From positions 196,201 through 260,200 of the forward strand of contig NZ_AZVB01000002.1 of the NCBI RefSeq assembly GCF_000513995.1: a DNA stretch of 64,000 nt. The letters run 5' to 3'. Position numbers and translations under genes: made by a program. This stretch comes from Pseudoxanthomonas sp. J35 (lineage in GTDB: Bacteria > Pseudomonadota > Gammaproteobacteria > Xanthomonadales > Xanthomonadaceae). The notes below the pieces were generated by a model. It was not told the DNA's origin. It saw only the letters and a list, made by a program, of their open reading frames with translations, and ran no database searches. Position 1 is the stretch's first letter. The number at the start of each line of letters is the position of its first letter. Positions 1 through 64,000 of the stretch are shown piece after piece.

Positions 1-248
1 CAGTCGTTTGCGTCAATAAGAAACGTAAGAAGCGATAGGGGGCGACCTATGGGGTCAGCCGTACCCGAGGTTATATAGCGCCAGAACGTCGTCCAGCTCT
101 CGACAGCACCATACCGCCCTAAGGCCGGCAAGTTGGCAAAGTCATCAAACAGGAACCCACCAGATAATCCAGGTAGATATACAAATATCGCGAGGCCCAG
201 AATAATGAAGGCGACCAGCCAGAGCCAAATATTCCCCGGACGCTGCAT
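1..248 (-). CDS. N-terminal part of a membrane protein, glycosyltransferase-C-like (3' end outside window)
   Basis: Only about 82 codons are inside the window; the gene continues past the left edge. Translation from the ATG at 246-248 starts MQRPGNIWLWLV, gives one hydrophobic helix (about residues 7-24) and then GGFLFDD (30-36). An acidic pair just after the first helix is typical of GT-C fold glycosyltransferases that use lipid-linked sugars. Many Xanthomonadaceae carry a membrane glycosyltransferase or TPR-type membrane protein next to pilA, so a pilin-modification role is an inference. The first 240 bases are about 52% G+C by direct count, far below the rest of the window, suggesting a transferred or rapidly evolving gene. 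It lies just downstream of the pilA terminator. Confidence 0.6.
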   Translation of the reverse strand, partial: MQRPGNIWLWLVAFIILGLAIFVYLPGLSGGFLFDDFANLPALGRYGAVESWTTFWRYITSGTADPIGRPLSLLTFLIDAND

Positions 249-280
249 GGAGTTGTTCCGGTCTTGGAGAGCAATCGGGC

Positions 281-310
281 AAAAAAGAAGGGCCGCTTGC
301 GCGGCCCTTC
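281..310 (-). terminator. Intrinsic terminator of pilA
   Basis: On the minus strand a perfect 10-bp stem (GAAGGGCCGC / GCGGCCCTTC, loop GCAA) is followed by six T. It begins 16 bases after the pilA stop and separates pilA from the downstream membrane-protein gene. Confidence 0.93.
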
Positions 311-326
311 CAGTGTCGTACACCAG

Positions 327-758
327 TTAGCTGCGGCAATTGGAAGGCAGATACTTGCCGTTGACCGTACTCGGGGTGCAGCTCCACTCGATGCTACCCA
401 CGTTGCTGATCGCCGAGAACACGAGCGTCTGCCCGGAAATCGCAGAGTTCGCGTCGTTACCGAACGTCACTGCAATCTGGCCAGCGGTAGAGACATCCAC
501 GCCGGTAACGTACTTGCCGGTGATTTCAGTCGAAGCAGCAAGACCGGCTGCCCCGTTGTCCGCAGGCCAAGAACCGGTATTGGCCTTGTACTCAGCCAAA
601 GCAGTCTTGGCACCCGCAGCCAAGCTGGCACCCTCAGACACCTGCGAACGGATCAGATAGTCCTGGTAAGCCGGCAGCGCGATGGCCGCGAGGATGGCGA
701 TGATCGCCACGACGATCATCAGTTCGATCAGGGTGAAGCCCTGCATGTTCTTTTTCAT
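327..758 (-). CDS. pilA: Type IV major pilin PilA
   Basis: 143-aa prepilin, the main structural subunit of the type IV pilus (twitching, adhesion, DNA uptake). It has a short type III leader (MKKNMQG) cleaved after Gly7 before Phe8, then the [19 protein letters not shown] helix with Glu at mature position 5. Two C-terminal cysteines (127 and 141) can form the D-region disulfide loop. It would be processed by PilD and assembled over PilC, both encoded on the other strand to the right. A sigma54-type promoter lies about 110 bases upstream and an intrinsic terminator follows, so it is probably monocistronic and PilSR-controlled. pilB, often close by in relatives, is not in the window. Confidence 0.95.
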
Positions 759-867
759 CGATTTTCCCCTAGAGCGGTAGTTTGGTTAGGACACTTGCCG
801 TAACTAGACCCGTGTCCTCTCCGGAACGCGGGCATCGCGCGGCGGGTTCGCCACGTGCCAGAAGGCA

Positions 868-883
868 CGCATGTTATATGCCA
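868..883 (-). promoter_or_regulatory. Sigma54 (RpoN) promoter of pilA
   Basis: Minus strand reads TGGCATA-TAAC-ATGCG: the -24 GG and -12 GC are 12 bases apart as required (consensus TGGCACG-N4-TTGCA). The predicted start near 856 leaves a leader of about 98 nt. The 491-base gap 759-1249 also holds, further upstream, an inverted repeat GTCA-N5-TGAC at 998-1010 that could bind the activator PilR; that part is only suggestive. No clear promoter was seen for pilC on the plus strand. Confidence 0.65.
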
Positions 884-1249
884 ACTCGGCCTCCCCGGCC
901 GCGCCCATTCATCGTAGCAGTACCCGCCGGGGAACGCCCGGTGACCCGGCACATTCCTCCTGTGATCCAGTGCGCAGGAGACGATGTGACCCTACAAGTC
1001 AAAAAGTGACGCAAATTGTCCATCCAGCACCTTCGGGATGGCGAGCCGCTCCCCGGCCGGCTCCGACTGTGAAGACCCATCACCCATGGCGGTACGGGGG
1101 AATGCCTTGGGCACCGGGGCGCGGCACGCCAACCGGCCGGGCCGCCGGCACACTGGCCGAAGCGTGATCGGGGTGGCTGTCAGCGACGGTTTTACCCGCT
1201 ACCATGCGGCCATCATGCCGGCGAGGGGATGCCGGCGGGGAGAACGAGC

Positions 1250-2512
1250 ATGTCCGCGTCCCGCAGTGCCGTGAGGAAGCCGCCCGCACCTGTCGATCGG
1301 GCTACCAGCCAGCTCGTGCCCTTCGTCTGGGAGGGTACCGACAAGCGCGGCGTAAAAATCAAGGGAGAGCAACCCGCCAAGAACGCCAATCTGCTGCGGG
1401 CGGAGTTGCGCCGACAGGGCATCACACCGACCGTCGTCAAGCCGAAGCCCAAGCCCCTGTTCGGCTCGGCCGGCAAGACGATCGCCCCCAAGGACATCGC
1501 CTTCTTCAGCCGGCAGATGGCCACCATGATGAAATCGGGTGTGCCCATCGTGTCGTCCCTGGAAATCATCGCCGGCGGGCACAAGAACCCGCGCATGAAG
1601 GCGATGGTCGACCAGATCCGCACCGACATCGAGGGCGGCTCTTCGCTGTACGAAGCTATCAGCAAGCACCCGGTGCAGTTTGATGAGCTCTATCGAAACC
1701 TGGTGCGGGCCGGCGAAGGCGCTGGCGTGCTGGAGACAGTGCTCGACACCATCGCCAGCTACAAGGAGAACGTCGAGGCCCTCAAGGGCAAGATCAAGAA
1801 GGCGCTGTTCTATCCGATCATGACCATCGCCGTGGCGATTATCGTCAGCGCTATCCTGCTGATCTTCGTGGTGCCGCAGTTCGAGACCACGTTCAAAAGC
1901 TTTGGCGCGGATCTGCCAGCATTCACCAAGATGATCGTAGCGGCATCCGACTTCATGGTGTCTTACTGGTGGATGTTCCTGATCGTGATGGCCGCCGGGA
2001 TTTTCGGCTTCCTTTTCTTTTATAAGCGTTCGCCGGCATTCCAGCACTTCCTAGACAAGGTTGTGCTCAAGATCCCGGTCGTTGGGCCAATCCTCCACAA
2101 CAGCGCGATCGCGCGCTTTGCCCGCACCACTGCGGTCACGTTCAAAGCGGGCGTTCCACTGGTCGAGGCACTGGATTCGGTCGCGGGCGCTACCGGCAAT
2201 TCCGTGTACGAGAAGGCCGTGTACCGCATCCGCGATGATGTCGCCGTGGGCTACCCGGTAAACCTGGCGATGAAGCAGACCAACCTCTTCCCGCACATGG
2301 TTATCCAGATGGCCGCGATCGGCGAGGAGGCCGGCGCCTTGGACACGATGCTGTTTAAGGTAGCCGAATACTATGAGCAGGAAGTCAACAACGCCGTGGA
2401 CGCGCTGGCCAGCCTGATGGAGCCTATGATCATGGTGGTCATCGGTGTACTGGTCGGTAGCATGGTCATCGGCATGTACCTGCCGATCTTCAAGCTGGCC
2501 GCCACGGTCTAA
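1250..2512 (+). CDS. pilC: Type IV pilus platform protein PilC
   Basis: 420-aa polytopic inner-membrane protein of the GspF/PilC family, the platform that couples the PilB/PilT motors to pilin assembly. Two tandem T2SF domains are visible: the first around residues 75-200 (FFSRQMATMMKSGVP...), the second around 280-400 (ARTTAVTFKAGVPLVEAL), each followed by hydrophobic segments. The ATG at 1250 was chosen over one at 1229 because GGGGAG sits 7 bases before it, and the resulting length fits the family. It is divergent from pilA and 26 bases ahead of pilD, suggesting a pilC-pilD unit. Confidence 0.95.
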   Translation: MSASRSAVRKPPAPVDRATSQLVPFVWEGTDKRGVKIKGEQPAKNANLLRAELRRQGITPTVVKPKPKPLFGSAGKTIAPKDIAFFSRQMATMMKSGVPIVSSLEIIAGGHKNPRMKAMVDQIRTDIEGGSSLYEAISKHPVQFDELYRNLVRAGEGAGVLETVLDTIASYKENVEALKGKIKKALFYPIMTIAVAIIVSAILLIFVVPQFETTFKSFGADLPAFTKMIVAASDFMVSYWWMFLIVMAAGIFGFLFFYKRSPAFQHFLDKVVLKIPVVGPILHNSAIARFARTTAVTFKAGVPLVEALDSVAGATGNSVYEKAVYRIRDDVAVGYPVNLAMKQTNLFPHMVIQMAAIGEEAGALDTMLFKVAEYYEQEVNNAVDALASLMEPMIMVVIGVLVGSMVIGMYLPIFKLAATV

Positions 2513-2538
2513 GCCCCGGACAACAAGAACAACAACGC

Positions 2539-3405
2539 ATGGCCTTCCTCGACCAGCACCCCCAGCTGGGCTACCCGCTTGCAGCTGCCGTCGGCCTGGC
2601 CGTCGGCAGCTTCCTCAACGTGGTCATCCTGCGCCTGCCGCGGCGGCTGGAGTGGGAGTGGAAGCGGGACGCGCGGGAAGTGCTGGAGCTGCCGGAGATC
2701 TACGACCCGCCGCCGCCCGGGGTGGTGGTCGAGCCTTCGCACGACCCGGTCACCGGCGACCGGCTGAAGTGGTGGGAGAACATCCCGGTGCTCAGCTGGC
2801 TGATGCTGCGCGGCCGCTCGCGCTACAGCGGCCAGCGCATCTCCATCCAGTACCCGCTGGTGGAACTGCTGACCGGCCTGCTCACCGTGGTCTGCGCCTG
2901 GCGCTTCGGCTTCGGCTGGCAGGGCTTCGGCGCGATGCTGTTCACCTGGTTCCTGGTCGCCGCCTCGGGCATCGACCTGCGCACCCGTCTGCTGCCGGAC
3001 CAGCTGACCTTGCCGCTGATGTGGCTGGGCCTGGTCGCCAGCCTGGACAACCTGTTCATGCCGGCCAAGCCGGCGCTGCTGGGCGCGGTGGCCGGCTACG
3101 TGTCGCTGTGGAGCGTGTGGTGGCTGTTCAAGCAGCTCACCGGCAAGGAAGGCATGGGCCACGGCGACTTCAAGCTGCTGGCCGCCATCGGCGCCTGGGT
3201 GGGGCTGAAGGGCATCCTGCCGGTGATCCTGCTGTCGTCCGTCATCGGCGCGGTGCTGGGCTCGATCTGGCTGGCCTGGAAGGGCCGCGACCGCGCCACG
3301 CCGATCCCGTTCGGCCCCTACCTGGCGATCGCCGGCTGGATCGTCTTCTTCTGGGGCGAGCGGATGATCGACACCTACCTGCGGTTCGCGGGGCTGTCGG
3401 GCTGA
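2539..3405 (+). CDS. pilD: Prepilin peptidase / N-methyltransferase PilD (cysteine-less type)
   Basis: 288-aa integral membrane aspartic protease that cleaves prepilin leaders and methylates the new N-terminus; it also serves type II secretion pseudopilins. The two catalytic aspartates are in GIDLRTRLLPD (Asp146) and GMGHGDFK (Asp210); SFLNVVILRLP near residue 24 is the family signature. The cytoplasmic loop (about 40-100) lacks the CxxC...CxxC zinc motif; the only cysteine is Cys119 in a membrane segment. The Xanthomonas campestris enzyme is known to work without these cysteines, so this is a family trait and not damage. It lies directly downstream of pilC. Confidence 0.95.
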   Translation: MAFLDQHPQLGYPLAAAVGLAVGSFLNVVILRLPRRLEWEWKRDAREVLELPEIYDPPPPGVVVEPSHDPVTGDRLKWWENIPVLSWLMLRGRSRYSGQRISIQYPLVELLTGLLTVVCAWRFGFGWQGFGAMLFTWFLVAASGIDLRTRLLPDQLTLPLMWLGLVASLDNLFMPAKPALLGAVAGYVSLWSVWWLFKQLTGKEGMGHGDFKLLAAIGAWVGLKGILPVILLSSVIGAVLGSIWLAWKGRDRATPIPFGPYLAIAGWIVFFWGERMIDTYLRFAGLSG

Positions 3406-3534
3406 TCCTCCGGCGTTGACGCCTTCGGGTGCCTAGCGGGTGGAAGGCGCACGCAACTCCCGAGTTCGCTCCTGAGGCGAACCCGCCGGCTCGTACCGTT
3501 CCGCGGCGCGTGACGCCGCCCGGCCGCGTGCTTC

Positions 3535-3540
3535 TACAAT
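3535..3540 (+). promoter_or_regulatory. Probable -10 element of coaE
   Basis: TACAAT 28 bases before the coaE ATG, in an otherwise GC-rich gap. No good -35 at standard spacing was seen, so this is a weak single-element call. Confidence 0.35.
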
Positions 3541-3567
3541 GCGCGTCCCTCCCCTGCCCGCACCGAC

Positions 3568-4182
3568 ATGAGCGATTTCATCATCGGCCTGACCGGGGGC
3601 GTGGCCGCCGGCAAGAGTGAGGTCACGCGCCGTTTCGAGGCACTGGGCATCCATGTCGCCGATGCCGACCTGGCCGCTCGGGCGGTGGTCGAACCGGGCC
3701 AGCCGGCGCTGGCCGCGATCGTCGAACGTTTCGGCGCGGAAATGCTGCAGGCCGATGGCAGTCTCGACCGGCGACGGCTGCGCGAGCGGATCTTCGCCGA
3801 TGCCGAGGCGCGCCGTGCGCTGGAGGCGATCACCCACCCGGCCATCCGTCGCCAGCTCGAGGCCGAGTGCCGCGCCGCGGCCAGTCCCTACGCCATCGCC
3901 GCGATCCCGCTGCTGGCCGAGGCCGGCGGACGCGCGGGTTACCCGTGGCTGGATCGCATCGTGGTGGTCGATGCCCCGGTCGAACTGCAGCACGCACGGC
4001 TGATGCGCCGCGACGGCGTGGACGAGGCCCTGGCCGCGCGCATGATCGGGGCGCAGGCCAGCCGCGAGGCGCGGCTGGCGATCGCCGACGACGTGCTGGT
4101 CAACGACGGACACCCGGAGCATCTGGATGGGCCGGTCGCGGCACTGGATGCGCGATATCGGGAGATGGCGGGGCGGGGGTAG
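3568..4182 (+). CDS. coaE: Dephospho-CoA kinase CoaE
   Basis: 204-aa P-loop kinase for the last step of coenzyme A synthesis (dephospho-CoA + ATP to CoA). Walker A is GLTGGVAAGKS (residues 7-17), followed by the DADLAAR segment and a C-terminal LID/helical region. Length is normal for the family. coaE after pilD is the usual Xanthomonadaceae order; the zapD and yacG genes that often follow in relatives are missing here and a repeat-filled gap takes their place. Confidence 0.95.
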   Translation: MSDFIIGLTGGVAAGKSEVTRRFEALGIHVADADLAARAVVEPGQPALAAIVERFGAEMLQADGSLDRRRLRERIFADAEARRALEAITHPAIRRQLEAECRAAASPYAIAAIPLLAEAGGRAGYPWLDRIVVVDAPVELQHARLMRRDGVDEALAARMIGAQASREARLAIADDVLVNDGHPEHLDGPVAALDARYREMAGRG

Positions 4183-4242
4183 GGTTCGCTACAGGCCGGT
4201 ATCGGGCGTTCCGCCCGCCCGTTGGAGGGCGATACGTGCCTT

Positions 4243-4321
4243 GTAGAGCGGGGCTTGCCCCGCTCGGCGCTGTGAGGGCGCCGGGGACCTCGGCGGCAGA
4301 GTCGGGCGAGCCCGACTCTAC
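4243..4321. repeat. GTAG-type REP palindromes, inverted pair (copy A)
   Basis: At 4243-4264 GTAG is followed by the palindrome AGCGGGGCTTGCCCCGCT; at 4298-4321 a second palindrome (AGTCGGGC-GAG-CCCGACT) ends in CTAC, in opposite orientation. The pair forms a BIME-like unit. The first palindrome recurs exactly at 33557, 28811 and 33611, so it is a dispersed element like the Stenotrophomonas SMAG repeats. With the next entry it fills the 310-base gap between the convergent coaE and Nudix genes. Confidence 0.85.
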
Positions 4322-4360
4322 GGGGGTGGCTGATGCCCGGGGGCGCGCCAGAGGGAACAA

Positions 4361-4470
4361 GTAGCCCGGATAAGCGAAGCGCATCCGGGGCAAGTGCGGC
4401 GGCGCCGGCCTCCCGATCCGGAAGCTTGCGTTCATTCCCCGGATGCGGCCTTCGGCCTTATCCGGGCTAC
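4361..4470. repeat. Second REP family: GTAGCCCGGATAAG...CATCCGGG inverted pair
   Basis: 4361-4390 begins GTAGCCCGGATAAGCG and ends CGCATCCGGGG; 4437-4470 is a related copy in the opposite direction, CCCCGGATGCGG...TTATCCGGGCTAC. Both start with GTAG at the outer end, can fold as stem-loops, and can pair with each other. It is a different sequence class from the GAGCGGGGC repeats beside it. They could act as a bidirectional transcription barrier between convergent genes. Confidence 0.8.
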
Positions 4471-4492
4471 GTTCGGGCTGTTGCGGGGCGGC

Positions 4493-5467
4493 TCAATGCG
4501 CAGCAGCAGCCTGGGTGGCGGAAGGCCACAGCGCGCGAATGGCGGCGATGCCCTGGGCACCATGCCCGCGTGCGGTGGCCAGGTCGGCGTCAGCCAGGCC
4601 ACCGATCGCGTAGATCGGCAGCGCGACCTGTTCGCGCAGGGCCACGAATCCATCCCAGCCCAGCGGCGTCGCTCCCGGATGCGTCGCGGTCTCCTGCAGC
4701 GGCCCGAGCACGGCGAAATCGCAGCCCAGCGCCTGCGCCTGGCGCAGGTCTTCCAGGGTGTGGCAGGACGCGCCGACAACCTGCGCGGCCGGCAGCGGAC
4801 GCTTACCGAGCCCAGCGAGCTGCTCGCTGCCCAGCTGCACGCCCACGCCCAGTTCCGCGGCCAGTGCGATATCGCGGTTGAGGAGCAGCTCGGCGCCGGC
4901 GGAACGGCATGCCGCCGCCACTTCGCGCGCCAGTGCTGCGTAGGCTTCGGGCGCCAGGCTGCGTGCGCGCAGCTGGATGCGTTCGATACCGGAATCCAGC
5001 GCACGCGCCAGCGCGCGATGCCAACCGGCCAGGTCGGCGCCCGGATCGGGCGTGACCAGGTAGCGCTCGGGCTGGCGCAGCACGCCCACCACCGGCACGT
5101 CGGCCGGCGGCATCGAATAGCGTGCCAGCCGCTCCGGCGCGACCCAGGTCAGCGCCTGCCCTTCGCGCCCGCGCGGATTGCCCTTCCAGGCGGTGATCTT
5201 CCGCACCTCCAGGCGCAGGCGCTTGCTCGGGTACTGCTGCGGCACCTCTATCAGCAGCTCGCCGACTTCCGCGTCGATACCCAGCTCTTCCTGCAGCTCG
5301 CGGGCCAGCGCCTGCTCCGAGGTCTCGCCGGGCTCGCGTTTGCCGCCGGGAAATTCCCACAGGCCGGGAAGGTCGCTGTTCTCGCCGCGGCGCGTCAGCA
5401 GCACCCTGCCGCGGACATCGGTGATGACACCCGCCACCACATGTATCGAACGCAAGTGATCTCCCAT
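4493..5467 (-). CDS. Nudix hydrolase fused to ThiE-like domain (MutT-type)
   Basis: 324 aa. N-terminal MutT-like Nudix domain with the box at residues 42-64 (G-x5-E-x7-REL-x-EELG), expected to remove oxidised dGTP (8-oxo-dGTP). From about residue 135 a TIM-barrel domain resembles thiamine-phosphate synthase ThiE (GVQLGSEQL, VGASCHTLEDL, AVLGPLQET, YAIGGL). This fusion is standard in many gamma-proteobacteria; whether the ThiE part makes thiamine phosphate is doubtful. The ATG at 5467 matches the family start (M-x4-RSIHVVAGVI); a TTG four codons inside has GGGAG in front and is an alternative. It lies downstream of secA, the usual position for mutT. Confidence 0.88.
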   Translation of the reverse strand: MGDHLRSIHVVAGVITDVRGRVLLTRRGENSDLPGLWEFPGGKREPGETSEQALARELQEELGIDAEVGELLIEVPQQYPSKRLRLEVRKITAWKGNPRGREGQALTWVAPERLARYSMPPADVPVVGVLRQPERYLVTPDPGADLAGWHRALARALDSGIERIQLRARSLAPEAYAALAREVAAACRSAGAELLLNRDIALAAELGVGVQLGSEQLAGLGKRPLPAAQVVGASCHTLEDLRQAQALGCDFAVLGPLQETATHPGATPLGWDGFVALREQVALPIYAIGGLADADLATARGHGAQGIAAIRALWPSATQAAAAH

Positions 5468-5639
5468 GAAACCGAGAATGCCCAACCCCCCACCGCGCGC
5501 GCAATCCTCGGACGCCTGAGTACCGGCCGGCATCCCGAAATCGCCGCTCCACACATACGCATGGCGCGACCAAGGTACGGAAACGCATGCAGGCACCACT
5601 GCAGGACGAGGCGAAGCCAAGTCCCCAGGCAGGCGTATC

Positions 5640-5761
5640 TGGAGGAAAGCCCCCCCTTGGTAAGGGGGGCGCGCCGAAGGCGCGGGGGATCGGAAGCAAG
5701 GCCGTGGCACCGGGATCCGCAATGCGGAACCCGGTGTGCCGCCCGCCTCAGCGGGCGGCAC
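5640..5761. repeat. Dispersed intergenic repeat with hairpins between secA and the Nudix gene
   Basis: The 309-base gap 5468-5776 holds no gene. It contains a CCCCCCTTGGTAAGGGGGG stem at about 5647-5665, the stem GCGCGCCGAAGGCGCG, and GGGGATCGGAAGCAAGG, then stem-loops CCGGGATCCGCAATGCGG (5709 onward) and GTGCCGCCCGC/GCGGGCGGCAC (5736-5761). A diverged reverse-complement relative of the first part (GGGGATCGGAGGCAAAG, TTGGTACGGGCGGGGCG) is at about 28607-28670. The last stem could help end secA transcription, but there is no T tract. Confidence 0.6.
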
Positions 5762-5776
5762 CCACGGGCAGCCCAG

Positions 5777-8527
<2,751 letters not shown>

Positions 8528-8616
8528 CGATGAGGCCAATTGGGAATGAACGCCCGGTGTCCGCCTGCGGCGGCCGCGACGGCCGGGCGCGAAGCGCCCT
8601 GCCTGGGCAACACGGC

Positions 8617-8622
8617 ATTGTA
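8617..8622 (-). promoter_or_regulatory. Probable -10 element of secA
   Basis: Minus strand TACAAT (in AAGCTACAATGCC), 90 bases before the secA ATG and downstream of the preceding gene's terminator. No convincing -35 at 16-18 bases. Confidence 0.35.
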
Positions 8623-8690
8623 GCTTGGGACGCCGGCCGGCGATCTCAAGACACCCTGCCATCGGTCACGGCGCGCGCGGCCGGGTCCGC

Positions 8691-8725
8691 AAAACGAAAG
8701 ACCCGCCCCCTCGCGGGGACGGGTC
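8691..8725 (-). terminator. Intrinsic terminator of the M23 peptidase gene
   Basis: Minus strand: GACCCGTCCCC-GCGA-GGGGGCGGGTC stem followed by TTTCGTTTT, starting 18 bases after the stop of the peptidase gene. Confidence 0.85.
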
Positions 8726-8743
8726 TGCCGGTGGATGCCGCGA

Positions 8744-9688
8744 TCAGCCGCGGCCGCGGCTTTCGTTCACCGGGGCGCGGCCATCGGCGAGGAACTTGCG
8801 CGGGTTGACCACCCGGCCGTTTTCCCACACCTCGAAGTGCACGTGGGCGCCGGTGGAGCGGCCGGTGGAGCCGGCCTTGGCGACCTGCTCGCCGGCGCGG
8901 ACCAGGTCGCCGACCTTCACGCTCAGGCGCGAGTTGTGCGCGTAGCGGGTGACGTAGCCGTTGCCGTGGTCGACCTCGACCGTGTTGCCGTAGCCGCTGC
9001 GCGCGCCGGCGAAGCTGACCACGCCGTCGGCCACCGCCAGCACCGGATCGCCCACGTTGGCGTGGAAGTCGATGCCCTTGTGCATGGCCCGGCCGCGGCC
9101 GAACGGGTCGGCGCGGTTGCCGAAGCCGGAGGTGATGTAGCTGCGGCGCACCGGCGAACGCACCGGCAGCGCGTTGGTCTCCAGCTGGCGGTCGAACAGC
9201 AGCGATTCCATCACCGACAGCTGCCGACCGGAGGCCTCGAACTGGGCCTGGACCTCGTCCAGCCCCGCGACCAGGTCCTCCAGCGGCATGTCGCCGGCGA
9301 CGCCGCCGCCGCCCTGGCCGGGCGCGCCCTGGAAGTCGAATTCACCGTCCTCGAGCTTGCCGGCCTCGGCCAGGCGCTCGCCGAGGGCGTTGAGGCGGTT
9401 GGCCTGGGCCTGCAGCTCGCCCAGGCGCGCGGCAAGGGCGTTGATTTCCTTCTGGGACTGGCGCCGGACCTGCTCCAGTTCCTCCTGTTGCAGGGCCAGG
9501 CGCGCTTCGGTGTGCTGCGCATTGGCCCTCCCGATCGCCACGCCGGCGCCGGTGCCGAGCAGGACACCGGTGGCCAACACCGCCGCGAAGGCAAGGGCGG
9601 GCCGCTGCGTGGCGATTGCACCGATGCGCCCCTTGATTCCGTTGGCGCGACCGTCACGCGGGTTTCTTACTATGAATTTATAGCTCAT
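8744..9688 (-). CDS. Membrane-anchored M23 family metallopeptidase (LytM/DipM-like)
   Basis: 314 aa. One membrane helix (about 30-53), a coiled coil (about 58-112) and a C-terminal Peptidase_M23 domain. Zinc ligands are present: His203 and Asp207 in HKGIDFH and His284 in HVHFE, with His282 as catalytic partner, so it is predicted to be an active peptidoglycan endopeptidase, or at least not an EnvC-type degenerate form. It lies between the dcw cluster and secA, consistent with a role in septal wall splitting. Its ATG (9686-9688) shares two bases with the ATG of the divergent dciA. Confidence 0.85.
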   Translation of the reverse strand: MSYKFIVRNPRDGRANGIKGRIGAIATQRPALAFAAVLATGVLLGTGAGVAIGRANAQHTEARLALQQEELEQVRRQSQKEINALAARLGELQAQANRLNALGERLAEAGKLEDGEFDFQGAPGQGGGGVAGDMPLEDLVAGLDEVQAQFEASGRQLSVMESLLFDRQLETNALPVRSPVRRSYITSGFGNRADPFGRGRAMHKGIDFHANVGDPVLAVADGVVSFAGARSGYGNTVEVDHGNGYVTRYAHNSRLSVKVGDLVRAGEQVAKAGSTGRSTGAHVHFEVWENGRVVNPRKFLADGRAPVNESRGRG

Positions 9689-10181
9689 GCTTTCGGGTAT
9701 GCCTGGTTCGAAGTCCAACGCCCGCAGGGCGGCCGTCCCGCTTCCCGCCGCCGAAGCCGCGTTCGCGGATGAAACTGGCGCCACCTTGCGCCGGGCCCTC
9801 TGGCTCGATGCGCTGGACCAGCAATTGCGTCCCCTGTTGCCGCCGGGGCTGGTGCCCCATTGCCGGTTGGCCAACGTCTCCGGCGGACAACTCGTTTTTG
9901 TCACCGATTCGCCGGTCTGGCGGGCTCGTTTGCGCCTCGCCGAGGCCGAACTCCTCGATGCGGCCCGCTCCGTCGGGCTGAACCCCACCGCAGTCATCAT
10001 CAAAACGACTACCGGTCCGCTGCATCCGCACCCTTCGGCCGGTGCAACGGCTCCCCCGGTTTCAGCGGCCGCCCGCAAAGCCGTGGACGACGCATTGGCA
10101 TCCCTGCGGGAACCCGATCCTTCCGGTTCCCTGGAACCGGGACCTACGGCCCCGGCTTCCCGGACCGGCCGGGCAACGTAA
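9687..10181 (+). CDS. dciA: DciA (DUF721), replicative helicase loader/regulator
   Basis: 164 aa with one DUF721 domain (about residues 25-100: LRRALWLDALDQQLRPLL, then LVFVTDSPVWRARLRLAE) and a Pro/Ala-rich tail. DciA is the ancestral bacterial loader of the DnaB helicase in lineages without DnaC. The position between lpxC and secA is conserved in Xanthomonadaceae. The start is uncertain: the ATG at 9687 overlaps the start of the divergent peptidase gene; a second ATG at 9699 would remove the overlap. Neither has a strong ribosome-binding site. Confidence 0.78.
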   Translation: MLSGMPGSKSNARRAAVPLPAAEAAFADETGATLRRALWLDALDQQLRPLLPPGLVPHCRLANVSGGQLVFVTDSPVWRARLRLAEAELLDAARSVGLNPTAVIIKTTTGPLHPHPSAGATAPPVSAAARKAVDDALASLREPDPSGSLEPGPTAPASRTGRAT

Positions 10182-10516
10182 AACACGCTGCCTGAGGCCA
10201 ACCGGCGGGGCATCCTAACGTCACCCATCCATCACGTCGTTAGCAACTGGTTAAAGATTTGTTACGACGGGAACGGATCCCGGATCGGGTTCACGCTTCA
10301 TGAAAGTGCCTGAAGCCGGTCAGCAGTCACCAGACTGAATGCCGCGTTCAGGTTTGGAGCCGCCGCAGGCGGCATCGTCAGGCCTGGCGGGGCATTCCAG
10401 CGGAAGCCTATATGCCAGCCCCGGAGGCACACGGGCGCGGGCCATTACGGAGCTGAACGTGCAGCTCCGGAGTGCTGGATTCGGAAGAGACCCGGCCAGT
10501 CAGCCAGCGGTACGGC
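10182..10516. other. 335-base gap between the convergent dciA and lpxC
   Basis: No coding potential that I trust. The only structure seen is GGAGCTG-AACGTG-CAGCTCC at 10449-10468, a 7-bp stem-loop without a T tract that may help end lpxC transcription. The 10235-10265 stretch is AT-richer than its surroundings. Confidence 0.5.
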
Positions 10517-11428
10517 TTACGCCAGCGCCGGCGTGCCGTAGGCCAGCGGCGCCTGGGCCGTCGCGTCGTCGAAGCTCACCTTCTCCCACGCGGTGGCGTC
10601 GGCCATCAGCGCACGGGCGAGCTTGTTGTTGAGCGCGTGGCCGGACTTGTAGCCCTCGTAGGCGCCCAGCACGGGGGCCCCGACCAGGTACAGGTCGCCG
10701 ATCGCGTCGAGGATCTTGTGGCGCACGAACTCGTCGGCGTAGCGCAGGCCGTCCTCGTTGAGGACGCGGAACTCGTCCAGCACGATGGCGTTGTCCATCG
10801 AGCCGCCCAGGCCGAGGTTGAGGTCGCGCATGTACTCCAGGTCACGCATGAAGCCGAAGGTGCGCGCGCGGGAGATTTCCTTGATGTACGCGGCGGTCGA
10901 GAACTCCAGCCGGTGCTGCGACTGCTTGGCCGGGATCATCGGATGGTCGAACTGGATGGTGAAATCCAGGCGGAAGCCGTCATACGGGCTGAAGCGGGCG
11001 ATCTTGTCGCCGTCGCGCACTTCCACGTCCTTGAGGATGCGGATGAAGCGCTTGGGCGCGTCCTGCTCGGCGATGCCGGCGGACTGCAGCAGGAACACGA
11101 ACGGGCCGGCCGAACCGTCCATGATCGGCAGCTCGGCCGAGGACAGCTCGACGATCATGTTGTCGATGCCCAGGCCGGCGGCGGCCGACATCAGGTGCTC
11201 GACGGTCTGGACCTTGGCCGGACCGCAGGACAGGCCGGTGCACAGCGTGGTCTCGGTGACCAGCTCGGCGGCGGCGGGCATCTCGACGACCGGATCCAGG
11301 TCGGTGCGGCGGAACACGATGCCATGGTCGGCCGGCGCGGGGCGCAGGGTCATGTAGACCTTGTTGCCGCTGTGCAGGCCGACGCCGGTGGCGCGGATCG
11401 TGTTCTTGAGGGTGCGCTGCCGGGTCAT
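10517..11428 (-). CDS. lpxC: UDP-3-O-acyl-N-acetylglucosamine deacetylase LpxC
   Basis: 303-aa zinc deacetylase, the first committed step of lipid A synthesis. Zinc ligands appear as His78 in TVEHLMS and as the His and Asp of HKILDAIGD; the general-base histidine is in KSGHALNN. Length is exactly family size. The ATG at 11428 ([19 protein letters not shown]) is the family start. It is the last gene of the dcw run, 281 bases after ftsZ, with its own weak promoter and a stem-loop in that gap. Confidence 0.97.
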
Positions 11429-11480
11429 GGGGTTCGCCGTGCGACGGATGGTCCGTATCTGGGGTCGCGAGAAGCAGGTG

Positions 11481-11509
11481 AGAATATCACGCATTTAGCT
11501 GAATCTTAA
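11481..11509 (-). promoter_or_regulatory. Candidate sigma70 promoter of lpxC
   Basis: Minus strand TTAAGA (11504-11509), 17-base spacer, TATTCT (11481-11486), about 50 bases before lpxC, inside a locally AT-richer patch. Each hexamer matches consensus at four of six positions. Confidence 0.4.
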
Positions 11510-11612
11510 CGTACTGCCGCCGTGCTCCCGCGGCGGCCTCCCGGGCAGGGGTGCGCCTGCGACCGGGAAAACCTGCCGGGCCTCCATGGCCCGGCAGCAA
11601 GGGACACGGACT

Positions 11613-11632
11613 CCGGACATATATGTGTCCGG
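11613..11632. repeat. Inverted repeat in the ftsZ-lpxC gap
   Basis: CCGGACA-TATATG-TGTCCGG, a perfect 7-bp stem with a 6-base loop, 78 bases after the ftsZ stop. No T tract on either side. It could be a weak attenuator or a protein site. Confidence 0.45.
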
Positions 11633-11709
11633 TTACTGCCGCCGGCAAGGACGATGGCGCGTCCCGCCGGTAATCCACTGCGGGGCCGACCCGTGGGCCG
11701 GCCGCCGCG

Positions 11710-12966
11710 TCAGTCCGCCTGGCGGCGCAGGAACGCCGGGATGTCCAGGTAGTCGCTGGGCAGGTCGGCCGGGGCCGGCGCCGAAGCCGAAGCGGCCGGG
11801 GCGCTGGTGCTGGCGGCGCTGCCGCGGCGCAGGCCGAGGCCACCGACGGCGCCGGCGACCGGGTCGGCGGCGAAGCCGTCGTCGATCGACAGGCCGGTGG
11901 TGCCGTCGCGGACCAGGCGCACCGGGCGCACCGCGTCCTGGCGCTGGCTGAAGTCGGCGCGTCCGAACTCGCGGTGCTCGCCACGGACCGGCTGGCGCAC
12001 GGTGGCGCGGTTCAGGCCGGTGGCCACCACGGTCACGCGCACCTCGTCCTGCATGTCCGGGTCCAGCACGGTGCCGACCACCACGGTCGCGTCCTCCGAG
12101 GCGAATGCCTCGATCGAACGGCCGATCTCGTCGAACTCGGCCATGGTGAAGTCCGGGCCGGCGGTGATGTTGACCAGGATGCCGTTGGCGCCGGCCAGGT
12201 TGACGTCGTCCAGCAGCGGGTTCTGGATCGCCGACTCGGCGGCGGCCTGGGCGCGGTCGTCGCCGCGGGCCGAGCCGGTGCCCATCATCGCCAGGCCCAT
12301 CTCGGACATGACGGTGCGCACGTCGGCGAAGTCGACGTTGATCAGGCCCGGGCGCACGATCAGGTCGGCGATGCCCTGCACCGCGCCCTGCAGCACGTCG
12401 TTGGCGGCGCGGAACGCCTGCACCATGGTCGCGTTGCGGCCGAGCACGGTGATCAGCTTCTCGTTGGGGATGGTGATCAGCGAGTCGCAGTGCTGGCCGA
12501 GCTCCTCGATGCCCTTCAGCGCCACCTGCATGCGGCGGCGGCCCTCGAACGGGAACGGCTTGGTGACCACGGCCACGGTCAGGATGCCCATCTCCTTGGC
12601 CAGCTGCGCCACCACCGGTGCGGCGCCGGTGCCGGTGCCGCCGCCCATGCCGGCGGTGATGAAGACCATGTCGGCGCCTTCCAGCGCGGCGATGATCTGC
12701 TCGCGGTCCTCCAGCGCGGCCTGGCGGCCGACTTCCGGGTTGGCGCCGGCGCCCAGGCCCTTGGTGACGTTGCCGCCAAGCTGCAGCTGCAGCTTGGCGC
12801 CGCAGTTCTTGATGGCCTGCGAGTCGGTGTTGGCGGTGATGAATTCAACGCCGTCGACGCTGCTGTTGACCATGTGCGCCACGGCATTGCCGCCGCCGCC
12901 GCCCACGCCGATGACCTTGATCACCGCGTTCGGAGCCATCTTCTCGATCAGTTCGAAATGTGCCAT
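11710..12966 (-). CDS. ftsZ: Cell division protein FtsZ
   Basis: 418-aa tubulin-like GTPase forming the Z ring. The tubulin signature GGGTGTG lies near residue 105, the T7/synergy region follows, then a Pro/Ala-rich linker and the conserved C-terminal peptide [11 protein letters not shown] that binds FtsA and ZipA. The ATG at 12966 ([20 protein letters not shown]) is the family start. It lies downstream of ftsA after a 292-base gap with repeat sequence, so it may have its own promoter as well as readthrough from the dcw operon. Confidence 0.97.
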
Positions 12967-12989
12967 GTCCGTTGTCCTCTGGTGGAGCC

Positions 12990-13253
12990 GTGATTGGTGA
13001 TTCGGGATTCGTGATTCGACGAACCCGCCTCGACCTCTCCGGCGTTCTCTTGTTGGTTTGTGCCTGTGCGACCGGTCCGCCGTCCTGCAGACCCACCGCC
13101 CGTTGCCAGCTTTACTGCACTTTCCCTTCCGCCTTCCCTTCCTCTTTCCTGCCGTACCTTCTCCGCCCTGCCTCCAACCCGCCTGTCCGTGACTGCCTGT
13201 CACAACCGGCAACCCGCGCTTCCACGAATCACGAATCACCAATCCCGAATCAC
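12990..13253. repeat. Inverted GATTC-type heptad repeats between ftsA and ftsZ
   Basis: 12990-13018 is four tandem copies of the heptad G(T/G)GATT(C/G); 13225-13253 is the same type in reverse complement. The two 29-base blocks could pair over most of their length and bracket about 200 bases that are very pyrimidine-rich on the plus strand and hold no gene. The same heptads occur between ftsQ and ddlB. Confidence 0.75.
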
Positions 13254-13258
13254 GGCTC

Positions 13259-14494
13259 CTAGAACTCCCCGCCGTACCACTTGAAAAGCTTCTTCAGGAA
13301 GCTGCCGGCGCGGCCGCTGGGGAGCGACGGCCGCCGCGGGTGTTCGATCTGGCTGCCCATCAGCAGCAGGCCGACGCCGGTGGCGTGGACCGGGTTGCCG
13401 ACGACCTCGCCCAGGCCGCTGACGTGCTGCGGGATGCCGATGCGCACCGGCATCTGCAGCATCTCCTCGGCCAGTTCGACCACGCCCTCCATCTTCGAGG
13501 CGCCGCCGGTCAGGACCATGCCCGCGCGCACCAGCTCCTCGAAGCCGGAGCGGCGCAGTTCGGCCTGGACCATCTCGAAGATCTCCTCGTAACGGCCCTG
13601 TACCGCCTGCGCCAGCGAGGCGCGCGGCATGCGCCGCGGTGGGCGGTCGCCGACCGACGGGACCTGGATGCTTTCCTCGGCGGTGGCCAGCTGCGCCAGC
13701 GCGCAGGCGTAGCGCACCTTGATCTGCTCGGCTTCCGGCGTCGGCGTGCGCAGCATGTGCGCGATGTCGTTGGTGACGTGGTCGCCGGCGATCGGCAGCG
13801 AGGCGGTATGGCAGATCGCGCCCTGGATGAACACCGCGATGTCGGTGGTGCCGGCGCCCATGTCGACCAGGACCACGCCCAGCTCGCGCTCGTCGGCGGT
13901 CAGCACCGCCACCGAGGACGCCAGCGAGGACAGGATCAGGTCGTCGACCTGCAGGCCGCAGCGCTGCACGCACTTGGTGATGTTCTGCGCCGCCGACTGC
14001 GCGCAGGTGACCAGGTGCGCGTGCACTTCCAGGCGCACGCCGGTCATGCCGACCGGGTTGCGGATGCCTTCCTGCGAATCGTCGAGCACGTACTCGCGCG
14101 GGATCGCGTGGAGGATGCGCTGGTCGGCCGGGATCGCCACCGCCTTGGCCGCGTCGAGGACGCGGTCCAGGTCGGCCCAGGTGACCTCGCCGTCGCGGAT
14201 CGGGACGATGCCCGGCGAGTTCTTGCACTGCACGTGGTTGCCGGAGATCGAGGCGTAGACCGAGCGGATCTCGCAGCCGGCCATCAGTTCGGCCTCCTCG
14301 ACCGCGCGCTGGATCGACTGCACGGTCGATTCGATGTCCACCACCACGCCGCGCTTGAGCCCGCGCGACTCGTGCGAACCGATGCCGATGACCTCGATCG
14401 GGTTGCCGGGCGAGTACTCGCCGACCAGCGCCACCACCTTGGAGGTGCCGATGTCGAGTCCGACGATGAGGGACTTGTCGCCTTTGCGGTTCAT
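13259..14494 (-). CDS. ftsA: Cell division protein FtsA
   Basis: 411-aa actin-like ATPase that ties FtsZ filaments to the membrane and recruits later divisome proteins. Seen: the phosphate-1 motif [10 protein letters not shown] near residue 11, VDMGAGTTD in the second half, [10 protein letters not shown] as the adenosine motif, and the C-terminal amphipathic membrane helix ([15 protein letters not shown]). Its ATG overlaps the ftsQ stop by four bases (ATGA). Confidence 0.97.
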
Positions 14495-15270
14495 GTACTG
14501 CTCGCCTGCCGTGGTTGCGTGCGCGCGGCGACGCGCGCCTGCGGGTTCGTGGGGGATTGGGTGTGGCGGCTGGCCGGGGTATCCCAGGCCAGGGTGAAGC
14601 CGTTGGTGTAGCGGAGGTCGGCGCGGGTGGCCGGGCGCGTCTGCCTGGCCAGCAGCTGCGGCAGCACGCGCACGAAGCGCTGCAGGCGCGCGCGCGCGTC
14701 GTCGCGGCCGACCACCACTTCCAGGCCGTTGTCCAGGGTCATCGACCAGCTGCCGCGTGCGTCCATGCCCAGGCGGCTGACGCCGTAGCCCAGCGGCGCG
14801 AACAGTTCGCGTGCCTGGTTGTACATCTCGACCACCTCGGCGGTGCGCGCCTCCGGGCCGTCCAGGTGCGGCATGCGCTCGCCGGCCAGGTCCTTCGGCA
14901 GCGGGAACAGCTTGCCGCGCTTCGACAGCAGCTGGTCCTCGCCCCAGAAGGCGAACGGCTCGTGCTCGACGACGTGCACGACCAGCGCATCCGGCCACTG
15001 CTTGCGCACCTGCGCGTGCTCGACCCAGGCCAGCTGCTCCACCGCGTGCTGCGCGGCATCGAGGTCCACCGCGAAGTAGCCGCGCGCGGCGTGCGGCGCT
15101 ACCGCGGCACGCAGCTGCTCGGCCTGGACCCGCTCGAACTGCCCGGTCGCGCGCAGGCGCGACAACGGCCAGCGCTCGGCGCCAACCCAGCCGTTGAGCA
15201 CGGCCACCACCGGCAGCGCGACCAGCGCCACCGCCAGCAGCCAGGCCAGGATGCGCAGCAGGGCGTTCAT
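14491..15270 (-). CDS. ftsQ: Cell division protein FtsQ
   Basis: 259-aa bitopic divisome protein: one membrane helix (about 7-28), a POTRA domain (WPLSRLRATGQFERV onward) and the beta domain that binds FtsB/FtsL. The tail (TPASRHTQSPTNPQ...) is low-complexity. ATG 15270 was chosen over a GTG three codons upstream because GGAGGTG lies 6 bases before it. That ribosome-binding site sits in a perfect small hairpin (separate entry). Confidence 0.92.
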   Translation of the reverse strand: MNALLRILAWLLAVALVALPVVAVLNGWVGAERWPLSRLRATGQFERVQAEQLRAAVAPHAARGYFAVDLDAAQHAVEQLAWVEHAQVRKQWPDALVVHVVEHEPFAFWGEDQLLSKRGKLFPLPKDLAGERMPHLDGPEARTAEVVEMYNQARELFAPLGYGVSRLGMDARGSWSMTLDNGLEVVVGRDDARARLQRFVRVLPQLLARQTRPATRADLRYTNGFTLAWDTPASRHTQSPTNPQARVAARTQPRQASST

Positions 15271-15272
15271 GC

Positions 15273-15291
15273 GGAACACCTCCGGTGTTCC
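15273..15291 (-). promoter_or_regulatory. Hairpin enclosing the ftsQ ribosome-binding site
   Basis: GGAACACC-GGA-GGTGTTCC on the minus strand: a perfect 8-bp stem with a 3-base loop that contains the GGAGG of the ftsQ Shine-Dalgarno, ending two bases before the ATG. It would hide the site unless opened by ribosomes from ddlB or by a factor. Confidence 0.5.
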
Positions 15292-15293
15292 GC

Positions 15294-15438
15294 GGGATTG
15301 GAGATTCGGGATTGGGGATTCGAAAGGGCAACAGCCACGCCCACGCCGGCCGACGACCGGCCAGCACGCAGCAGCTCCGCTCCCACGAATCCCGAATCCC
15401 GGCTTTTCACGGACGGATGTCCGGTCATCCCGAATCCC
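15294..15438. repeat. GATTC-type heptad repeats between ftsQ and ddlB
   Basis: 15294-15322 holds four heptads (GGGATTG, GAGATTC, GGGATTG, GGGATTC); reverse-complement relatives are at about 15385-15400 and 15427-15438. It is the same family as the ftsA-ftsZ block and fills the 172-base gap, where overlap is the rule elsewhere in the cluster. Confidence 0.7.
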
Positions 15439-15442
15439 GGCT

Positions 15443-16399
15443 TCATATCGTCTGCTCCAGGATCCGCCAGCACAGCTCCTCGAAGCCGATGCCGACCTGG
15501 GCGGCGGCCTTGGGCACCAGCGAGTGGCTGGTCATGCCCGGCGCGGTATTCACTTCCAGCAGGCTCGGCGCGCCGGTGGCGCGCGAACGCATGACGTCGA
15601 CCCGGCCCCAGCCGGTGCAGCCGGCGGCACGGAACGCGGCCAGCGCCAGCTCGCGCACGCGCAGCTCGTCCTCGCCGTCCAGGCCCGGGCACAGGTACTG
15701 GGTGTCCTCGGCGATGTACTTGGCGTTGTAGTCGTACCACGCGCCCTTGGGCACGATGCGGATCGACGGCAGCGCCACGTCGCCGAGGATGCCGACGGTC
15801 AGCTCGTCGCCGACCACCATCTGCTCCATCAGCAGCTCGCCCGGATAGCGCGCGGCCAGCGCCACGGCGGCGTCCAGGTCGGCCTCGTCCAGCACGCGCG
15901 ACACGCCCACGCTGGAACCCTCGCACGAGGGCTTGACGATCACCGGCAGGCCCAGGTTGCGCGCGGCCGCGTGCACGGTCGCCGCGTCGGCGCCGCGCTC
16001 CAGGCGCACGTAGCGCGGGGTCGGCAGGTTCAACGCCAGCCACACCTGCTTGGTGCGGATCTTGTCGAGGGTCAGCGCCGAGCCGAGCACGCCGGCGCCG
16101 GTGTACGGCACGCCCAGCGCCTGCAGCAGGCCCTGGACCACGCCGTTCTCGCCGTCGCCGCCGTGCAGGATGTTGAACACGCGGTCGAATTTCTTCTGCG
16201 CCAGCGCCTCGACCAGCACCGGGATGCCGTCGACCGCGTGCGCGTCGACGCCGTGGGCGCGCAGCGCGTCGAGCACGTTGCGGCCGGAATCCAGCGAAAC
16301 CTCGCGCTCGGAACTGGTCCCGCCCATCAGCACGGCGACGCGACCGAACACGGTCGGGTCGGTGTAGCGCGGCGGCGGCAGCACGGTGGTGATGCTCAT
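15443..16399 (-). CDS. ddlB: D-alanine-D-alanine ligase DdlB
   Basis: 318-aa ATP-grasp enzyme joining two D-Ala for the peptidoglycan stem peptide. Visible: [19 protein letters not shown] at the N-terminus, the nucleotide loop EGSSVGV, and metal-binding [13 protein letters not shown] near the C-terminus. ATG 16399 overlaps the murC stop by four bases. Confidence 0.96.
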
Positions 16400-17838
16400 G
16401 CCTGTCCCCCCGCAGCGCTGGTGAAGCCGTCGCTGGCGATCTGGTGGGCGATGTACCCGATGTCGCCGGCGCCCATCATCAGCAGCAGGTCGCCGTCCTG
16501 GAGCACGTCCGGCAGCACGTGGCGCAGGTCGCCGACCTGCCCCACCACCACCGGCTCGCTGCGGCCGCGCGCGCGGATGGCGCGGGCCAGCGCGCGCGCG
16601 TCGGCGCCCGGGATCGGCGCCTCGCCGGCCGGGTAGACCTCGCTCAGCACCAGCGCGTCGGCCTCCGACAGCACCGCGGCGAAGGCGTCGAACTGGTCGC
16701 GGGTGCGGCTGTAGCGGTGCGGCTGGAAGGCCACGACCAGGCGCTTGTGCGGCCAGCCGCCACGGGCGGCGGCGAACACCGCCGCCAGCTCGCGCGGATG
16801 GTGGCCGTAATCGTCGACCACGCGCACCGTTGCGCCGGTGACCGTGCTGACCTCGCCCAGGTCGTTGAAGCGGCGGCCGATGCCGGCGAACTTCTCCAGC
16901 GCCGAGGCGATGTCCTGCGGCGACACGCCCAGCTGCCAGCCCACCGCGGCGGCGGCCAGCGCATTGAGCACGTTGTGGCGGCCCGGCAGGGCCAGGCTCA
17001 CCGGCACCGTCGCGCCTTCGGGCAGGCGCAGGGTAAAGCGCATGCGCGGGCCTTCCTGGACGATGTCGTCGGCGCGCACGTCGGCATTCTCGGCGGTGCC
17101 GTAGGTCATCACGTGGCGCGGCGTCTGCGCGGCCAGCTTCGCCACTTCCGGATCGTCGATGCACAGCACTGCCAGGCCGTAGAACGGCAGGCGCTGCAGG
17201 AACTCGGCGAACGCGCCCTGCAGGCGGGCGAAATCGCCGCCGTAGTTCTCCAGGTGGTCGGCATCGATGTTGGTGATCACCGAGATCAGCGGGTTCAGGC
17301 GCAGGAAGCTGCCGTCGCTCTCGTCGGCCTCGGCCACCAGCCACTGCCCGCCGCCGAGCTTGGCGTTGGCGCCGGCGGCCAGCAGCTGGCCCCCGATCAC
17401 GAAGGTCGGGTCCAGTCCGCCCTCACTGAGCACCGCGGCGGTCAGCGAGGTGGTGGTGGTCTTGCCATGGGTGCCGGCCACGGCGATGCCGCGGCGGAAG
17501 CGCATCAGCTCGGCGAGCATCGCCGCGCGCGGAACGACCGGGATGCGCTGGCTGCGCGCCTCCATCAGTTCCGGGTTGTCCTCGCGGATCGCGCTGGAGA
17601 CGACCACGCAGTCGGTGCCCAGCACGTTGGCGGCGGAATGGCCGCGGATCACCCGCGCACCCAGCCGCACCAGGCGGCGGGTCGCGGCGTTGTCGGCGGT
17701 GTCCGAACCGGACACCTCGTAGCCCAGCGTCAGCATCACCTCGGCGATGCCGCTCATGCCGGTGCCGCCGATGCCGACGAAATGCACGCGCGGGAACGCG
17801 CGTACCAGGTCGCCGGTGTCGTGCAGGCGGCGGATCAT
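16396..17838 (-). CDS. murC: UDP-N-acetylmuramate-L-alanine ligase MurC
   Basis: 480-aa Mur ligase adding L-Ala to UDP-MurNAc. N-terminal Rossmann [14 protein letters not shown] (about 19-32), P-loop GTHGKTTTT near 120, [15 protein letters not shown], and C-terminal YGHHPRE. Overlaps murG and ddlB by four bases each, so translation is probably coupled. Confidence 0.97.
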
Positions 17839-18953
17839 GGGGAAACTCCAGTAGACGTATCGGGGGAAAGGGATTCTTCGAGGACGATGGCGGCGATCCG
17901 TGCGGCGGCGTCCGGGCGCGCCAGGCCGCGCGCAGCCATGGCCATCGCCATGCGACGCGCGGGGTCGGCGGCCAGCGCGCGCAGCGCGCCCTGCAGGTTC
18001 GCGGCCAGCTGTGCGTCCTGCTTCAGCAGCAGGGCGGCGCCGTTCTCGACCAGGTATTCGGCGTTGCGGGTCTGGTGGTCGTCGACCGCGGCGGCGAACG
18101 GCACCAGCACGCTGCCGACGCCGGCCGCGCACAGCTCGGCCAGGGTGGAGGCGCCGGCGCGGCACACGACCAGGTCGGCCCAGGCATAAGCGGTGGCCAT
18201 GTCGTCGATGAAGGCCTCGACGCTGGCGTCCACGCCCGCCGCGGCATAGGCGGAGTCTGCTTCCGCGCGCAGCTTCTCGCCGCACTGGTGGCGGACCTGC
18301 ACCGGCAGGTCGCGCAGCGCGGCCAGCGCCACCGGCACGGCCTGGTTGAGCGCGCGTGCGCCCTGGCTGCCGCCCAGCACCAGCAGGCGCAGCGGACCTT
18401 CGCGGCCGGCCAGGCGCTGCTGCGGTGGCGGCAGCGCCGCGATCGCGGCGCGCACCGGATTGCCGGCCACTTCCTCGCGGGCGAAGCTGCCCGGGAAGCC
18501 GGCGAGCGTGCGCCGCGCCAGGCGCGACAGCACGCGGTTGGTCATGCCCGGCGCGCGGTTCTGTTCGTGCACCAGCAGCGGCAGGCCCGACAGCCAGGCG
18601 GCGACCCCGCCGGGGCCGGAGGCGAAGCCGCCGAAGCCGATCACCGCGCGCGGACGCCGCTGGCGCAGCACCGCGCGCGCCGCGTTGACCGCGCGCGCCA
18701 GGCGGAACGGCGCGGCGAGCAGGGTCGCGGCACCCTTGCCGCGCACGCCGGCCACCGGCAGCGTGTCGATCTCGATGCCGTGCTGCGGCACCAGCCGCGT
18801 CTCCATCGCGCCGGCCGCGCCCAGCCAGACCACGGGCACGCCGCGCTCGCGCAGCTCGTGTGCCACGGCCAGCGCCGGGAAGATGTGGCCACCGGTACCG
18901 CCGGCCATCACCATCACCGGGCGCGCGGAAGCGGAAGGCTGCACGCTGCTCAC
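17835..18953 (-). CDS. murG: MurG, N-acetylglucosaminyltransferase (lipid I to lipid II)
   Basis: 372-aa GT-B enzyme at the inner face of the membrane. [14 protein letters not shown] near residue 18, HEQNRAPG, and the C-terminal donor-site region [11 protein letters not shown] and [11 protein letters not shown]. The start codon is GTG: it overlaps the ftsW stop as GTGA and has GGAGG six bases upstream, and no nearer ATG fits. Confidence 0.95.
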
Positions 18954-20299
18954 GGCAGGCCTCCGAAGGTCGGTTCGATGCGCGAGGTGCCGCGCCCGCG
19001 CAGGATGGCCGATGCCGAAGCCGGCACCGTGGCGGCAGCCACCGGGGCCACCTTCGCGGGCGCACGCGGCGCGGCGGCCGGCGCCGGCGCGGCGGGCGCG
19101 GCGGCCGGAGCGGCGGGCTCGGCCGGCATCGCATCCTGGCGCACGGCACGCTGGCGCTCGGCGCGGTCCAGCTCGTAGCTGACCCGCAGCAGCAGGCCGA
19201 TGGCCACGCAGGTCATCATCACGCTGGAGCCGCCGGAGGAGATCAGCGGCAGGGTCAGGCCCTTGGTCGGCAGCATGCCCAGGTTCACGCCGATCGAGAC
19301 GAAGCCCTGCATGCCGATCCACAGGGCTACGCCGAAGGCGATGTAGCCGGCGAAGTGGCGGCGCATCTCCACGCACTTCAGGCCCAGGTGCAGCGCGCGC
19401 CCGACCAGCAGCATGTACAGGCCGATCACCAGGCAGACGCCGGCGAAGCCCAGCTCCTCGGCGATCACCGAGAAGATGAAGTCGGTGTGCGCTTCGGGCA
19501 GGTAGTTGAGCTTCTGCACCGACGCACCCAGGCCCACGCCGAACCACTCGCCGCGGCCGACCGCCATCAGCGCGTTGGACAGCTGGTAGCCGGCGCCCAG
19601 CTGGTCCTTCCACGGGTCCATGAACGAGGTGATGCGGCGCAGGCGGTACGGCTCGATGATCGCGACGATCACCAGCAGCGGCAGACCCAGCACGATCGGC
19701 AACGACATCCGCGGCAGGTTCACCCCGCCCAGCACCAGCATGCCGGCGGTGATGCCCAGCAGCAGCGTGGCCGAACCGAAGTCCGGCTGCGCCAGCAGCA
19801 TCACCACCATCAGCGCCGCCACGCCCAGCGGCTTGAGCATCGCCGGCCAGGTCGCGTTGACCTCGTCGCGGAAGCGGACCAGGTAGCTGGCCAGCCACAC
19901 GATGTAGAGCACCTTCACCGCCTCGACCACCTGGAAGCGAGACAGCCCCAGGTTGACCCAGCGCCGGGCGCCGTTGACGCTCACGCCCAGGCCCGGCAGC
20001 CACGGCAGCAGCAGCAGGACGAAGCAGCCCAGCAGCAGCAGCTGGTTGTATTTCTCCACCGTCTTCAGCTCGGTGCGCATCACCAGCACGGCCAGGCCGA
20101 TGCCGACGCACAGGAAGACCACGTGGCGCACCAGGTAGTGGAACGGCCCCACGCCCAGGTTCTCGCCGATCGCCACCGAGGCCGAACCGACCATCACCAC
20201 GCCCAGGCAGGCCAGCGCCACGGCCGCGGCCGCCAGCCACGGGTCGAAGTGGCCGCCGATGGCCTCCAGCCGGGTCGCTTGGCGCGAGAGGTCGTTCAT
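18950..20299 (-). CDS. ftsW: Divisome peptidoglycan polymerase FtsW (SEDS)
   Basis: 449-aa SEDS glycosyltransferase that works with FtsI at the septum. About ten membrane segments, [12 protein letters not shown] after the fourth, the [17 protein letters not shown] motif and the SSGGSS signature near the C-terminus. It has an Ala/Pro-rich tail of some 55 residues, making it longer than most FtsW proteins. It follows mraY with a 1-base overlap (TGATG), so murD, which sits between them in E. coli, is absent here. Confidence 0.96.
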
Positions 20300-21384
20300 C
20301 AGCGCACCTTCAACGTGGCCAGGCCGACCAGGACCAGGATCACCGAGATGATCCAGAAGCGGACGATCACGCGCGGCTCCGGCCACCCCTTCAGCTCGAA
20401 GTGGTGGTGGATCGGCGCCATCCGGAACACGCGCTTGCCGGTGAGCTTGAACGAGGCGACCTGGATCATCACCGACAGGGTCTCGATGACGAAGATGCCG
20501 CCCATCACCACCAGCACCAGCTCCTGGCGCACGATCACCGCGATCGTGCCCAGCACCGCGCCCAGCGCCAGGGCGCCGATGTCGCCCATGAACACCATCG
20601 CCGGGTAGGTGTTGAACCAGAGGAAGCCCAGGCCCGCGCCGGCGATCGCCGCGCAGATGATGATCAGCTCGCCGGCCCCGGGCACCTGCGGGATCTGCAG
20701 GTAGGTGGAGAACACCGCGTTGCCCGAGGCGTAGGCGAACACGCCCAGCGCGCAGGCCACCAGCACCGTGGGCATGATCGCCAGGCCGTCCAGGCCGTCG
20801 GTCAGGTTGACCGCGTTGGAGAAGCCGACGATCCAGAAGTAGGCGATGGCGACGAAGCCGACGCCGGCCAGCGGCAGCGCGATCGACTTGAAGAACGGCA
20901 CGTAGAACGTGGTGGCCGCCGGCACGTCGGCGTACAGGTACAGGTACAGGCCGGCGGCCAGGCCGAAGATCGACTGCAGCAGGTACTTCCAGCGCGACTT
21001 CAGGCCGTTCGGGTCGCGCTTGACGATCTTGATCCAGTCGTCGTACCAGCCGATCGCGCCGAACGCGGCCATCACCAGCAGCACGACCCACACGTACTTG
21101 TTGCGCAGATCGCCCCACAGCAGCACCGACAGCAGCACGGTGATCAGGATCAGCGCGCCGCCCATGGTCGGGGTGCCGGCCTTGGAGAAGTGCGACTGCG
21201 GGCCGTCCTTGCGGATCGGCTGGCCGCCCTTGAGCTGGCCAAGCCTGCGGATCACCGCCGGCCCCAGCCACAGCGACAGGAACAGGGCGGTCAGCGCGGC
21301 GAGGATGCCGCGGAAGGTCAGGTAGCCGAACAGGCCGAAGAAGTTCTCGAGGCCCTGCAGCCAGCGCGCCAGTTCAAGCAACAT
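20299..21384 (-). CDS. mraY: MraY, phospho-N-acetylmuramoyl-pentapeptide transferase
   Basis: 361-aa polytopic enzyme making lipid I from UDP-MurNAc-pentapeptide and undecaprenyl phosphate. Motifs: ESHFSK-type [21 protein letters not shown] with catalytic aspartates, [10 protein letters not shown], and the C-terminal [16 protein letters not shown] 21384 was chosen over 21390 because AAGGGG is properly spaced only for the inner one and the product then matches E. coli MraY length. It overlaps the end of murF by 11 bases. Confidence 0.96.
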
Positions 21385-22783
21385 CGGCATCCCCTTGCGC
21401 GAGCAGCGCGGTCACGATCCTGTCCATCGCGCTGCCGCGCGAACCTTTCACCAGCACCCGCAGGGCCTTGCCCGGGGCGGCACCGGCCGGGACCCGCGCG
21501 CGCAGGTCGTCGTGCAGCGCCGCGGCCAGGGCCTGGTGGGTGTCGAAATGCCGGCCCTCGCCGAAGGCGCGCGCGGCGGCGGCACTCAGCGGGCCCAGCG
21601 TGTAGAGGCGGGCGATCCCGGCGGCGCGCGCGCGGCGACCGGCGTCGGCGTGCAGCGCCTCGGCCTCCGGGCCCAGCTCGCGCATGTCGCCCAGCACCAG
21701 CCAGGCCTCGTCGCCGGAAGTGGCCAGCGCGTCGATCGCCGCGGCCACCGAACCGGGATTGGCGTTGTAGCTGTCGTCGACCAGCAGCGCATGGCCGGGC
21801 AGCGCGTGCGCCACCTGGCGGCCGGCGACCGGGCGCGCATCGCCCAGGCCGGCGGCGATCGCCTCCGGCTCCATGCCGCAGGCCAGGCCGATCGCGGCGG
21901 CGGCCAGCGCGTTGCACACGTTGTGGCGGCCCGGCAGCGCCAGCTCGACCTGGGCCTCGCCAGCCGGGGTCACCAGCACGAAGCGGCTGCCCTCGCCCGC
22001 CACGCGGATGTCGCGCGCGGTGACGTCGGCGCTGGCGTCCACGCCGAAGCGCAGCACCGTGCGGCCGCTGTCGGCCGGACGCACCACCTGCTGCTCGAAC
22101 CATGCACCGAACGCATCGTCGGCATTGATGACCGCGGTGCCGCCATCGGGCAGCGCGGCGTAGATGGCGCCCTTGGTCCCGGCCACGCCGAGCAGGCTGC
22201 CCATCCGCTCCAGGTGCGCCGCGGCGACGTTGTTGACCAGGGCCACGTCCGGCCGCGCGATCGCGGTCAGGTAGGCGATGTCGCCCGGCTTGCCGGCGCC
22301 CATCTCGTAGATGGCGAAGTCGGCATCTTCCGGCGCGTCGATCACCGCCAGCGGCAGGCCGATCTCGTTGTTGCGGTTGCCCGGGTTGGCATAGGCCAGG
22401 CCGGCGCGCTGCAGCACGGCCAGGGCCAGCGTCTTGACGCTGGTCTTGCCGTTGCTGCCGGTGATCGCCACCACCTTCGCCGCGCGGTCGCGCTGCATGC
22501 CGGCGGCGATCCGCGCCAGCGCGCGCTCGCTGTCGGTCACCAGGATCTGCGGCAGCGGCGGATCCAGTTCAAGCAGGCGCTCGACCAGCAGCGCGCTGGC
22601 GCCGCGCATGGCGGCGTCGGTGGCGAAGTCGTGGCCGTCGAAGCGCTCGCCGCGCAGGGCCACGTACAGGCTGCCGCCGCGCAGCTGGCGGGTGTCGTGG
22701 CTGACCGCGTCGACCACGGTGTCGTCGCCATGCAGTTCGCCGCCGGCCCAGTGGGCGATCAGGGAGAGCGGAAGGCGGTTCAT
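21374..22783 (-). CDS. murF: MurF, UDP-MurNAc-tripeptide D-Ala-D-Ala ligase
   Basis: 469-aa Mur ligase adding the D-Ala-D-Ala dipeptide. P-loop GSNGKTSVK near 113, [27 protein letters not shown]. Four-base overlap with the murE stop. Its substrate comes from MurE and DdlB encoded in the same operon. Confidence 0.96.
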
Positions 22784-24249
22784 GCGCGCGCCTCCAGCGC
22801 CCGGCGGGCGACGTCGGTGTCGTCGAAGGGATGGCGCACGCCGTTCACTTCCTGGTACGGCTCGTGGCCCTTGCCGGCCACCAGCACGATGTCTTCGGGG
22901 CCGGCATCGCCGATCGCCCTGGCAATGGCGGCGGCGCGGTCGCGCTCCACCACCACCGCCTGCGGCGCGGCGAAGCCGGCGAGGATGTCGGCGACGATCG
23001 CGTCGCCGTCCTCGGTGCGGGGGTTGTCGTCGGTGACGATGACCAGGTCGGCCTCGGCCTCGGCGATCTGCGCCATCTGCGGACGCTTGCCGCGGTCGCG
23101 GTCGCCGCCACAGCCGAACACGCAGACCAGCCGCGCGGCGGCGTGCGCGCGCAGGCTGGTCAGCGCCTGGGCCAGTGCGTCCGGGGTATGCGCGTAGTCG
23201 ATCACCACCAGCGGCAGCACGCCGTCGCCGCCAAGGCGGTTCATGCGCCCGGGCACCGGCTGCAGCCGGGACAGCGTCGTGGCGATCGTCGGCACGTCGT
23301 CGCCCAGCGCATGCAGCACGCCGGCCACGGCCAGCAGGTTGTCGACGTTGAAGCGGCCCAGCAGCGGCGAACGCACCGGATGCGAGTCCTCGCCGGCGAA
23401 CAGCTCGAAGGCCAGGCCGCGGTTGTCGAAGCCGAGCGCCTCGGCGCGCACGGTGGCGCCGGCCTGGCCGCGCGAGCTCACCCCGACGGCCTGCAGGCCC
23501 GGCGCCAGGCAGCCACGCAGGGTGCGGCCGAAGGCGTCATCCAGGTTCAGCACCGCGGCCTTCAGCCCGGGTCGCGTGAACAGGCGCGCCTTGGCCGCGC
23601 CGTAGCTGTCCATGTCGCCGTGGTAGTCGAGGTGGTCGCGGGTGAGGTTGGTGAACACCGCCACGTCGTAGTGCACGCCGTCCACGCGGCCCTGGTCGAG
23701 CGCGTGCGAGCTCACTTCCATCGCCACCGCCTGCACGCCGTCGTCGCGCAGCTGCGCCAGCAGCGCGTGCATCGGCAGCACCAGCGGCGTGGTGAAGCCG
23801 GTCGGCCGCACCTGGCCGTGGCGGCCGGCGCCGAGCGTGCCGATGCTGCCGCTGGCGATGCCGCGCAGGTGCCAGGCCTGGGCCAGCAGCTGCACGGTCG
23901 AGGTCTTGCCGTTGGTGCCGGTGACCCCGACCATCGTCATCGCATGCGAGGGATGGCCATGGAACTGGTCGCCCATCGCGCCCAGCCGCGCGCGCAGCCC
24001 GGGCACGGCGATGGCATCGGCCGGCGCCGGGTACTCGTCCGGGGCCGGCGGTTCGAACAGCACCGCGGCCGCGCCCTGCTCCTGCGCCTGCTTCGCGAAG
24101 GCCAGGCCATGCGTGCCGAAGCCGGCGATGGCGACGAAGGCGTCGCCCGGACGCACCTCGCGGCTGTCCATCACCAGCCCGGAAACGTCGATGTCGCGCG
24201 GCAGCGCGACGTCGGGGATCAGGCGCGACAGGGGCATGCGGCGGGTCAT
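22780..24249 (-). CDS. murE: MurE, meso-diaminopimelate-adding ligase
   Basis: 489-aa Mur ligase. P-loop GTNGKTSTV near 112, [22 protein letters not shown], and DDNPRTE, the motif that selects meso-DAP over lysine. The ATG at 24249 overlaps the ftsI stop (ATGA). The product is the Gram-negative-type tripeptide. Confidence 0.96.
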
Positions 24250-26054
24250 GGCACGCCCCCGCCACCGACCATCGCCGGTGGAATCGTCGGATCCTCGGCC
24301 GGCTCCTCCAGCGCCGCCGGCAACGGCGGCAGCGAAGCCTGGCGCTTGGCCTCGCCGCGCGCCTGCGCGGCCAGCCAGGTATCGATGTCGTCCGGCGGCA
24401 CGTCCATCAGCCGCAGCGCATCCTCCATCACGTTGCGGAACACCGGCGCCGATACCAGGCCGGCGTAATAGGAACCGGCCTGCGGGTCGTTGATCACCAC
24501 CACCGTGGCGAAGCGCGGGTTGGACGCCGGGACCAGGCCGGCGAAGGTGGTGGTGTAGCGGCGCGCGTAGCCGCCGGCGGCGGCCTGGCGCGCGGTGCCG
24601 GTCTTGCCGGCGACGTGGTAGCCGAGGATCGCGGCCTGGGTGGCGGTGCCGCCCGGCTCGGTCACGGTCTGCATCATCCGCAGCACCTGGTCGGCGATCT
24701 CGGGCTTGACCACCTGGCGGGCCTCGTTGACCTGGCCCTTGACGAAGGTCGGGGTGATCAGCCGGCCGTGGTTGCCCAGCGCCGCGTAGGCCACCGCGAT
24801 CTGCAGGGGCGTGGCCGACAGGCCGTAGCCGTAGGCCATCGTCGCCTTGGTCAGGCCGTCCCAGCGCGCCGGCTCGCGCAGCGAACCGATCGCCTCGCCG
24901 GGAAAGCCACTGTTGGGCGCCTGGCCGTAGCCGAAGCCGCGGATGAACTCGTAGAAGTACTGCGGCGACAGCGGCTCGGCCAGCTTCACCGCGCCCAGGT
25001 TCGAGCTCTTGGTGATGATGCCGGAGACATCGAGCACGCCGTAGTTGTGGTGGTCGCGGATCGTGTAGCGGCCCAGCGACATGTAGCCGGGGTTGGTGTC
25101 GAAGCGCGTGGCCGGGGTGATCCTGCCGGTGCTCAGCGCGGCGGCCACGGTGATCGGCTTCATCGTCGAGCCCGGCTCGATCAGGTCGGTGACCGCGCGG
25201 TTGCGGTGCGCGTCCTGGCTGGCTCCGCCGACCGCGTTGGGGTTGTAGCTGGGCAGGTTGACCATCGCCAGCACTTCGCCGGTGGCCACGTCCAGCACCA
25301 CCACCGAGCCGCTGCTGGCCTTGTAGGTGTTCAGCGCGTTGCGCAGTTCGCGGTAGGCCAGGAACTGGATGCGGCGGTCGATGCTGAGGGTCAGGTCCTT
25401 GCCCGGCTCGGCGGCGCTGACCAGCTCGATGTTCTCGACGATGCGGCCGTGGCGGTCGCGGATCACCCGCTTGGAACCGGGCTTGCCGCGCAGCCACTCG
25501 TCGAACGCCAGCTCCAGGCCTTCCTGGCCGCGGTCGTCGATGTTGGTGAAGCCCAGCACGTGCGCCATGGCCTCGCCCTGCGGGTAGAAGCGGCGGAACT
25601 CGCGCTGCGAGAACACCCCCGGAATGTTGCGGGCGAGGATGGCCTTGGCCTGGTCCGGGTTGATCCGGCGCTTGAGGTAGACGAATTCCTTGTCGGCGCG
25701 CTGCGACAGCCGGCTCATCAGCTCGTCGGCCGGCACGCCCAGCGCCTGCGCCAGCTCCGGCAGGCGCTCGGGATGGCGCAGCAGTTCCTGCGGGTTGCCC
25801 CACACCGATTCCACCGGCGTGGACACCGCCACCGGCTCGCCGTTGCGGTCGGTGATCATGCCGCGCGAGGTCGGGATCGGGATCTCGCGGACGAAGCGGG
25901 CCTCGCCCTGGCGCTGGTAGAAATCGGCGTTGACCAGCTGGATCCAGGCGGCGCGGCCGACCAGCGCCACCGAACACAGGCCCAGCGCGACGCCGACCAG
26001 CATCATGCGGCCGCGCAGGTCGAACGCGCTGCGGTTGCGGTTGGGCCGGCTCAC
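24246..26054 (-). CDS. ftsI: FtsI (PBP3), septal peptidoglycan transpeptidase
   Basis: 602-aa class B penicillin-binding protein. Short cytoplasmic tail, one membrane helix (about 17-38), PBP dimer/pedestal domain, then the transpeptidase with STMK at Ser296, SSN at 350-352 and KTGT later (AGKTGTARQ). Cross-links septal peptidoglycan with FtsW; target of beta-lactams such as aztreonam. Overlaps ftsL by four bases. Confidence 0.97.
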
Positions 26055-26314
26055 GGGCGCACCACCACGATGTCCTCGGCCTCGGGGAACTTCATGCCGA
26101 GGCGTTCGCGCGCCACCTGGTCGATGCGGTTGGCCTGCGCCCAGGTGGCCTGCTCCAGCTGCAGGCGGCCGAATTCGATGTTCAGTTCGTCGCGCTCGCG
26201 CTCGGCGCGGGTCAGTTCGACGAACAGCTGGCGGTGGCGGTAGCGCTCGTACACCACCGCGATGGCGGTGGCGACGGTGGCCAGCAGCAGCACGGCGAGC
26301 AGGATCCGGCTCAT
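26051..26314 (-). CDS. ftsL: Cell division protein FtsL
   Basis: 87-aa bitopic protein: membrane helix about 4-21 then a leucine-zipper-like coiled coil ([19 protein letters not shown]). It forms the FtsQLB complex that activates FtsWI. Recognised by size, topology and its place between rsmH and ftsI, with four-base overlaps at both ends. Confidence 0.92.
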
Positions 26315-27285
26315 GCGACCCGCCTCCCCTGCCCGTCGAGCTTCTCGGCCACGCGCAGCACCGCGCTGCGCGCGCGCGGGTTGGCGGCCAGCTCGGCCTC
26401 GTCGGCGCGGATCGCGCCGCCCAGGTCGGCCAGCACCGGCACGAAGACTTCCGCCTGCGGCAGCCGGCGGTTGGCCGGCGGCGCCTTGGCGTGGCGGGCG
26501 ATGAACTGCTTGGTGATGCGGTCTTCCAGCGAATGGAAGCTGATCACCGCCAGGCGGCCGCCCGGCTTGAGCGCGGCCAGCGCCGCGTCCAGCCCGGCCT
26601 CGAGGTCGGCCAGCTCGCGGTTGATGTGGATGCGGATGGCCTGGAAGCTGCGGGTGGCCGGGTTGCTCTTGTCCTTGCCGCGCGGCACCACCGAGGCGAT
26701 CAGCGCGGCCAGCTCGGCGGTGCGGGTCAGCGGCTGCGCGCGGCGGGCGACGATGGCGCGGGCGATGCGCCGGCTCTGCTTCTCCTCGCCGTAGCGCCAC
26801 AGCACCTCGGCGATCTCGGCCTCGTCGGCGCGCGCCAGCCATTGCGCCGCGCTCTCGCCGGATTCCGGGTCCATGCGCATGTCCAGCGGACCGTCCTTGC
26901 CGAAGGAGAAGCCGCGCTCGGCCACGTCCAGCTGCGGCGAGGACACGCCCAGGTCGAACAGCACCCCGTCCAGGTCACGCGCCTCTTCCCAGCCGGCGAG
27001 CGTGGCGAAGCTGCCGCGGCGGATCGACACGCGCGCGTCGCCGCCGAAACCGCGTTCGGCTTCCGCGATCGCTTCCGGGTCTTTGTCCATCAGCAGCAGC
27101 CGGCCTCCCGGGCCGAGTTGTTGCAGCACGCCGCGGGCGTGGCCGCCGCGGCCGAAGGTGCCATCCAGGTAACGTCCGTCCTCGACCACACGCAGCCCGT
27201 CCATGACCTGCGCGTACAGCACCGGCAGGTGCGCCGCCGGCGCTGACGGGGCAGCGGGGTGGCCGGCCTGCGCGCCCGTGCGCAT
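26311..27285 (-). CDS. rsmH: 16S rRNA m4C1402 methyltransferase RsmH (MraW)
   Basis: 324-aa SAM-dependent N4-methyltransferase of C1402 in the ribosomal P site. SAM-binding [12 protein letters not shown] near residue 41, [21 protein letters not shown]. Its partner at the same nucleotide, RsmI, is encoded at 29067-29897. The N-terminus has some 18 low-complexity residues before HLPVLY. GGGGG precedes the ATG at 27285. Confidence 0.95.
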
Positions 27286-27299
27286 CCGGTCCCCCGCCG

Positions 27300-27746
27300 T
27301 CACAACTTCAGATCGAGCATGTGCTCGCTCAGATCCTCGTCGGACAGCGTCCGCTGGATCTGCGCGTGATGCGCCTGCTCGCTCCACAGTTCGAACTTGT
27401 CGCCCATGCCCAGCAGCACCGCCTTGCGGTCGATGCCCACCGCGCTGCGGTGGCTGGGAGGGATGGAAATGCGCCCGTTGCCGTCCAGCTCCACCGGCAC
27501 GGCGGCGCCGACCAGCTTCAGCTGCAGGCTGCGGTGCGCGGCGCGGGTCTTCGGCAGGGCGTTGACCTGGTCGCGGACCTGCTCCCACTGCGCGTGGGGG
27601 TACAGGTACAGCGAGCCGGCCTCGAACGGGTTGTAGGTGATGACCAGGCGGTTGCCGCACTCGCGCGCGACGAGGTCGCGGTAGGCCGTGGGAATGGCCA
27701 CCCGTCCCTTGTCGTCCACTGTGATGGCGGTCTCGCCCTGGAACAC
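27300..27746 (-). CDS. mraZ: Transcriptional regulator MraZ
   Basis: 148-aa protein of two SpoVT/AbrB-like repeats (about 5-52 and 80-125), each with the DKGRVAIP / GNGRISIPP signature. In E. coli MraZ binds TGGGN repeats ahead of its own gene and represses the dcw operon; five such boxes at 10-base steps lie just upstream here. The start codon is GTG (MFQGETAIT from GTGTTCCAG). It is the first gene of the cluster, 14 bases before rsmH. Confidence 0.95.
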
Positions 27747-27783
27747 GTCGCTGCTACCCGCACCCTGCTGCTGGAGGCTCTAC

Positions 27784-27856
27784 AACCACGGAAAACCACA
27801 AAAACCCCGGTTTTCCCCCGGGAGCCCACCTTAGGATTCACCAACAGGGTTGTCAA
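27784..27856 (-). promoter_or_regulatory. dcw operon promoter with MraZ operator array
   Basis: Minus strand TTGACA (27851-27856), 17-base spacer, TAAGGT (27828-27833), then five boxes exactly 10 bases apart: TGGGC (27824-27828), GGGGA (27814-27818), GGGGT (27804-27808), TGGTT (27794-27798), TGGTT (27784-27788). E. coli MraZ sites are TGGGN repeats with 5-base spacers, the same period, so this fits an autoregulatory operator overlapping the transcription start. Confidence 0.78.
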
Positions 27857-28054
27857 CAGGATTTCAAGGAAAAAATCGCCTGTTGCGTCAATGAGTTGCA
27901 GCGATGTTCACAGACAAGTTCAAGGGTTTTCCACAAGTCGCTGTTTAGTCTCAAATTTTGAGATTTCGCACTTGTGAAGGCCATGTGAGATCCGCGCAGG
28001 CGCACCCTGTCCCGGGACAGCACCGCCAGGACAACGCCCTGTATTCAGGGGAAG

Positions 28055-28068
28055 GTTTCGCGCGAAAC
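28055..28068. repeat. Perfect 14-bp palindrome resembling a parS half-match
   Basis: GTTTCGCGCGAAAC between rnpB and mraZ. It differs from the ParB site core GTTTCACGTGAAAC at two symmetric positions. The rest of the 391-base gap 27747-28137, beyond the mraZ promoter, shows no gene. Confidence 0.4.
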
Positions 28069-28137
28069 GGCTTCACCGGGAGGATGACCGCCGCCGGCCG
28101 GCAGCCGGGCGCACCCTCCAGGGCAGGGATGAAAGGA

Positions 28138-28547
28138 AGTGGCGGAGCCGGCCGGTAAGCCGGGTTCTGTCGTGGACAGTCATTCCTCTAGGCGCAGCGT
28201 CACCGCTACGCTCAAGCAACCTACCCGGACCCGACGCGGGCAGCGCCATGGGGTCCCTATTTGGTCTTGCTCCCGGTGGGGTTTGCCGTGCCGGCCTGTT
28301 ACCAGGCTCGCGGTGCGCTCTTACCGCACCATTTCACCCTTGCCCGCTTCCTGCCCCCCTTTCGGCGAGGCGGGAGCACGTTGCCGGACTTGCGTCCGTC
28401 CCGCGCCCCGGACCGCTGGCGGTATCTTTCTGTTGCACTTTCCGTCGGCTCGCGCCGCCCAGGCGTTACCTGGCACCGTGCCCTGTGGAGCCCGGACTTT
28501 CCTCGGCATGCTTGCGCATGACGCGACTGTCTGACCGGCTCCGCCAG
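28138..28547 (-). ncRNA. rnpB: RNase P RNA (class A)
   Basis: Catalytic RNA of RNase P, which trims tRNA 5' leaders. The ends pair as P1 (GGCGGAGCCGG with CCGGCTCCGCC). Near the 5' end are GACAGTCGC and GAGGAAAGTCCGGGCTCC (conserved region I), then GAAAGTGCAACAGAAAG, the P8/P9 region GGGTGAAATGGTGCGGTAAG, AGACCAAATAGGGA (region IV/V) and the 3' GAACCCGGCTTACCGG. About 410 nt, a normal bacterial type A length. Ends are estimated from P1. A TAGAAT -10 lies at 28554-28559 on the minus strand. Confidence 0.95.
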
Positions 28548-28561
28548 GGACGCATTCTACG

Positions 28562-28832
28562 CTCAGCCGTATGAATACCCCACGCTTCGCTGAAGCGAAG
28601 CGTGGGCTCCGGCGAGCTTTGCCTCCGATCCCCTGCAGCCGGGGCGCCCCGCCCGTACCAACGGGGGCTTCGGCAGCAGACACGTGGCTGCGCGCCTTCG
28701 GCACGGTCGGAACCAGGGTAGCCCCGGGCGCCACCGCGGTGCCGGGGCTTTTTTGTAGAGTCGGGCTTGCCCGACTCCCCCGCCCGATGTCCCTGCCCGC
28801 GTGAAAGAGCAGCGGGGCAAGCCCCGCTCTAC
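28562..28832. repeat. Repeat-rich block between rnpB and rsmI with REP pair and a strong hairpin plus T-run
   Basis: The 519-base gap 28548-29066 has no gene I trust. Contents: CCACGCTTCGC/GCGAAGCGTGG palindrome (28580-28604), a diverged copy of the secA-side repeat (28607-28670), a stem AGCCCCGG...CCGGGGCT followed by six T on the plus strand (28721-28755), GTAG plus AGTCGGGCTTGCCCGACT (28755-28776), and AGCGGGGCAAGCCCCGCT ending in CTAC (28811-28832). The last two form an inverted REP pair like those at 4243 and 33557. 28833-29066 shows nothing recognisable. Confidence 0.7.
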
Positions 28833-29066
28833 AACAGCGACGCGGCCGATAGTCCCTCCCGCCGGGAGAGGGAAACATCGCACGAAGCCACGACCGGAAC
28901 GCGCCCGAAGATGCGGTAACGCGGGTCGCCAGAAGCATCTCGCTGGGTGATGCGACTGGGAAGCTGGCGCGTGGCGACGCGCCGAACCTCGCCAGCGCCC
29001 TCGTTCATTCCCGGGACCTTACCGCTGCACTACCTGCTACTTGTACCCCGTGCCCGGAAGGGCCGC

Positions 29067-29897
29067 TCACTCGTCCGAACCGCCACCGTAAAGGGCCTTG
29101 CGCGGGGCGCCGGTGATCTCCGCGGCGAGCCTGGCGGCGGCGGAGGGCGGGAGCTGCTTCGCCAGGATGGCGTGGACGCGGCGCCCCTCGGCCAGCTTCG
29201 CGTCGGCGTCCTCGCCCACGCCCTGCACGACCAGCACGAACTCGCCCTTGCGCTGGTCCGCGTCGGCCAGCACGCGTTCGTGGAGCCCGGCCAGGTCGCC
29301 GTCCAGCACCGTCTCGAAGAGCTTGGTCAGCTCGCGCGCCAGCACCGCCGGCCGGCCATCGCCGAAGGCCGCGCGCAGGTCGGCCAGCGACTCGTCGATG
29401 CGGTGCGCCGACTCGTAGAACACCAGCGTGCGCGGCTCCCCGGCCAGCGCCGCCAGCCGCTCCCGCCGCGCCGAGGCCTTGGCCGGCAGGAAGCCCTCGA
29501 AGGCGAAGCGGTCGCTGGGCAACCCTGCCACGCTCAGCGCCGCGATCAGCGCCGACGGCCCCGGCACCGGGCTTACCCGCACCCCCGCCTGCCGCGCCGC
29601 CCGCACCAGCCGGTAGCCCGGGTCGCTGACCAGCGGCGTGCCCGCGTCGCTGATCAGGGCCAGCGACTCCCCGGCCAGCAGCCGCGCCACCAGCCGCTCG
29701 GCCACCTGCTGCTCGTTGTGCTCGTGCAGGGCCAGCAGGGGCGTGCCGATACCGAAGTGCCCCAGCAGCTGCGCGCTGCGGCGGGTGTCCTCGGCGCAGA
29801 TCGCGGCCACCTCGCGCAGCACCTGCTGGGCCCGCGGCGAAAGGTCGCCGAGGTTGCCGATGGGCGTGGCGACGACATGCAGGGTGGCGGCGGGCAT
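29067..29897 (-). CDS. rsmI: 16S rRNA 2'-O-ribose C1402 methyltransferase RsmI
   Basis: 276-aa tetrapyrrole-methylase-fold SAM enzyme that completes m4Cm1402 together with RsmH. TPIGNLGDLSPRA near residue 12, CAEDTRRSAQLL, ISDAGTPLVSDPG and VPGPSALIAALSVAG are family signatures. The ATG at 29897 is preceded by an in-frame GTG; either could start. It is divergent from lpoA, the usual arrangement (rsmI, lpoA, yraN). Confidence 0.95.
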   Translation of the reverse strand: MPAATLHVVATPIGNLGDLSPRAQQVLREVAAICAEDTRRSAQLLGHFGIGTPLLALHEHNEQQVAERLVARLLAGESLALISDAGTPLVSDPGYRLVRAARQAGVRVSPVPGPSALIAALSVAGLPSDRFAFEGFLPAKASARRERLAALAGEPRTLVFYESAHRIDESLADLRAAFGDGRPAVLARELTKLFETVLDGDLAGLHERVLADADQRKGEFVLVVQGVGEDADAKLAEGRRVHAILAKQLPPSAAARLAAEITGAPRKALYGGGSDE

Positions 29898-29923
29898 CAC
29901 AGGTCCAGGTCCGGGGGGAAAGG

Positions 29924-29929
29924 TAGAAT
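29924..29929 (+). promoter_or_regulatory. Probable -10 element of lpoA
   Basis: TAGAAT 37 bases before the lpoA start in the short divergent gap with rsmI; no clear -35. Confidence 0.35.
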
Positions 29930-29965
29930 CCTAAGCTCTTTCACCGACCGGCCCGGCCCCGACGG

Positions 29966-31726
29966 ATGGACATGCAGAACCAGAACGCCCCCGCGACGCG
30001 CCCCTTCCGCCTGCGCTGGCTGGCGCCCTGCCTGGCCACCCTGCTGGCCGCCGGCTGCGCCAGCGTGGCCACCGCGCCCCCGGCGGCGCCGGAACATGCC
30101 GCCGCGCTGGCCCAGCTGGAACAGGGCCAGGCGCGCGAAGCCGCGCAGCGGCTGGAGACGCTGGCGGCCGGTGCCCGTGGCACCCAGCGCAATGCCCTGC
30201 TCGCCGATGCCGCCTTCGCCTGGCAGGAAGCCGGCGACGAGGCCCGCGCCCGCAGCCTGGCCGCCCAGGTCGACCCGCGCCGGGTCACCGGCGCCAGCCG
30301 CGCCCGCCTGGGCCTGCTGCAGGCCGAGTGGGCGATCGCCGGGAACCAGCCGGCCAACGTCCCCGCGCTGCTGGCCGGCAGCGATCCGGCGCTGCTGGGC
30401 GCGCCGCTGCAGGCGCGCTGGCGCCTGGCCCAGGCCCGCGGCCTGGAAGCCACCGGCGACGCGGTCGGCGCGGCCGCCGCCCGCGCCCGTGCCGATGCCG
30501 GCCTGCAGGGCGAGGCGCGCAACGCCAACCGCGAAGCGATCGAGCGCCTGCTGGCCGGCCTCGACGACGCCACCCTCTCCTCCCGTGCCGCCGCCCTGCC
30601 GGCCGGCGACCCGCTGTACAACTTCGCCGGCCGCGCCCTGGTCCGCCGCGGCCTGCCGCTGCCGCGCCCGTTCGACACTGCCCAGGCCTGGAACTTCGAC
30701 CAGCGCGCCCCGGCCGCGGCCGACGGTTACCGCCCGCCGCGCAAGCTGGCGGTGCTGCTGCCGCTGACCGGCCAGCTGGCCACCGCCGCCGGCCCGGTCC
30801 GCGACGGCCTGCTCGCCGGCTATTACGCCGAACGCCGCCCGCGTCCGGCCATCACCTTCTACGACACCGGCGGCACCCCGGCCGGCGCCCAGGCGGCCTA
30901 CGCCCGCGCCGTGGCCGAAGGCAACGACTTCGTGGTCGGGCCGCTGGGCCGCGACGAGGTCGGCGCGGTGTTCGCCGGCGCCGATGCCGGCGTCTCCAGC
31001 CTCGCGCTCAACCGCGGCACCGTCGCCCCGCCGCCGGGCCACCTGGCCTTCTCGCTGGCGCCGGAGGACGACGGCATCGTCGCCGCCGACTACCTGCTGG
31101 CGCGCGAGCACCGCAACGTGCTGGTGATCGCCGGCAGCGACGACAACGGCCGCCGCGCGGTGGAAGCGTTCCGTACCCGCCTCCAGGAACGCGGCGGCAG
31201 CATCGCCGGCGTGGTCAGCGTGGGCGAGGAGCCGGGCGATGTCTCCGCGCAGCTGGTGCAGGCCTCCGCGGCCGGCGCCGATGCGGTGTTCCTGGCGGTG
31301 CGCGGCCCGCAGGCCCGGGCGCTGGCGCCGCAGCTGGCCCTGGCCGGCTTCGCCGCGCGCACCCGCGTGGCCGGCTCGCAACTGACCTCCGGCACCGGCA
31401 AGGCCGAGGAGGACGTGGTGCTCGACGGCATCGTGTTCCCGGGCGAGGCCTGGCAGGCGCGCGGCGTCGCCGGGCTGCCGTCGTACAGCCAGGTCTCGGA
31501 CATGCTGCCGACCGCGCGCGGTCCGGCCGCGCGCCTGTTCGCCTTCGGCCACGATGCCTGGCTGATCACCGCCTTCCTCGAACGGCTGCTGCGCAGCAGC
31601 GACGGCGAGCTGGCCGGCGCCACTGGCACCCTGCGCTCGGACGGCTTCGGCAACATCGTGCGCCAGCCGCAGTGGTCGACCTTCCGCGAGGGCGTCGTGG
31701 TGCCGGTGTCCGGCGGCGGCTACTGA
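29966..31726 (+). CDS. lpoA: Penicillin-binding protein activator LpoA (LppC), outer-membrane lipoprotein
   Basis: 586 aa. Signal peptide with lipobox LAAGC (acylated Cys31). N-terminal helical TPR-like domain (about 45-225) and a C-terminal periplasmic-binding-protein-like domain (about 250-580: [28 protein letters not shown]). In E. coli LpoA activates PBP1A from the outer membrane. Followed by yraN with four bases between, a conserved pair. Confidence 0.92.
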
Positions 31727-31730
31727 GGCG

Positions 31731-32114
31731 ATGTTCGACCGTCGCGCGCGCGGGCAGCGGGTCGAGGCCGCCGCGCGCGGACGCCTCGAGCGCGCCGGCC
31801 TGCGCACGCTGGCCGCCAACGTCGGCTATCGCGGCGGCGAGCTCGACCTGGTGATGCTCGAACGCGGCGCTTCCGGCGACACCGTGGTGTTCGTGGAAGT
31901 GCGCTACCGCGCCGGCGCGGCCTTCGGCGGGGGCCTGGCCTCGGTCGACCATGGCAAGCGGCGCAGGCTGGTCCGCGCCGCGCAGCTGTACCTGGGCGCG
32001 CATCCACGGCTGGCGCAGCTGCCCTGCCGCTTCGACGTGGTCGAGGCGCGCGGCGATCCGGGCGCGCCGGAACTGGAATGGCTGCGCGATGCGTTCCGCC
32101 TGGATGACGTCTAG
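31731..32114 (+). CDS. yraN: UPF0102 protein YraN (endonuclease-like fold)
   Basis: 127 aa of the YraN/UPF0102 family, which has a restriction-endonuclease-like core: GGELDLVM and VVFVEVRYR supply the usual E/D...ExK-like positions, although the lysine is Arg here (EVRYR). Cellular role not established; associated with lpoA and DNA repair/recombination genes in many proteobacteria. Four bases after lpoA, so co-transcribed. Confidence 0.88.
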
Positions 32115-32162
32115 CCGGCGCATACCCACTGCGCGTCGTTCGATGCTGCTGGCGTGCGGGCC

Positions 32163-32168
32163 TACAAT
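32163..32168 (+). promoter_or_regulatory. -10 element giving an apparently leaderless mRNA
   Basis: TACAAT ends 6 bases before the ATG at 32175, so transcription starting 6-7 bases downstream would begin at or next to the A of the start codon. No Shine-Dalgarno precedes that ATG (CGGCCG). Confidence 0.45.
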
Positions 32169-32174
32169 CGGCCG

Positions 32175-33560
32175 ATGACCGCCGCCCTGCCCCCCGCGCT
32201 CGACGCCACCCTTGCCGACCTGCTCGGCCCCGAAGGCTGGCTGACCGGCGAAGCGGCGCGGCGCGCGCACGGCGAGGACGATTCGCGCATGTCGGCCTTG
32301 CCCGCCGCGGTGGCGCTGCCGCGCGACCGCGAACAGGTCGCGGCGATCGTGCGCGCCTGCCGCGAACACCGCGTGCCGATCGTGGCGCGCGGCGCCGGCA
32401 CCGGCACCGCCGGCGGCGCGGTGCCGTTCCAAGGCGGCGTGGTGGTGTCGTTCGCGCGCATGGACCGGATCCTGGAGATCCGCCCCGGCGACCGCTGCGC
32501 GGTCGTCGAGCCGGGCGTGCTCAACGGCGACCTGCAGCAGGCGCTGCAGCCGCACGGCCTGTTCTGGCCACCGGACCCGGGCAGCTACGAACGCTGCACC
32601 ATCGGCGGCAACCTCGCCTGCAACGCCGGCGGCCCGCGCGCGGTGAAGTACGGCGCCACCCGCGACAACGTGCTCGGCCTGGTCGCGGTGACCGGCAGCG
32701 GCAAAGTGATCCGCTGCGGCGGGCCCTGGACCAAGGACGCCACCGGCTACGACCTCACCCACCTCGTCATCGGCAGCGAAGGCACCCTCGCCCTGGTCGT
32801 GGAAGCCACGCTGCGCCTGGTGCCGCGCCCGGCCGCGCAGGCCGGGCTGCGTGCGCTGTACCGCGACGCGGCCGCCGCCACCGCCGCGGTATCGCGGCTG
32901 ATGCGCCAGCCGCAGGTGCCGGCCATGCTGGAGTTCATGGACGCCAGCGCCATCGCCCTGCTCCGCCGCAACGGCGCCGAGGTGCCGGAGGCCGGCGCGA
33001 TGCTGCTGGTCGAGGCCGACGGCGACCACGACACCCTGCCCTACGCGCTGCAGGCGCTGGCCGACGCCGCCACCGGCGACGGCATGCTGGCGCTGGACGT
33101 GGCCACCGATGGCAGTGCCCGCGACCGGCTGTGGGCGGCGCGGCGCGCACTGTCGCCTGCGCTGCGCAGCATCGCCCCGGGCAAGATCAACGAGGACGTG
33201 GTGGTGCCGGTGTCGCGGATCCCCGGGCTGGTGTCGGGGGTGGAGGCGCTGGCGGCGGCGCATGCGCTGCCGATCGTGGTGTTCGGCCATGCGGGCAACG
33301 GCAACCTGCACGTCAACATCATGTACCACCCGGACGACGCCGCCGAGAGCGCACGCGCGCACGCGGCGCTGGAGCAGGTGTTCGCGCTGGTGCTGTCGCT
33401 GCAGGGCACGCTGTCGGGCGAACATGGCATCGGCGTGGCCAAGCGCGACTGGATGCCGCGCGCCCTCGATGCCGCCACGCTGGCGGCGATGCGCGCGGTG
33501 AAGGCGGCGCTGGATCCGGACGGCATCCTCAATCCCGGCAAGGTGCTCCCGCCCGTGTAG
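32175..33560 (+). CDS. FAD-binding 2-hydroxyacid oxidase (GlcD / D-lactate dehydrogenase family)
   Basis: 461 aa. N-terminal FAD_binding_4 (PCMH) domain with RGAGTGTAGGAVP near residue 75 and PPDPGSYERCTIGGNLACNAGG near 135; C-terminal FAD-oxidase domain with FGHAGNGNLHVNIM, SGEHGIGVAKR and DPDGILNPGK. Such enzymes oxidise D-lactate, glycolate or D-2-hydroxyglutarate. The exact substrate cannot be told; no glcE/glcF partners are present, which argues for a single-subunit D-lactate or D-2-hydroxyglutarate dehydrogenase. Start at ATG 32175, immediately behind a -10-like TACAAT. Confidence 0.85.
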   Translation: MTAALPPALDATLADLLGPEGWLTGEAARRAHGEDDSRMSALPAAVALPRDREQVAAIVRACREHRVPIVARGAGTGTAGGAVPFQGGVVVSFARMDRILEIRPGDRCAVVEPGVLNGDLQQALQPHGLFWPPDPGSYERCTIGGNLACNAGGPRAVKYGATRDNVLGLVAVTGSGKVIRCGGPWTKDATGYDLTHLVIGSEGTLALVVEATLRLVPRPAAQAGLRALYRDAAAATAAVSRLMRQPQVPAMLEFMDASAIALLRRNGAEVPEAGAMLLVEADGDHDTLPYALQALADAATGDGMLALDVATDGSARDRLWAARRALSPALRSIAPGKINEDVVVPVSRIPGLVSGVEALAAAHALPIVVFGHAGNGNLHVNIMYHPDDAAESARAHAALEQVFALVLSLQGTLSGEHGIGVAKRDWMPRALDAATLAAMRAVKAALDPDGILNPGKVLPPV

Positions 33561-33632
33561 AGCGGGGCTTGCCCCGCTGCCTTTCATTTGCAGGAACAGC
33601 GGGGAAAAGCAGCGGGGCAAGCCCCGCTCTAC
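33557..33632. repeat. GTAG-type REP palindromes, inverted pair (copy C)
   Basis: GTAG followed by AGCGGGGCTTGCCCCGCT at 33557-33578 and its exact inverse ending in CTAC at 33611-33632, separated by 32 bases. The first GTAG overlaps the stop codon of the FAD oxidase gene (TAG at 33558-33560), so the element supplies the last bases of the gene. Confidence 0.88.
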
Positions 33633-33705
33633 GGCGGCGAAGCGCCGCCACGCCGCGCATGCGCGACGGATGCGAGAATGCCGGCGCACACGGCGGAGCG
33701 ACAGC

Positions 33706-34878
33706 TTGGACACCCCCGATACCTTGGCGTTCGATTCGATCACCCTCGAGCAGCTGCGCGCGCACGGCGGGCTGAAGTGGCGCGCGTTCCCGGACTGCAT
33801 CGGCGCCTTCGTCGCCGAGATGGACTTCGGCATCGCCGCGCCGATCCGCCAGGCCCTGCACGCCGCGGTGGAAAGCAGCCAGCTCGGCTACCTTTCCGCC
33901 ACGCCGCTGCGGGCGATGGCCGAGGCCTGCGCCGACTGGCAGCGCCGCCACCACGGCTGGGACGTTTCCCCGGACGCGATCCGCGCCGTGCCAGACGTGC
34001 TCGGCGCGCTGGAGACGGTGTGCCGCCACTACCTGCCGGCCGGGGCGATGGTCGCGGTGCCGGTACCGTGCTACATGCCGTTCCTGCCGCTGCTGGCGTT
34101 GCTCGGCCATCCGGTGCGGCAGGTGCCGATGCTGCGCGGCGACGAAGGCTGGACGCTGGACGAGGACGCGCTGGCCCACGCCTTCGCCGACGGCGCGCGC
34201 ATGCTGCTGCTGTGCAATCCGCACAACCCGATCGGCAAGGTCTACACCGAAGACGAGCTGCGCCGGATCGCTGCCATTGCCGCGCGCCACGACGCACGGG
34301 TGTTCGCCGACGAGATCCATGCGCCGCTGGTCTATCCGGGCCATCGTCACGTGCCCTACGCCAGCCTGTCCGACGAAGCCGCACGCCAGGCGATCACCGC
34401 GGTGTCGGCCTCGAAGGCCTGGAACCTGGCCGGGCTCAAGTGCGCGCAGCTGGTGTTCACCCGCGCCGAAGACCTGCAACGCTGGCGCGCGATCGGCCAC
34501 TTCGCCGGCAACAGCACGTCCACGCCCGGCGTGATCGCGCACACCGCCGCCTGGCGCGAGGGCGATCCGTGGCTGGCGTTGGTGCTGGACTACCTGCACG
34601 GCAACCGCGAGCTGCTCGGCCGACTGCTGCGCGGGAAGCTCCCGCAGGTCGGCTGTATCGAGCCACAGGGTACCTACCTGGCCTGGCTGGACTGCCGCGC
34701 GTTGCCGCTGGATACCGCACCGGCCACGTTCTTCCGACGCCACGCCCAGGTCGCGCTGACCGATGGCGCCGAGTGCGGCGAAGGGGGCGAAGGCCATGTG
34801 CGGCTCAACTTCGCGATGCCGCGTCCGCTGCTGCAGGAAGCGGTGGAACGGATGGCGGCGGCGGTGGCGCGGCTCTGA
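33706..34878 (+). CDS. patB: PatB/MalY-type PLP aminotransferase, putative C-S lyase
   Basis: 390-aa fold-type I PLP enzyme of the MalY/PatB cystathionine beta-lyase group. FPDCIGAFVAEMDFGIAAPI at the N-terminus, NPHNPIGKVYT, ADEIHAPLVYPGHRH, and SASKAWNLAGLK with the PLP lysine. Expected to cleave C-S bonds of cystathionine or cysteine conjugates. The start is probably TTG at 33706: CGGAG lies 7-8 bases before it, while the in-frame ATG at 33670 overlaps a -10-like GAGAAT and lacks a ribosome site. It follows a REP pair, so probably has its own promoter. Confidence 0.82.
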   Translation: MDTPDTLAFDSITLEQLRAHGGLKWRAFPDCIGAFVAEMDFGIAAPIRQALHAAVESSQLGYLSATPLRAMAEACADWQRRHHGWDVSPDAIRAVPDVLGALETVCRHYLPAGAMVAVPVPCYMPFLPLLALLGHPVRQVPMLRGDEGWTLDEDALAHAFADGARMLLLCNPHNPIGKVYTEDELRRIAAIAARHDARVFADEIHAPLVYPGHRHVPYASLSDEAARQAITAVSASKAWNLAGLKCAQLVFTRAEDLQRWRAIGHFAGNSTSTPGVIAHTAAWREGDPWLALVLDYLHGNRELLGRLLRGKLPQVGCIEPQGTYLAWLDCRALPLDTAPATFFRRHAQVALTDGAECGEGGEGHVRLNFAMPRPLLQEAVERMAAAVARL

Positions 34879-34905
34879 CCCGGGGCGTCGCGCAGCGGAA
34901 TCCGC

Positions 34906-35892
34906 TCAGCCGAAATGCACGTACCCGCTGCGTGGCGGCTGCCACGGCCGGCCGTGCGCATCCAGCGCGCGCACGCCGCTGCCGGCGACGATGCGGCCGA
35001 TGCGGGTGGCGTCCACGCACGCCAGTTCCAGCGCCGCGGCGACATGGTCGCGCAGCGCCGGATCGGCCGTGAAGCACAGCTCGTAGTCGTCGCCGCCACC
35101 GGCCTGCAGGGCGCTGCGTGACGGTCTGTCGAACGCGGCGGAGAGCGCCGGCGATGCCGGCAGCCGGGCGATATCGATCTCCGCGCCGACGGCACTGCGC
35201 GCGCAGACATGGCCGAGGTCGGCGAGCAGGCCGTCGGAGACATCGACGCAGGCGCGGGCCAGGCCGAGCAGGCGGCGGCCGGCTTCCACGCGCGGCGTCG
35301 GGCGCGCCAGCCGCGCGTGCAGGGGCGCGGCCACGTCCGCGGACACGGGCGGCACTTCGCCATCCGCGGGGATGTGCCCGCCCAGCACCAGCGCCGCCGC
35401 GGCATCCCCCAGCGTGCCGGTCACCCATACGTCGTCGCCGGCGCGGGCGCGGTCGCGGCGCAGCGCTGCACCGGTTTCAACCAGGCCCATTGCGGTGACC
35501 GCGATCGACAGCGGGCCGCGCGTGGTGTCGCCGCCGACAAGGGCGATGCCGTGTATCCCGGCCAGTTCCGCGAAGCCGTCGACGAAGGCGCGCAGCCACG
35601 CCTCATCGGCTTCCGGCAGCGAGAGCGACAGTGTGCACCAGGCCGGGCGCGCACCCATCGAGGCCAGGTCGGACAGGTTCACCGCCAGCGCCTTCCAGCC
35701 GGTATCGGCCGGCGCGGCGTCGGGCGGGAAGTGCACGCCGGCATTGAGCGTATCGGCGGTAACCACCAGCTCGTGGCCGGGTGGCACGCGCAGCAGCGCG
35801 GCATCGTCGCCGATGCCCAGGGCCACGTCGCCGCGTCCGGCGGCGGCACCGGTGCGCGCGCGGACCAGGTCGATGAGGTCGAATTCGGCCAT
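34906..35892 (-). CDS. thiL: Thiamine-monophosphate kinase ThiL
   Basis: 328-aa PurM-like ATPase making thiamine diphosphate from the monophosphate. GIGDDAALL near residue 26, VNLSDLASMGA, GGDTTRGPL, GDDYELCF. The ATG at 35892 (MAEFDLIDLVR) fits relatives; another ATG lies three codons upstream. It is the last gene of the ribH-nusB-thiL run, 150 bases after nusB. Confidence 0.93.
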   Translation of the reverse strand: MAEFDLIDLVRARTGAAAGRGDVALGIGDDAALLRVPPGHELVVTADTLNAGVHFPPDAAPADTGWKALAVNLSDLASMGARPAWCTLSLSLPEADEAWLRAFVDGFAELAGIHGIALVGGDTTRGPLSIAVTAMGLVETGAALRRDRARAGDDVWVTGTLGDAAAALVLGGHIPADGEVPPVSADVAAPLHARLARPTPRVEAGRRLLGLARACVDVSDGLLADLGHVCARSAVGAEIDIARLPASPALSAAFDRPSRSALQAGGGDDYELCFTADPALRDHVAAALELACVDATRIGRIVAGSGVRALDAHGRPWQPPRSGYVHFG

Positions 35893-36042
35893 GCCTGCCA
35901 TCTTGCCCGCTACGGGCGCCGCGCGGCTACGCCATAGGCCTGCGGGCGGACGCGGTCGTGGAGCGTGCGGATGCGCGGCCTGCCGGCGGCCGCACGAGGG
36001 GGACGCAGCGCGGCGGCGATCGCCAGCGCGCCCGCCGCGGCC

Positions 36043-36519
36043 TCAGCGGCCGTTGCCGTTGCGGCCGGCCTGCATTTCCAGCGGACGCCACTGCGCGCTG
36101 GCGCGGTCGAGCACCCCGTTGACGTAGGTGTGGCCGTGTTCGGAACCGAAGCGCTTGGCGGTCTCGATGGCCTCGTTGATCACCACGCGGTAGGGCACGT
36201 CCGGGCGGTGCAGCAGTTCGTACGCGGCCAGGCGCAGCACGGCGCGCTCGATCGCGTCGACTTCCTCGACGCCGCGGTCCAGGTGCGGGGCCAGGGCCAC
36301 GTCCAGGCCGGCGCGCTCGGCGATCACGCCGCGCACCAGGTCCTCGAAATACTCGAGGTCGGCCACTTCGTGGGCCTGTTCGTGGGCGAACTGGGCGATC
36401 ACCTGCTGGGCGTTGCCGCCGGAGATCTGCCAGGCGTAGATCGCCTGCAGGGCGCGGCGGCGGGCGCGGGCACGCAGCACCGGGTCGACGCCGGGGCGGG
36501 AACGATGGGGACGGTTCAT
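36043..36519 (-). CDS. nusB: Transcription antitermination factor NusB
   Basis: 158-aa helical RNA-binding protein that with NusE binds boxA in rRNA leaders. [19 protein letters not shown] at the start, [13 protein letters not shown] and [17 protein letters not shown] in the second half. Four-base overlap with ribH (ATGA), a widely conserved neighbour. Confidence 0.95.
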
Positions 36520-36983
36520 GGCAGGCGCTCCAGCAGGTTGATCATTTCCAGCGCGGCAAGCGCGACTTCCTCGCCCTTGTTGCCGTGGCTGCCGCCGGCG
36601 CGGGCCTCGGCGTCCTCGAAGCGTTCGACGGCCAGCACGCCGTTGAGCACCGGCACGCCGGTGTCCAGGGCGACGCGCATCAGGCCTTCGGCGCAGAGGT
36701 CGGCGACGTGTTCGTAGTGGCGGGTATCGCCGCGGACGACGCAGCCCAGTACGACCAGGGCGCGGTGGCCGCCGGCGAGGGCGAGCTGGCGGGCGGCGAC
36801 CGGCAGTTCCCAGGCGCCGGGCATGCGGACGACGTCGACGGCATCCTCGGGCACGCCGTGGTCGGCCAGGCAGCGGCGGGCGCCGGCGACGAGGGCGTCG
36901 GTGATGCGGGCGTTCCAGCGGCTGGCCAGGATCGCGATGCGGGCGCCGGCCGGCAGGCGGAGGTCGCCTTCGTAGAGGGTCAT
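36516..36983 (-). CDS. ribH: 6,7-dimethyl-8-ribityllumazine synthase RibH
   Basis: 155-aa enzyme making lumazine, the penultimate step to riboflavin. [16 protein letters not shown] near 20, [51 protein letters not shown]. Separated from ribBX by 313 bases, so it may also be served by its own promoter. Confidence 0.96.
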
Positions 36984-37296
36984 GGGTTACGGGTCCTCGG
37001 GGGTCGCACAGTTTACCGGACGCGGGTGCGAGGGGCGTCCGGGGTAGGCCGATCAGGTACTGGAAGGCGTGGCGGGAGCGGGAGCGGCGTGGCTGGATCC
37101 GGAGCGGAAGCGGCGGAAACGTGGCTGGAGGAGCGCCGCCCTGGCGCCCCTGCCGCTCGTGTCCCCCGGCGCCGGCCAGGGCCGGCGCCTCCTCCTTCAC
37201 CTCCCGTCAGGGGCGCCTAGGCGACGCTTTGACGGGTGGCGGACTTCCAGGAGAGCGGGCCTCGCCATGTTGCTGCGGCAGGCCAGTTCAGGCCAC
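36984..37296. other. 313-base gap between ribBX and ribH
   Basis: No gene seen. A GC-rich stem GGCGCCGGC-CAG-GGCCGGCGCC at 37168-37189 could be a terminator for ribBX but lacks a T tract; tandem GGAGCGG-like motifs lie at 37075-37110. No second FMN element here. Confidence 0.5.
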
Positions 37297-38391
37297 TTAC
37301 GGGGTGACGTACTCGACGACCTCCAGGCCGTAGCCGGCCAGGCCTACCTGGCGGCGCGGGGTGCCCAGCACGCGCAACCTGCCCAGGCCGAGGTCGGCCA
37401 GGATCTGCGCGCCGGCGCCGTTGCGCCGCCACTGGCCGACGTCCTTGCGGTTGGCCTGGATCTCCGGCTGCTTGCGCAGGCGCGCCAGCAGGGCCTCGGG
37501 GTCGCGCGGCTCGGACAGCACCACCATCACCCCCTGCCCTTCGGCGGCGATCGCGCGCAGGGCGTCGGTGGCGGCCACGCCGAAGTCGTCGCGGCGCCAG
37601 TGCAGCAGGTCGCTCAGCGGGTTCTCGACCTGCACGCGGACCAGGGTCGGGGTGGCTTTGCCGGGGGTGCCGCGGACCAGGGCGAAGTGCAGCTCGTGGG
37701 CGATGCGGTCGCGGTAGGTCAGCAGGCGGAACGGGCCGAACTCGGTGTCGATCTCGCGTTCGTCGACGCGCTCGACCGTGTGCTCGTTGGCCAGGCGCCA
37801 GGCGATCAGGTCGGCGATCGAGCCCATCTTCAGGCCGTGCTCGCGCGCGAACACTTCCAGCTCGGGGCGCCGGGCCATGGTGCCGTCGGGGTTCATGATC
37901 TCGACCAGCACGCCGGCCGGCTCCAGGCCGGCGAGCATCGGCAGGTCGCTGGCGGCCTCGGTGTGGCCGGCTCGGGTCAGCACGCCGCCGGGCTGGGCGA
38001 TCAGCGGGAACACGTGGCCCGGCTGGCTCAGGTCGCTCGGCTTGGCGTCCGGGCGCACCGCGGTGCGGATGGTGTGGGCGCGGTCGTAGGCCGAGATGCC
38101 GGTGGTGACGCCTTCGGCGGCCTCGATGCTGACGGTGAAGTTGGTCTGGAACTGCGCGGTGTTGCGCTGGACCATCGGCGCCAGCCCCAGCTGGCCGCAA
38201 CGCTCGCGGGTCAGCGACAGGCACACCAGGCCGCGGGCGTGGGTGACCATGAAGTTGATGTCGGCCGGGCGCACCAGCTCGGCGGCCATGATCAGGTCGC
38301 CTTCGTTCTCGCGGTCCTCGTCGTCGACGATCACCACCATGCGGCCGGCGCGGATCTCCTCCAGCAGTTCGGGGATGGGCGCGAAGTTCAT
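37297..38391 (-). CDS. ribB: RibBX: 3,4-dihydroxy-2-butanone-4-phosphate synthase with degenerate RibA-like domain
   Basis: 364 aa. N-terminal DHBP synthase (about 1-205): DDEDRENEGDLIMAAE, HARGLVCLSLT, RAHTIRTAV, AGHTEAASDLP. The C-terminal part aligns to GTP cyclohydrolase II (RibA) by position and by YRDRIAHELHFALVRG, but the zinc cysteines and the SECLTGD signature are absent (VRGTPGKATPTLVRVQ). Such RibBX proteins are common in proteobacteria and lack cyclohydrolase activity, so a separate ribA must exist elsewhere. Four-base overlap with ribE. Confidence 0.92.
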   Translation of the reverse strand: MNFAPIPELLEEIRAGRMVVIVDDEDRENEGDLIMAAELVRPADINFMVTHARGLVCLSLTRERCGQLGLAPMVQRNTAQFQTNFTVSIEAAEGVTTGISAYDRAHTIRTAVRPDAKPSDLSQPGHVFPLIAQPGGVLTRAGHTEAASDLPMLAGLEPAGVLVEIMNPDGTMARRPELEVFAREHGLKMGSIADLIAWRLANEHTVERVDEREIDTEFGPFRLLTYRDRIAHELHFALVRGTPGKATPTLVRVQVENPLSDLLHWRRDDFGVAATDALRAIAAEGQGVMVVLSEPRDPEALLARLRKQPEIQANRKDVGQWRRNGAGAQILADLGLGRLRVLGTPRRQVGLAGYGLEVVEYVTP

Positions 38392-39005
38392 GCCGCTGCT
38401 CCTTCGCCGCCGGCACGCGCGCCGAGCAGGCGCTCGACGTAGCGGGCGACCAGGTCGATCTCCAGGTTCACCGCATCGCCCAACTGCGTCTCGGCGAAGC
38501 GGGTATGGGCGACGGTGTGCGGGATCAGCGCGACCTCGAAGCCCTCTTCGTCGACCTCGTTGACGGTGAGGCTGACGCCGTCGACGCAGATCGAGCCCTT
38601 CTTCGCGATGTACTTCAGCAGCGGCGCCGGCGCGGAGAAGCGCCAGCGCTGCGCGCGTGCGTCCTCGTGCACCGACAGCACCTTGCCGATGCCGTCCACG
38701 TGGCCGCTGACCAGGTGGCCGCCAAGGCGGTCGTCCGGGCGCATGGCGCGTTCCAGGTTCAGCGCGGCGCCTTCGGCCAGCGTGCCGAGGGTGGTCAGCG
38801 ACAGGGTTTCGGTGGAGGCGTCGGCCTGGAAGGACGAAGCATCGAACGCGATCACGGTCAGGCACACGCCGTTGACCGCGATGCTCTCGCCGAGGCGCAC
38901 GTCGGCGAACGGCAGGCTGCCGGTGGCGAAGGTAAAGCGGACGTCGCCGCCGCGCGGTTCGCGCGCGGCCAGGCGGCCGACGCCTTCGATGATGCCGGTG
39001 AACAT
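38388..39005 (-). CDS. ribE: Riboflavin synthase alpha chain RibE
   Basis: 205 aa, two homologous lumazine-binding repeats (MFTGIIEGVGRL...; then LGGHLVSGHVDGIG...), converting two lumazines into riboflavin plus a pyrimidine. ATG 39005 (MFTGIIEG) is the family start with GGAGGTG five bases away; it overlaps the stop of a 25-codon upstream ORF. It lies directly behind the FMN riboswitch. A longer reading from 39029 has no ribosome site and is rejected. Confidence 0.96.
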   Translation of the reverse strand: MFTGIIEGVGRLAAREPRGGDVRFTFATGSLPFADVRLGESIAVNGVCLTVIAFDASSFQADASTETLSLTTLGTLAEGAALNLERAMRPDDRLGGHLVSGHVDGIGKVLSVHEDARAQRWRFSAPAPLLKYIAKKGSICVDGVSLTVNEVDEEGFEVALIPHTVAHTRFAETQLGDAVNLEIDLVARYVERLLGARAGGEGAAA

Positions 39006-39082
39006 CAGCGCACCTCCGGCAGGAGGCATCGGGGCTGCGCCTGGACCACGCCGCCGGCGCGGGACACTGGGTGGAACTTCAT
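39005..39082 (-). CDS. 25-aa leader ORF between the FMN riboswitch and ribE
   Basis: Reads MKFHPVSRAGGVVQAQPR then CLLPEVR and a TGA that overlaps the ribE ATG by one base (TGATG). AGGCGGA lies about 8 bases before its ATG, which is just after the riboswitch terminator T-run. Its last codons contain the ribE Shine-Dalgarno, so translating it could open or couple ribE translation. I do not recognise the peptide; it could be chance, but position, start signal and stop/start overlap favour a real leader. Confidence 0.5.
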   Translation of the reverse strand: MKFHPVSRAGGVVQAQPRCLLPEVR

Positions 39083-39106
39083 TGCGTTTTCCGCCTGTTG
39101 CTCGCG

Positions 39107-39152
39107 AAAAACGTCCCGGGGCACGGGCGGACGCCCGGCACGGGCCGGGCGG
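39107..39152 (-). terminator. Expression-platform hairpins of the FMN riboswitch
   Basis: Directly after the aptamer: a perfect 8-bp stem CGCCCGGC-CCGT-GCCGGGCG (39133-39152), then CGTCCGCCCG...CGGGACG and TTTTT (39107-39111). This fits a rho-independent terminator that forms when FMN is bound. Confidence 0.65.
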
Positions 39153-39155
39153 CTG

Positions 39156-39332
39156 CGTCTTCTTTCATCCGGACTCTAGGGCGTGGACTCGCCACGCCTC
39201 GACCGTCGGCTCCGGCATTGGACCGGATCTGCTGCCTTCCGCCGGTTGCCGGCCGGAAGCGCTCGCGGGCTCGCGCCATGCCGAAGCACCGCGCCTACCG
39301 CCGGTGGGGAATTCCACCCCGCCCTGAAGACG
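39156..39332 (-). promoter_or_regulatory. FMN riboswitch (RFN element)
   Basis: The conserved aptamer is readable on the minus strand: CGTCTTCAGGGCGGGGTG (P1/P2), GGAATTCCCCACCGGCGGTA, GCCCGCGAGCGC, GGCAGCAGATCCGGT, GCCGACGGTC, GAGTCCGGATGAAAGAAGAC closing P1. It senses FMN and controls ribE and, by overlap, ribBX. A TAGAAT -10 at 39374-39379 lies about 42 bases ahead; the -35 is unclear. The element stands between ribD and ribE, so ribD, upstream of it, escapes this control. The rest of 39083-39459 holds only the terminator and leader. Confidence 0.95.
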
Positions 39333-39459
39333 TTGTTTCTGGTTGTCGGGAATGCCGGCGAACCGGCCCGCGCATTCTACCGCAGGCGGCTGAATGCCCT
39401 CCGGTCGGTGGCCGGAACAGTGCATCCATGGACCGGCCGGGACGGGCCGGCGACCGCCC

Positions 39460-40554
39460 TCAGGCCTGGCGCGGCCGCAGCAGCAGGCGCCGGTCCGGGT
39501 CGAAGGCGGCCTCGTCGACCACGTCGAAGCGCAGGGCCTGGGCCATGCTGCCGAGGCCAAGCCCGGCGAACAGCGGGCGCGCCTCGTCGCCCAGCAGCAG
39601 CGGCGCCTGGTACAGCAGCAGCTCGTCGACCACGCCGGCGCGCAGCAGCGCCCCGCAGAGCACCGGGCCGGCCTCGACCTGGGCCTCGTTGATCCCGCGC
39701 GCACCGAGCAGGCGCAGCGCCGCCTCCAGGTCGAGGTGGCCGTCGCGCAGTGGTACGGCCGCGAATTCCGCCTCCACGCCCGGCGGCGGCACGGCATCGG
39801 GGCCGTGCAGGTACAGCGTCGGCGCGCTGCCGTCGCGGACCTTCACGCTGGCCAGGCTGCGCAGGCGGCGGTCGAGGACCACGCGCAGCGGCGGTACGAG
39901 ATCGGCGCCCTCGCCGACCCGCGCGGTCAGCGCCGGGTCGTCGGCCAGCACCGTGTCGGCGCCGGTGAGGATGGCGCCGCTGCGCGCGCGCCAGCGCTGC
40001 ACGTCGGCGCGCGCAGTCTCGCCGGTGATCCACTTCGACTCGCCGCTGGCCATCGCCGTGCGCCCGTCGAGGCTGGCAGCCAGCTTGATCCGCAGCCACG
40101 GCCGCCCGCGCTGCACCCGCGACAGGAAGCCGCGGTTGAGCTCGCGCGCTTCGGCCTCCAGCAGCCCGGAGGCCACCTCGATCCCGGCCGCGCGCAGGCG
40201 GGCGAAACCGGCGCCGTCGACGCGCGGGAACGGATCGCGCATCGCCGCCACCACCCGGGCGACGCCGGCAGCCACCAGCGCGTCCGCGCACGGCGGCGTG
40301 CGTCCGTGGTGGGCGCAGGGTTCCAGGGTCACGTAGGCGGTGGCGCCGCGCGCGCGTTCGCCGGCCTCGCGCAGGGCGAACACTTCCGCGTGCGGCTCGC
40401 CGGTGCGCGGATGCCAGCCCTCGCCGACGATTTCGCCGTCGCGGGCGAGCACGCAGCCGACCATCGGGTTCGGGCGCGCGGTCCACAGGCCGCGTCCGGC
40501 CAGCTGCAGCGCGCGCGCCATCAGTTCGCGGTCGCGGGCGTCGAAACCGTCCAT
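39460..40554 (-). CDS. ribD: RibD, bifunctional pyrimidine deaminase/reductase
   Basis: 364 aa. N-terminal zinc deaminase with His55-Ala-Glu57 and PC (Cys80)...PPC (Cys89); C-terminal reductase domain (from about 145: RPWLRIKLAASLDGR, GADTVLADDP). Carries out two steps after GTP cyclohydrolase. Its ATG overlaps the GNAT stop by one base (TGATG). Confidence 0.95.
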   Translation of the reverse strand: MDGFDARDRELMARALQLAGRGLWTARPNPMVGCVLARDGEIVGEGWHPRTGEPHAEVFALREAGERARGATAYVTLEPCAHHGRTPPCADALVAAGVARVVAAMRDPFPRVDGAGFARLRAAGIEVASGLLEAEARELNRGFLSRVQRGRPWLRIKLAASLDGRTAMASGESKWITGETARADVQRWRARSGAILTGADTVLADDPALTARVGEGADLVPPLRVVLDRRLRSLASVKVRDGSAPTLYLHGPDAVPPPGVEAEFAAVPLRDGHLDLEAALRLLGARGINEAQVEAGPVLCGALLRAGVVDELLLYQAPLLLGDEARPLFAGLGLGSMAQALRFDVVDEAAFDPDRRLLLRPRQA

Positions 40555-41030
40555 CAGGCTTCCCCCATGCATTCGGTCGCCATCACCTGCACGTGCAGCA
40601 GGCCCAGCGTCACCTGCGCGTGCTCGCGCCAGCCCCGCGCGCGGTACCAGTCGACCAGCGCCGGCGTGCAGTACAGGTACAGCTGCCGCACGCCCAGCGC
40701 ACCGGCTTCGGCCACGCAGTGCGCGACCAGCGCCGCGCCCACGCCCTGCCCGCGCGCCTCCGGGCGCACGTACAGGCTGGCCAGCCACGGCGAGTACTGG
40801 CGGATGTCCTGGTGGTCCTCCTGCAGCAGGCTGACCGAACCGAGCCAGCCGCCGGCGTCGTCCAGCGCCAGCAGGGTGCTCGGGATCGCCCGCGCCTGCC
40901 TGTGCGAACGCAGTTCGCCGGCGGCCTGCGCCACGGTCCAGTCCGGCAGCAGCCGGCCGAAGGCCTCGACGTGCGCGGCGGCGAGCGCGTCGATGTGCCG
41001 CGGGTGGTCACGCAGCCACTCGATGCGCAT
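40554..41030 (-). CDS. GNAT family N-acetyltransferase
   Basis: 158 aa with a GCN5-type acetyl-CoA motif A: LASLYVRPEARGQGVGAALV (R/Q-x-x-G-x-G/A near residue 95), then LYLYCTPALVDWYRARGW near the C-terminus. Substrate unknown. It lies between nrdR (8 bases) and ribD (1-base overlap), so it is transcribed with the riboflavin operon; whether it is linked functionally cannot be told. Confidence 0.85.
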   Translation of the reverse strand: MRIEWLRDHPRHIDALAAAHVEAFGRLLPDWTVAQAAGELRSHRQARAIPSTLLALDDAGGWLGSVSLLQEDHQDIRQYSPWLASLYVRPEARGQGVGAALVAHCVAEAGALGVRQLYLYCTPALVDWYRARGWREHAQVTLGLLHVQVMATECMGEA

Positions 41031-41038
41031 GGCGGCGG

Positions 41039-41578
41039 TCAGCGCTTCCGGTTGCGGTCGGCGTGCCGGTCGATCGGCACGACCTCGCCGCCCTGCAGCA
41101 GCGGCAGCTGGCCGCTGCCCGGCGGCAGGTCGCGCTCGAGTTTCTCGATCTCCTCGCGGAAGTCGGCCACGTCCTCGAAGCTGCGGTAGACCGAGGCGAA
41201 GCGCACGTAGCCGACGTGGTCGAGCTTGCGCAGCTCGTCCATCACGAACTCGCCGATGCGCCGCGACGCCAACTCGCGCTCGCCGCTCATGCGCACCCCG
41301 TGCACGACCGCGCGCACCGCCGCTTCGATCTGCTCCTCGGACACCGGGCGCTTCTGCAGCGCGCGGTCGAAGCCCTGGCGCAGCTTCTTGGCGTCGAACT
41401 GCTCGCGGCGGCCGTCGCTCTTGATGATCGCCGGCAGCTTCAGCTCCACCGTTTCCAGGGTGCTGAAGCGCTCGCCGCAGGCCTCGCAGCCGCGCCGGCG
41501 GCGGATCGTCGCGCCGTCCTCGGACACGCGCGAATCGATCACGCGGGTATCGTTGTGCTGGCAGTACGGACAATGCAT
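41039..41578 (-). CDS. nrdR: Transcriptional repressor NrdR
   Basis: 179 aa. N-terminal zinc ribbon (Cys3, Cys6, Cys31, Cys34) and ATP-cone domain (about 46-136: [18 protein letters not shown]). NrdR represses ribonucleotide reductase genes when dATP is high. GAGGA precedes the ATG. The C-terminus is about 20-25 residues longer than the E. coli protein and highly charged. Confidence 0.95.
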
Positions 41579-41701
41579 CGGACTTCCTCAGCGGGCCCCG
41601 CACTCGAAGGGGATGGCGGCCAGGTCAGCGGCGATGGCCCGGGAGACCCCCACCGCCCACCATGCCGGCGCCCGGCCGTGCTCCATCCCGACCGGTCCTG
41701 C

Positions 41702-42970
41702 TCAGCCGTAGACCGGGTACTTGCGGCACTGCTCGGTGACCTTCGCCTTGACGGCTTCGATCACGCTGTCGTCGTTCGGCGCGTCGAGCACGTCGGCGAT
41801 CCAGTTGGCCAGGTCGATGCAATCCTGCTCGGTGTAGCCGCGGGTGGTCACCGCCGGGGTGCCCAGGCGCAGGCCCGAGGTCACGAACGGCGAGCGCGGG
41901 TCGTTGGGCACCGAGTTCTTGTTGACGGTGATGTGGGCCTTGCCCAGCGCCGCCTCCGCGTCCTTGCCGGACACGTCCTTGCCGATCATGTCGACCAGCA
42001 TCAGGTGGTTCTGCGTGCCGCCGGAGACGATCTTGTAACCGCGCGCGATCAGCGTGCCGGCCATGGCCTGGGCATTCTTCACGACCTGCTGCTGGTAGGC
42101 CTTGAACTCCGGCTCCAGCGCCTCCTTGAAGGCCACCGCCTTGGCCGCGATCACGTGCATCAGCGGACCGCCCTGGATGCCCGGGAACACGATCGACTGG
42201 AGCTTCTTGGAGATCTCCTCGAACTGCTCGCCGGCGCCCTGGGTCGCGGACAGGATGATGCCGCCGCGCGGGCCGCGCAGGGTCTTGTGGGTGGTGGAGG
42301 TGACCACGTGCGCGTGCGGCAGCGGGTTCGGGTACACGCCGGCGGCAACCAGGCCGGCGACGTGGGCCATGTCCACGAACAGGTACGCGCCGACCTTGTC
42401 GGCGATGGCGCGGAAGCGCGCCCAGTCGATCACCTGCGAATAGGCGGAGAAGCCGGCCACGACCATCTTCGGCTTGTGTTCCACGGCCAGGCGCTCGACC
42501 TCGTCGTAGTCGATCAGGCCTTCGTCGTTGACGCCGTACTGGATGGCGTTGAACAGCTTGCCGGAGGCATTCACCTTGGCGCCGTGGGTCAGGTGGCCGC
42601 CGTGGGCCAGCGACATGCCGAGGATGGTGTCGCCCGGCTGCAGCAGGGCGAAGTACACGGCCTGGTTGGCCTGCGAGCCGGAATGCGGCTGCACGTTGGC
42701 GTAGTCCGCCCCGAACAGCTGCTTGACCCGGTCGATCGCCAGCTGCTCGGCGACGTCGACGTATTCGCAGCCGCCGTAGTAGCGCTTGTGCGGGTAGCCC
42801 TCGGCGTACTTGTTGGTCAGCACGCTGCCCTGCGCTTCCATGACCCGCGGGCTGGCATAGTTCTCGCTGGCGATCAGCTCGACATGGTCTTCCTGGCGCC
42901 GGGCCTCGTCGGCGATCGCCTTGGCCAGTTCGGGATCGTAGGCTTCGATTCGGGCGTCGCGCGGGTACAT
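41702..42970 (-). CDS. glyA: Serine hydroxymethyltransferase GlyA
   Basis: 422-aa PLP enzyme converting serine and tetrahydrofolate to glycine and 5,10-methylene-THF. [17 protein letters not shown] near 34, [44 protein letters not shown] with the PLP lysine. GGAGAG precedes the ATG. glyA-nrdR-rib is a common gamma-proteobacterial order. Confidence 0.97.
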
Positions 42971-43012
42971 CGGCTCTCCAGGGGCGGGCAGGCAGGGGTG
43001 CTCAGACCCGAA

Positions 43013-43018
43013 ATTGTA
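43013..43018 (-). promoter_or_regulatory. Probable -10 element of glyA
   Basis: Minus strand TACAAT (in GGCTTACAATTTCGG) 42 bases before the glyA ATG. No strong -35. Confidence 0.4.
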
Positions 43019-43140
43019 AGCCCGGCCGCAGGTTGCCGCCATTGAAGGGGGTCGCGGAATCCGGCGCCCGGCCGCCGTGGACGCTTGCCGGGCACCCGGG
43101 CCGCCCTTTCTTGCCCCCCTCGCCCGTCCCTGCCGTGCCC

Positions 43141-43181
43141 CGGAAACGGAAACGCCGCCCCGCAGGTCTGCGGGACGGCGT
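43141..43181 (-). terminator. Intrinsic terminator of the RcnB-like gene
   Basis: Minus strand ACGCCGTCCCGCAG-ACC-TGCGGGGCGGCGT, a long stem with one wobble, followed by TTCCGTTTCC. It begins 25 bases after the stop codon. Confidence 0.8.
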
Positions 43182-43206
43182 CTGGATGGAGCCCGGCGCG
43201 AACCGG

Positions 43207-43659
43207 TCAGTGGTGCAGGATGATGTCGGCGATGATGCCGGTGGCCACGGCCACCAGGAGCATGTCGCCGCGGTCGTCGCGGATCCAGTGGTGGCCGTGC
43301 GGCGGGCGGCGCAGGTGGTAGCGGTCGTAGTCGTGCACCACGTAGACCGGGCCCCGGTAGTAGTCGCGGTAGCGGTGGCCGCGGACCCAGCCGTACGACG
43401 GCGCCGGCCGGTAGACCACCCGCGGTTCGTGGTAGCGGGCATCGCGGTAGCCGTCCTTGTAGCCCTTGCTGTAGTGGCGGCGGTCGTCGCGGCGGTCGTG
43501 GTCGTGGCGCCCGTGATGCTTGCCATGGCCGTGGCCACGCTCGTTCCAGCCGTGGTGGCCGCGGTCGTGGCCGGGGCCGCCAGCCGCCAGGGCCGGGGCC
43601 GCGACGCCCAGCGCGAGCATCGAGGTCATCGCGACGGCAATCACTCGGTTCATCTTCAT
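43207..43659 (-). CDS. RcnB-like periplasmic protein, His/Arg-rich
   Basis: 150 aa. Signal peptide (cleavage after APALAA, about residue 26), a His/Asp/Arg-rich middle ([17 protein letters not shown]...), and a C-terminal RcnB domain ending [19 protein letters not shown]. coli RcnB helps nickel/cobalt homeostasis; members in this family are often only loosely characterised. ATG 43659 or 43653 could start. Two inverted repeats lie just upstream (43698-43732). Monocistronic with its own terminator. Confidence 0.75.
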
Positions 43660-43697
43660 GGCGGCACTCGCTGGTGTGGATGGGCGAGTCCAATCTT

Positions 43698-43732
43698 GTT
43701 CACGGCGCATGAACGGTTTCCGACTGGAACCG
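43698..43732. repeat. Two inverted repeats upstream of the RcnB-like gene
   Basis: GTTCA-CGGCGCA-TGAAC at 43698-43714 and GGTTTCC-GACT-GGAACC at about 43715-43732. Candidates for regulator binding; no family can be named. Confidence 0.35.
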
Positions 43733-43836
43733 TTTCCCGTCAACGCCTTCTCCCTGACCGTTCAGCCGGCGGAAATCCCGCCCCGGCAGGGCCTGCGGCC
43801 GATCCGGCGACGCCGGGGCCTGGCCCGCGATCGGGC

Positions 43837-43842
43837 TATAAT
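43837..43842 (+). promoter_or_regulatory. Consensus -10 element of ettA
   Basis: Perfect TATAAT (in GGGCTATAATCGCG) 73 bases before the ettA ATG. The -35 region is GC-rich and does not match. Confidence 0.5.
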
Positions 43843-43914
43843 CGCGCGTTCCCTTTCCAGCCGGGATCCCGTCCGTACGCCGGCCGGGACGCGGTCGCGC
43901 GCTACGGAGACAGC

Positions 43915-45579
<1,665 letters not shown>

Positions 45580-45593
45580 GCGCTGCACGGAAT

Positions 45594-45619
45594 GCCCGCC
45601 ACTCGGCGGGCGTTCTTCT
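45594..45619 (+). terminator. Intrinsic terminator of ettA
   Basis: GCCCGCC-ACTC-GGCGGGC followed by GTTCTTCTT, 14 bases after the stop. Confidence 0.8.
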
Positions 45620-45637
45620 TCGGGGACGGCGCAACGC

Positions 45638-46419
45638 TCAGCCCACGAGCGCGGCCAGTTCGAACGCGACCACGGTGAGGACCGACTGCACCACCGCGTA
45701 CAGGCACAGGCCGAGCACGCCGCGCAACACGGACTTCCACCACGGGTAACCGGCGAAGAACTGCGCCAGAGAGAACAGCTGGAAGACGATCGCGAAGGAC
45801 ATCGCCCAGCCCGGCGCGCCCGGGACCCAGCGCTGCAACAGCAGCCCGGCGATCCAGAACATGAAGGCCTGCACGGTGACGAAGGTGCTGATCACCAGCC
45901 ACTCGGGATAGTTGAGGCCGCCGACGCGGTGGAACGCGACCCGGAGGGCCAGCGCTTCCACCGGCAGCAACAGCAGGGTGATGGCCGCGAAGTGGTGGTT
46001 CGCCCAGGCCTGCACCGCCCTCGCCGAATCCTGCGCCGCGAGCACCGCATCCGGATCCGGATTGCCGGACATTTCGACGCCCGCGAGCACGGCCGAGCCG
46101 ATGACGTCGCCGCCGGCGGCGAGGCGCCCTACGAGTACCACCGCCGCGGCCCCCAGCAGCACAACGGCAGCGGTTTGACCTGGCGCGCACGGCGGCCCTC
46201 GACGTAGTCGCGCATCAACCGGCCGGGGCGCAGCAGCAGGTTGCGCAGCGAGTACCCCAGGCCGCGGTCGAGATTGAGGATGCCGTAACGGACCTGTTCG
46301 ACCAGGTAGGTCCAGTCGATGCGGCGTGCCGTCGCCGGCTGGCCGCAGCCCGGACAGAAGTTGCGCACGGGACCGCCCACGGCGTGTCCGCACTCCACGC
46401 ACCGCACTGCATCCGACAT
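45638..46419 (-). pseudogene. DUF3667 membrane protein, frameshifted
   Basis: The N-terminal part from ATG 46419 (zinc ribbon Cys7, Cys10, Cys22, Cys25, then RIDWTYLVEQVRYGILNLDR and RDYVEGRRARQVKPLPL) is in one frame and the C-terminal membrane domain (LLGAAAVVLVGRLAAGG onward to the TGA at 45638) in another. The switch falls at about 46151-46164 where the minus strand reads CCGTTGTGCTGCTGGGG; one extra C (TTGCTGCTGCTG) would restore a continuous reading of about 260 codons. So it is a single-base deletion in a CTG-rich run: a real pseudogene, a recent mutation or a sequencing error. Function of DUF3667 is unknown. Confidence 0.82.
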
Positions 46420-46542
46420 CCGCGTCTCCCCGCGCACTGGCCGCGCATCATACCTGCTGCCGCAGGCAGGGCCGCGAGACACGTCCTGCCCTGCCCTGCC
46501 CTGTCCGGCTCCGGGCGTGCCGCATCGGGAAACAGGCGTCCG

Positions 46543-47805
46543 CTAGCGGTCCGGTTGCAGCCCGTGCGCGGCGTCGGTCGCCGCCAGCCGCCCACGCCCG
46601 TAGAACAGGCTCAGCAGCGGCGAGGACATCAACGTGGTGACCAGGGTCATCGCGAACAGCAGGGTGAACAGCTCCGGCCCGATCAGGCCCGCATCGAAAC
46701 CGATCCTGATCACGATCAGCTCCATCAGCCCGCGCGCGTTCATCAGCGAACCCACCGCCAGGCTGTCGCCCCAGCCGTAGCCGTTGAGGCGCGCGCCGGC
46801 GGCGCAGCCGATGATCTTGCCGGCCACCGCCACCAGCAGGATCAGCGCCAGCGCACCGGGGCCGGCGCCGGCGAAGGCCTGGCTGGTGGTGTTCTGCCCG
46901 GCCAGCGCGAACACCACCGGCATCAGCAGCAGCACCGCCATCGGCTCGATGCGGCGGACCAGGTAGTGCAGCAGCCATTCCTCGCGCGGCAGGCACAGGC
47001 CGAACAGGAACGCGCCCAGCACCGCATGCAGGCCGACCCACTCCGCCGCGGCTGCGCAGGCCAGCACGCCGACCAGCAGCCACACCATCACCCACGGCGG
47101 CGGCTCGGTGGCGCCCGGGTGCGGACGCAGCAGGCGCGCATAGAGCGGCTCCAGCAGCACGAACACGACCGCGACGAGCGCCACGCCGCCGCCGATCGCC
47201 AGCACCACGCTGTTGCCCGGGCCGCCGCCCGACAGCGCCAGCACCAGGGCGAGGAAGATCCACACGCAGGCGTCGTCGATGACCGCGGCGCTCAACGCCA
47301 GCCGGCCGGGCGTGCTCCGCGCCAGGCCGCGGTCCTTGAGGATCCGCGCCAGCACCGGGAACGCGGTCACCGACATCACCGCCGCGATGAACAGCGCGAA
47401 CGGCCAGTAGCCCACCCCGTCGGGGGCCATCCGCCGGTACAGCCACGGCGCCAGCGCCAGCGACAGCAGCAGCGGGAAGGCGATGCCCAGCACACCGATC
47501 GACACCGCCGCGCGCACCTGGCGGCGGTCGCCCTCCGGCGCGCGCAGTTCGGCGCCGACGATGAACATGAAGAACGCCACGCCGATCGTGCCCAGCCCCG
47601 AAAGCGCCGGCAGCGAGCCGGCCGAGAACAGCACCGCATGCGCGTCGGGAAGCAGCGCGCCGAACACCATCGGCCCCAGCAGCAGGCCCGCGGCCATCTC
47701 GCCGATCACCGGCGGCTGGCCGAACCGGCGCAACACCCATCCGCACAGCCGCGCCAGCGCCAGGATGGTGACCAGCTGCAGCAACAGCACGGTGGTGGGA
47801 TTCAT
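46543..47805 (-). CDS. Cation/proton antiporter, CPA2 family
   Basis: 420 aa, about twelve membrane segments of the Na_H_Exchanger fold: RRFGQPPVIGEMAAGLLLGP near the N-terminus, GVAFFMFIVGAEL, AVIDDACVWIFLAL with the ion-binding aspartates, GLHAVLGAFLFGL, GSLMNARGLMELIVI. Such proteins exchange K+ or Na+ for protons (KefB/GerN group); the ion cannot be told, and no C-terminal TrkA-N domain is present. No linked partner gene. Confidence 0.88.
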   Translation of the reverse strand: MNPTTVLLLQLVTILALARLCGWVLRRFGQPPVIGEMAAGLLLGPMVFGALLPDAHAVLFSAGSLPALSGLGTIGVAFFMFIVGAELRAPEGDRRQVRAAVSIGVLGIAFPLLLSLALAPWLYRRMAPDGVGYWPFALFIAAVMSVTAFPVLARILKDRGLARSTPGRLALSAAVIDDACVWIFLALVLALSGGGPGNSVVLAIGGGVALVAVVFVLLEPLYARLLRPHPGATEPPPWVMVWLLVGVLACAAAAEWVGLHAVLGAFLFGLCLPREEWLLHYLVRRIEPMAVLLLMPVVFALAGQNTTSQAFAGAGPGALALILLVAVAGKIIGCAAGARLNGYGWGDSLAVGSLMNARGLMELIVIRIGFDAGLIGPELFTLLFAMTLVTTLMSSPLLSLFYGRGRLAATDAAHGLQPDR

Positions 47806-48095
47806 GCAGCCCTCTGCGCAGGTACTGGATCCCGGCAACCGCACCCGGGGCATGGAGCGGTCCGGTCGACCGGAACCGGGCCATGCTGGCCAGCGGATAT
47901 TGGCACGACGCGAAGCGGAAGTGCCGGGTCCACGGGCGCGGTACGACGGCACGCCGGCGACCCGGAAGGTTTCGTCGGAAAGCGAGTACGGAGGGCAGGA
48001 GCGGCCGTGCCCGCTGGGCCATGACGGCACGACGCGCAGCGCGCGCGTCGGCGGCGGTCCCGGCAGCGCGAGGCGGCCGGGACCGGCTGAACGGC

Positions 48096-48318
48096 TCAGT
48101 CGGCGTAAGGCGAACGCACCGGCTGCGGCTGCCGGCCGAGGTTGGCGCCGAAGCGGTCGAGCAGGAAACGCAGGTACAGGTTGGTGCCGTACTGGCGGTA
48201 GTCGCGGGCGTTGTTCAGGTCCACCCGGCCACCCAGGAACAGCTGCCGCGACAGCTGCCACTCGGCCGCGGCGCTGAGGTTGTAGGACTGGCCGGTATGG
48301 CTCTGCGCCGGTCCGGCG
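48096..48318 (-). pseudogene. bcsC: 3' remnant of bcsC (cellulose synthase outer-membrane subunit)
   Basis: The last 70 or so codons of a BcsC-type beta-barrel: AQSHTGQSYNLSAAAEWQL then GGRVDLNNARDYRQYGTN and LYLRFLLDRFGAN before the TGA. It has no start and is out of frame with the bcsA fragment it joins. It marks the right end of an internal deletion that removed the rest of bcsA, and everything to the distal part of bcsC. The 290-base gap to its left (47806-48095) shows no feature. Confidence 0.8.
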
Positions 48319-49096
48319 AGAAGAAGTAGTGCGGGGTCTGCACCACCGCCAGCTTCGGGTCGCGCAGGAACCAGCCCATCGACACCTGCAGGAACGAGCG
48401 CGCCGGGATGTGGTCGCAGTCGAAGATGGCGACGAACTCGCCGCTGGACTTCTTCAGCGCGGCGTTGATGTTGCCGGCCTTGGCATGGTTGTTGTTGGTG
48501 CGGGTGACGTAGTGCACGCCGACCTGCTCGCAGAACTCGCGGAACTCCTCGCGGCGGCCGTCGTCGAGCACGTGGATGTTGAGCTTGTCCACCGGCCAGT
48601 CCAGCACGGTGGCGGCCAGCACGGTGGTGCGCACCACCGCCAGCGGCTCGTTGTAGGTGGGGATGAACACGTCCACCGTCGGCCACTGCGACTGGTCCGC
48701 CGGCAGCGGCAACGGCTTGCGGTTCAGCGGCCAGGCCACCTGGAAGTAGCCCAGCACCAGGATCAGGTAGGCGTAGACCTCGGCCAGCACCAGGCCCAGG
48801 CCGAGGGTGAGGTCGACGAAGCTGCTCCAGCCCATGGTCTCGGTCAGCCGCCACCACATGTAGCGGGTGGACATGGCCAGGGACAGGCCCATCATCGCCA
48901 GCACCGCCAGGCGGCTGCCATTGCGACGCAGGAGCAGCGCGGCGATGAACACCACCGCCGAGAACACCAGCTGCGGACCGGCCGCGAGCGGGACGGTGGC
49001 CACGAACGCCAGCACCGGCAGGGCGCTCGCCCACAGCACGACGCGGGCGCTCCAGGCGCCTGGCGCCTGGCCCTTCGGGCCCCGTTGCGGATCCAT
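48215..49096 (-). pseudogene. bcsA: 5' part of bcsA (cellulose synthase catalytic subunit), truncated
   Basis: About 263 native residues from ATG 49096 (AAGGAGA upstream): membrane segments about 20-100, then VDVFIPTYNEPL, VLDDGRREEF and FDCDHIPARSFLQ, the first aspartates of the GT2 site, up to VVQTPHYFFSPD. From there the frame runs through out-of-frame bcsC sequence and stops at 48215. The catalytic base (TED), QxxRW, the translocation helices and the PilZ c-di-GMP domain are all missing, so it cannot make cellulose. Confidence 0.88.
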
Positions 49097-49202
49097 CGAT
49101 TCTCCTTCACCGGCCGCGCGGGCGGCCGGTCGCGTTCTCATCGGGAATGGGGGGCTGCCGCCGGCCCGATGCTCCGGCGTCGCGCAACCCCGGGAAGTGC
49201 GC

Positions 49203-49682
49203 TCAGCGGAACAGGCGGCGCAGCGGGCTTTCCTCGCCGCCGGACTCGCTCCGCCCGCCTTCGGCCAGGCGCTGGAACAGCTGTTCCAGCGGCGTCCTGG
49301 CAGGCTTGGCCGTGGTCCGCGCGGGATCGATCAGGACCACGGTGCCGCGCGCCGGCGCCGGGCCGGCAGCCGGCGCACGGGGTGCGGCCGACCCGGCCAG
49401 CATCCCCGGGAGGGTGCCGGTCGTCGGCGCCTGCACGGCGGTGGTGACCGGGGCCGGTTCCTGCACGGCCTCCAGGGCCGGCGCCTGGGGCGCGGGCTCG
49501 ACCGGGTCGGCGGGCACAGCGGCCGCGGCGGAAGCCGACGCAGCCGGGGCGGACGGAGCCTTCAACGCGGCCAGGGAGAACACCTGGTAGCCGACGGGCG
49601 CGTCACCCTGCACGCCCACCCGGGCGAACAGGCCGGCTACATCGTCGAGTGGAACGCCGGCCTGGGACTTGCTGCTGCTCAT
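49203..49682 (-). CDS. BcsP-like protein with BcsR domain (cellulose operon accessory)
   Basis: 159 aa. The N-terminus (VPLDDVAGLFARVG...GYQVFS) matches the small BcsR/BcsP regulatory domain found in cellulose operons; the middle is Pro/Ala-rich and the C-terminus has a short basic motif (SPLRRLFR). Its ATG overlaps the bcsD stop by one base. Intact, but with bcsA truncated it has no obvious function left here. Confidence 0.7.
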   Translation of the reverse strand: MSSSKSQAGVPLDDVAGLFARVGVQGDAPVGYQVFSLAALKAPSAPAASASAAAAVPADPVEPAPQAPALEAVQEPAPVTTAVQAPTTGTLPGMLAGSAAPRAPAAGPAPARGTVVLIDPARTTAKPARTPLEQLFQRLAEGGRSESGGEESPLRRLFR

Positions 49683-50143
49683 CAATGGGACCTGCTCACG
49701 ACACACGACACAGAAGGCACGTCCGGGGATTCGGCCGCGCCGGTGCTGACATCCAGGCGCGCGGACATGCCGGCGGCCCGGAACCATTCGCGGTAGACCC
49801 CTTCCAGGAAGCCCGTGGCCAGCGACGTCTGCCCCAGCACCGCGGCCAGCGGCGAGGCGACGTGGCGGATCACCACCTGGTCCGGCTGCTCCTCGAACAC
49901 GGCGAAGCCCCAGTCCAGCGAGGACCAGAGGGCGTCGACATGGGCCTGGAGTTCCTGGAGGGTGGCGGCCCTGGGCAGCGGGTGGGCCTGGGCGAAGCGG
50001 CGACCGATGCGGGCCATCAGCCGCGCCTGGTCGTCCTCGTCGAGGGCTTGTGCCACCTCTTCCGCCAGCGCACGGACGAACCCGCGCCACTGGGGCGAAC
50101 AGGACTGCGAGCGGTAGTAGTCCAGCGTATTGTTCAGATTCAT
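49682..50143 (-). CDS. bcsD: BcsD, cellulose synthase subunit D
   Basis: 153 aa of the BcsD family, a periplasmic ring protein that orders cellulose export sites in type I operons. Recognised by NTLDYYRSQSCSPQWRGFV, the RIGRRFAQAHPL region and LDWGFAVFEE. It is the first gene of the bcs remnant and still has an intact upstream region with an inverted repeat resembling a CRP/Clp site. Confidence 0.75.
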   Translation of the reverse strand: MNLNNTLDYYRSQSCSPQWRGFVRALAEEVAQALDEDDQARLMARIGRRFAQAHPLPRAATLQELQAHVDALWSSLDWGFAVFEEQPDQVVIRHVASPLAAVLGQTSLATGFLEGVYREWFRAAGMSARLDVSTGAAESPDVPSVSCVVSRSH

Positions 50144-50227
50144 GAACCCAAGAACAGCCCGACGCCTCCCGCCGGCAACCGAAATGCGGTCCCGGGCCCG
50201 TCCCTGGGTGGCGAAGCCTTAAGAAGA

Positions 50228-50243
50228 TGAGAAATTCGTCTCA
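50228..50243. promoter_or_regulatory. CRP/Clp-like inverted repeat upstream of bcsD
   Basis: TGAGA-AATTCG-TCTCA. The spacing equals that of CRP/Clp sites (TGTGA-N6-TCACA) with one change per half. It is 85 bases before bcsD. Clp answers to c-di-GMP in Xanthomonas, so control of cellulose genes would be logical, but the match is imperfect. The rest of the 318-base gap 50144-50461 shows nothing I can name. Confidence 0.3.
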
Positions 50244-50461
50244 AAATTCCAGTAACGGCCGGCAACGGACCCTCTCCGCACCTGCCGCGCTGACGCCCTT
50301 TGGCAGGAGGACGGGTGCCCCGCCTCCCCTGCCGCGGATTGCCTCGGATGCAGGCTAGCAGGCCCCTATCGGGGAATCCTTGATCCTGCTCAATGACCCC
50401 CGCCTGCGCGGCCGGACCGGCCGGGACCGACGACGGATCGCGACCCGGCCGGCAGCGGGCT

Positions 50462-51163
50462 TCAGGGAAACACGTCGATGAACGTGTTGATCGACAGCCG
50501 CCCGTTGCGCGGGTCCGGCGGCGGGACGCGGCTGTTGTCGATGGTCGCCGAATGCAGGGAATTGCGCCGGTACACCAGCATCCGGTTGTAGACGCCGTCG
50601 ACCTTGTCGATCCGCTCGAACAGTGGCGTGTCCTCGCCGATGTAGCCCGGGCTGGGCGCGTCCGGGCCGAGGCTCTCCATCTGCAGGCGGGTGAAGTAGG
50701 CCAGCTCCCGGTCCTCGTCCACGTACTCGTAGCCGGTGCTGCGGTGGCGGTAGAAGGCGGTGCCGCCCCAGCCCTCGTGGAACAGGTAGTGCACCGTGGC
50801 CAGGCCGCGCCCGGTGGCCGAGTCGATGTGCGGGATCCGCTGCAGGAACACCAGCTTCTCCGGTGGCTGGGTCACCAGCGAGTAGTGGCACATCGGGAAG
50901 GCCAGTCGCGCCTGCGGCGGCAGTCCGAACACCTCGCCCATGAGCGGCCGCAGCAGTTTCTCTAGGAAGGCCTCGTAGGACAGCGGCGCGCGCATGCGGA
51001 TCCCGGGGAACATCGCCCCCTGCGGGGTGAAGTGGCCGCGCTCGGCCTTGCGCACGAGCCGGTCGGGATCGGCCACCAGCTGGTCGATGACCAGCAGCGG
51101 TGCGCCCTCGGCGCCGATCCGCCGTACCTGGAGGTGCAGCCCGGGATGCGCCTCGATCAGCAT
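50462..51163 (-). CDS. DUF6445 family protein
   Basis: 233 aa. Has HYLFHEGWGGTAFYRHRSTG and YNRMLVYRRNSLHSA, a pattern like the H-x-D/...H of 2-oxoglutarate/prolyl-hydroxylase-like folds, but I cannot confirm a metal site. Members occur beside tryptophan-halogenase-like genes and TonB receptors in Xanthomonas and Caulobacter relatives. It is seven bases after the halogenase gene and is the last of the run. Confidence 0.65.
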   Translation of the reverse strand: MLIEAHPGLHLQVRRIGAEGAPLLVIDQLVADPDRLVRKAERGHFTPQGAMFPGIRMRAPLSYEAFLEKLLRPLMGEVFGLPPQARLAFPMCHYSLVTQPPEKLVFLQRIPHIDSATGRGLATVHYLFHEGWGGTAFYRHRSTGYEYVDEDRELAYFTRLQMESLGPDAPSPGYIGEDTPLFERIDKVDGVYNRMLVYRRNSLHSATIDNSRVPPPDPRNGRLSINTFIDVFP

Positions 51164-51170
51164 CGGCGCA

Positions 51171-52799
51171 TCACCGGACCAGGCCGCCGCCGAGGCCGGC
51201 GATCCTGCCGGTCACCTTCTCGTGCTGCCGGGCGCGTGCGTACATCTCCTCCCAGGCCGAGGGCGGCGCCTTGCAGTAGCTCGCGATGAACTGCTCCTGG
51301 CTGGGCATGGCCGCCACGGCGGCTTCGATCGGCCTGCGCACGCCCTCGAGCAGGCGCTTGAGGTCGGCGTCCGACAGCGCGCGGGTCAGCGGATGGTGGC
51401 TGCGCGGCATCACGCCCTGGCCGAGCATGCAGTGGGTCCAGGAATCGAGGCGGAACAGTTCGTCTTCCCCCTGCCACGCGTAGCCGGTCTCGCGGAACAC
51501 CTGGATGCGCTCGCCCAGGCCGGGTGGCAGTTCCATTTCGCGGCACTGCTTCCACAGCGGCTCGTCGCGCTGGTTGAGGTGGTAATGCATCACGACGAAA
51601 TCGCGGACGTGCTCCAGCTCCTGGCGACTGACCTCGTTGAAGCGGTCCACCGCCGCCTGGCTGATGCCCTCGGAGGGGAAGAACTGCACCAGGCGGGTGA
51701 CCGCGCTCAGGGTCAGGTGGATGCTGGTGGACTCCAGCGGTTCGATGAAGCCGCTCGCCAGCCCGAGCGCGATCACGTTCTTGTTCCAGGTCTTGCGCCG
51801 GCGACCGGTGCGGAACGGGATGATCCACGGGTCGCGCAGCGGCTTGGCCGGGTTCTCGGCGAGCAGCCTGGCGGTCGCCTCGTCGTCGGACATGTGCGCA
51901 TCGGAAAACACGATGCCGCACCCGATCCGGTGCTGGAGCGAGATCTTCCAGTGCCAGCCGGCCTCGTGCGCGATCGCGCGCGTGTACGGCACCGGCGGCC
52001 CGTCGGCTTCGGTCTGCAGCGCCACCGCGCGGTTGCTTGGCAGCCAGTGGTTCCAGTCCTCGTAGCCGGTGTGCAGCGCCTGCTCGCTCAGCACCGCGCG
52101 CGCGCCGGTGCAGTCGATGAACAGGTCGCCCTCGATGACCTGCCCGTCCTCCAGCACCAGCGCCTGCACGTAGCCGCTGTCCGGATCCTGGCGCACCTGC
52201 GCGATCTTGCCCTCGACGCGCCTGAGCCCGCGGCCCTCGCACTTGACCCGCATGAACGCCGCATACAGCCCGGCGTCGAAGTGGTAGGCGTAGCTCACCT
52301 CGCGACGCTCCGCCGTGGCCGCCTTGGTCCAGCGCATCGACCACTGCTGGGCGTTCTGGCCGGCATCGAACAGGGCGAACCGGTCCTGGAGCGCGGCGAC
52401 GGTTTCCAGGCAGTAGTCGCCCAGTTCGCTCTGCATGCCGCGGCGGCGGCTTTCCAGCCAGAACTGGTGGAAGTCGCACGACCAGGTGTTCACGCCGGTG
52501 GTGCCGAACGGATGGATGTAGCGCGACCCCGGGCGGAGCCAGTTCTCGAACGAGATCGCCAGCTTGAAGCTGCCGGCGACCGAGCTGAGGAATTCGCGCT
52601 CGTCGATCTGCAGCAGGCGGTGGAACGTGCGGATGGTCGGGATCGTGGACTCGCCCACGCCGACGGTGCCGACCTGCTCGGACTCCACCAGGGTGACGTC
52701 CAGCAGGTCGCGGAACTGGTGGGTCAACGCGCACGCGGCCACCCATCCGGCGGTACCGCCGCCGGCGATGACGACCTTGCGGATCCTGTTGTTCTCCAA
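51171..52799 (-). CDS. Flavin-dependent (tryptophan-type) halogenase family protein
   Basis: 542 aa. FAD motif GGGTAG (13-18), the GESTIPT loop (49-55), the conserved lysine at position 79 (GSFKLAIS), which in PrnA/RebH is the catalytic Lys79, and GFIEPLESTSIH with the conserved glutamate. The flavin monooxygenase-blocking motif WxWxIP reads WHWKIS (Pro replaced by Ser). Characterised members chlorinate or brominate tryptophan or indole; those linked to TonB receptors have mostly unknown substrates. Lies between the cupin gene (112-base gap) and DUF6445. Confidence 0.88.
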   Translation of the reverse strand: MENNRIRKVVIAGGGTAGWVAACALTHQFRDLLDVTLVESEQVGTVGVGESTIPTIRTFHRLLQIDEREFLSSVAGSFKLAISFENWLRPGSRYIHPFGTTGVNTWSCDFHQFWLESRRRGMQSELGDYCLETVAALQDRFALFDAGQNAQQWSMRWTKAATAERREVSYAYHFDAGLYAAFMRVKCEGRGLRRVEGKIAQVRQDPDSGYVQALVLEDGQVIEGDLFIDCTGARAVLSEQALHTGYEDWNHWLPSNRAVALQTEADGPPVPYTRAIAHEAGWHWKISLQHRIGCGIVFSDAHMSDDEATARLLAENPAKPLRDPWIIPFRTGRRRKTWNKNVIALGLASGFIEPLESTSIHLTLSAVTRLVQFFPSEGISQAAVDRFNEVSRQELEHVRDFVVMHYHLNQRDEPLWKQCREMELPPGLGERIQVFRETGYAWQGEDELFRLDSWTHCMLGQGVMPRSHHPLTRALSDADLKRLLEGVRRPIEAAVAAMPSQEQFIASYCKAPPSAWEEMYARARQHEKVTGRIAGLGGGLVR

Positions 52800-52911
52800 G
52801 ACTCCCTCCCCTCAGCATTGCATTGCCGCGTCGCGCGGCCCGTTCGTCCCACCGGCGTCGCTTGCGCCGCCTGCCCCTGTCCCGCTCCGCGAGCGCGCGT
52901 CGCCGCGCGGA

Positions 52912-53934
52912 TCAGCGGTTGAGCTTGCCCATCAGCAGCGCGCGCATGCGGCGCGCGGTCATCTCGTCGAACGGCCCGAGGAAACCGCGCGCGGCCTCGG
53001 GCAGGTGCTCCACGGACCGTCCTGCAGGGCCGAACACGTAGTACTCGAACACTTCGCGCCAGGCCTGCTTCTCGTTCTCGGGCCGGTCGCGCAACGCCCA
53101 GATCGCGTGGTAAAGCGCGTGCATCGGCGTGGGGATCCACGCCGGCATGCTGCCCCACCAGTAGTTCACCAGCACGGTGAACGGGTCCAGTCCCTGCACG
53201 TGGTGCCACCACATGCTCGGGATGAAGATCGCGTCGCCCGGCTCCAGCACCACGCTCTGGCCGACCGCCATCGCCTCGCGGAAGCGCGGGAAGCGCTCCA
53301 GGTCCGGCGCGTTGAAATCGACCACGCTCACCGCCTGCCCGCCCGGCGTGGGTTCCAGCGGCCCCGGGTAGAGGTTGCCGATCTGGTCCGGCGGGAACAG
53401 GGTGAAGCGGCGCCGGCCCACGGCGCAGCAGGCGATGTTGTTCGGCGCGTCGTAATGGCACGAGGCGGTGACCCGGTTGCCGATCCAGATCGCCGGCGGC
53501 GCCTCGACGCCGTGCGCGGCGAAGTCCAGGTCGTTGCCGGCGCGCAGGCCCGGCAGGCAGTAGTCGACCAGCAGCGAGGCGACGTAATAGGTGGGCGGAC
53601 GCGGATCGTCCTGGAAGCCGGCCAGCTCGTCCAGCACCTGGTCGAGAGTGCCGCGGCGGACCTCGCAGTTGAGCCCGGTGAACCCGGGCCTGTAGAACGG
53701 GCGGCCCGCGGTCTCCGGCTCGCCCCAGTTGTACTGCACCGGACGGCCGTTGTAGTGCGCGCGCAGCTCGTCCATCGCCGCCTGTGGCGAACGCAGGCCC
53801 GCCTGGACCAGGGTCCAGTCGCGGGCCAGCCCCTTGAGCACGGTGGGCAGGTTGTCGCGCAGCAGCGTTTCCAGGGGCAGCGCATCCGGGCGGCAGCCCT
53901 CGATCACACGCACGCTTGCCAGCTGGTCGAGCAT
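52912..53934 (-). CDS. Cupin-like (Cupin_8 / JmjC-type) protein
   Basis: 340 aa. JmjC/FIH-like core with HYDAPNN (metal His and Asp) and PSMWWHHV (second His), GNLYPGPLEPTP before the far strand. This type, once called Pass1-related, recurs with SapC-like and halogenase-like genes near TonB receptors. Likely Fe(II)-dependent, substrate unknown. Follows the SapC gene with one base between. Confidence 0.8.
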   Translation of the reverse strand: MLDQLASVRVIEGCRPDALPLETLLRDNLPTVLKGLARDWTLVQAGLRSPQAAMDELRAHYNGRPVQYNWGEPETAGRPFYRPGFTGLNCEVRRGTLDQVLDELAGFQDDPRPPTYYVASLLVDYCLPGLRAGNDLDFAAHGVEAPPAIWIGNRVTASCHYDAPNNIACCAVGRRRFTLFPPDQIGNLYPGPLEPTPGGQAVSVVDFNAPDLERFPRFREAMAVGQSVVLEPGDAIFIPSMWWHHVQGLDPFTVLVNYWWGSMPAWIPTPMHALYHAIWALRDRPENEKQAWREVFEYYVFGPAGRSVEHLPEAARGFLGPFDEMTARRMRALLMGKLNR

Positions 53935-53935
53935 C

Positions 53936-54688
53936 TCAGGCTGCCTGCTCCTGCCTGCCTTCCTGTTCGCGGATGCGGCGCTGCTTCTCGGCGATCAGCC
54001 GGCGCATGTTGTACAGCGAGCTCAGCACCAGGTAGGCGCCTTCCAGCCAGCCGGAGCGGTACAGGCCGTGCAGCGCCTCGGCATCCAGCGCCGCCAGGCG
54101 CTCGCGGTCGATGCCGTAAAGGCCGGTCAGCTTGACCTGGTGGGCGTCGTCGAAGCGGATCTCCAGGGTCACCGGCTGGACCAGCTGCAGCGCGTCGAGC
54201 GCGGCGAACATCTCGCGCCCGGCCTGCACGCCGTCGTTGATGCCGCGCAGCACGGCGATGACCCGGTCCAGGTAGGGCGTGTTGCCGCCGTGCTCGGTGA
54301 ACACCGGCTCGCCCTCGCCGCCGGCGACGCGCGGGTGCTCCAGGTCCACGTGGACCACCGGCTCGGCGCGCAGCTGGCCGTCGACCTGCCGCTCCTGGAA
54401 GCCGATCAGGAACGGCCCGCGCGCCACCGCGCCGGGCAGGTAGGTGGCGTTCCAGCGGTCGCCGTCCAGGTACAGGTTCTCGCGCTGCTCGAAGCCCAGC
54501 AGGGCGATCGCGTGGAACTGGCCGTCGGCGTCCTTGCGCAGGAAGATCGGGTATTCGCGCTGCAGCTCGGCGAACTCGGTGGGGAAAGCCTGGACCATGC
54601 CGACGTCGTCGCCGAACTGCGCGCCGAAGCGTGTGGTCACGCGCAGGTTCGCGTGCGCGATGTTGTCGAGCAGTTCGTATCGGGCCAT
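53936..54688 (-). CDS. SapC family protein
   Basis: 250 aa of the SapC family: ANLRVTTRFGAQFG near residue 14, FPTEFAELQREYPIFLRKD, FQERQVDGQ, a C-terminal basic coiled segment. First named for a Campylobacter S-layer locus; in Xanthomonas it accompanies CUT-type loci. GGAG five bases before the ATG. It opens the four-gene run after the receptor's terminator. Confidence 0.82.
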   Translation of the reverse strand: MARYELLDNIAHANLRVTTRFGAQFGDDVGMVQAFPTEFAELQREYPIFLRKDADGQFHAIALLGFEQRENLYLDGDRWNATYLPGAVARGPFLIGFQERQVDGQLRAEPVVHVDLEHPRVAGGEGEPVFTEHGGNTPYLDRVIAVLRGINDGVQAGREMFAALDALQLVQPVTLEIRFDDAHQVKLTGLYGIDRERLAALDAEALHGLYRSGWLEGAYLVLSSLYNMRRLIAEKQRRIREQEGRQEQAA

Positions 54689-54816
54689 CTCGGCTCCATT
54701 GGATTCGTCGGCCCCGGTGGTGCCGGCCTGCCCGGGCCGCGCGCAGGCCACGGCGCGACCATATCGGCAATCCCGCGCGGGCCGCAAGCTGCGCCGCGAC
54801 GGCATCCCCGGGGGTG

Positions 54817-54848
54817 AAAAAAGGGACCGCTGCGGGGCAGCGGTCCCT
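54817..54848 (-). terminator. Intrinsic terminator of the TonB receptor gene
   Basis: Minus strand AGGGACCGCTG-CCCCG-CAGCGGTCCCT, an 11-bp perfect stem followed by a T-run. It separates the receptor from the SapC run, which would need readthrough or its own promoter in 54689-54816. Confidence 0.93.
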
Positions 54849-54883
54849 CTGCTTCATTGCGACAAGCGTACGGGCGGCATCGG

Positions 54884-57800
54884 TCAGAACGTGTAGCGCA
54901 CGCCCACCATGTAGCGCGGCGACTGGTCGAGCAGGCGGACCATCTGGTTGTGCGAACGGGCGCTCCAGCGGATATCCTCGCCGGTGAGGTTGATCGCCTC
55001 GAGCGACACGGTGAAGTTGTCGTTGAAGCTGTACGCCACCGAGAAGTCGATCTGCTCGTACTCCTCGACGAAGTACGGGTTGCGGTTGTTGCCGTTCTGG
55101 TTGGCCGCCAGCAGGTACTCGTCGCGCCAGTTCCAGGCCAGTCGCGCCGACCAGCCGTACTTCTCGAACATCAGCACGGCGTTGGCGGTGTCGCTCAGCC
55201 CGGTCAACGCGAACACGTTGGCGCCCGGGTCGGCCGCGCGGTCGATGCCGACGTCGCCCTTGACGATGGTGTAGTTGGCCAGCAGGCCGAAACCACTGTC
55301 GCCGAAGAAGTACTGGCCGCCGATCTCCCAGCCGTGCAGCCTGGCCGAGCGCTGGTTGATCGGGCGGTTGACGTCGAACTCGTACAGCGGGTCGGCGGAC
55401 GTGCCGACGATGTCGAAGCGGTTCTCCATGTCCAGGACCTGGGCGTTGCTGCCGTCGTAGGCGGCCAGGCCGCCAGTCGCGGCCTCGTTGCGCAGCATCG
55501 CCAGGGCGGTGAACAGCGTGGTGTAGTTCCCCACGCAGCCCTCGGCCGGGTCGTTACCCGCGGCGGTGACCTGGGTCTGGCACGCGGCGCTGTTGAGGAA
55601 CGCCAGCGCCGCCTGCGCGTCCGGGCCCGAGGTCGGGTCGGTGATGCCGTACAGGTTCTCGCGGACCACCGTGTTGCCGATGAAGTTCTTGACGTCCTTG
55701 TTCCAGTACGTCACGCCGACGAAGCTGGACGGCGCGAAGTACCACTCCAGGCCGAGGTCGATGTTGCGCGACTCCAGCGGCAGCAGCGACGGGTTCTCGG
55801 CGTTGCCGGTGCCGCGGAACTGCTCGCCGAACAGGATCGAACCGCTGGGCGCGCCGGGGTTGGGACCGGCGTAGAGGTTGCCGTACGGCGCCCGGGCGAT
55901 GGTCTTGCTCGCCGAGAAGCGGCCCTTCAGGTCGTCGGTGAAGTCGATGCTGAAGTCCAGGTTCGGCAGCAGGTAGTCGTACTCGTTCTTCTCCGAGAAC
56001 GGCTGGGCCTCGTCCGAACGGTTGATCACGAAGTCGTTGTTGGACATCCAGCGGATGCCGTTCGGGACCTGGATCACCGAGGTCGAGGTCAGCTCGGTCT
56101 TCTCGTAGCGCAGGCCGATGACGGTGTAGGTCGGCATGCTGCCGAGGTGGCCGTCCTGCTCCCACTGGATGTAGACCGACCGGGTCTCCTCCTCCACCAG
56201 GTTGTCATTGTCGTAGACCGTGCGCACCTTCGAGCTGAGCGTGTCGCACTCCGGCCACGAGGCCGGGGCGGTGCCGTTGGCGCAGGCCTCCTCGGCCCAC
56301 TGCGCCAGGGCGCTGGCCTGGCCCCACCACGCGCCGCGCGCGGCATCGGTGGTGTCGTAGTCCTTGAACAGGTCGACGATGCTGAAGGCCTTGAGCAGCG
56401 CGGCCATGCCCGGCACCTGGCCGGTGTCGTTCGCGCTCCAGTTGCCCAGGGTCATCAGGTGGGCGTGGCCGTCCACGTTCAGGCGCCGCATCGACACCTC
56501 GGACGAATCGACGCCGAACTTGAAGCGGCCGTTATCGAAGTCGAGCACGCCGTCCAGCCTGCCCTGCTTGACCTCGCTGTCCTGGCGCGTCGACCAGATG
56601 CGCAGGATCTGCGAGCCCAGCTGGTCGGGGGCGAAGTCCGGGTTGATGATGCCGTTGGTGTTGGCGATCGCGTCGGCGGTGGACGGGAACAGCGTGCGCT
56701 TCATGATCGGAAGGCCGCTGTTGAACCAGTACTCCTGGGTCCAGTTGTTGTTGAGGCGATCCGGGGCCAGGCCGGCGAAGCTGAAGGCGGTGGAGCTGCC
56801 GCCGGTGATCGGGTCGTTCGGCCGGCTCTCGTTCTTGGTGTTGTGCGCGTCGAAGTTCAGGGAGAAGCGGTCGCTGACCTGCCACTGCACGTTCAGGCCC
56901 AGCGAACCGAGCTTGTACTTCTGCTCGTCGCGCTGCTGCTCGAAGCCGAAGTCCTTGCCGGCGCCGGCGATGTCGCGGATGTAGACCGGCGTGGCCACGT
57001 CCGGGTCGTCGTCGAAGGTCACGTGGCTGAGGCTGTTCTGCAGCCACATGGTCTGCTCGCCACGGTTCTGCGCGATCTCGTTGGTCGAGTAGGTGTAGTC
57101 CAGGGTGAAGGTGAACGCGTCGTTCGGGGCGAACTGCAGGATCGCCTGGCCGTTGATGCGCTCGCGCTCGAAGTCCTGGAAGGCGTAGCGCAGGTCGTTC
57201 GGCATGCTGTACAGCTGGCCGATCGCCGGCGCGTTCTCCACGATCGCGCCCGGGCGCAGGCGCGAGTCGGTGCCGGTCCAGCGGGCCACGTTCCAGGCGT
57301 TCTCGGTGGCCTGCACCGAACCGCCGTGGCGCTTCTGGTAGCTGGCGTTGACGCCGATGCCCCAGGTCTTGTCCGGGTTGGCGTAGCTGAAGATGCCGGA
57401 GATCTCCGGGGTCGCGTCGCTGCCGAAGATCTGCGACTGGTCGGACACGGCCTTGGCGCCGATGTTGGCGACGATGTCGCCGCCGGCATGGTTCAACGGC
57501 CGGTCGGTGAGGATGTCGATGGTCGCGCCGATGCCGCCGCTGGCCACGTTCGCGCGGCCGGTCTTGTACACGGTCACGCCGCTGATCGCTTCGGAAGCCA
57601 GCTGGGCGAAGTTGAAGCCGCGGGTGCCCGAGCCGACGCCGCCGATCTCAAGGCCGCCGCTGCCGAAGCCGTCGGCGCCGGGGATCTGCCGGCCGTTGAG
57701 GGTGACCATGTTGAAGTTGGGGCCGAAGCCGCGCGCGGTGATGGTTGCGCCCTCGCCGTCGCGGCGCTCGATCGAGATGCCGGTAACGCGCTGCAGCGAC

Positions 57801-58078
57801 TCGGCCAGGTTGGTGTCCGGGAACTTGCCGATGTCCTCGGCGCTGATCGCGTCGACGATGCCGGGGGTGTCGCGCTTGATGTTCATCGCGTGGTCGAGGC
57901 TGCTGCGCATGCCCGTGACCGTGACGGTGTCCAGCGTGGTCGGATCGTCCTGGGCCGCCGACTGCGCCGCGGTGGCGGGCTGCTGCGGATCCTGGGCGAA
58001 CGCCGGGTTGATGATGATGACGCCGCCGACGATGGTGAACATCGCCTTCGACTTGAAGCGCTTGATCCTGGAAGTCAT
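54884..58078 (-). CDS. TonB-dependent receptor, Xanthomonas/Caulobacter type
   Basis: 1064-aa outer-membrane transporter. Signal peptide ends near FAQ, then a short linker, TVTVTGMRSSLDHAMNIK at the plug start, plug domain with RGFGPNFNMVTLNGRQIPG and SGGIGATIDILT, then a 22-strand barrel ending in GVRYTF. Ribosome site AGGA eight bases before ATG 58078. The family (TonB-Xanth-Caul) mostly imports plant oligosaccharides; the upstream XylR-like operator supports a carbohydrate substrate. Confidence 0.93.
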   Translation of the reverse strand: MTSRIKRFKSKAMFTIVGGVIIINPAFAQDPQQPATAAQSAAQDDPTTLDTVTVTGMRSSLDHAMNIKRDTPGIVDAISAEDIGKFPDTNLAESLQRVTGISIERRDGEGATITARGFGPNFNMVTLNGRQIPGADGFGSGGLEIGGVGSGTRGFNFAQLASEAISGVTVYKTGRANVASGGIGATIDILTDRPLNHAGGDIVANIGAKAVSDQSQIFGSDATPEISGIFSYANPDKTWGIGVNASYQKRHGGSVQATENAWNVARWTGTDSRLRPGAIVENAPAIGQLYSMPNDLRYAFQDFERERINGQAILQFAPNDAFTFTLDYTYSTNEIAQNRGEQTMWLQNSLSHVTFDDDPDVATPVYIRDIAGAGKDFGFEQQRDEQKYKLGSLGLNVQWQVSDRFSLNFDAHNTKNESRPNDPITGGSSTAFSFAGLAPDRLNNNWTQEYWFNSGLPIMKRTLFPSTADAIANTNGIINPDFAPDQLGSQILRIWSTRQDSEVKQGRLDGVLDFDNGRFKFGVDSSEVSMRRLNVDGHAHLMTLGNWSANDTGQVPGMAALLKAFSIVDLFKDYDTTDAARGAWWGQASALAQWAEEACANGTAPASWPECDTLSSKVRTVYDNDNLVEEETRSVYIQWEQDGHLGSMPTYTVIGLRYEKTELTSTSVIQVPNGIRWMSNNDFVINRSDEAQPFSEKNEYDYLLPNLDFSIDFTDDLKGRFSASKTIARAPYGNLYAGPNPGAPSGSILFGEQFRGTGNAENPSLLPLESRNIDLGLEWYFAPSSFVGVTYWNKDVKNFIGNTVVRENLYGITDPTSGPDAQAALAFLNSAACQTQVTAAGNDPAEGCVGNYTTLFTALAMLRNEAATGGLAAYDGSNAQVLDMENRFDIVGTSADPLYEFDVNRPINQRSARLHGWEIGGQYFFGDSGFGLLANYTIVKGDVGIDRAADPGANVFALTGLSDTANAVLMFEKYGWSARLAWNWRDEYLLAANQNGNNRNPYFVEEYEQIDFSVAYSFNDNFTVSLEAINLTGEDIRWSARSHNQMVRLLDQSPRYMVGVRYTF

Positions 58079-58405
58079 GGGTGCTGTCCTCAGCTGCTCG
58101 GGTGTTGGACGGCCAAGGGCACGTCGTCCTTGATCCACGACGCGGCATGCGCCGGCGCGGTCGTTGACAGCGCGGGACACCGCAACCTGCAACTACTCAT
58201 CTGCCTACCCTCCCCTTCTGCTGCTTCGATTTTTGTGGATGGCGCCCCGGCGGGGGCCTGGCAGGCCGCGGTGGGCCTGTGCAACTGGACCGGGAGTCCT
58301 TGCTGCGAACCGGCGGGTCGGGGTTCCGCCGGCGAAACCGATCGAAAGCGGTGGAGCGCGACGGGGCCGCTGCCGGCCTGTCGTCGTGGGCGGTGTTGCC
58401 ACCCT

Positions 58406-58419
58406 TGATAGCGCTAACA
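58406..58419. promoter_or_regulatory. XylR-box-like LacI-family operator
   Basis: TGATAGCGCTAACA, one base from the xylan-regulon box TGGTAGCGCTAACA known in Xanthomonas. It lies about 330 bases before the TonB receptor gene. The 752-base gap 58079-58830 has no gene; it also holds a second AGCGCT-centred palindrome (GCCAGCGCTGTC, about 58642-58653) that resembles other LacI-type boxes. Confidence 0.6.
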
Positions 58420-58830
58420 TCCTGAAGCGGGGAAAGGGATAGCACGCACGGATCGGGGCTGTCACAGTGCAGCGCAGCACGAAATCCGTTACGCGGACAA
58501 CTGGATTTTCAGCAGGCAATGGCACCTCGCGGATTTATTCCCTGCGGGTATGCCATACGCCGGCGTTTACGACCAAAGCCGCACCGGACGAGGGCCGCGC
58601 TTCCTCGATTGGCACCACGGATGCGCGCAAAAAAAGATTTGGCCAGCGCTGTCGTGCGTAAAAGTTTCGTTCCTGCTGCTACCGGTTACCTGACCCCCGG
58701 TTCGTGCGGCAGTGCACGATTTGCGCCGCCGTTTCAGCGAGTTCGCAAACATTCCGGCAGGCGAAGACACGACGACGGGGCCGCGAACGCCCGCGCGCCC
58801 TCCTTCTGGACAGCGTTTTCCCGCGGGTTT

Positions 58831-60024
58831 TCAGCCCTGCCCCGCCGGCTCCGGCGTCTGGAACACCTGCCGCAGGTAGGCCAGGTAGCCTTCGTCGTCG
58901 ACCATGGTCTTGCCGGGCGTGTCGCTGAGCTTGGCCACCGGCTGGCCATTGCAGCGGACCATCTTCAGCACGATCTGCAGCGGCTTCGGGCCGAGGTCGT
59001 TGGTCAGGTTGGTGCCCACGCCGAAGGACATGCGGCAGCGGCCCTTGAAGTGCTGGTACAGCGCCATGACCCGCTCGATGTCCAGGCCGTCGCTGAACAC
59101 CAGGGTCTTGGTCCGCGGGTCGACGCGGTTGGCCTGCAGGTGGGCGATCATCCGCTCGGCCCACTCGAACGGATCGCCCGAATCGTGGCGCACGCCGTCG
59201 AACAGCTTGCAGAAGTACATGTCGAAGTCGCGCAGGAACGCCTCCAGGCCGATGGTGTCGGTCAGGGCGATGCCGAGGTCGCCGCGGTACTCGCGCGCCC
59301 AGGTCTCGAACGCCACCACCTGCGAGTCGCGCAGGCGCGGGCCCAGCGCCTGGTGCGCCTGCACCCACTCGTGGGCCATCGTGCCCTGCGGCACCAGGCC
59401 GTGCATGCGCGCGAAGTGGACGTTGGAGGTGCCGACGAACTGCGCGCCCAGTTCGGCACGCAGGTGCGGCAGCAGCTCGCCCTGCCAGGCGTGCGAATAG
59501 CGGCGGCGGGTGCCGAAGTCGGTGATCACGCAGTCCTCGTAGCCCACCGCCTCGCGCAGCCGCGCGGTCTTGGCGCGCATCCGGCGCAGGCCTTCCTCGC
59601 GGTCCGGCGGGCCGTAGGTGCCGTGCATGTAGACCTCGCTGATGATCGCCAGCAGCGGCACCTCGAACAGGATGGTATGCAGCCACGGCCCCTTCAGGCG
59701 CAGCTCGATGCCGCCGTTCTCGTCGGGGTTGGCACGCAGCTGCACGTACTTGCGGTCGAAGTGGAACAGGCCGAGGAAGTCGACGAAGTCCGGCTTCATG
59801 AAGCGCAGGCCGCGCAGGTAGTCCAGCTCGTCCGGCTGCATGCGCAGCGTGCACAGCTCGTCGATCGCGTCGGAGATCTGGCCCAGGTACGGCACCAGGT
59901 CCACGCCGGTGCTGCGGCAGCGGAACAGGTATTCGACCTGCGCGCCGGGGTGCTGGTGCAGCACCGCCTGCATCATCGTGAACTTGTACAGGTCGGTGTC
60001 GAGCAGCGAGGGAATGATCGGCAT
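58831..60024 (-). CDS. pncB: Nicotinate phosphoribosyltransferase PncB
   Basis: 397 aa, NAD salvage from nicotinate. [14 protein letters not shown] near residue 8, [39 protein letters not shown] and FSDGLDIE are family motifs. GGAG six bases before ATG 60024. It stands alone between the receptor locus and two glycosyltransferases. Confidence 0.96.
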
Positions 60025-60041
60025 GGAACGCTCCGGGGGAG

Positions 60042-60902
60042 TCAGCGCAGCAGCACGCGCGGCACGGTGGCGGCGAAGTGCGCCCAGATCGCGGCGAACA
60101 CCGCCGCGCGGACGAAGGCGCCGCGGCGCGGCGCCTCGAACCTGGAAAAGTACCGCCACAGGCCGCGGTGCTTGTGCCATTCGACGAATACCGGTCGCGA
60201 ACGGCTGGACACGCCGCGCACGTGGACCACGGACACGTCGTTGGCCACCGCCACGGTGGCGCCGGCCAAGCGCGCGCGCCGGCACAGGTCCAGGTCCTCG
60301 GCGTGCAGGCGGTAGCCCTCGTCGAAGCCGCCCAGGCGCTGGAACAGCGCGCGCGGCATCAGCATCAGCGCGCCGGAGACCGCGTCCACCGCCTGCACGG
60401 CCCGGCCGGGATCGATCGCCACGTCCAGCTTCGCCGCGGCCGCCGGCGCGCGCAGCATCGCGGCGAAATCCGGGTCGCGGCGCCGTGCCGCGCCGTCGCG
60501 CACGCCGTCCTCGCCCATCAGGTCGGCGCCCAGCAGGACCTCGCTGCCATGCGCCGCGGCGTGCATCCGCAGCCGCTGCAGCGAATCCGCCGCCACCCGC
60601 AGGTCCGGATTGACGAAGGCCAGCCATGGCGCGTCACTGTCGGCCGCGCCCTGGTTGCAGGCCACGCCGAAGCCGGGGTTGTCCGGGTTGGCGATGAAGC
60701 GCAGGCGCGGGTCGGCCAGCGCGTGGCGCTGCAGGATCTCCAGGCTGGCATCGTCCGAACCGTTGTCGACCACGCGGATCTGGACCACGTCGCGCGCACT
60801 GCGCAGGCGCACCAGGCAATCGTCCAGGGTCGGCGCGCTGCGGTAGCTGACCACCACCACGGCGATGCCGTCGGCGGGCGCGGTCGCGTTCGCCGGGCTC
60901 AT
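60042..60902 (-). CDS. Family 2 glycosyltransferase
   Basis: 286 aa. GT-A fold: [16 protein letters not shown] near residue 17, [30 protein letters not shown] as the DxD-like site, then [20 protein letters not shown]. Resembles rhamnosyl- and O-antigen-type transferases (WcaA/RfbN style). Overlaps the next gene upstream by four bases. Sugar and acceptor unknown. Confidence 0.85.
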
Positions 60903-61750
60903 GCGGCCGGCTCCGCGCTGGCGTGGAACAGGTCGTGCTGCGGCGTGCTGCGCAGGCGCTCGTGCAGCGCCTGCAGCTGTTCGCGGGTGGCGCGCAGCGG
61001 ATCGTGCATCAGGAAGCCGGCCAGGCGCGGATGCCAGGCGGGCCAGCGCGCGGCCAGCGCGTCCATGTCGCCATCGGCCGGACCGCCCTCGCCGCCACGC
61101 GCCACGAACGCGGTCTCGCACAGCACGTTGCGCCAGCCCAGCCCGGACAGGCGCAGCGAGAGGTCGATCAGTGCGGCATAGCGCGAGGCGAAGCTGGCCG
61201 TATCCAGTCCGCCGGCACGCTTGCGGGCGCTCCCGCGCAGGGCCACCGCGTGGTCGACCGCGGCCGGGAGCTCCGGATGGTGGGGCGGCATCGCCCCGCA
61301 GGCCTGCGCCATCAGCGCCGCATCGGCCGGCGGCGGCGCGATCTCGCCCAGCGTCGGCCAGCCGGCGGTCTCGCCGGCATTGCACCAGGGCGTGGCGGTG
61401 GCGATGGCGGCATCACGGGCCAGGCAGGCGGCCAGCTGGGTCAGCCAGCCGGGCAGCGGCTGCGCGTCGGGGGCGAGCACGACCACGTCCTGGTCGCCGC
61501 AGGCCTGCAGCATTTCCTGCAGGTGCGCGACCTCGCCGATGGGATGGTTGCGGCGGGTGTATTCGGCGCGCAGCCGGGTGCATCCAAGCCAGCGTTCGAC
61601 CAGGGCGATGCCGCGCGGCCCGGCCTGGGCGTCGTCGGCCAGCCATACCGCGGTGCCGGCGGGCGTGGCCGCGTCCAGCGCGGCCAGGCAGGCATCCAGC
61701 GCATCCTCGTCGGCGGCGAGCGGCAGCAGCACGATGGGCAGGTCCCTCAC
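60899..61750 (-). CDS. Glycosyltransferase-like protein (GT-A fold)
   Basis: 283 aa. VLLPLAADEDALDACLAAL at the start, then ADDAQAGPRG and VVLAPDAQPLPGWL, a pattern like GT2 NDG/DxD sites but weak. A central PWCNAGETAGWP segment is followed by a C-terminal helical region. It is translated with the GT2 gene downstream (four-base overlap), so the two probably act on the same glycan. Confidence 0.65.
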   Translation of the reverse strand: MRDLPIVLLPLAADEDALDACLAALDAATPAGTAVWLADDAQAGPRGIALVERWLGCTRLRAEYTRRNHPIGEVAHLQEMLQACGDQDVVVLAPDAQPLPGWLTQLAACLARDAAIATATPWCNAGETAGWPTLGEIAPPPADAALMAQACGAMPPHHPELPAAVDHAVALRGSARKRAGGLDTASFASRYAALIDLSLRLSGLGWRNVLCETAFVARGGEGGPADGDMDALAARWPAWHPRLAGFLMHDPLRATREQLQALHERLRSTPQHDLFHASAEPAA

Positions 61751-61861
61751 GGTTCGGCGCGGACTCCTCTGGACTCGGCGCAGACTTTAGCAGGCCGCCC
61801 AACCGCGGCCCATGCACGCGGGCGGGACACGCCGTGCCCGCCCTGCTTCTTCCTCGAGACC

Positions 61862-61888
61862 GGCGTCGCCACCATGGAGGGCGACGCC
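61862..61888. other. Stem-loop after purL
   Basis: GGCGTCGCC-ACCATGGAG-GGCGACGCC, a perfect 9-bp stem 12 bases after the purL stop, but with no T tract. Possible weak terminator. Confidence 0.4.
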
Positions 61889-61899
61889 GGGGCCGGCGC

Positions 61900-64000
61900 T
61901 CAGCCGACCCAGACCCGCGCGTTGCGGAACATGCGCATCCACGGCGAGTCGTTGCCCCACTCGGCCGGGTGCCAGGACAGGTTCACGGTGCGGGCGACGC
62001 GTTCCGGATGCGGCATCAGGATGGTGGCGCGGCCGTCCTCGCTGGACAGGCCGGTGATGCCTTCCGGCGAACCGTTCGGGTTCAGCGGATAGGCCGTGGC
62101 CACCTGGCCGTTGCCGTCGACGTAGCGCAGGGCCACGCGCGCGGCGGCCTGGTCCAGCGGCGAATCGAACTCGGCCCGGCCTTCGCCGTGCGCCACCGCC
62201 ACCGGGATGCGCGAACCGGCCATCCCGCGCAGCAGGATCGACGGCGACTCCACCACCTCCAGCAGCGAGGTGCGGCCTTCGAACTGCTCGCTGCGGTTGC
62301 GCAGGAACTTCGGCCAGTGCTGCGCCCCGGGGATGATGTCCTTGAGCTGGCTCATCATCTGGCAGCCGTTGCACACGCCCAGCGAGAAGGTGTCCGGCCG
62401 GGCGAAGAACGCGGCGAAGGCCGCGCGCAGTTCCGCGCGTTCCAGGATCGAGGTCGCCCAGCCGCGGCCGGCGCCGAGCACGTCGCCGTAGCTGAAGCCG
62501 CCGCAGGCGGCCAGGCCCTTGAAGCCGTCCAGGGCGATGCGGCCGGCGATCAGGTCGCTCATATGCACGTCGACCGGGATGAAGCCGGCGCGGTCGAACG
62601 CGCGCGCCATCTCGATGTGGCTGTTGACGCCCTGCTCGCGCAGGATCGCCACGCGCGGGCGCGCGCCGGTATTGATGAACGGCGCGGCCACGTCCTCGGC
62701 CGGATCGAAGGACAGCTTCGCCTGCAGCCCCGGCGCGGCGAAATCGCGCGCCACCGCGCGCTCCTCGTCGGCGCCTTCGGGGTTGTCGCGCAGCTTCTGC
62801 ATGGCGTGGGTGACCGACCACCAGGCGTCGAACAGCTCTTCCCAGCGCCACTCGACCAGCAGTTCGCCGTCATGGCGCACGCGCACCTTCGGCATGCTGG
62901 CCGGGCGGGCGATGCGCTGCGCGCATTCGGTCAGGGCGTGGCGTTCGACCAGGTCGGCGAAGGCGGCGCGGTCCTCGTCGGCGACCTGCACCACCGCGCC
63001 CAGTTCCTCGTTGAACAGGGTGCGGAACGGATCCTCGCCCCAGCCGTCGAGGACGATGTCCAGGCCGCGCCGCGAGGCGAAGGCCATCTCGCACATCGCC
63101 GCGAAGGCGCCGCCGTCGCTGCGGTCGTGGTAGGCCAGCAGCAGGCCGGCTTCGCGCGCGTCGCGGATGAGCGCGAAGAAGTTGCGCAGGCGCTCCGGGT
63201 CGTCCAGGTCGGGCACTTCGCCGCCGAACGCCGGCAGTTCGCCCTCGGCATGCACCTGGGCCAGCACCGAACCGCCCAGGCGCTGGCGACCGCCGCCCAG
63301 GCCGATCAGCCACAGGTCGCTTTCAGGCTCGTCGGCCAGCAGCGGGGTCAGCTGGCCGCGCACGTCGGCCACCGGCGCGAACGCCGAGATCACCAGCGAT
63401 ACCGGCGAGACCGACTTGTGGGCCTGGCCGTCGGCCTGCCACTGCGCCTGCATCGACAGCGAGTCCTTGCCCACCGGGATGCTGACATCCAGCGCCGGGC
63501 ACAGCTCCATGCCCACGGCGCGGACCGCGTCGTACAGCAGCGCGTCCTCGCCCGGGTGGCCGGCGGCGGCCATCCAGTTGGCCGACAGCTTGACCTGCTC
63601 CAGCGCCTCGACCGGCGCGGCGCACAGATTGGTGATCGCCTCGCCCACGGCCATGCGCGCGGCGGCGGCCGAATCCAGCAGGGCCAGCGGGGTGCGCTCG
63701 CCGATGGCCATCGCCTCGCCGGCGTAACCTTCGTAGTCGGCCAGGGTGATCGCGCAGTCGGCCACCGGCAGCTGCCACGGGCCGACCATCTGGTCGCGCG
63801 CGGTCAGGCCGCCGACGCTGCGGTCGCCGATGGTGACCAGGAAGCTCTTGGCGGCCACGGTCGGGTGGGCGAGCACGCGCAGGCCGGCCTCGCGCAGGTC
63901 CAGCGAGGTAGTGGCCAGCGCCGGCCACGGCGCCGCCGGCGGATGCGCGGTGTCGCGGTGCATCTTCGGCGGCTTGCCGAACAGCACGTCCATCGGCAGG
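61900..64000 (-). CDS. purL: PurL, phosphoribosylformylglycinamidine synthase (C-terminal part; 5' end outside window)
   Basis: Some 700 C-terminal residues of the large (about 1300-aa) proteobacterial PurL; the gene runs past the right edge. LPMDVLFGKPPKMHRD opens the visible part, then the second PurM-like ATPase unit (DRSVGGLTARDQMVGPWQ, SIPVGKDSLSMQ), and the C-terminal glutaminase with the nucleophile in AACGGFSYGDVLGAG and HPERVAR. Converts FGAR plus glutamine to FGAM in purine synthesis. Monocistronic as far as seen. Confidence 0.96.
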   Translation of the reverse strand, partial: LPMDVLFGKPPKMHRDTAHPPAAPWPALATTSLDLREAGLRVLAHPTVAAKSFLVTIGDRSVGGLTARDQMVGPWQLPVADCAITLADYEGYAGEAMAIGERTPLALLDSAAAARMAVGEAITNLCAAPVEALEQVKLSANWMAAAGHPGEDALLYDAVRAVGMELCPALDVSIPVGKDSLSMQAQWQADGQAHKSVSPVSLVISAFAPVADVRGQLTPLLADEPESDLWLIGLGGGRQRLGGSVLAQVHAEGELPAFGGEVPDLDDPERLRNFFALIRDAREAGLLLAYHDRSDGGAFAAMCEMAFASRRGLDIVLDGWGEDPFRTLFNEELGAVVQVADEDRAAFADLVERHALTECAQRIARPASMPKVRVRHDGELLVEWRWEELFDAWWSVTHAMQKLRDNPEGADEERAVARDFAAPGLQAKLSFDPAEDVAAPFINTGARPRVAILREQGVNSHIEMARAFDRAGFIPVDVHMSDLIAGRIALDGFKGLAACGGFSYGDVLGAGRGWATSILERAELRAAFAAFFARPDTFSLGVCNGCQMMSQLKDIIPGAQHWPKFLRNRSEQFEGRTSLLEVVESPSILLRGMAGSRIPVAVAHGEGRAEFDSPLDQAAARVALRYVDGNGQVATAYPLNPNGSPEGITGLSSEDGRATILMPHPERVARTVNLSWHPAEWGNDSPWMRMFRNARVWVG

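Follow-up and report, generated by a model that had tools for sequence, protein, structure and literature searches.

A TonB-dependent receptor gene followed by SapC, cupin, halogenase and DUF6445 genes in a xylan-type regulon: a putative receptor-modifying cassette

Genes and regulatory features of the locus

In the window, the whole 64,000-nucleotide stretch of Pseudoxanthomonas sp. J35 DNA analysed here, a TonB-dependent receptor gene is followed on the same strand by genes for a SapC-family protein, a cupin, a flavin-dependent halogenase-like protein and a DUF6445 protein. All five genes are confirmed at the coordinates given in the earlier note and lie on the minus strand; each family is recognized by its profile score (Table 1). 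The intergenic gaps are short, except for 195 bp between the receptor and SapC genes and 112 bp between the cupin and halogenase genes. By eye, the N-terminus of the receptor is signal peptide-like, and no signal peptide is seen on the cupin, halogenase or DUF6445 protein. The start codon of the halogenase gene locates 4 bases 3' of GGGGAGGG.

Table 1. Features of the receptor locus in the window, in the order of transcription
Feature	Position	Strand	Evidence or remark
XylR-type operator TGTTAGCGCTATCA (gene-sense reading)	58406-58419	-	341 bp before receptor start
36-codon candidate leader ORF (MSSCRLRCPALS...)	58090-58200	-	strong Shine-Dalgarno; between operator and receptor
TonB-dependent receptor, TonB-Xanth-Caul family	54884-58078	-	TIGR01782, 738 bits (cut-off 310)
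Terminator-like hairpin, then T run	54821-54849	-	37 nt past receptor stop codon
SapC-family protein, 250 aa	53936-54688	-	PF07277, 226 bits (cut-off 28.9)
Cupin_8/JmjC 2OG-Fe(II) oxygenase-like protein	52912-53934	-	PF13621, 227 bits
Flavin-dependent halogenase-like protein, TTG start	51171-52799	-	Trp_halogenase PF04820, 613 bits
DUF6445, predicted prolyl/lysyl-hydroxylase-like 2OG-Fe(II) oxygenase	50462-51163	-	PF20043, 264 bits

The short ORF upstream of the receptor may encode a leader peptide or form part of an RNA element; a short Cys-containing leader ORF also precedes some related receptors. Since terminator-like hairpins follow 12 of the 37 receptors fetched as lacking a cassette as well, the hairpin behind the receptor gene carries little weight. 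Identical sequences were removed before some of the locus comparisons, one of those on hairpins among them.

The operator is an exact fit to TGNTAGCGCTANCA. With up to two mismatches allowed, 1.2 such sites are expected in the window by chance, so the word by itself proves little. The genome holds four exact sites, against none for the reversed control. Genes near the other three encode an FGGY-family kinase, a LacI regulator and GH67, or else UxaC, GH115 and a TonB receptor. A LacI-family regulator is thus present in the genome, beside GH67 in L001. Among 53 rows of related loci, 40 have the operator word upstream of the receptor at a distance of 250-420 bp, a count that includes the window and in which some loci were fetched and counted twice (e.g. 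L044/L077, L052/L082, L054/L083); base-shuffled upstream regions of these loci give about zero. Because the operator recurs in related loci and the other exact sites lie among the xylan genes of the genome, the locus is, judged by sequence, an xytA-like part of a XylR regulon, which is a known kind of locus. The assignment to a XylR-type regulon in the earlier note is thereby upheld.

We take XCC2828 to be xytA. According to PMC1790865, Xanthomonas and Caulobacter have in common a conserved receptor locus induced by xylan or xylose, with XCC2828 in the former and CC0999 in the latter. It is probably the xytA locus that PMC3826837 names among the xylan loci xytA, xylR, xytB and xylE. The window locus shares with XCC2828/CC0999 the TonB receptor, the palindrome of the xylan regulon and the conservation between Xanthomonas and Caulobacter, and would be orthologous to it. 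The term 'undescribed system' in the earlier note is therefore less well supported for the entire locus, whose type is already in print in these two papers. For the function of the enzymes, we found no description in the open-licence literature searched.

Association of the cassette with TonB-dependent receptors

We surveyed 49 of 60 genomes, the window's own being among the 60, for the receptor subfamily and the cupin; the 11 left out include a SapC match in G014 only. Both occur in 23 genomes, the cupin alone in one and neither in 25 (Fisher 4e-13, uncorrected for kinship). This near-perfect co-occurrence of the receptor subfamily and the cupin is new here. A cupin lies within 5 kb of 38 of 40 receptors, although for three of them it belongs to a neighbouring module, and a TonB receptor adjoins 37 of 39 cupins; for these counts, coordinates were entered by hand and the split receptor hits of G027, G034, G048 and G051 were joined by hand. 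Of the receptors, two have no cupin within 5 kb, one at a contig end in G010 and the other at G005:C4. Of the cupins, two lack a receptor, one at the partner of that contig end in G010 and the other on an 8.3-kb contig of G057.

In most loci, linked receptors score 480-2450 bits to the window receptor, and 32 receptors without a cassette score 74-227 bits. By these scores, the cassette-linked receptors appear to be a subfamily. In one comparison, L056 was reassigned to the linked receptors, and L141_463, L081_17 and L213 were left out. The window cupin has 583 relatives, of which the best 80 were compared, a set biased to close kin. In these 80 loci, receptor, SapC, cupin and halogenase genes are all present in 73, a receptor in 78 and DUF6445 in 17; one of the seven loci short of the four genes, L147, is a 3.1-kb contig. 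L151 holds a cupin and a halogenase, with no receptor in 13 kb.

The module is found in Xanthomonadaceae, plant pathogens among them, and also in Caulobacterales, sphingomonads, Hyphomonas and Cellvibrionales; L140 and L154 are examples from Caulobacter. The link between these gene families and TonB receptors, as claimed in the earlier note, is conserved across Xanthomonadaceae, Caulobacterales, sphingomonads and Cellvibrionales, and a lack of conserved co-occurrence, which would have spoken against it, is excluded by the neighbourhood comparison together with the 49-genome count. Linkage and co-inheritance alone could yield both the co-occurrence and the matching trees.

The enzymes of the cassette mix and match, and the receptor is nearly always there. 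We observed loci with only receptor and cupin (L149, L155, L232), with receptor, SapC and cupin (L130, L132, L136), with only receptor and halogenase (L222, L225, L236, L271, L276 and others) and with halogenase, DUF6445 and receptor (L218), as well as receptor-SapC pairs adjoining a full module (L059, L066, L073).

In four genomes, picked because each holds a module, 15 of the 17 genes with a PF04820 hit above 400 bits have a receptor gene upstream on the same strand, at most 5 kb away, where our own estimate of the chance rate is 3.5-10% per gene. The receptors upstream of these 15 halogenases are of several kinds, including Oar-like OMP_b-brl_4. Halogenase lineages track the receptor class, with 12 label changes against a shuffled mean of 34.6, and the Oar group forms one clade. 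No receptor was found within 5 kb of 11 of 38 halogenases, namely 9 of 21 in L218-L237 (20 stretches hand-picked from halogenase or cupin hits) and two among the 17 hits of the four genomes. GH97 or pullulanase genes adjoin the receptor-less halogenases of L219, L223 and L226, and likewise the halogenase of L220.

The cassette proteins and their relatives

The halogenase carries the flavin motif GxGxxG (G13-G15, G18) and the catalytic K79, all invariant in 15 sequences. At the position of WxWxIP, found in 9 of these 15 aligned halogenases, the putative halogenases of the window, L047 and L061 read WHWKIS, in which both Trp and the Ile are kept and the Pro is replaced. The nearest solved relatives of the window enzyme are 9luq, Xcc4156 (6y1w) and BrvH (6frl); with the last two it shares PF04820, the flavin motif and the catalytic Lys. 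According to passages of PMC7336383 and PMC5945002, Xcc4156 and BrvH act on indoles and not on free Trp. In a comparison of 280-300 residues, Xcc4156 shares 90% identity with the product of the fourth gene in a receptor-SapC-cupin-halogenase module (L268), and the nearest relative of BrvH among the loci examined, with 65% identity, is encoded after a receptor gene (L273).

The flavoproteins QhpG, LodB and GoxB modify residues of a partner protein. The window halogenase is weakly similar to their profiles (37.8, 23.5 and 22 bits), and membership of these families is ruled out, as the scores fall far under the curated cut-offs of 240, 400 and 400.

The closest solved relatives of the cupin are the asparaginyl hydroxylase FIH and JMJD5. 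Its Fe ligands H160, D162 and H244 and residues N166 and N257 are invariant in 12 sequences, and the HxD...H ligands together with two Asn near the cosubstrate align with those of FIH. The cupin differs from FIH at the Lys that binds 2OG there, where it has an invariant Arg175; we do not file it as an FIH. Arg can fill the 2OG-binding role in other 2OG enzymes.

DUF6445 is predicted to adopt a prolyl/lysyl-hydroxylase-like 2OG-Fe(II) fold, with H112xD114...H204...R222 invariant in 18 sequences. Its fold matches include OGFOD1, lysyl hydroxylase LH3, Tpa1, PHD2 and P4H, and also PasI and PolD. Compared with the 2OG-Fe(II) protein hydroxylases OGFOD1/Tpa1, PHD2 and LH3, DUF6445 is a single domain with 14% identity.

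The fold of SapC is predicted with confidence (pLDDT 95); none of the solved chains examined matches the model well, and a profile search assigns the protein to no enzyme family. In L033, a divergent SapC adjoins a ShlB-type two-partner secretion gene, which gives a second context of an exported protein.

Possible substrate of the cassette enzymes

We tentatively favour a mechanism in which cytoplasmic oxygenases, with SapC as an adaptor, would modify the nascent receptor as their putative substrate, and we rate its chance as slightly short of even. When xylan breakdown products are lacking, a LacI-type repressor would sit on the operator. Upon induction, the receptor would be made in large amount, and SapC, the cupin, the halogenase and DUF6445 in smaller amount owing to the hairpin behind the receptor gene. 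The three enzymes would act in the cytoplasm, where SapC would present the receptor chain. Before export, side chains of the unfolded receptor would be hydroxylated by two proteins, the JmjC protein that resembles FIH and DUF6445 with its prolyl-hydroxylase-like fold, and the flavin halogenase would brominate or oxidise one of the receptor's indole or phenol groups. The modified receptor may bind or transport a decorated xylo-oligosaccharide better. A broader proposal is more doubtful still, namely that Proteobacteria post-translationally hydroxylate and halogenate (or flavin-oxidise) their nutrient receptors before export. The genes of the FIH-like, PHD-like and halogenase-like enzymes in charge would follow each receptor gene, and SapC would be the adaptor.

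Three targets had been suggested from the window, that is, a glycan, an aromatic group attached to it and the receptor itself. We favour the receptor because the same enzyme families go with different receptor classes and different sugar loci, and because the enzymes resemble protein-modifying oxygenases. The nearest relatives or fold matches of the three oxygen-using enzymes either have proteins as substrates or do not use free tryptophan. On the other hand, both 2OG folds and the halogenase family include small-molecule enzymes, such as PasI and PolD among the fold matches of DUF6445, which counts against receptor modification. No target residue was found in the receptor. Six of its seven conserved Trp are kept in all five halogenase-less loci, and the seventh, W399, is Phe in two cupin-only loci and Trp in the other three. 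Likewise, of the residues shared by 95% or more of 22 receptors with DUF6445, none drops to 50% or less in 24 receptors without it. Since both searches were negative, we only infer that the receptor is the substrate.

The enzymes might instead hydroxylate or halogenate the imported ligand, for example a feruloyl or other decoration of the xylo-oligosaccharide, during its breakdown in the cytoplasm. The XylR-type operator and the xylan regulon fit this explanation, as do the predicted cytoplasmic location of the enzymes and the halogenases found beside GH97 and pullulanase genes. We nevertheless regard it as unlikely, as the same families accompany different receptor classes at loci for different sugars, the enzymes vary independently around a nearly constant receptor, and neither an esterase nor a known aromatic-catabolic enzyme is among the five genes; we also know of no carbohydrate breakdown that includes a halogenation step. 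Somewhat less likely again is a non-catalytic or chaperone-like role in assembly, in which SapC, the cupin and the others would bind the receptor chain by means of reused enzyme folds. Such a role would suit the strict pairing of receptor and cupin, the failure of SapC to fit an enzyme family and its divergent relative by the two-partner secretion gene, but the cupin (12 sequences), DUF6445 (18) and the halogenase (15) show no variation at the residues for metal, cosubstrate and flavin, which speaks for catalysis. Still less probable, in our judgement, is a biosynthetic cassette whose product, a small molecule or peptide carrying halogen or hydroxyl groups, is exported or recognized by the receptor as a signal, antibiotic or ligand. 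Flavin halogenases are common in biosynthesis and some receptors are preceded by the Cys-containing leader ORF, yet no biosynthetic backbone, carrier or peptide-export gene is among the five genes, and cassettes cut down to a receptor with one or two enzymes would be hard to make sense of.

If receptor modification is true, the cassette would be, to our knowledge, the first one dedicated to the chemical modification of outer-membrane receptors; none was found in the open-licence literature either. Uptake would then require oxygen, iron, 2-oxoglutarate and perhaps halide. For Xcc4156 and BrvH, both orphan halogenases, it would mean a protein substrate. The native substrate of these solved halogenases and the roles of SapC and DUF6445 would become directly approachable, and one result would inform many genomes because the module is widespread. 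Should the enzymes have another substrate, the choice is still narrowed by the conserved linkage to something common to several receptor classes. The module together with the operator also occurs in Xanthomonas loci (e.g. L088, L092, L100, L107), and DUF6445, present in the window, is found in none of the ten Xanthomonas loci among the best 80 of 583 cupin relatives.

The gene set and its linkage to the receptor

In the window, the SapC, cupin, halogenase and DUF6445 genes that the earlier note had placed on one strand behind a TonB receptor are indeed present, and all five genes are arranged head to tail. Judged by eye, the receptor alone carries a signal-like N-terminus; SapC, cupin, halogenase and DUF6445 lack one. 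The set is flanked upstream by a nicotinate phosphoribosyltransferase gene and downstream by a damaged cellulose synthase operon, neither of which seems related to the finding. In this remnant, subunit D (PF03500) is followed by a glycosyltransferase-2 start (BcsA-like), to which the C-terminus of BcsC (PF05420) is joined directly in another frame. It looks as though the central part of the operon had been lost.

Features of the receptor locus and its surroundings, in window coordinates
Feature	Position	Strand	Remark
Operator TGTTAGCGCTATCA	58419-58406	read with minus-strand genes	exact fit to TGNTAGCGCTANCA
36-codon ORF	58090-58200	minus	strong Shine-Dalgarno; between operator and receptor
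TonB receptor	54884-58078	minus	
Terminator-like hairpin	54849-54821		3' of receptor gene
SapC	53936-54688	minus	
Cupin_8/JmjC	52912-53934	minus	
Trp-halogenase family	51171-52799	minus	
DUF6445	50462-51163	minus	
Cellulose synthase remnant	48096-50143	minus	

We compared neighborhoods in stretches of up to 20 kb and in 80 named loci, the best 80 of 583 relatives of the window's cupin. The order receptor-SapC-cupin-halogenase, often with DUF6445, occurs in Pseudoxanthomonas, Luteimonas, Lysobacter, Stenotrophomonas, Xanthomonas, Steroidobacter, Caulobacter, Sphingomonas, Hyphomonas, Microbulbifer and further genera. In Asticcacaulis (L113, L114), there is also the variant receptor-halogenase-SapC-cupin. 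A survey of 60 genomes, including that of the window, recovered SapC in 29. Among 49 genomes, 23 hold both the receptor subfamily and the cupin, one the cupin alone and 25 neither. A cupin lies within 5 kb of 38 of the 40 subfamily receptors, although for the second receptors of three genomes (G006, G009, G015) the cupin counted belongs to the neighboring module; one of the two remaining receptors is at a contig end. Against the window's receptor, 32 cassette-less receptors score only 74-227 bits and three more stretches give no match, which indicates by score that the linked receptors, those accompanied by the cassette, form a separate subfamily.

L055 (8402-9151) and L072 (9440-10162) each carry a solitary window-type SapC gene with a purL-like gene (FGAR-AT domains) close by; at the thresholds used, their genomes, G004 and G016, gave matches to neither the receptor nor the cupin nor the halogenase. 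In genome G014 (57% complete), two module copies (L075, L076) are split into many short frames.

Operator and leader region

The genome contains four exact operator places, and the reversed control gives none. The other three lie in L001 and L002. Besides a LacI regulator and a GH67 protein, L001 encodes a kinase of the FGGY family that its context marks as xylulokinase-like; L002 holds GH115, UxaC and a receptor. Where the receptor scores >1000 bits to the window's, 40 of 53 rows (window counted) have the operator word 250-420 bp upstream of it; with more distant receptors, 3 of 58 rows do, both counts taking in duplicate loci. Base-shuffled sequence has about none. Looser LacI-type palindromes precede 20 further distant receptors. 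Therefore, the window's copy is part of a xylan regulon, and the cassette as such is not bound to this operator.

The 36-codon ORF is possibly a leader peptide. Upstream of linked receptors, 15 of 112 rows show an N-terminal MxxC...C pattern; without two duplicates, these are 13 distinct receptors, window counted. The pattern precedes none of 46 other receptors. In Bordetella, a Cys-rich copper-responsive leader stands upstream of a TonB receptor.

A xylan-regulated receptor locus is of an already known kind: in PMC1790865, XCC2828 and CC0999 are described as conserved and as induced by xylose, and PMC3826837 names the xytA locus. In the open-licence literature, we found no paper assigning a function to the SapC-cupin-halogenase set. 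The earlier note's view of a candidate undescribed system is thus less well supported for the locus as a whole.

Combinations of the cassette families

The families also occur in other combinations. Some receptors are accompanied only by a cupin (L149, L155, L232) or only by one halogenase (L222, L225, L236, L271, L276); others have a pair of halogenases (L273, L278), SapC plus cupin (L130, L132, L136), or DUF6445 plus halogenase (L218). Receptor with SapC alone adjoins a full module in L059, L066 and L073; these are tandem receptor-SapC pairs, with cupin, halogenase and DUF6445 in one unit only, and the second SapC of L059 and L066 is broken into two frames. L213 (3983-13403) and L230 (5465-14934) represent a second arrangement of the same families, in which a cupin and three halogenases occupy the strand opposite to that of a distant receptor (118 bits in L213). 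In L033 (region 9413-19501), the neighbors of a divergent SapC are a two-partner secretion protein of ShlB type and a giant 2570-aa ORF, and SapC of L042 adjoins a 3153-aa ORF.

All 17 PF04820 matches >400 bits were surveyed in two Xanthomonas and two Caulobacter genomes, picked for holding a module. A same-strand receptor lies no more than 5 kb upstream of 15, the exceptions being L274 and L280. These receptors are members of the window's subfamily, other TIGR01782-like receptors, Oar-like proteins that carry OMP_b-brl_4, and a single receptor containing an STN domain. Of 21 halogenases in an additional hand-picked set, 12 lie within 5 kb of a receptor; four of the nine others (L219, L220, L223, L226) are in alpha-glucan loci, as GH97 or pullulanase genes adjoin them. 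In L219 and L220, the stretch with the Trp-halogenase also encodes DUF6445.

The receptor chain as a possible target

The enzyme set follows receptors of various classes and sugars in varied combinations and resembles protein hydroxylases; this would be explained best if the cassette enzymes worked on the shared partner, the receptor chain. The substrates of FIH and of prolyl and lysyl hydroxylases are extended peptide segments, which fits an unfolded receptor chain before export. A tree of 99 halogenases, a thinned set of 153, shows 12 changes of receptor label versus 34.6 in shuffles, and the Oar-linked halogenases form one clade; shared ancestry alone can also account for this clustering.

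We looked for a target residue in the receptor through Trp conservation and DUF6445 tracking and found none: six of seven conserved Trp are retained in halogenase-less loci, W399 is Phe in the two cupin-only loci and Trp in the other three halogenase-less loci, and no residue tracks DUF6445 cleanly. Clade-specific residues (e.g. W345, W547, W677, N309, D708, R1041) are not telling, since any subfamily has such residues. For want of a target residue, we give receptor modification by the cassette enzymes slightly less than an even chance.

The terminator-like hairpin after the receptor gene, present in 63 of 109 gaps, would make the receptor abundant and the enzymes scarce, which suits the roles of substrate and catalyst. 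However, of 37 receptors retrieved as unlinked, 12 also have such a hairpin.
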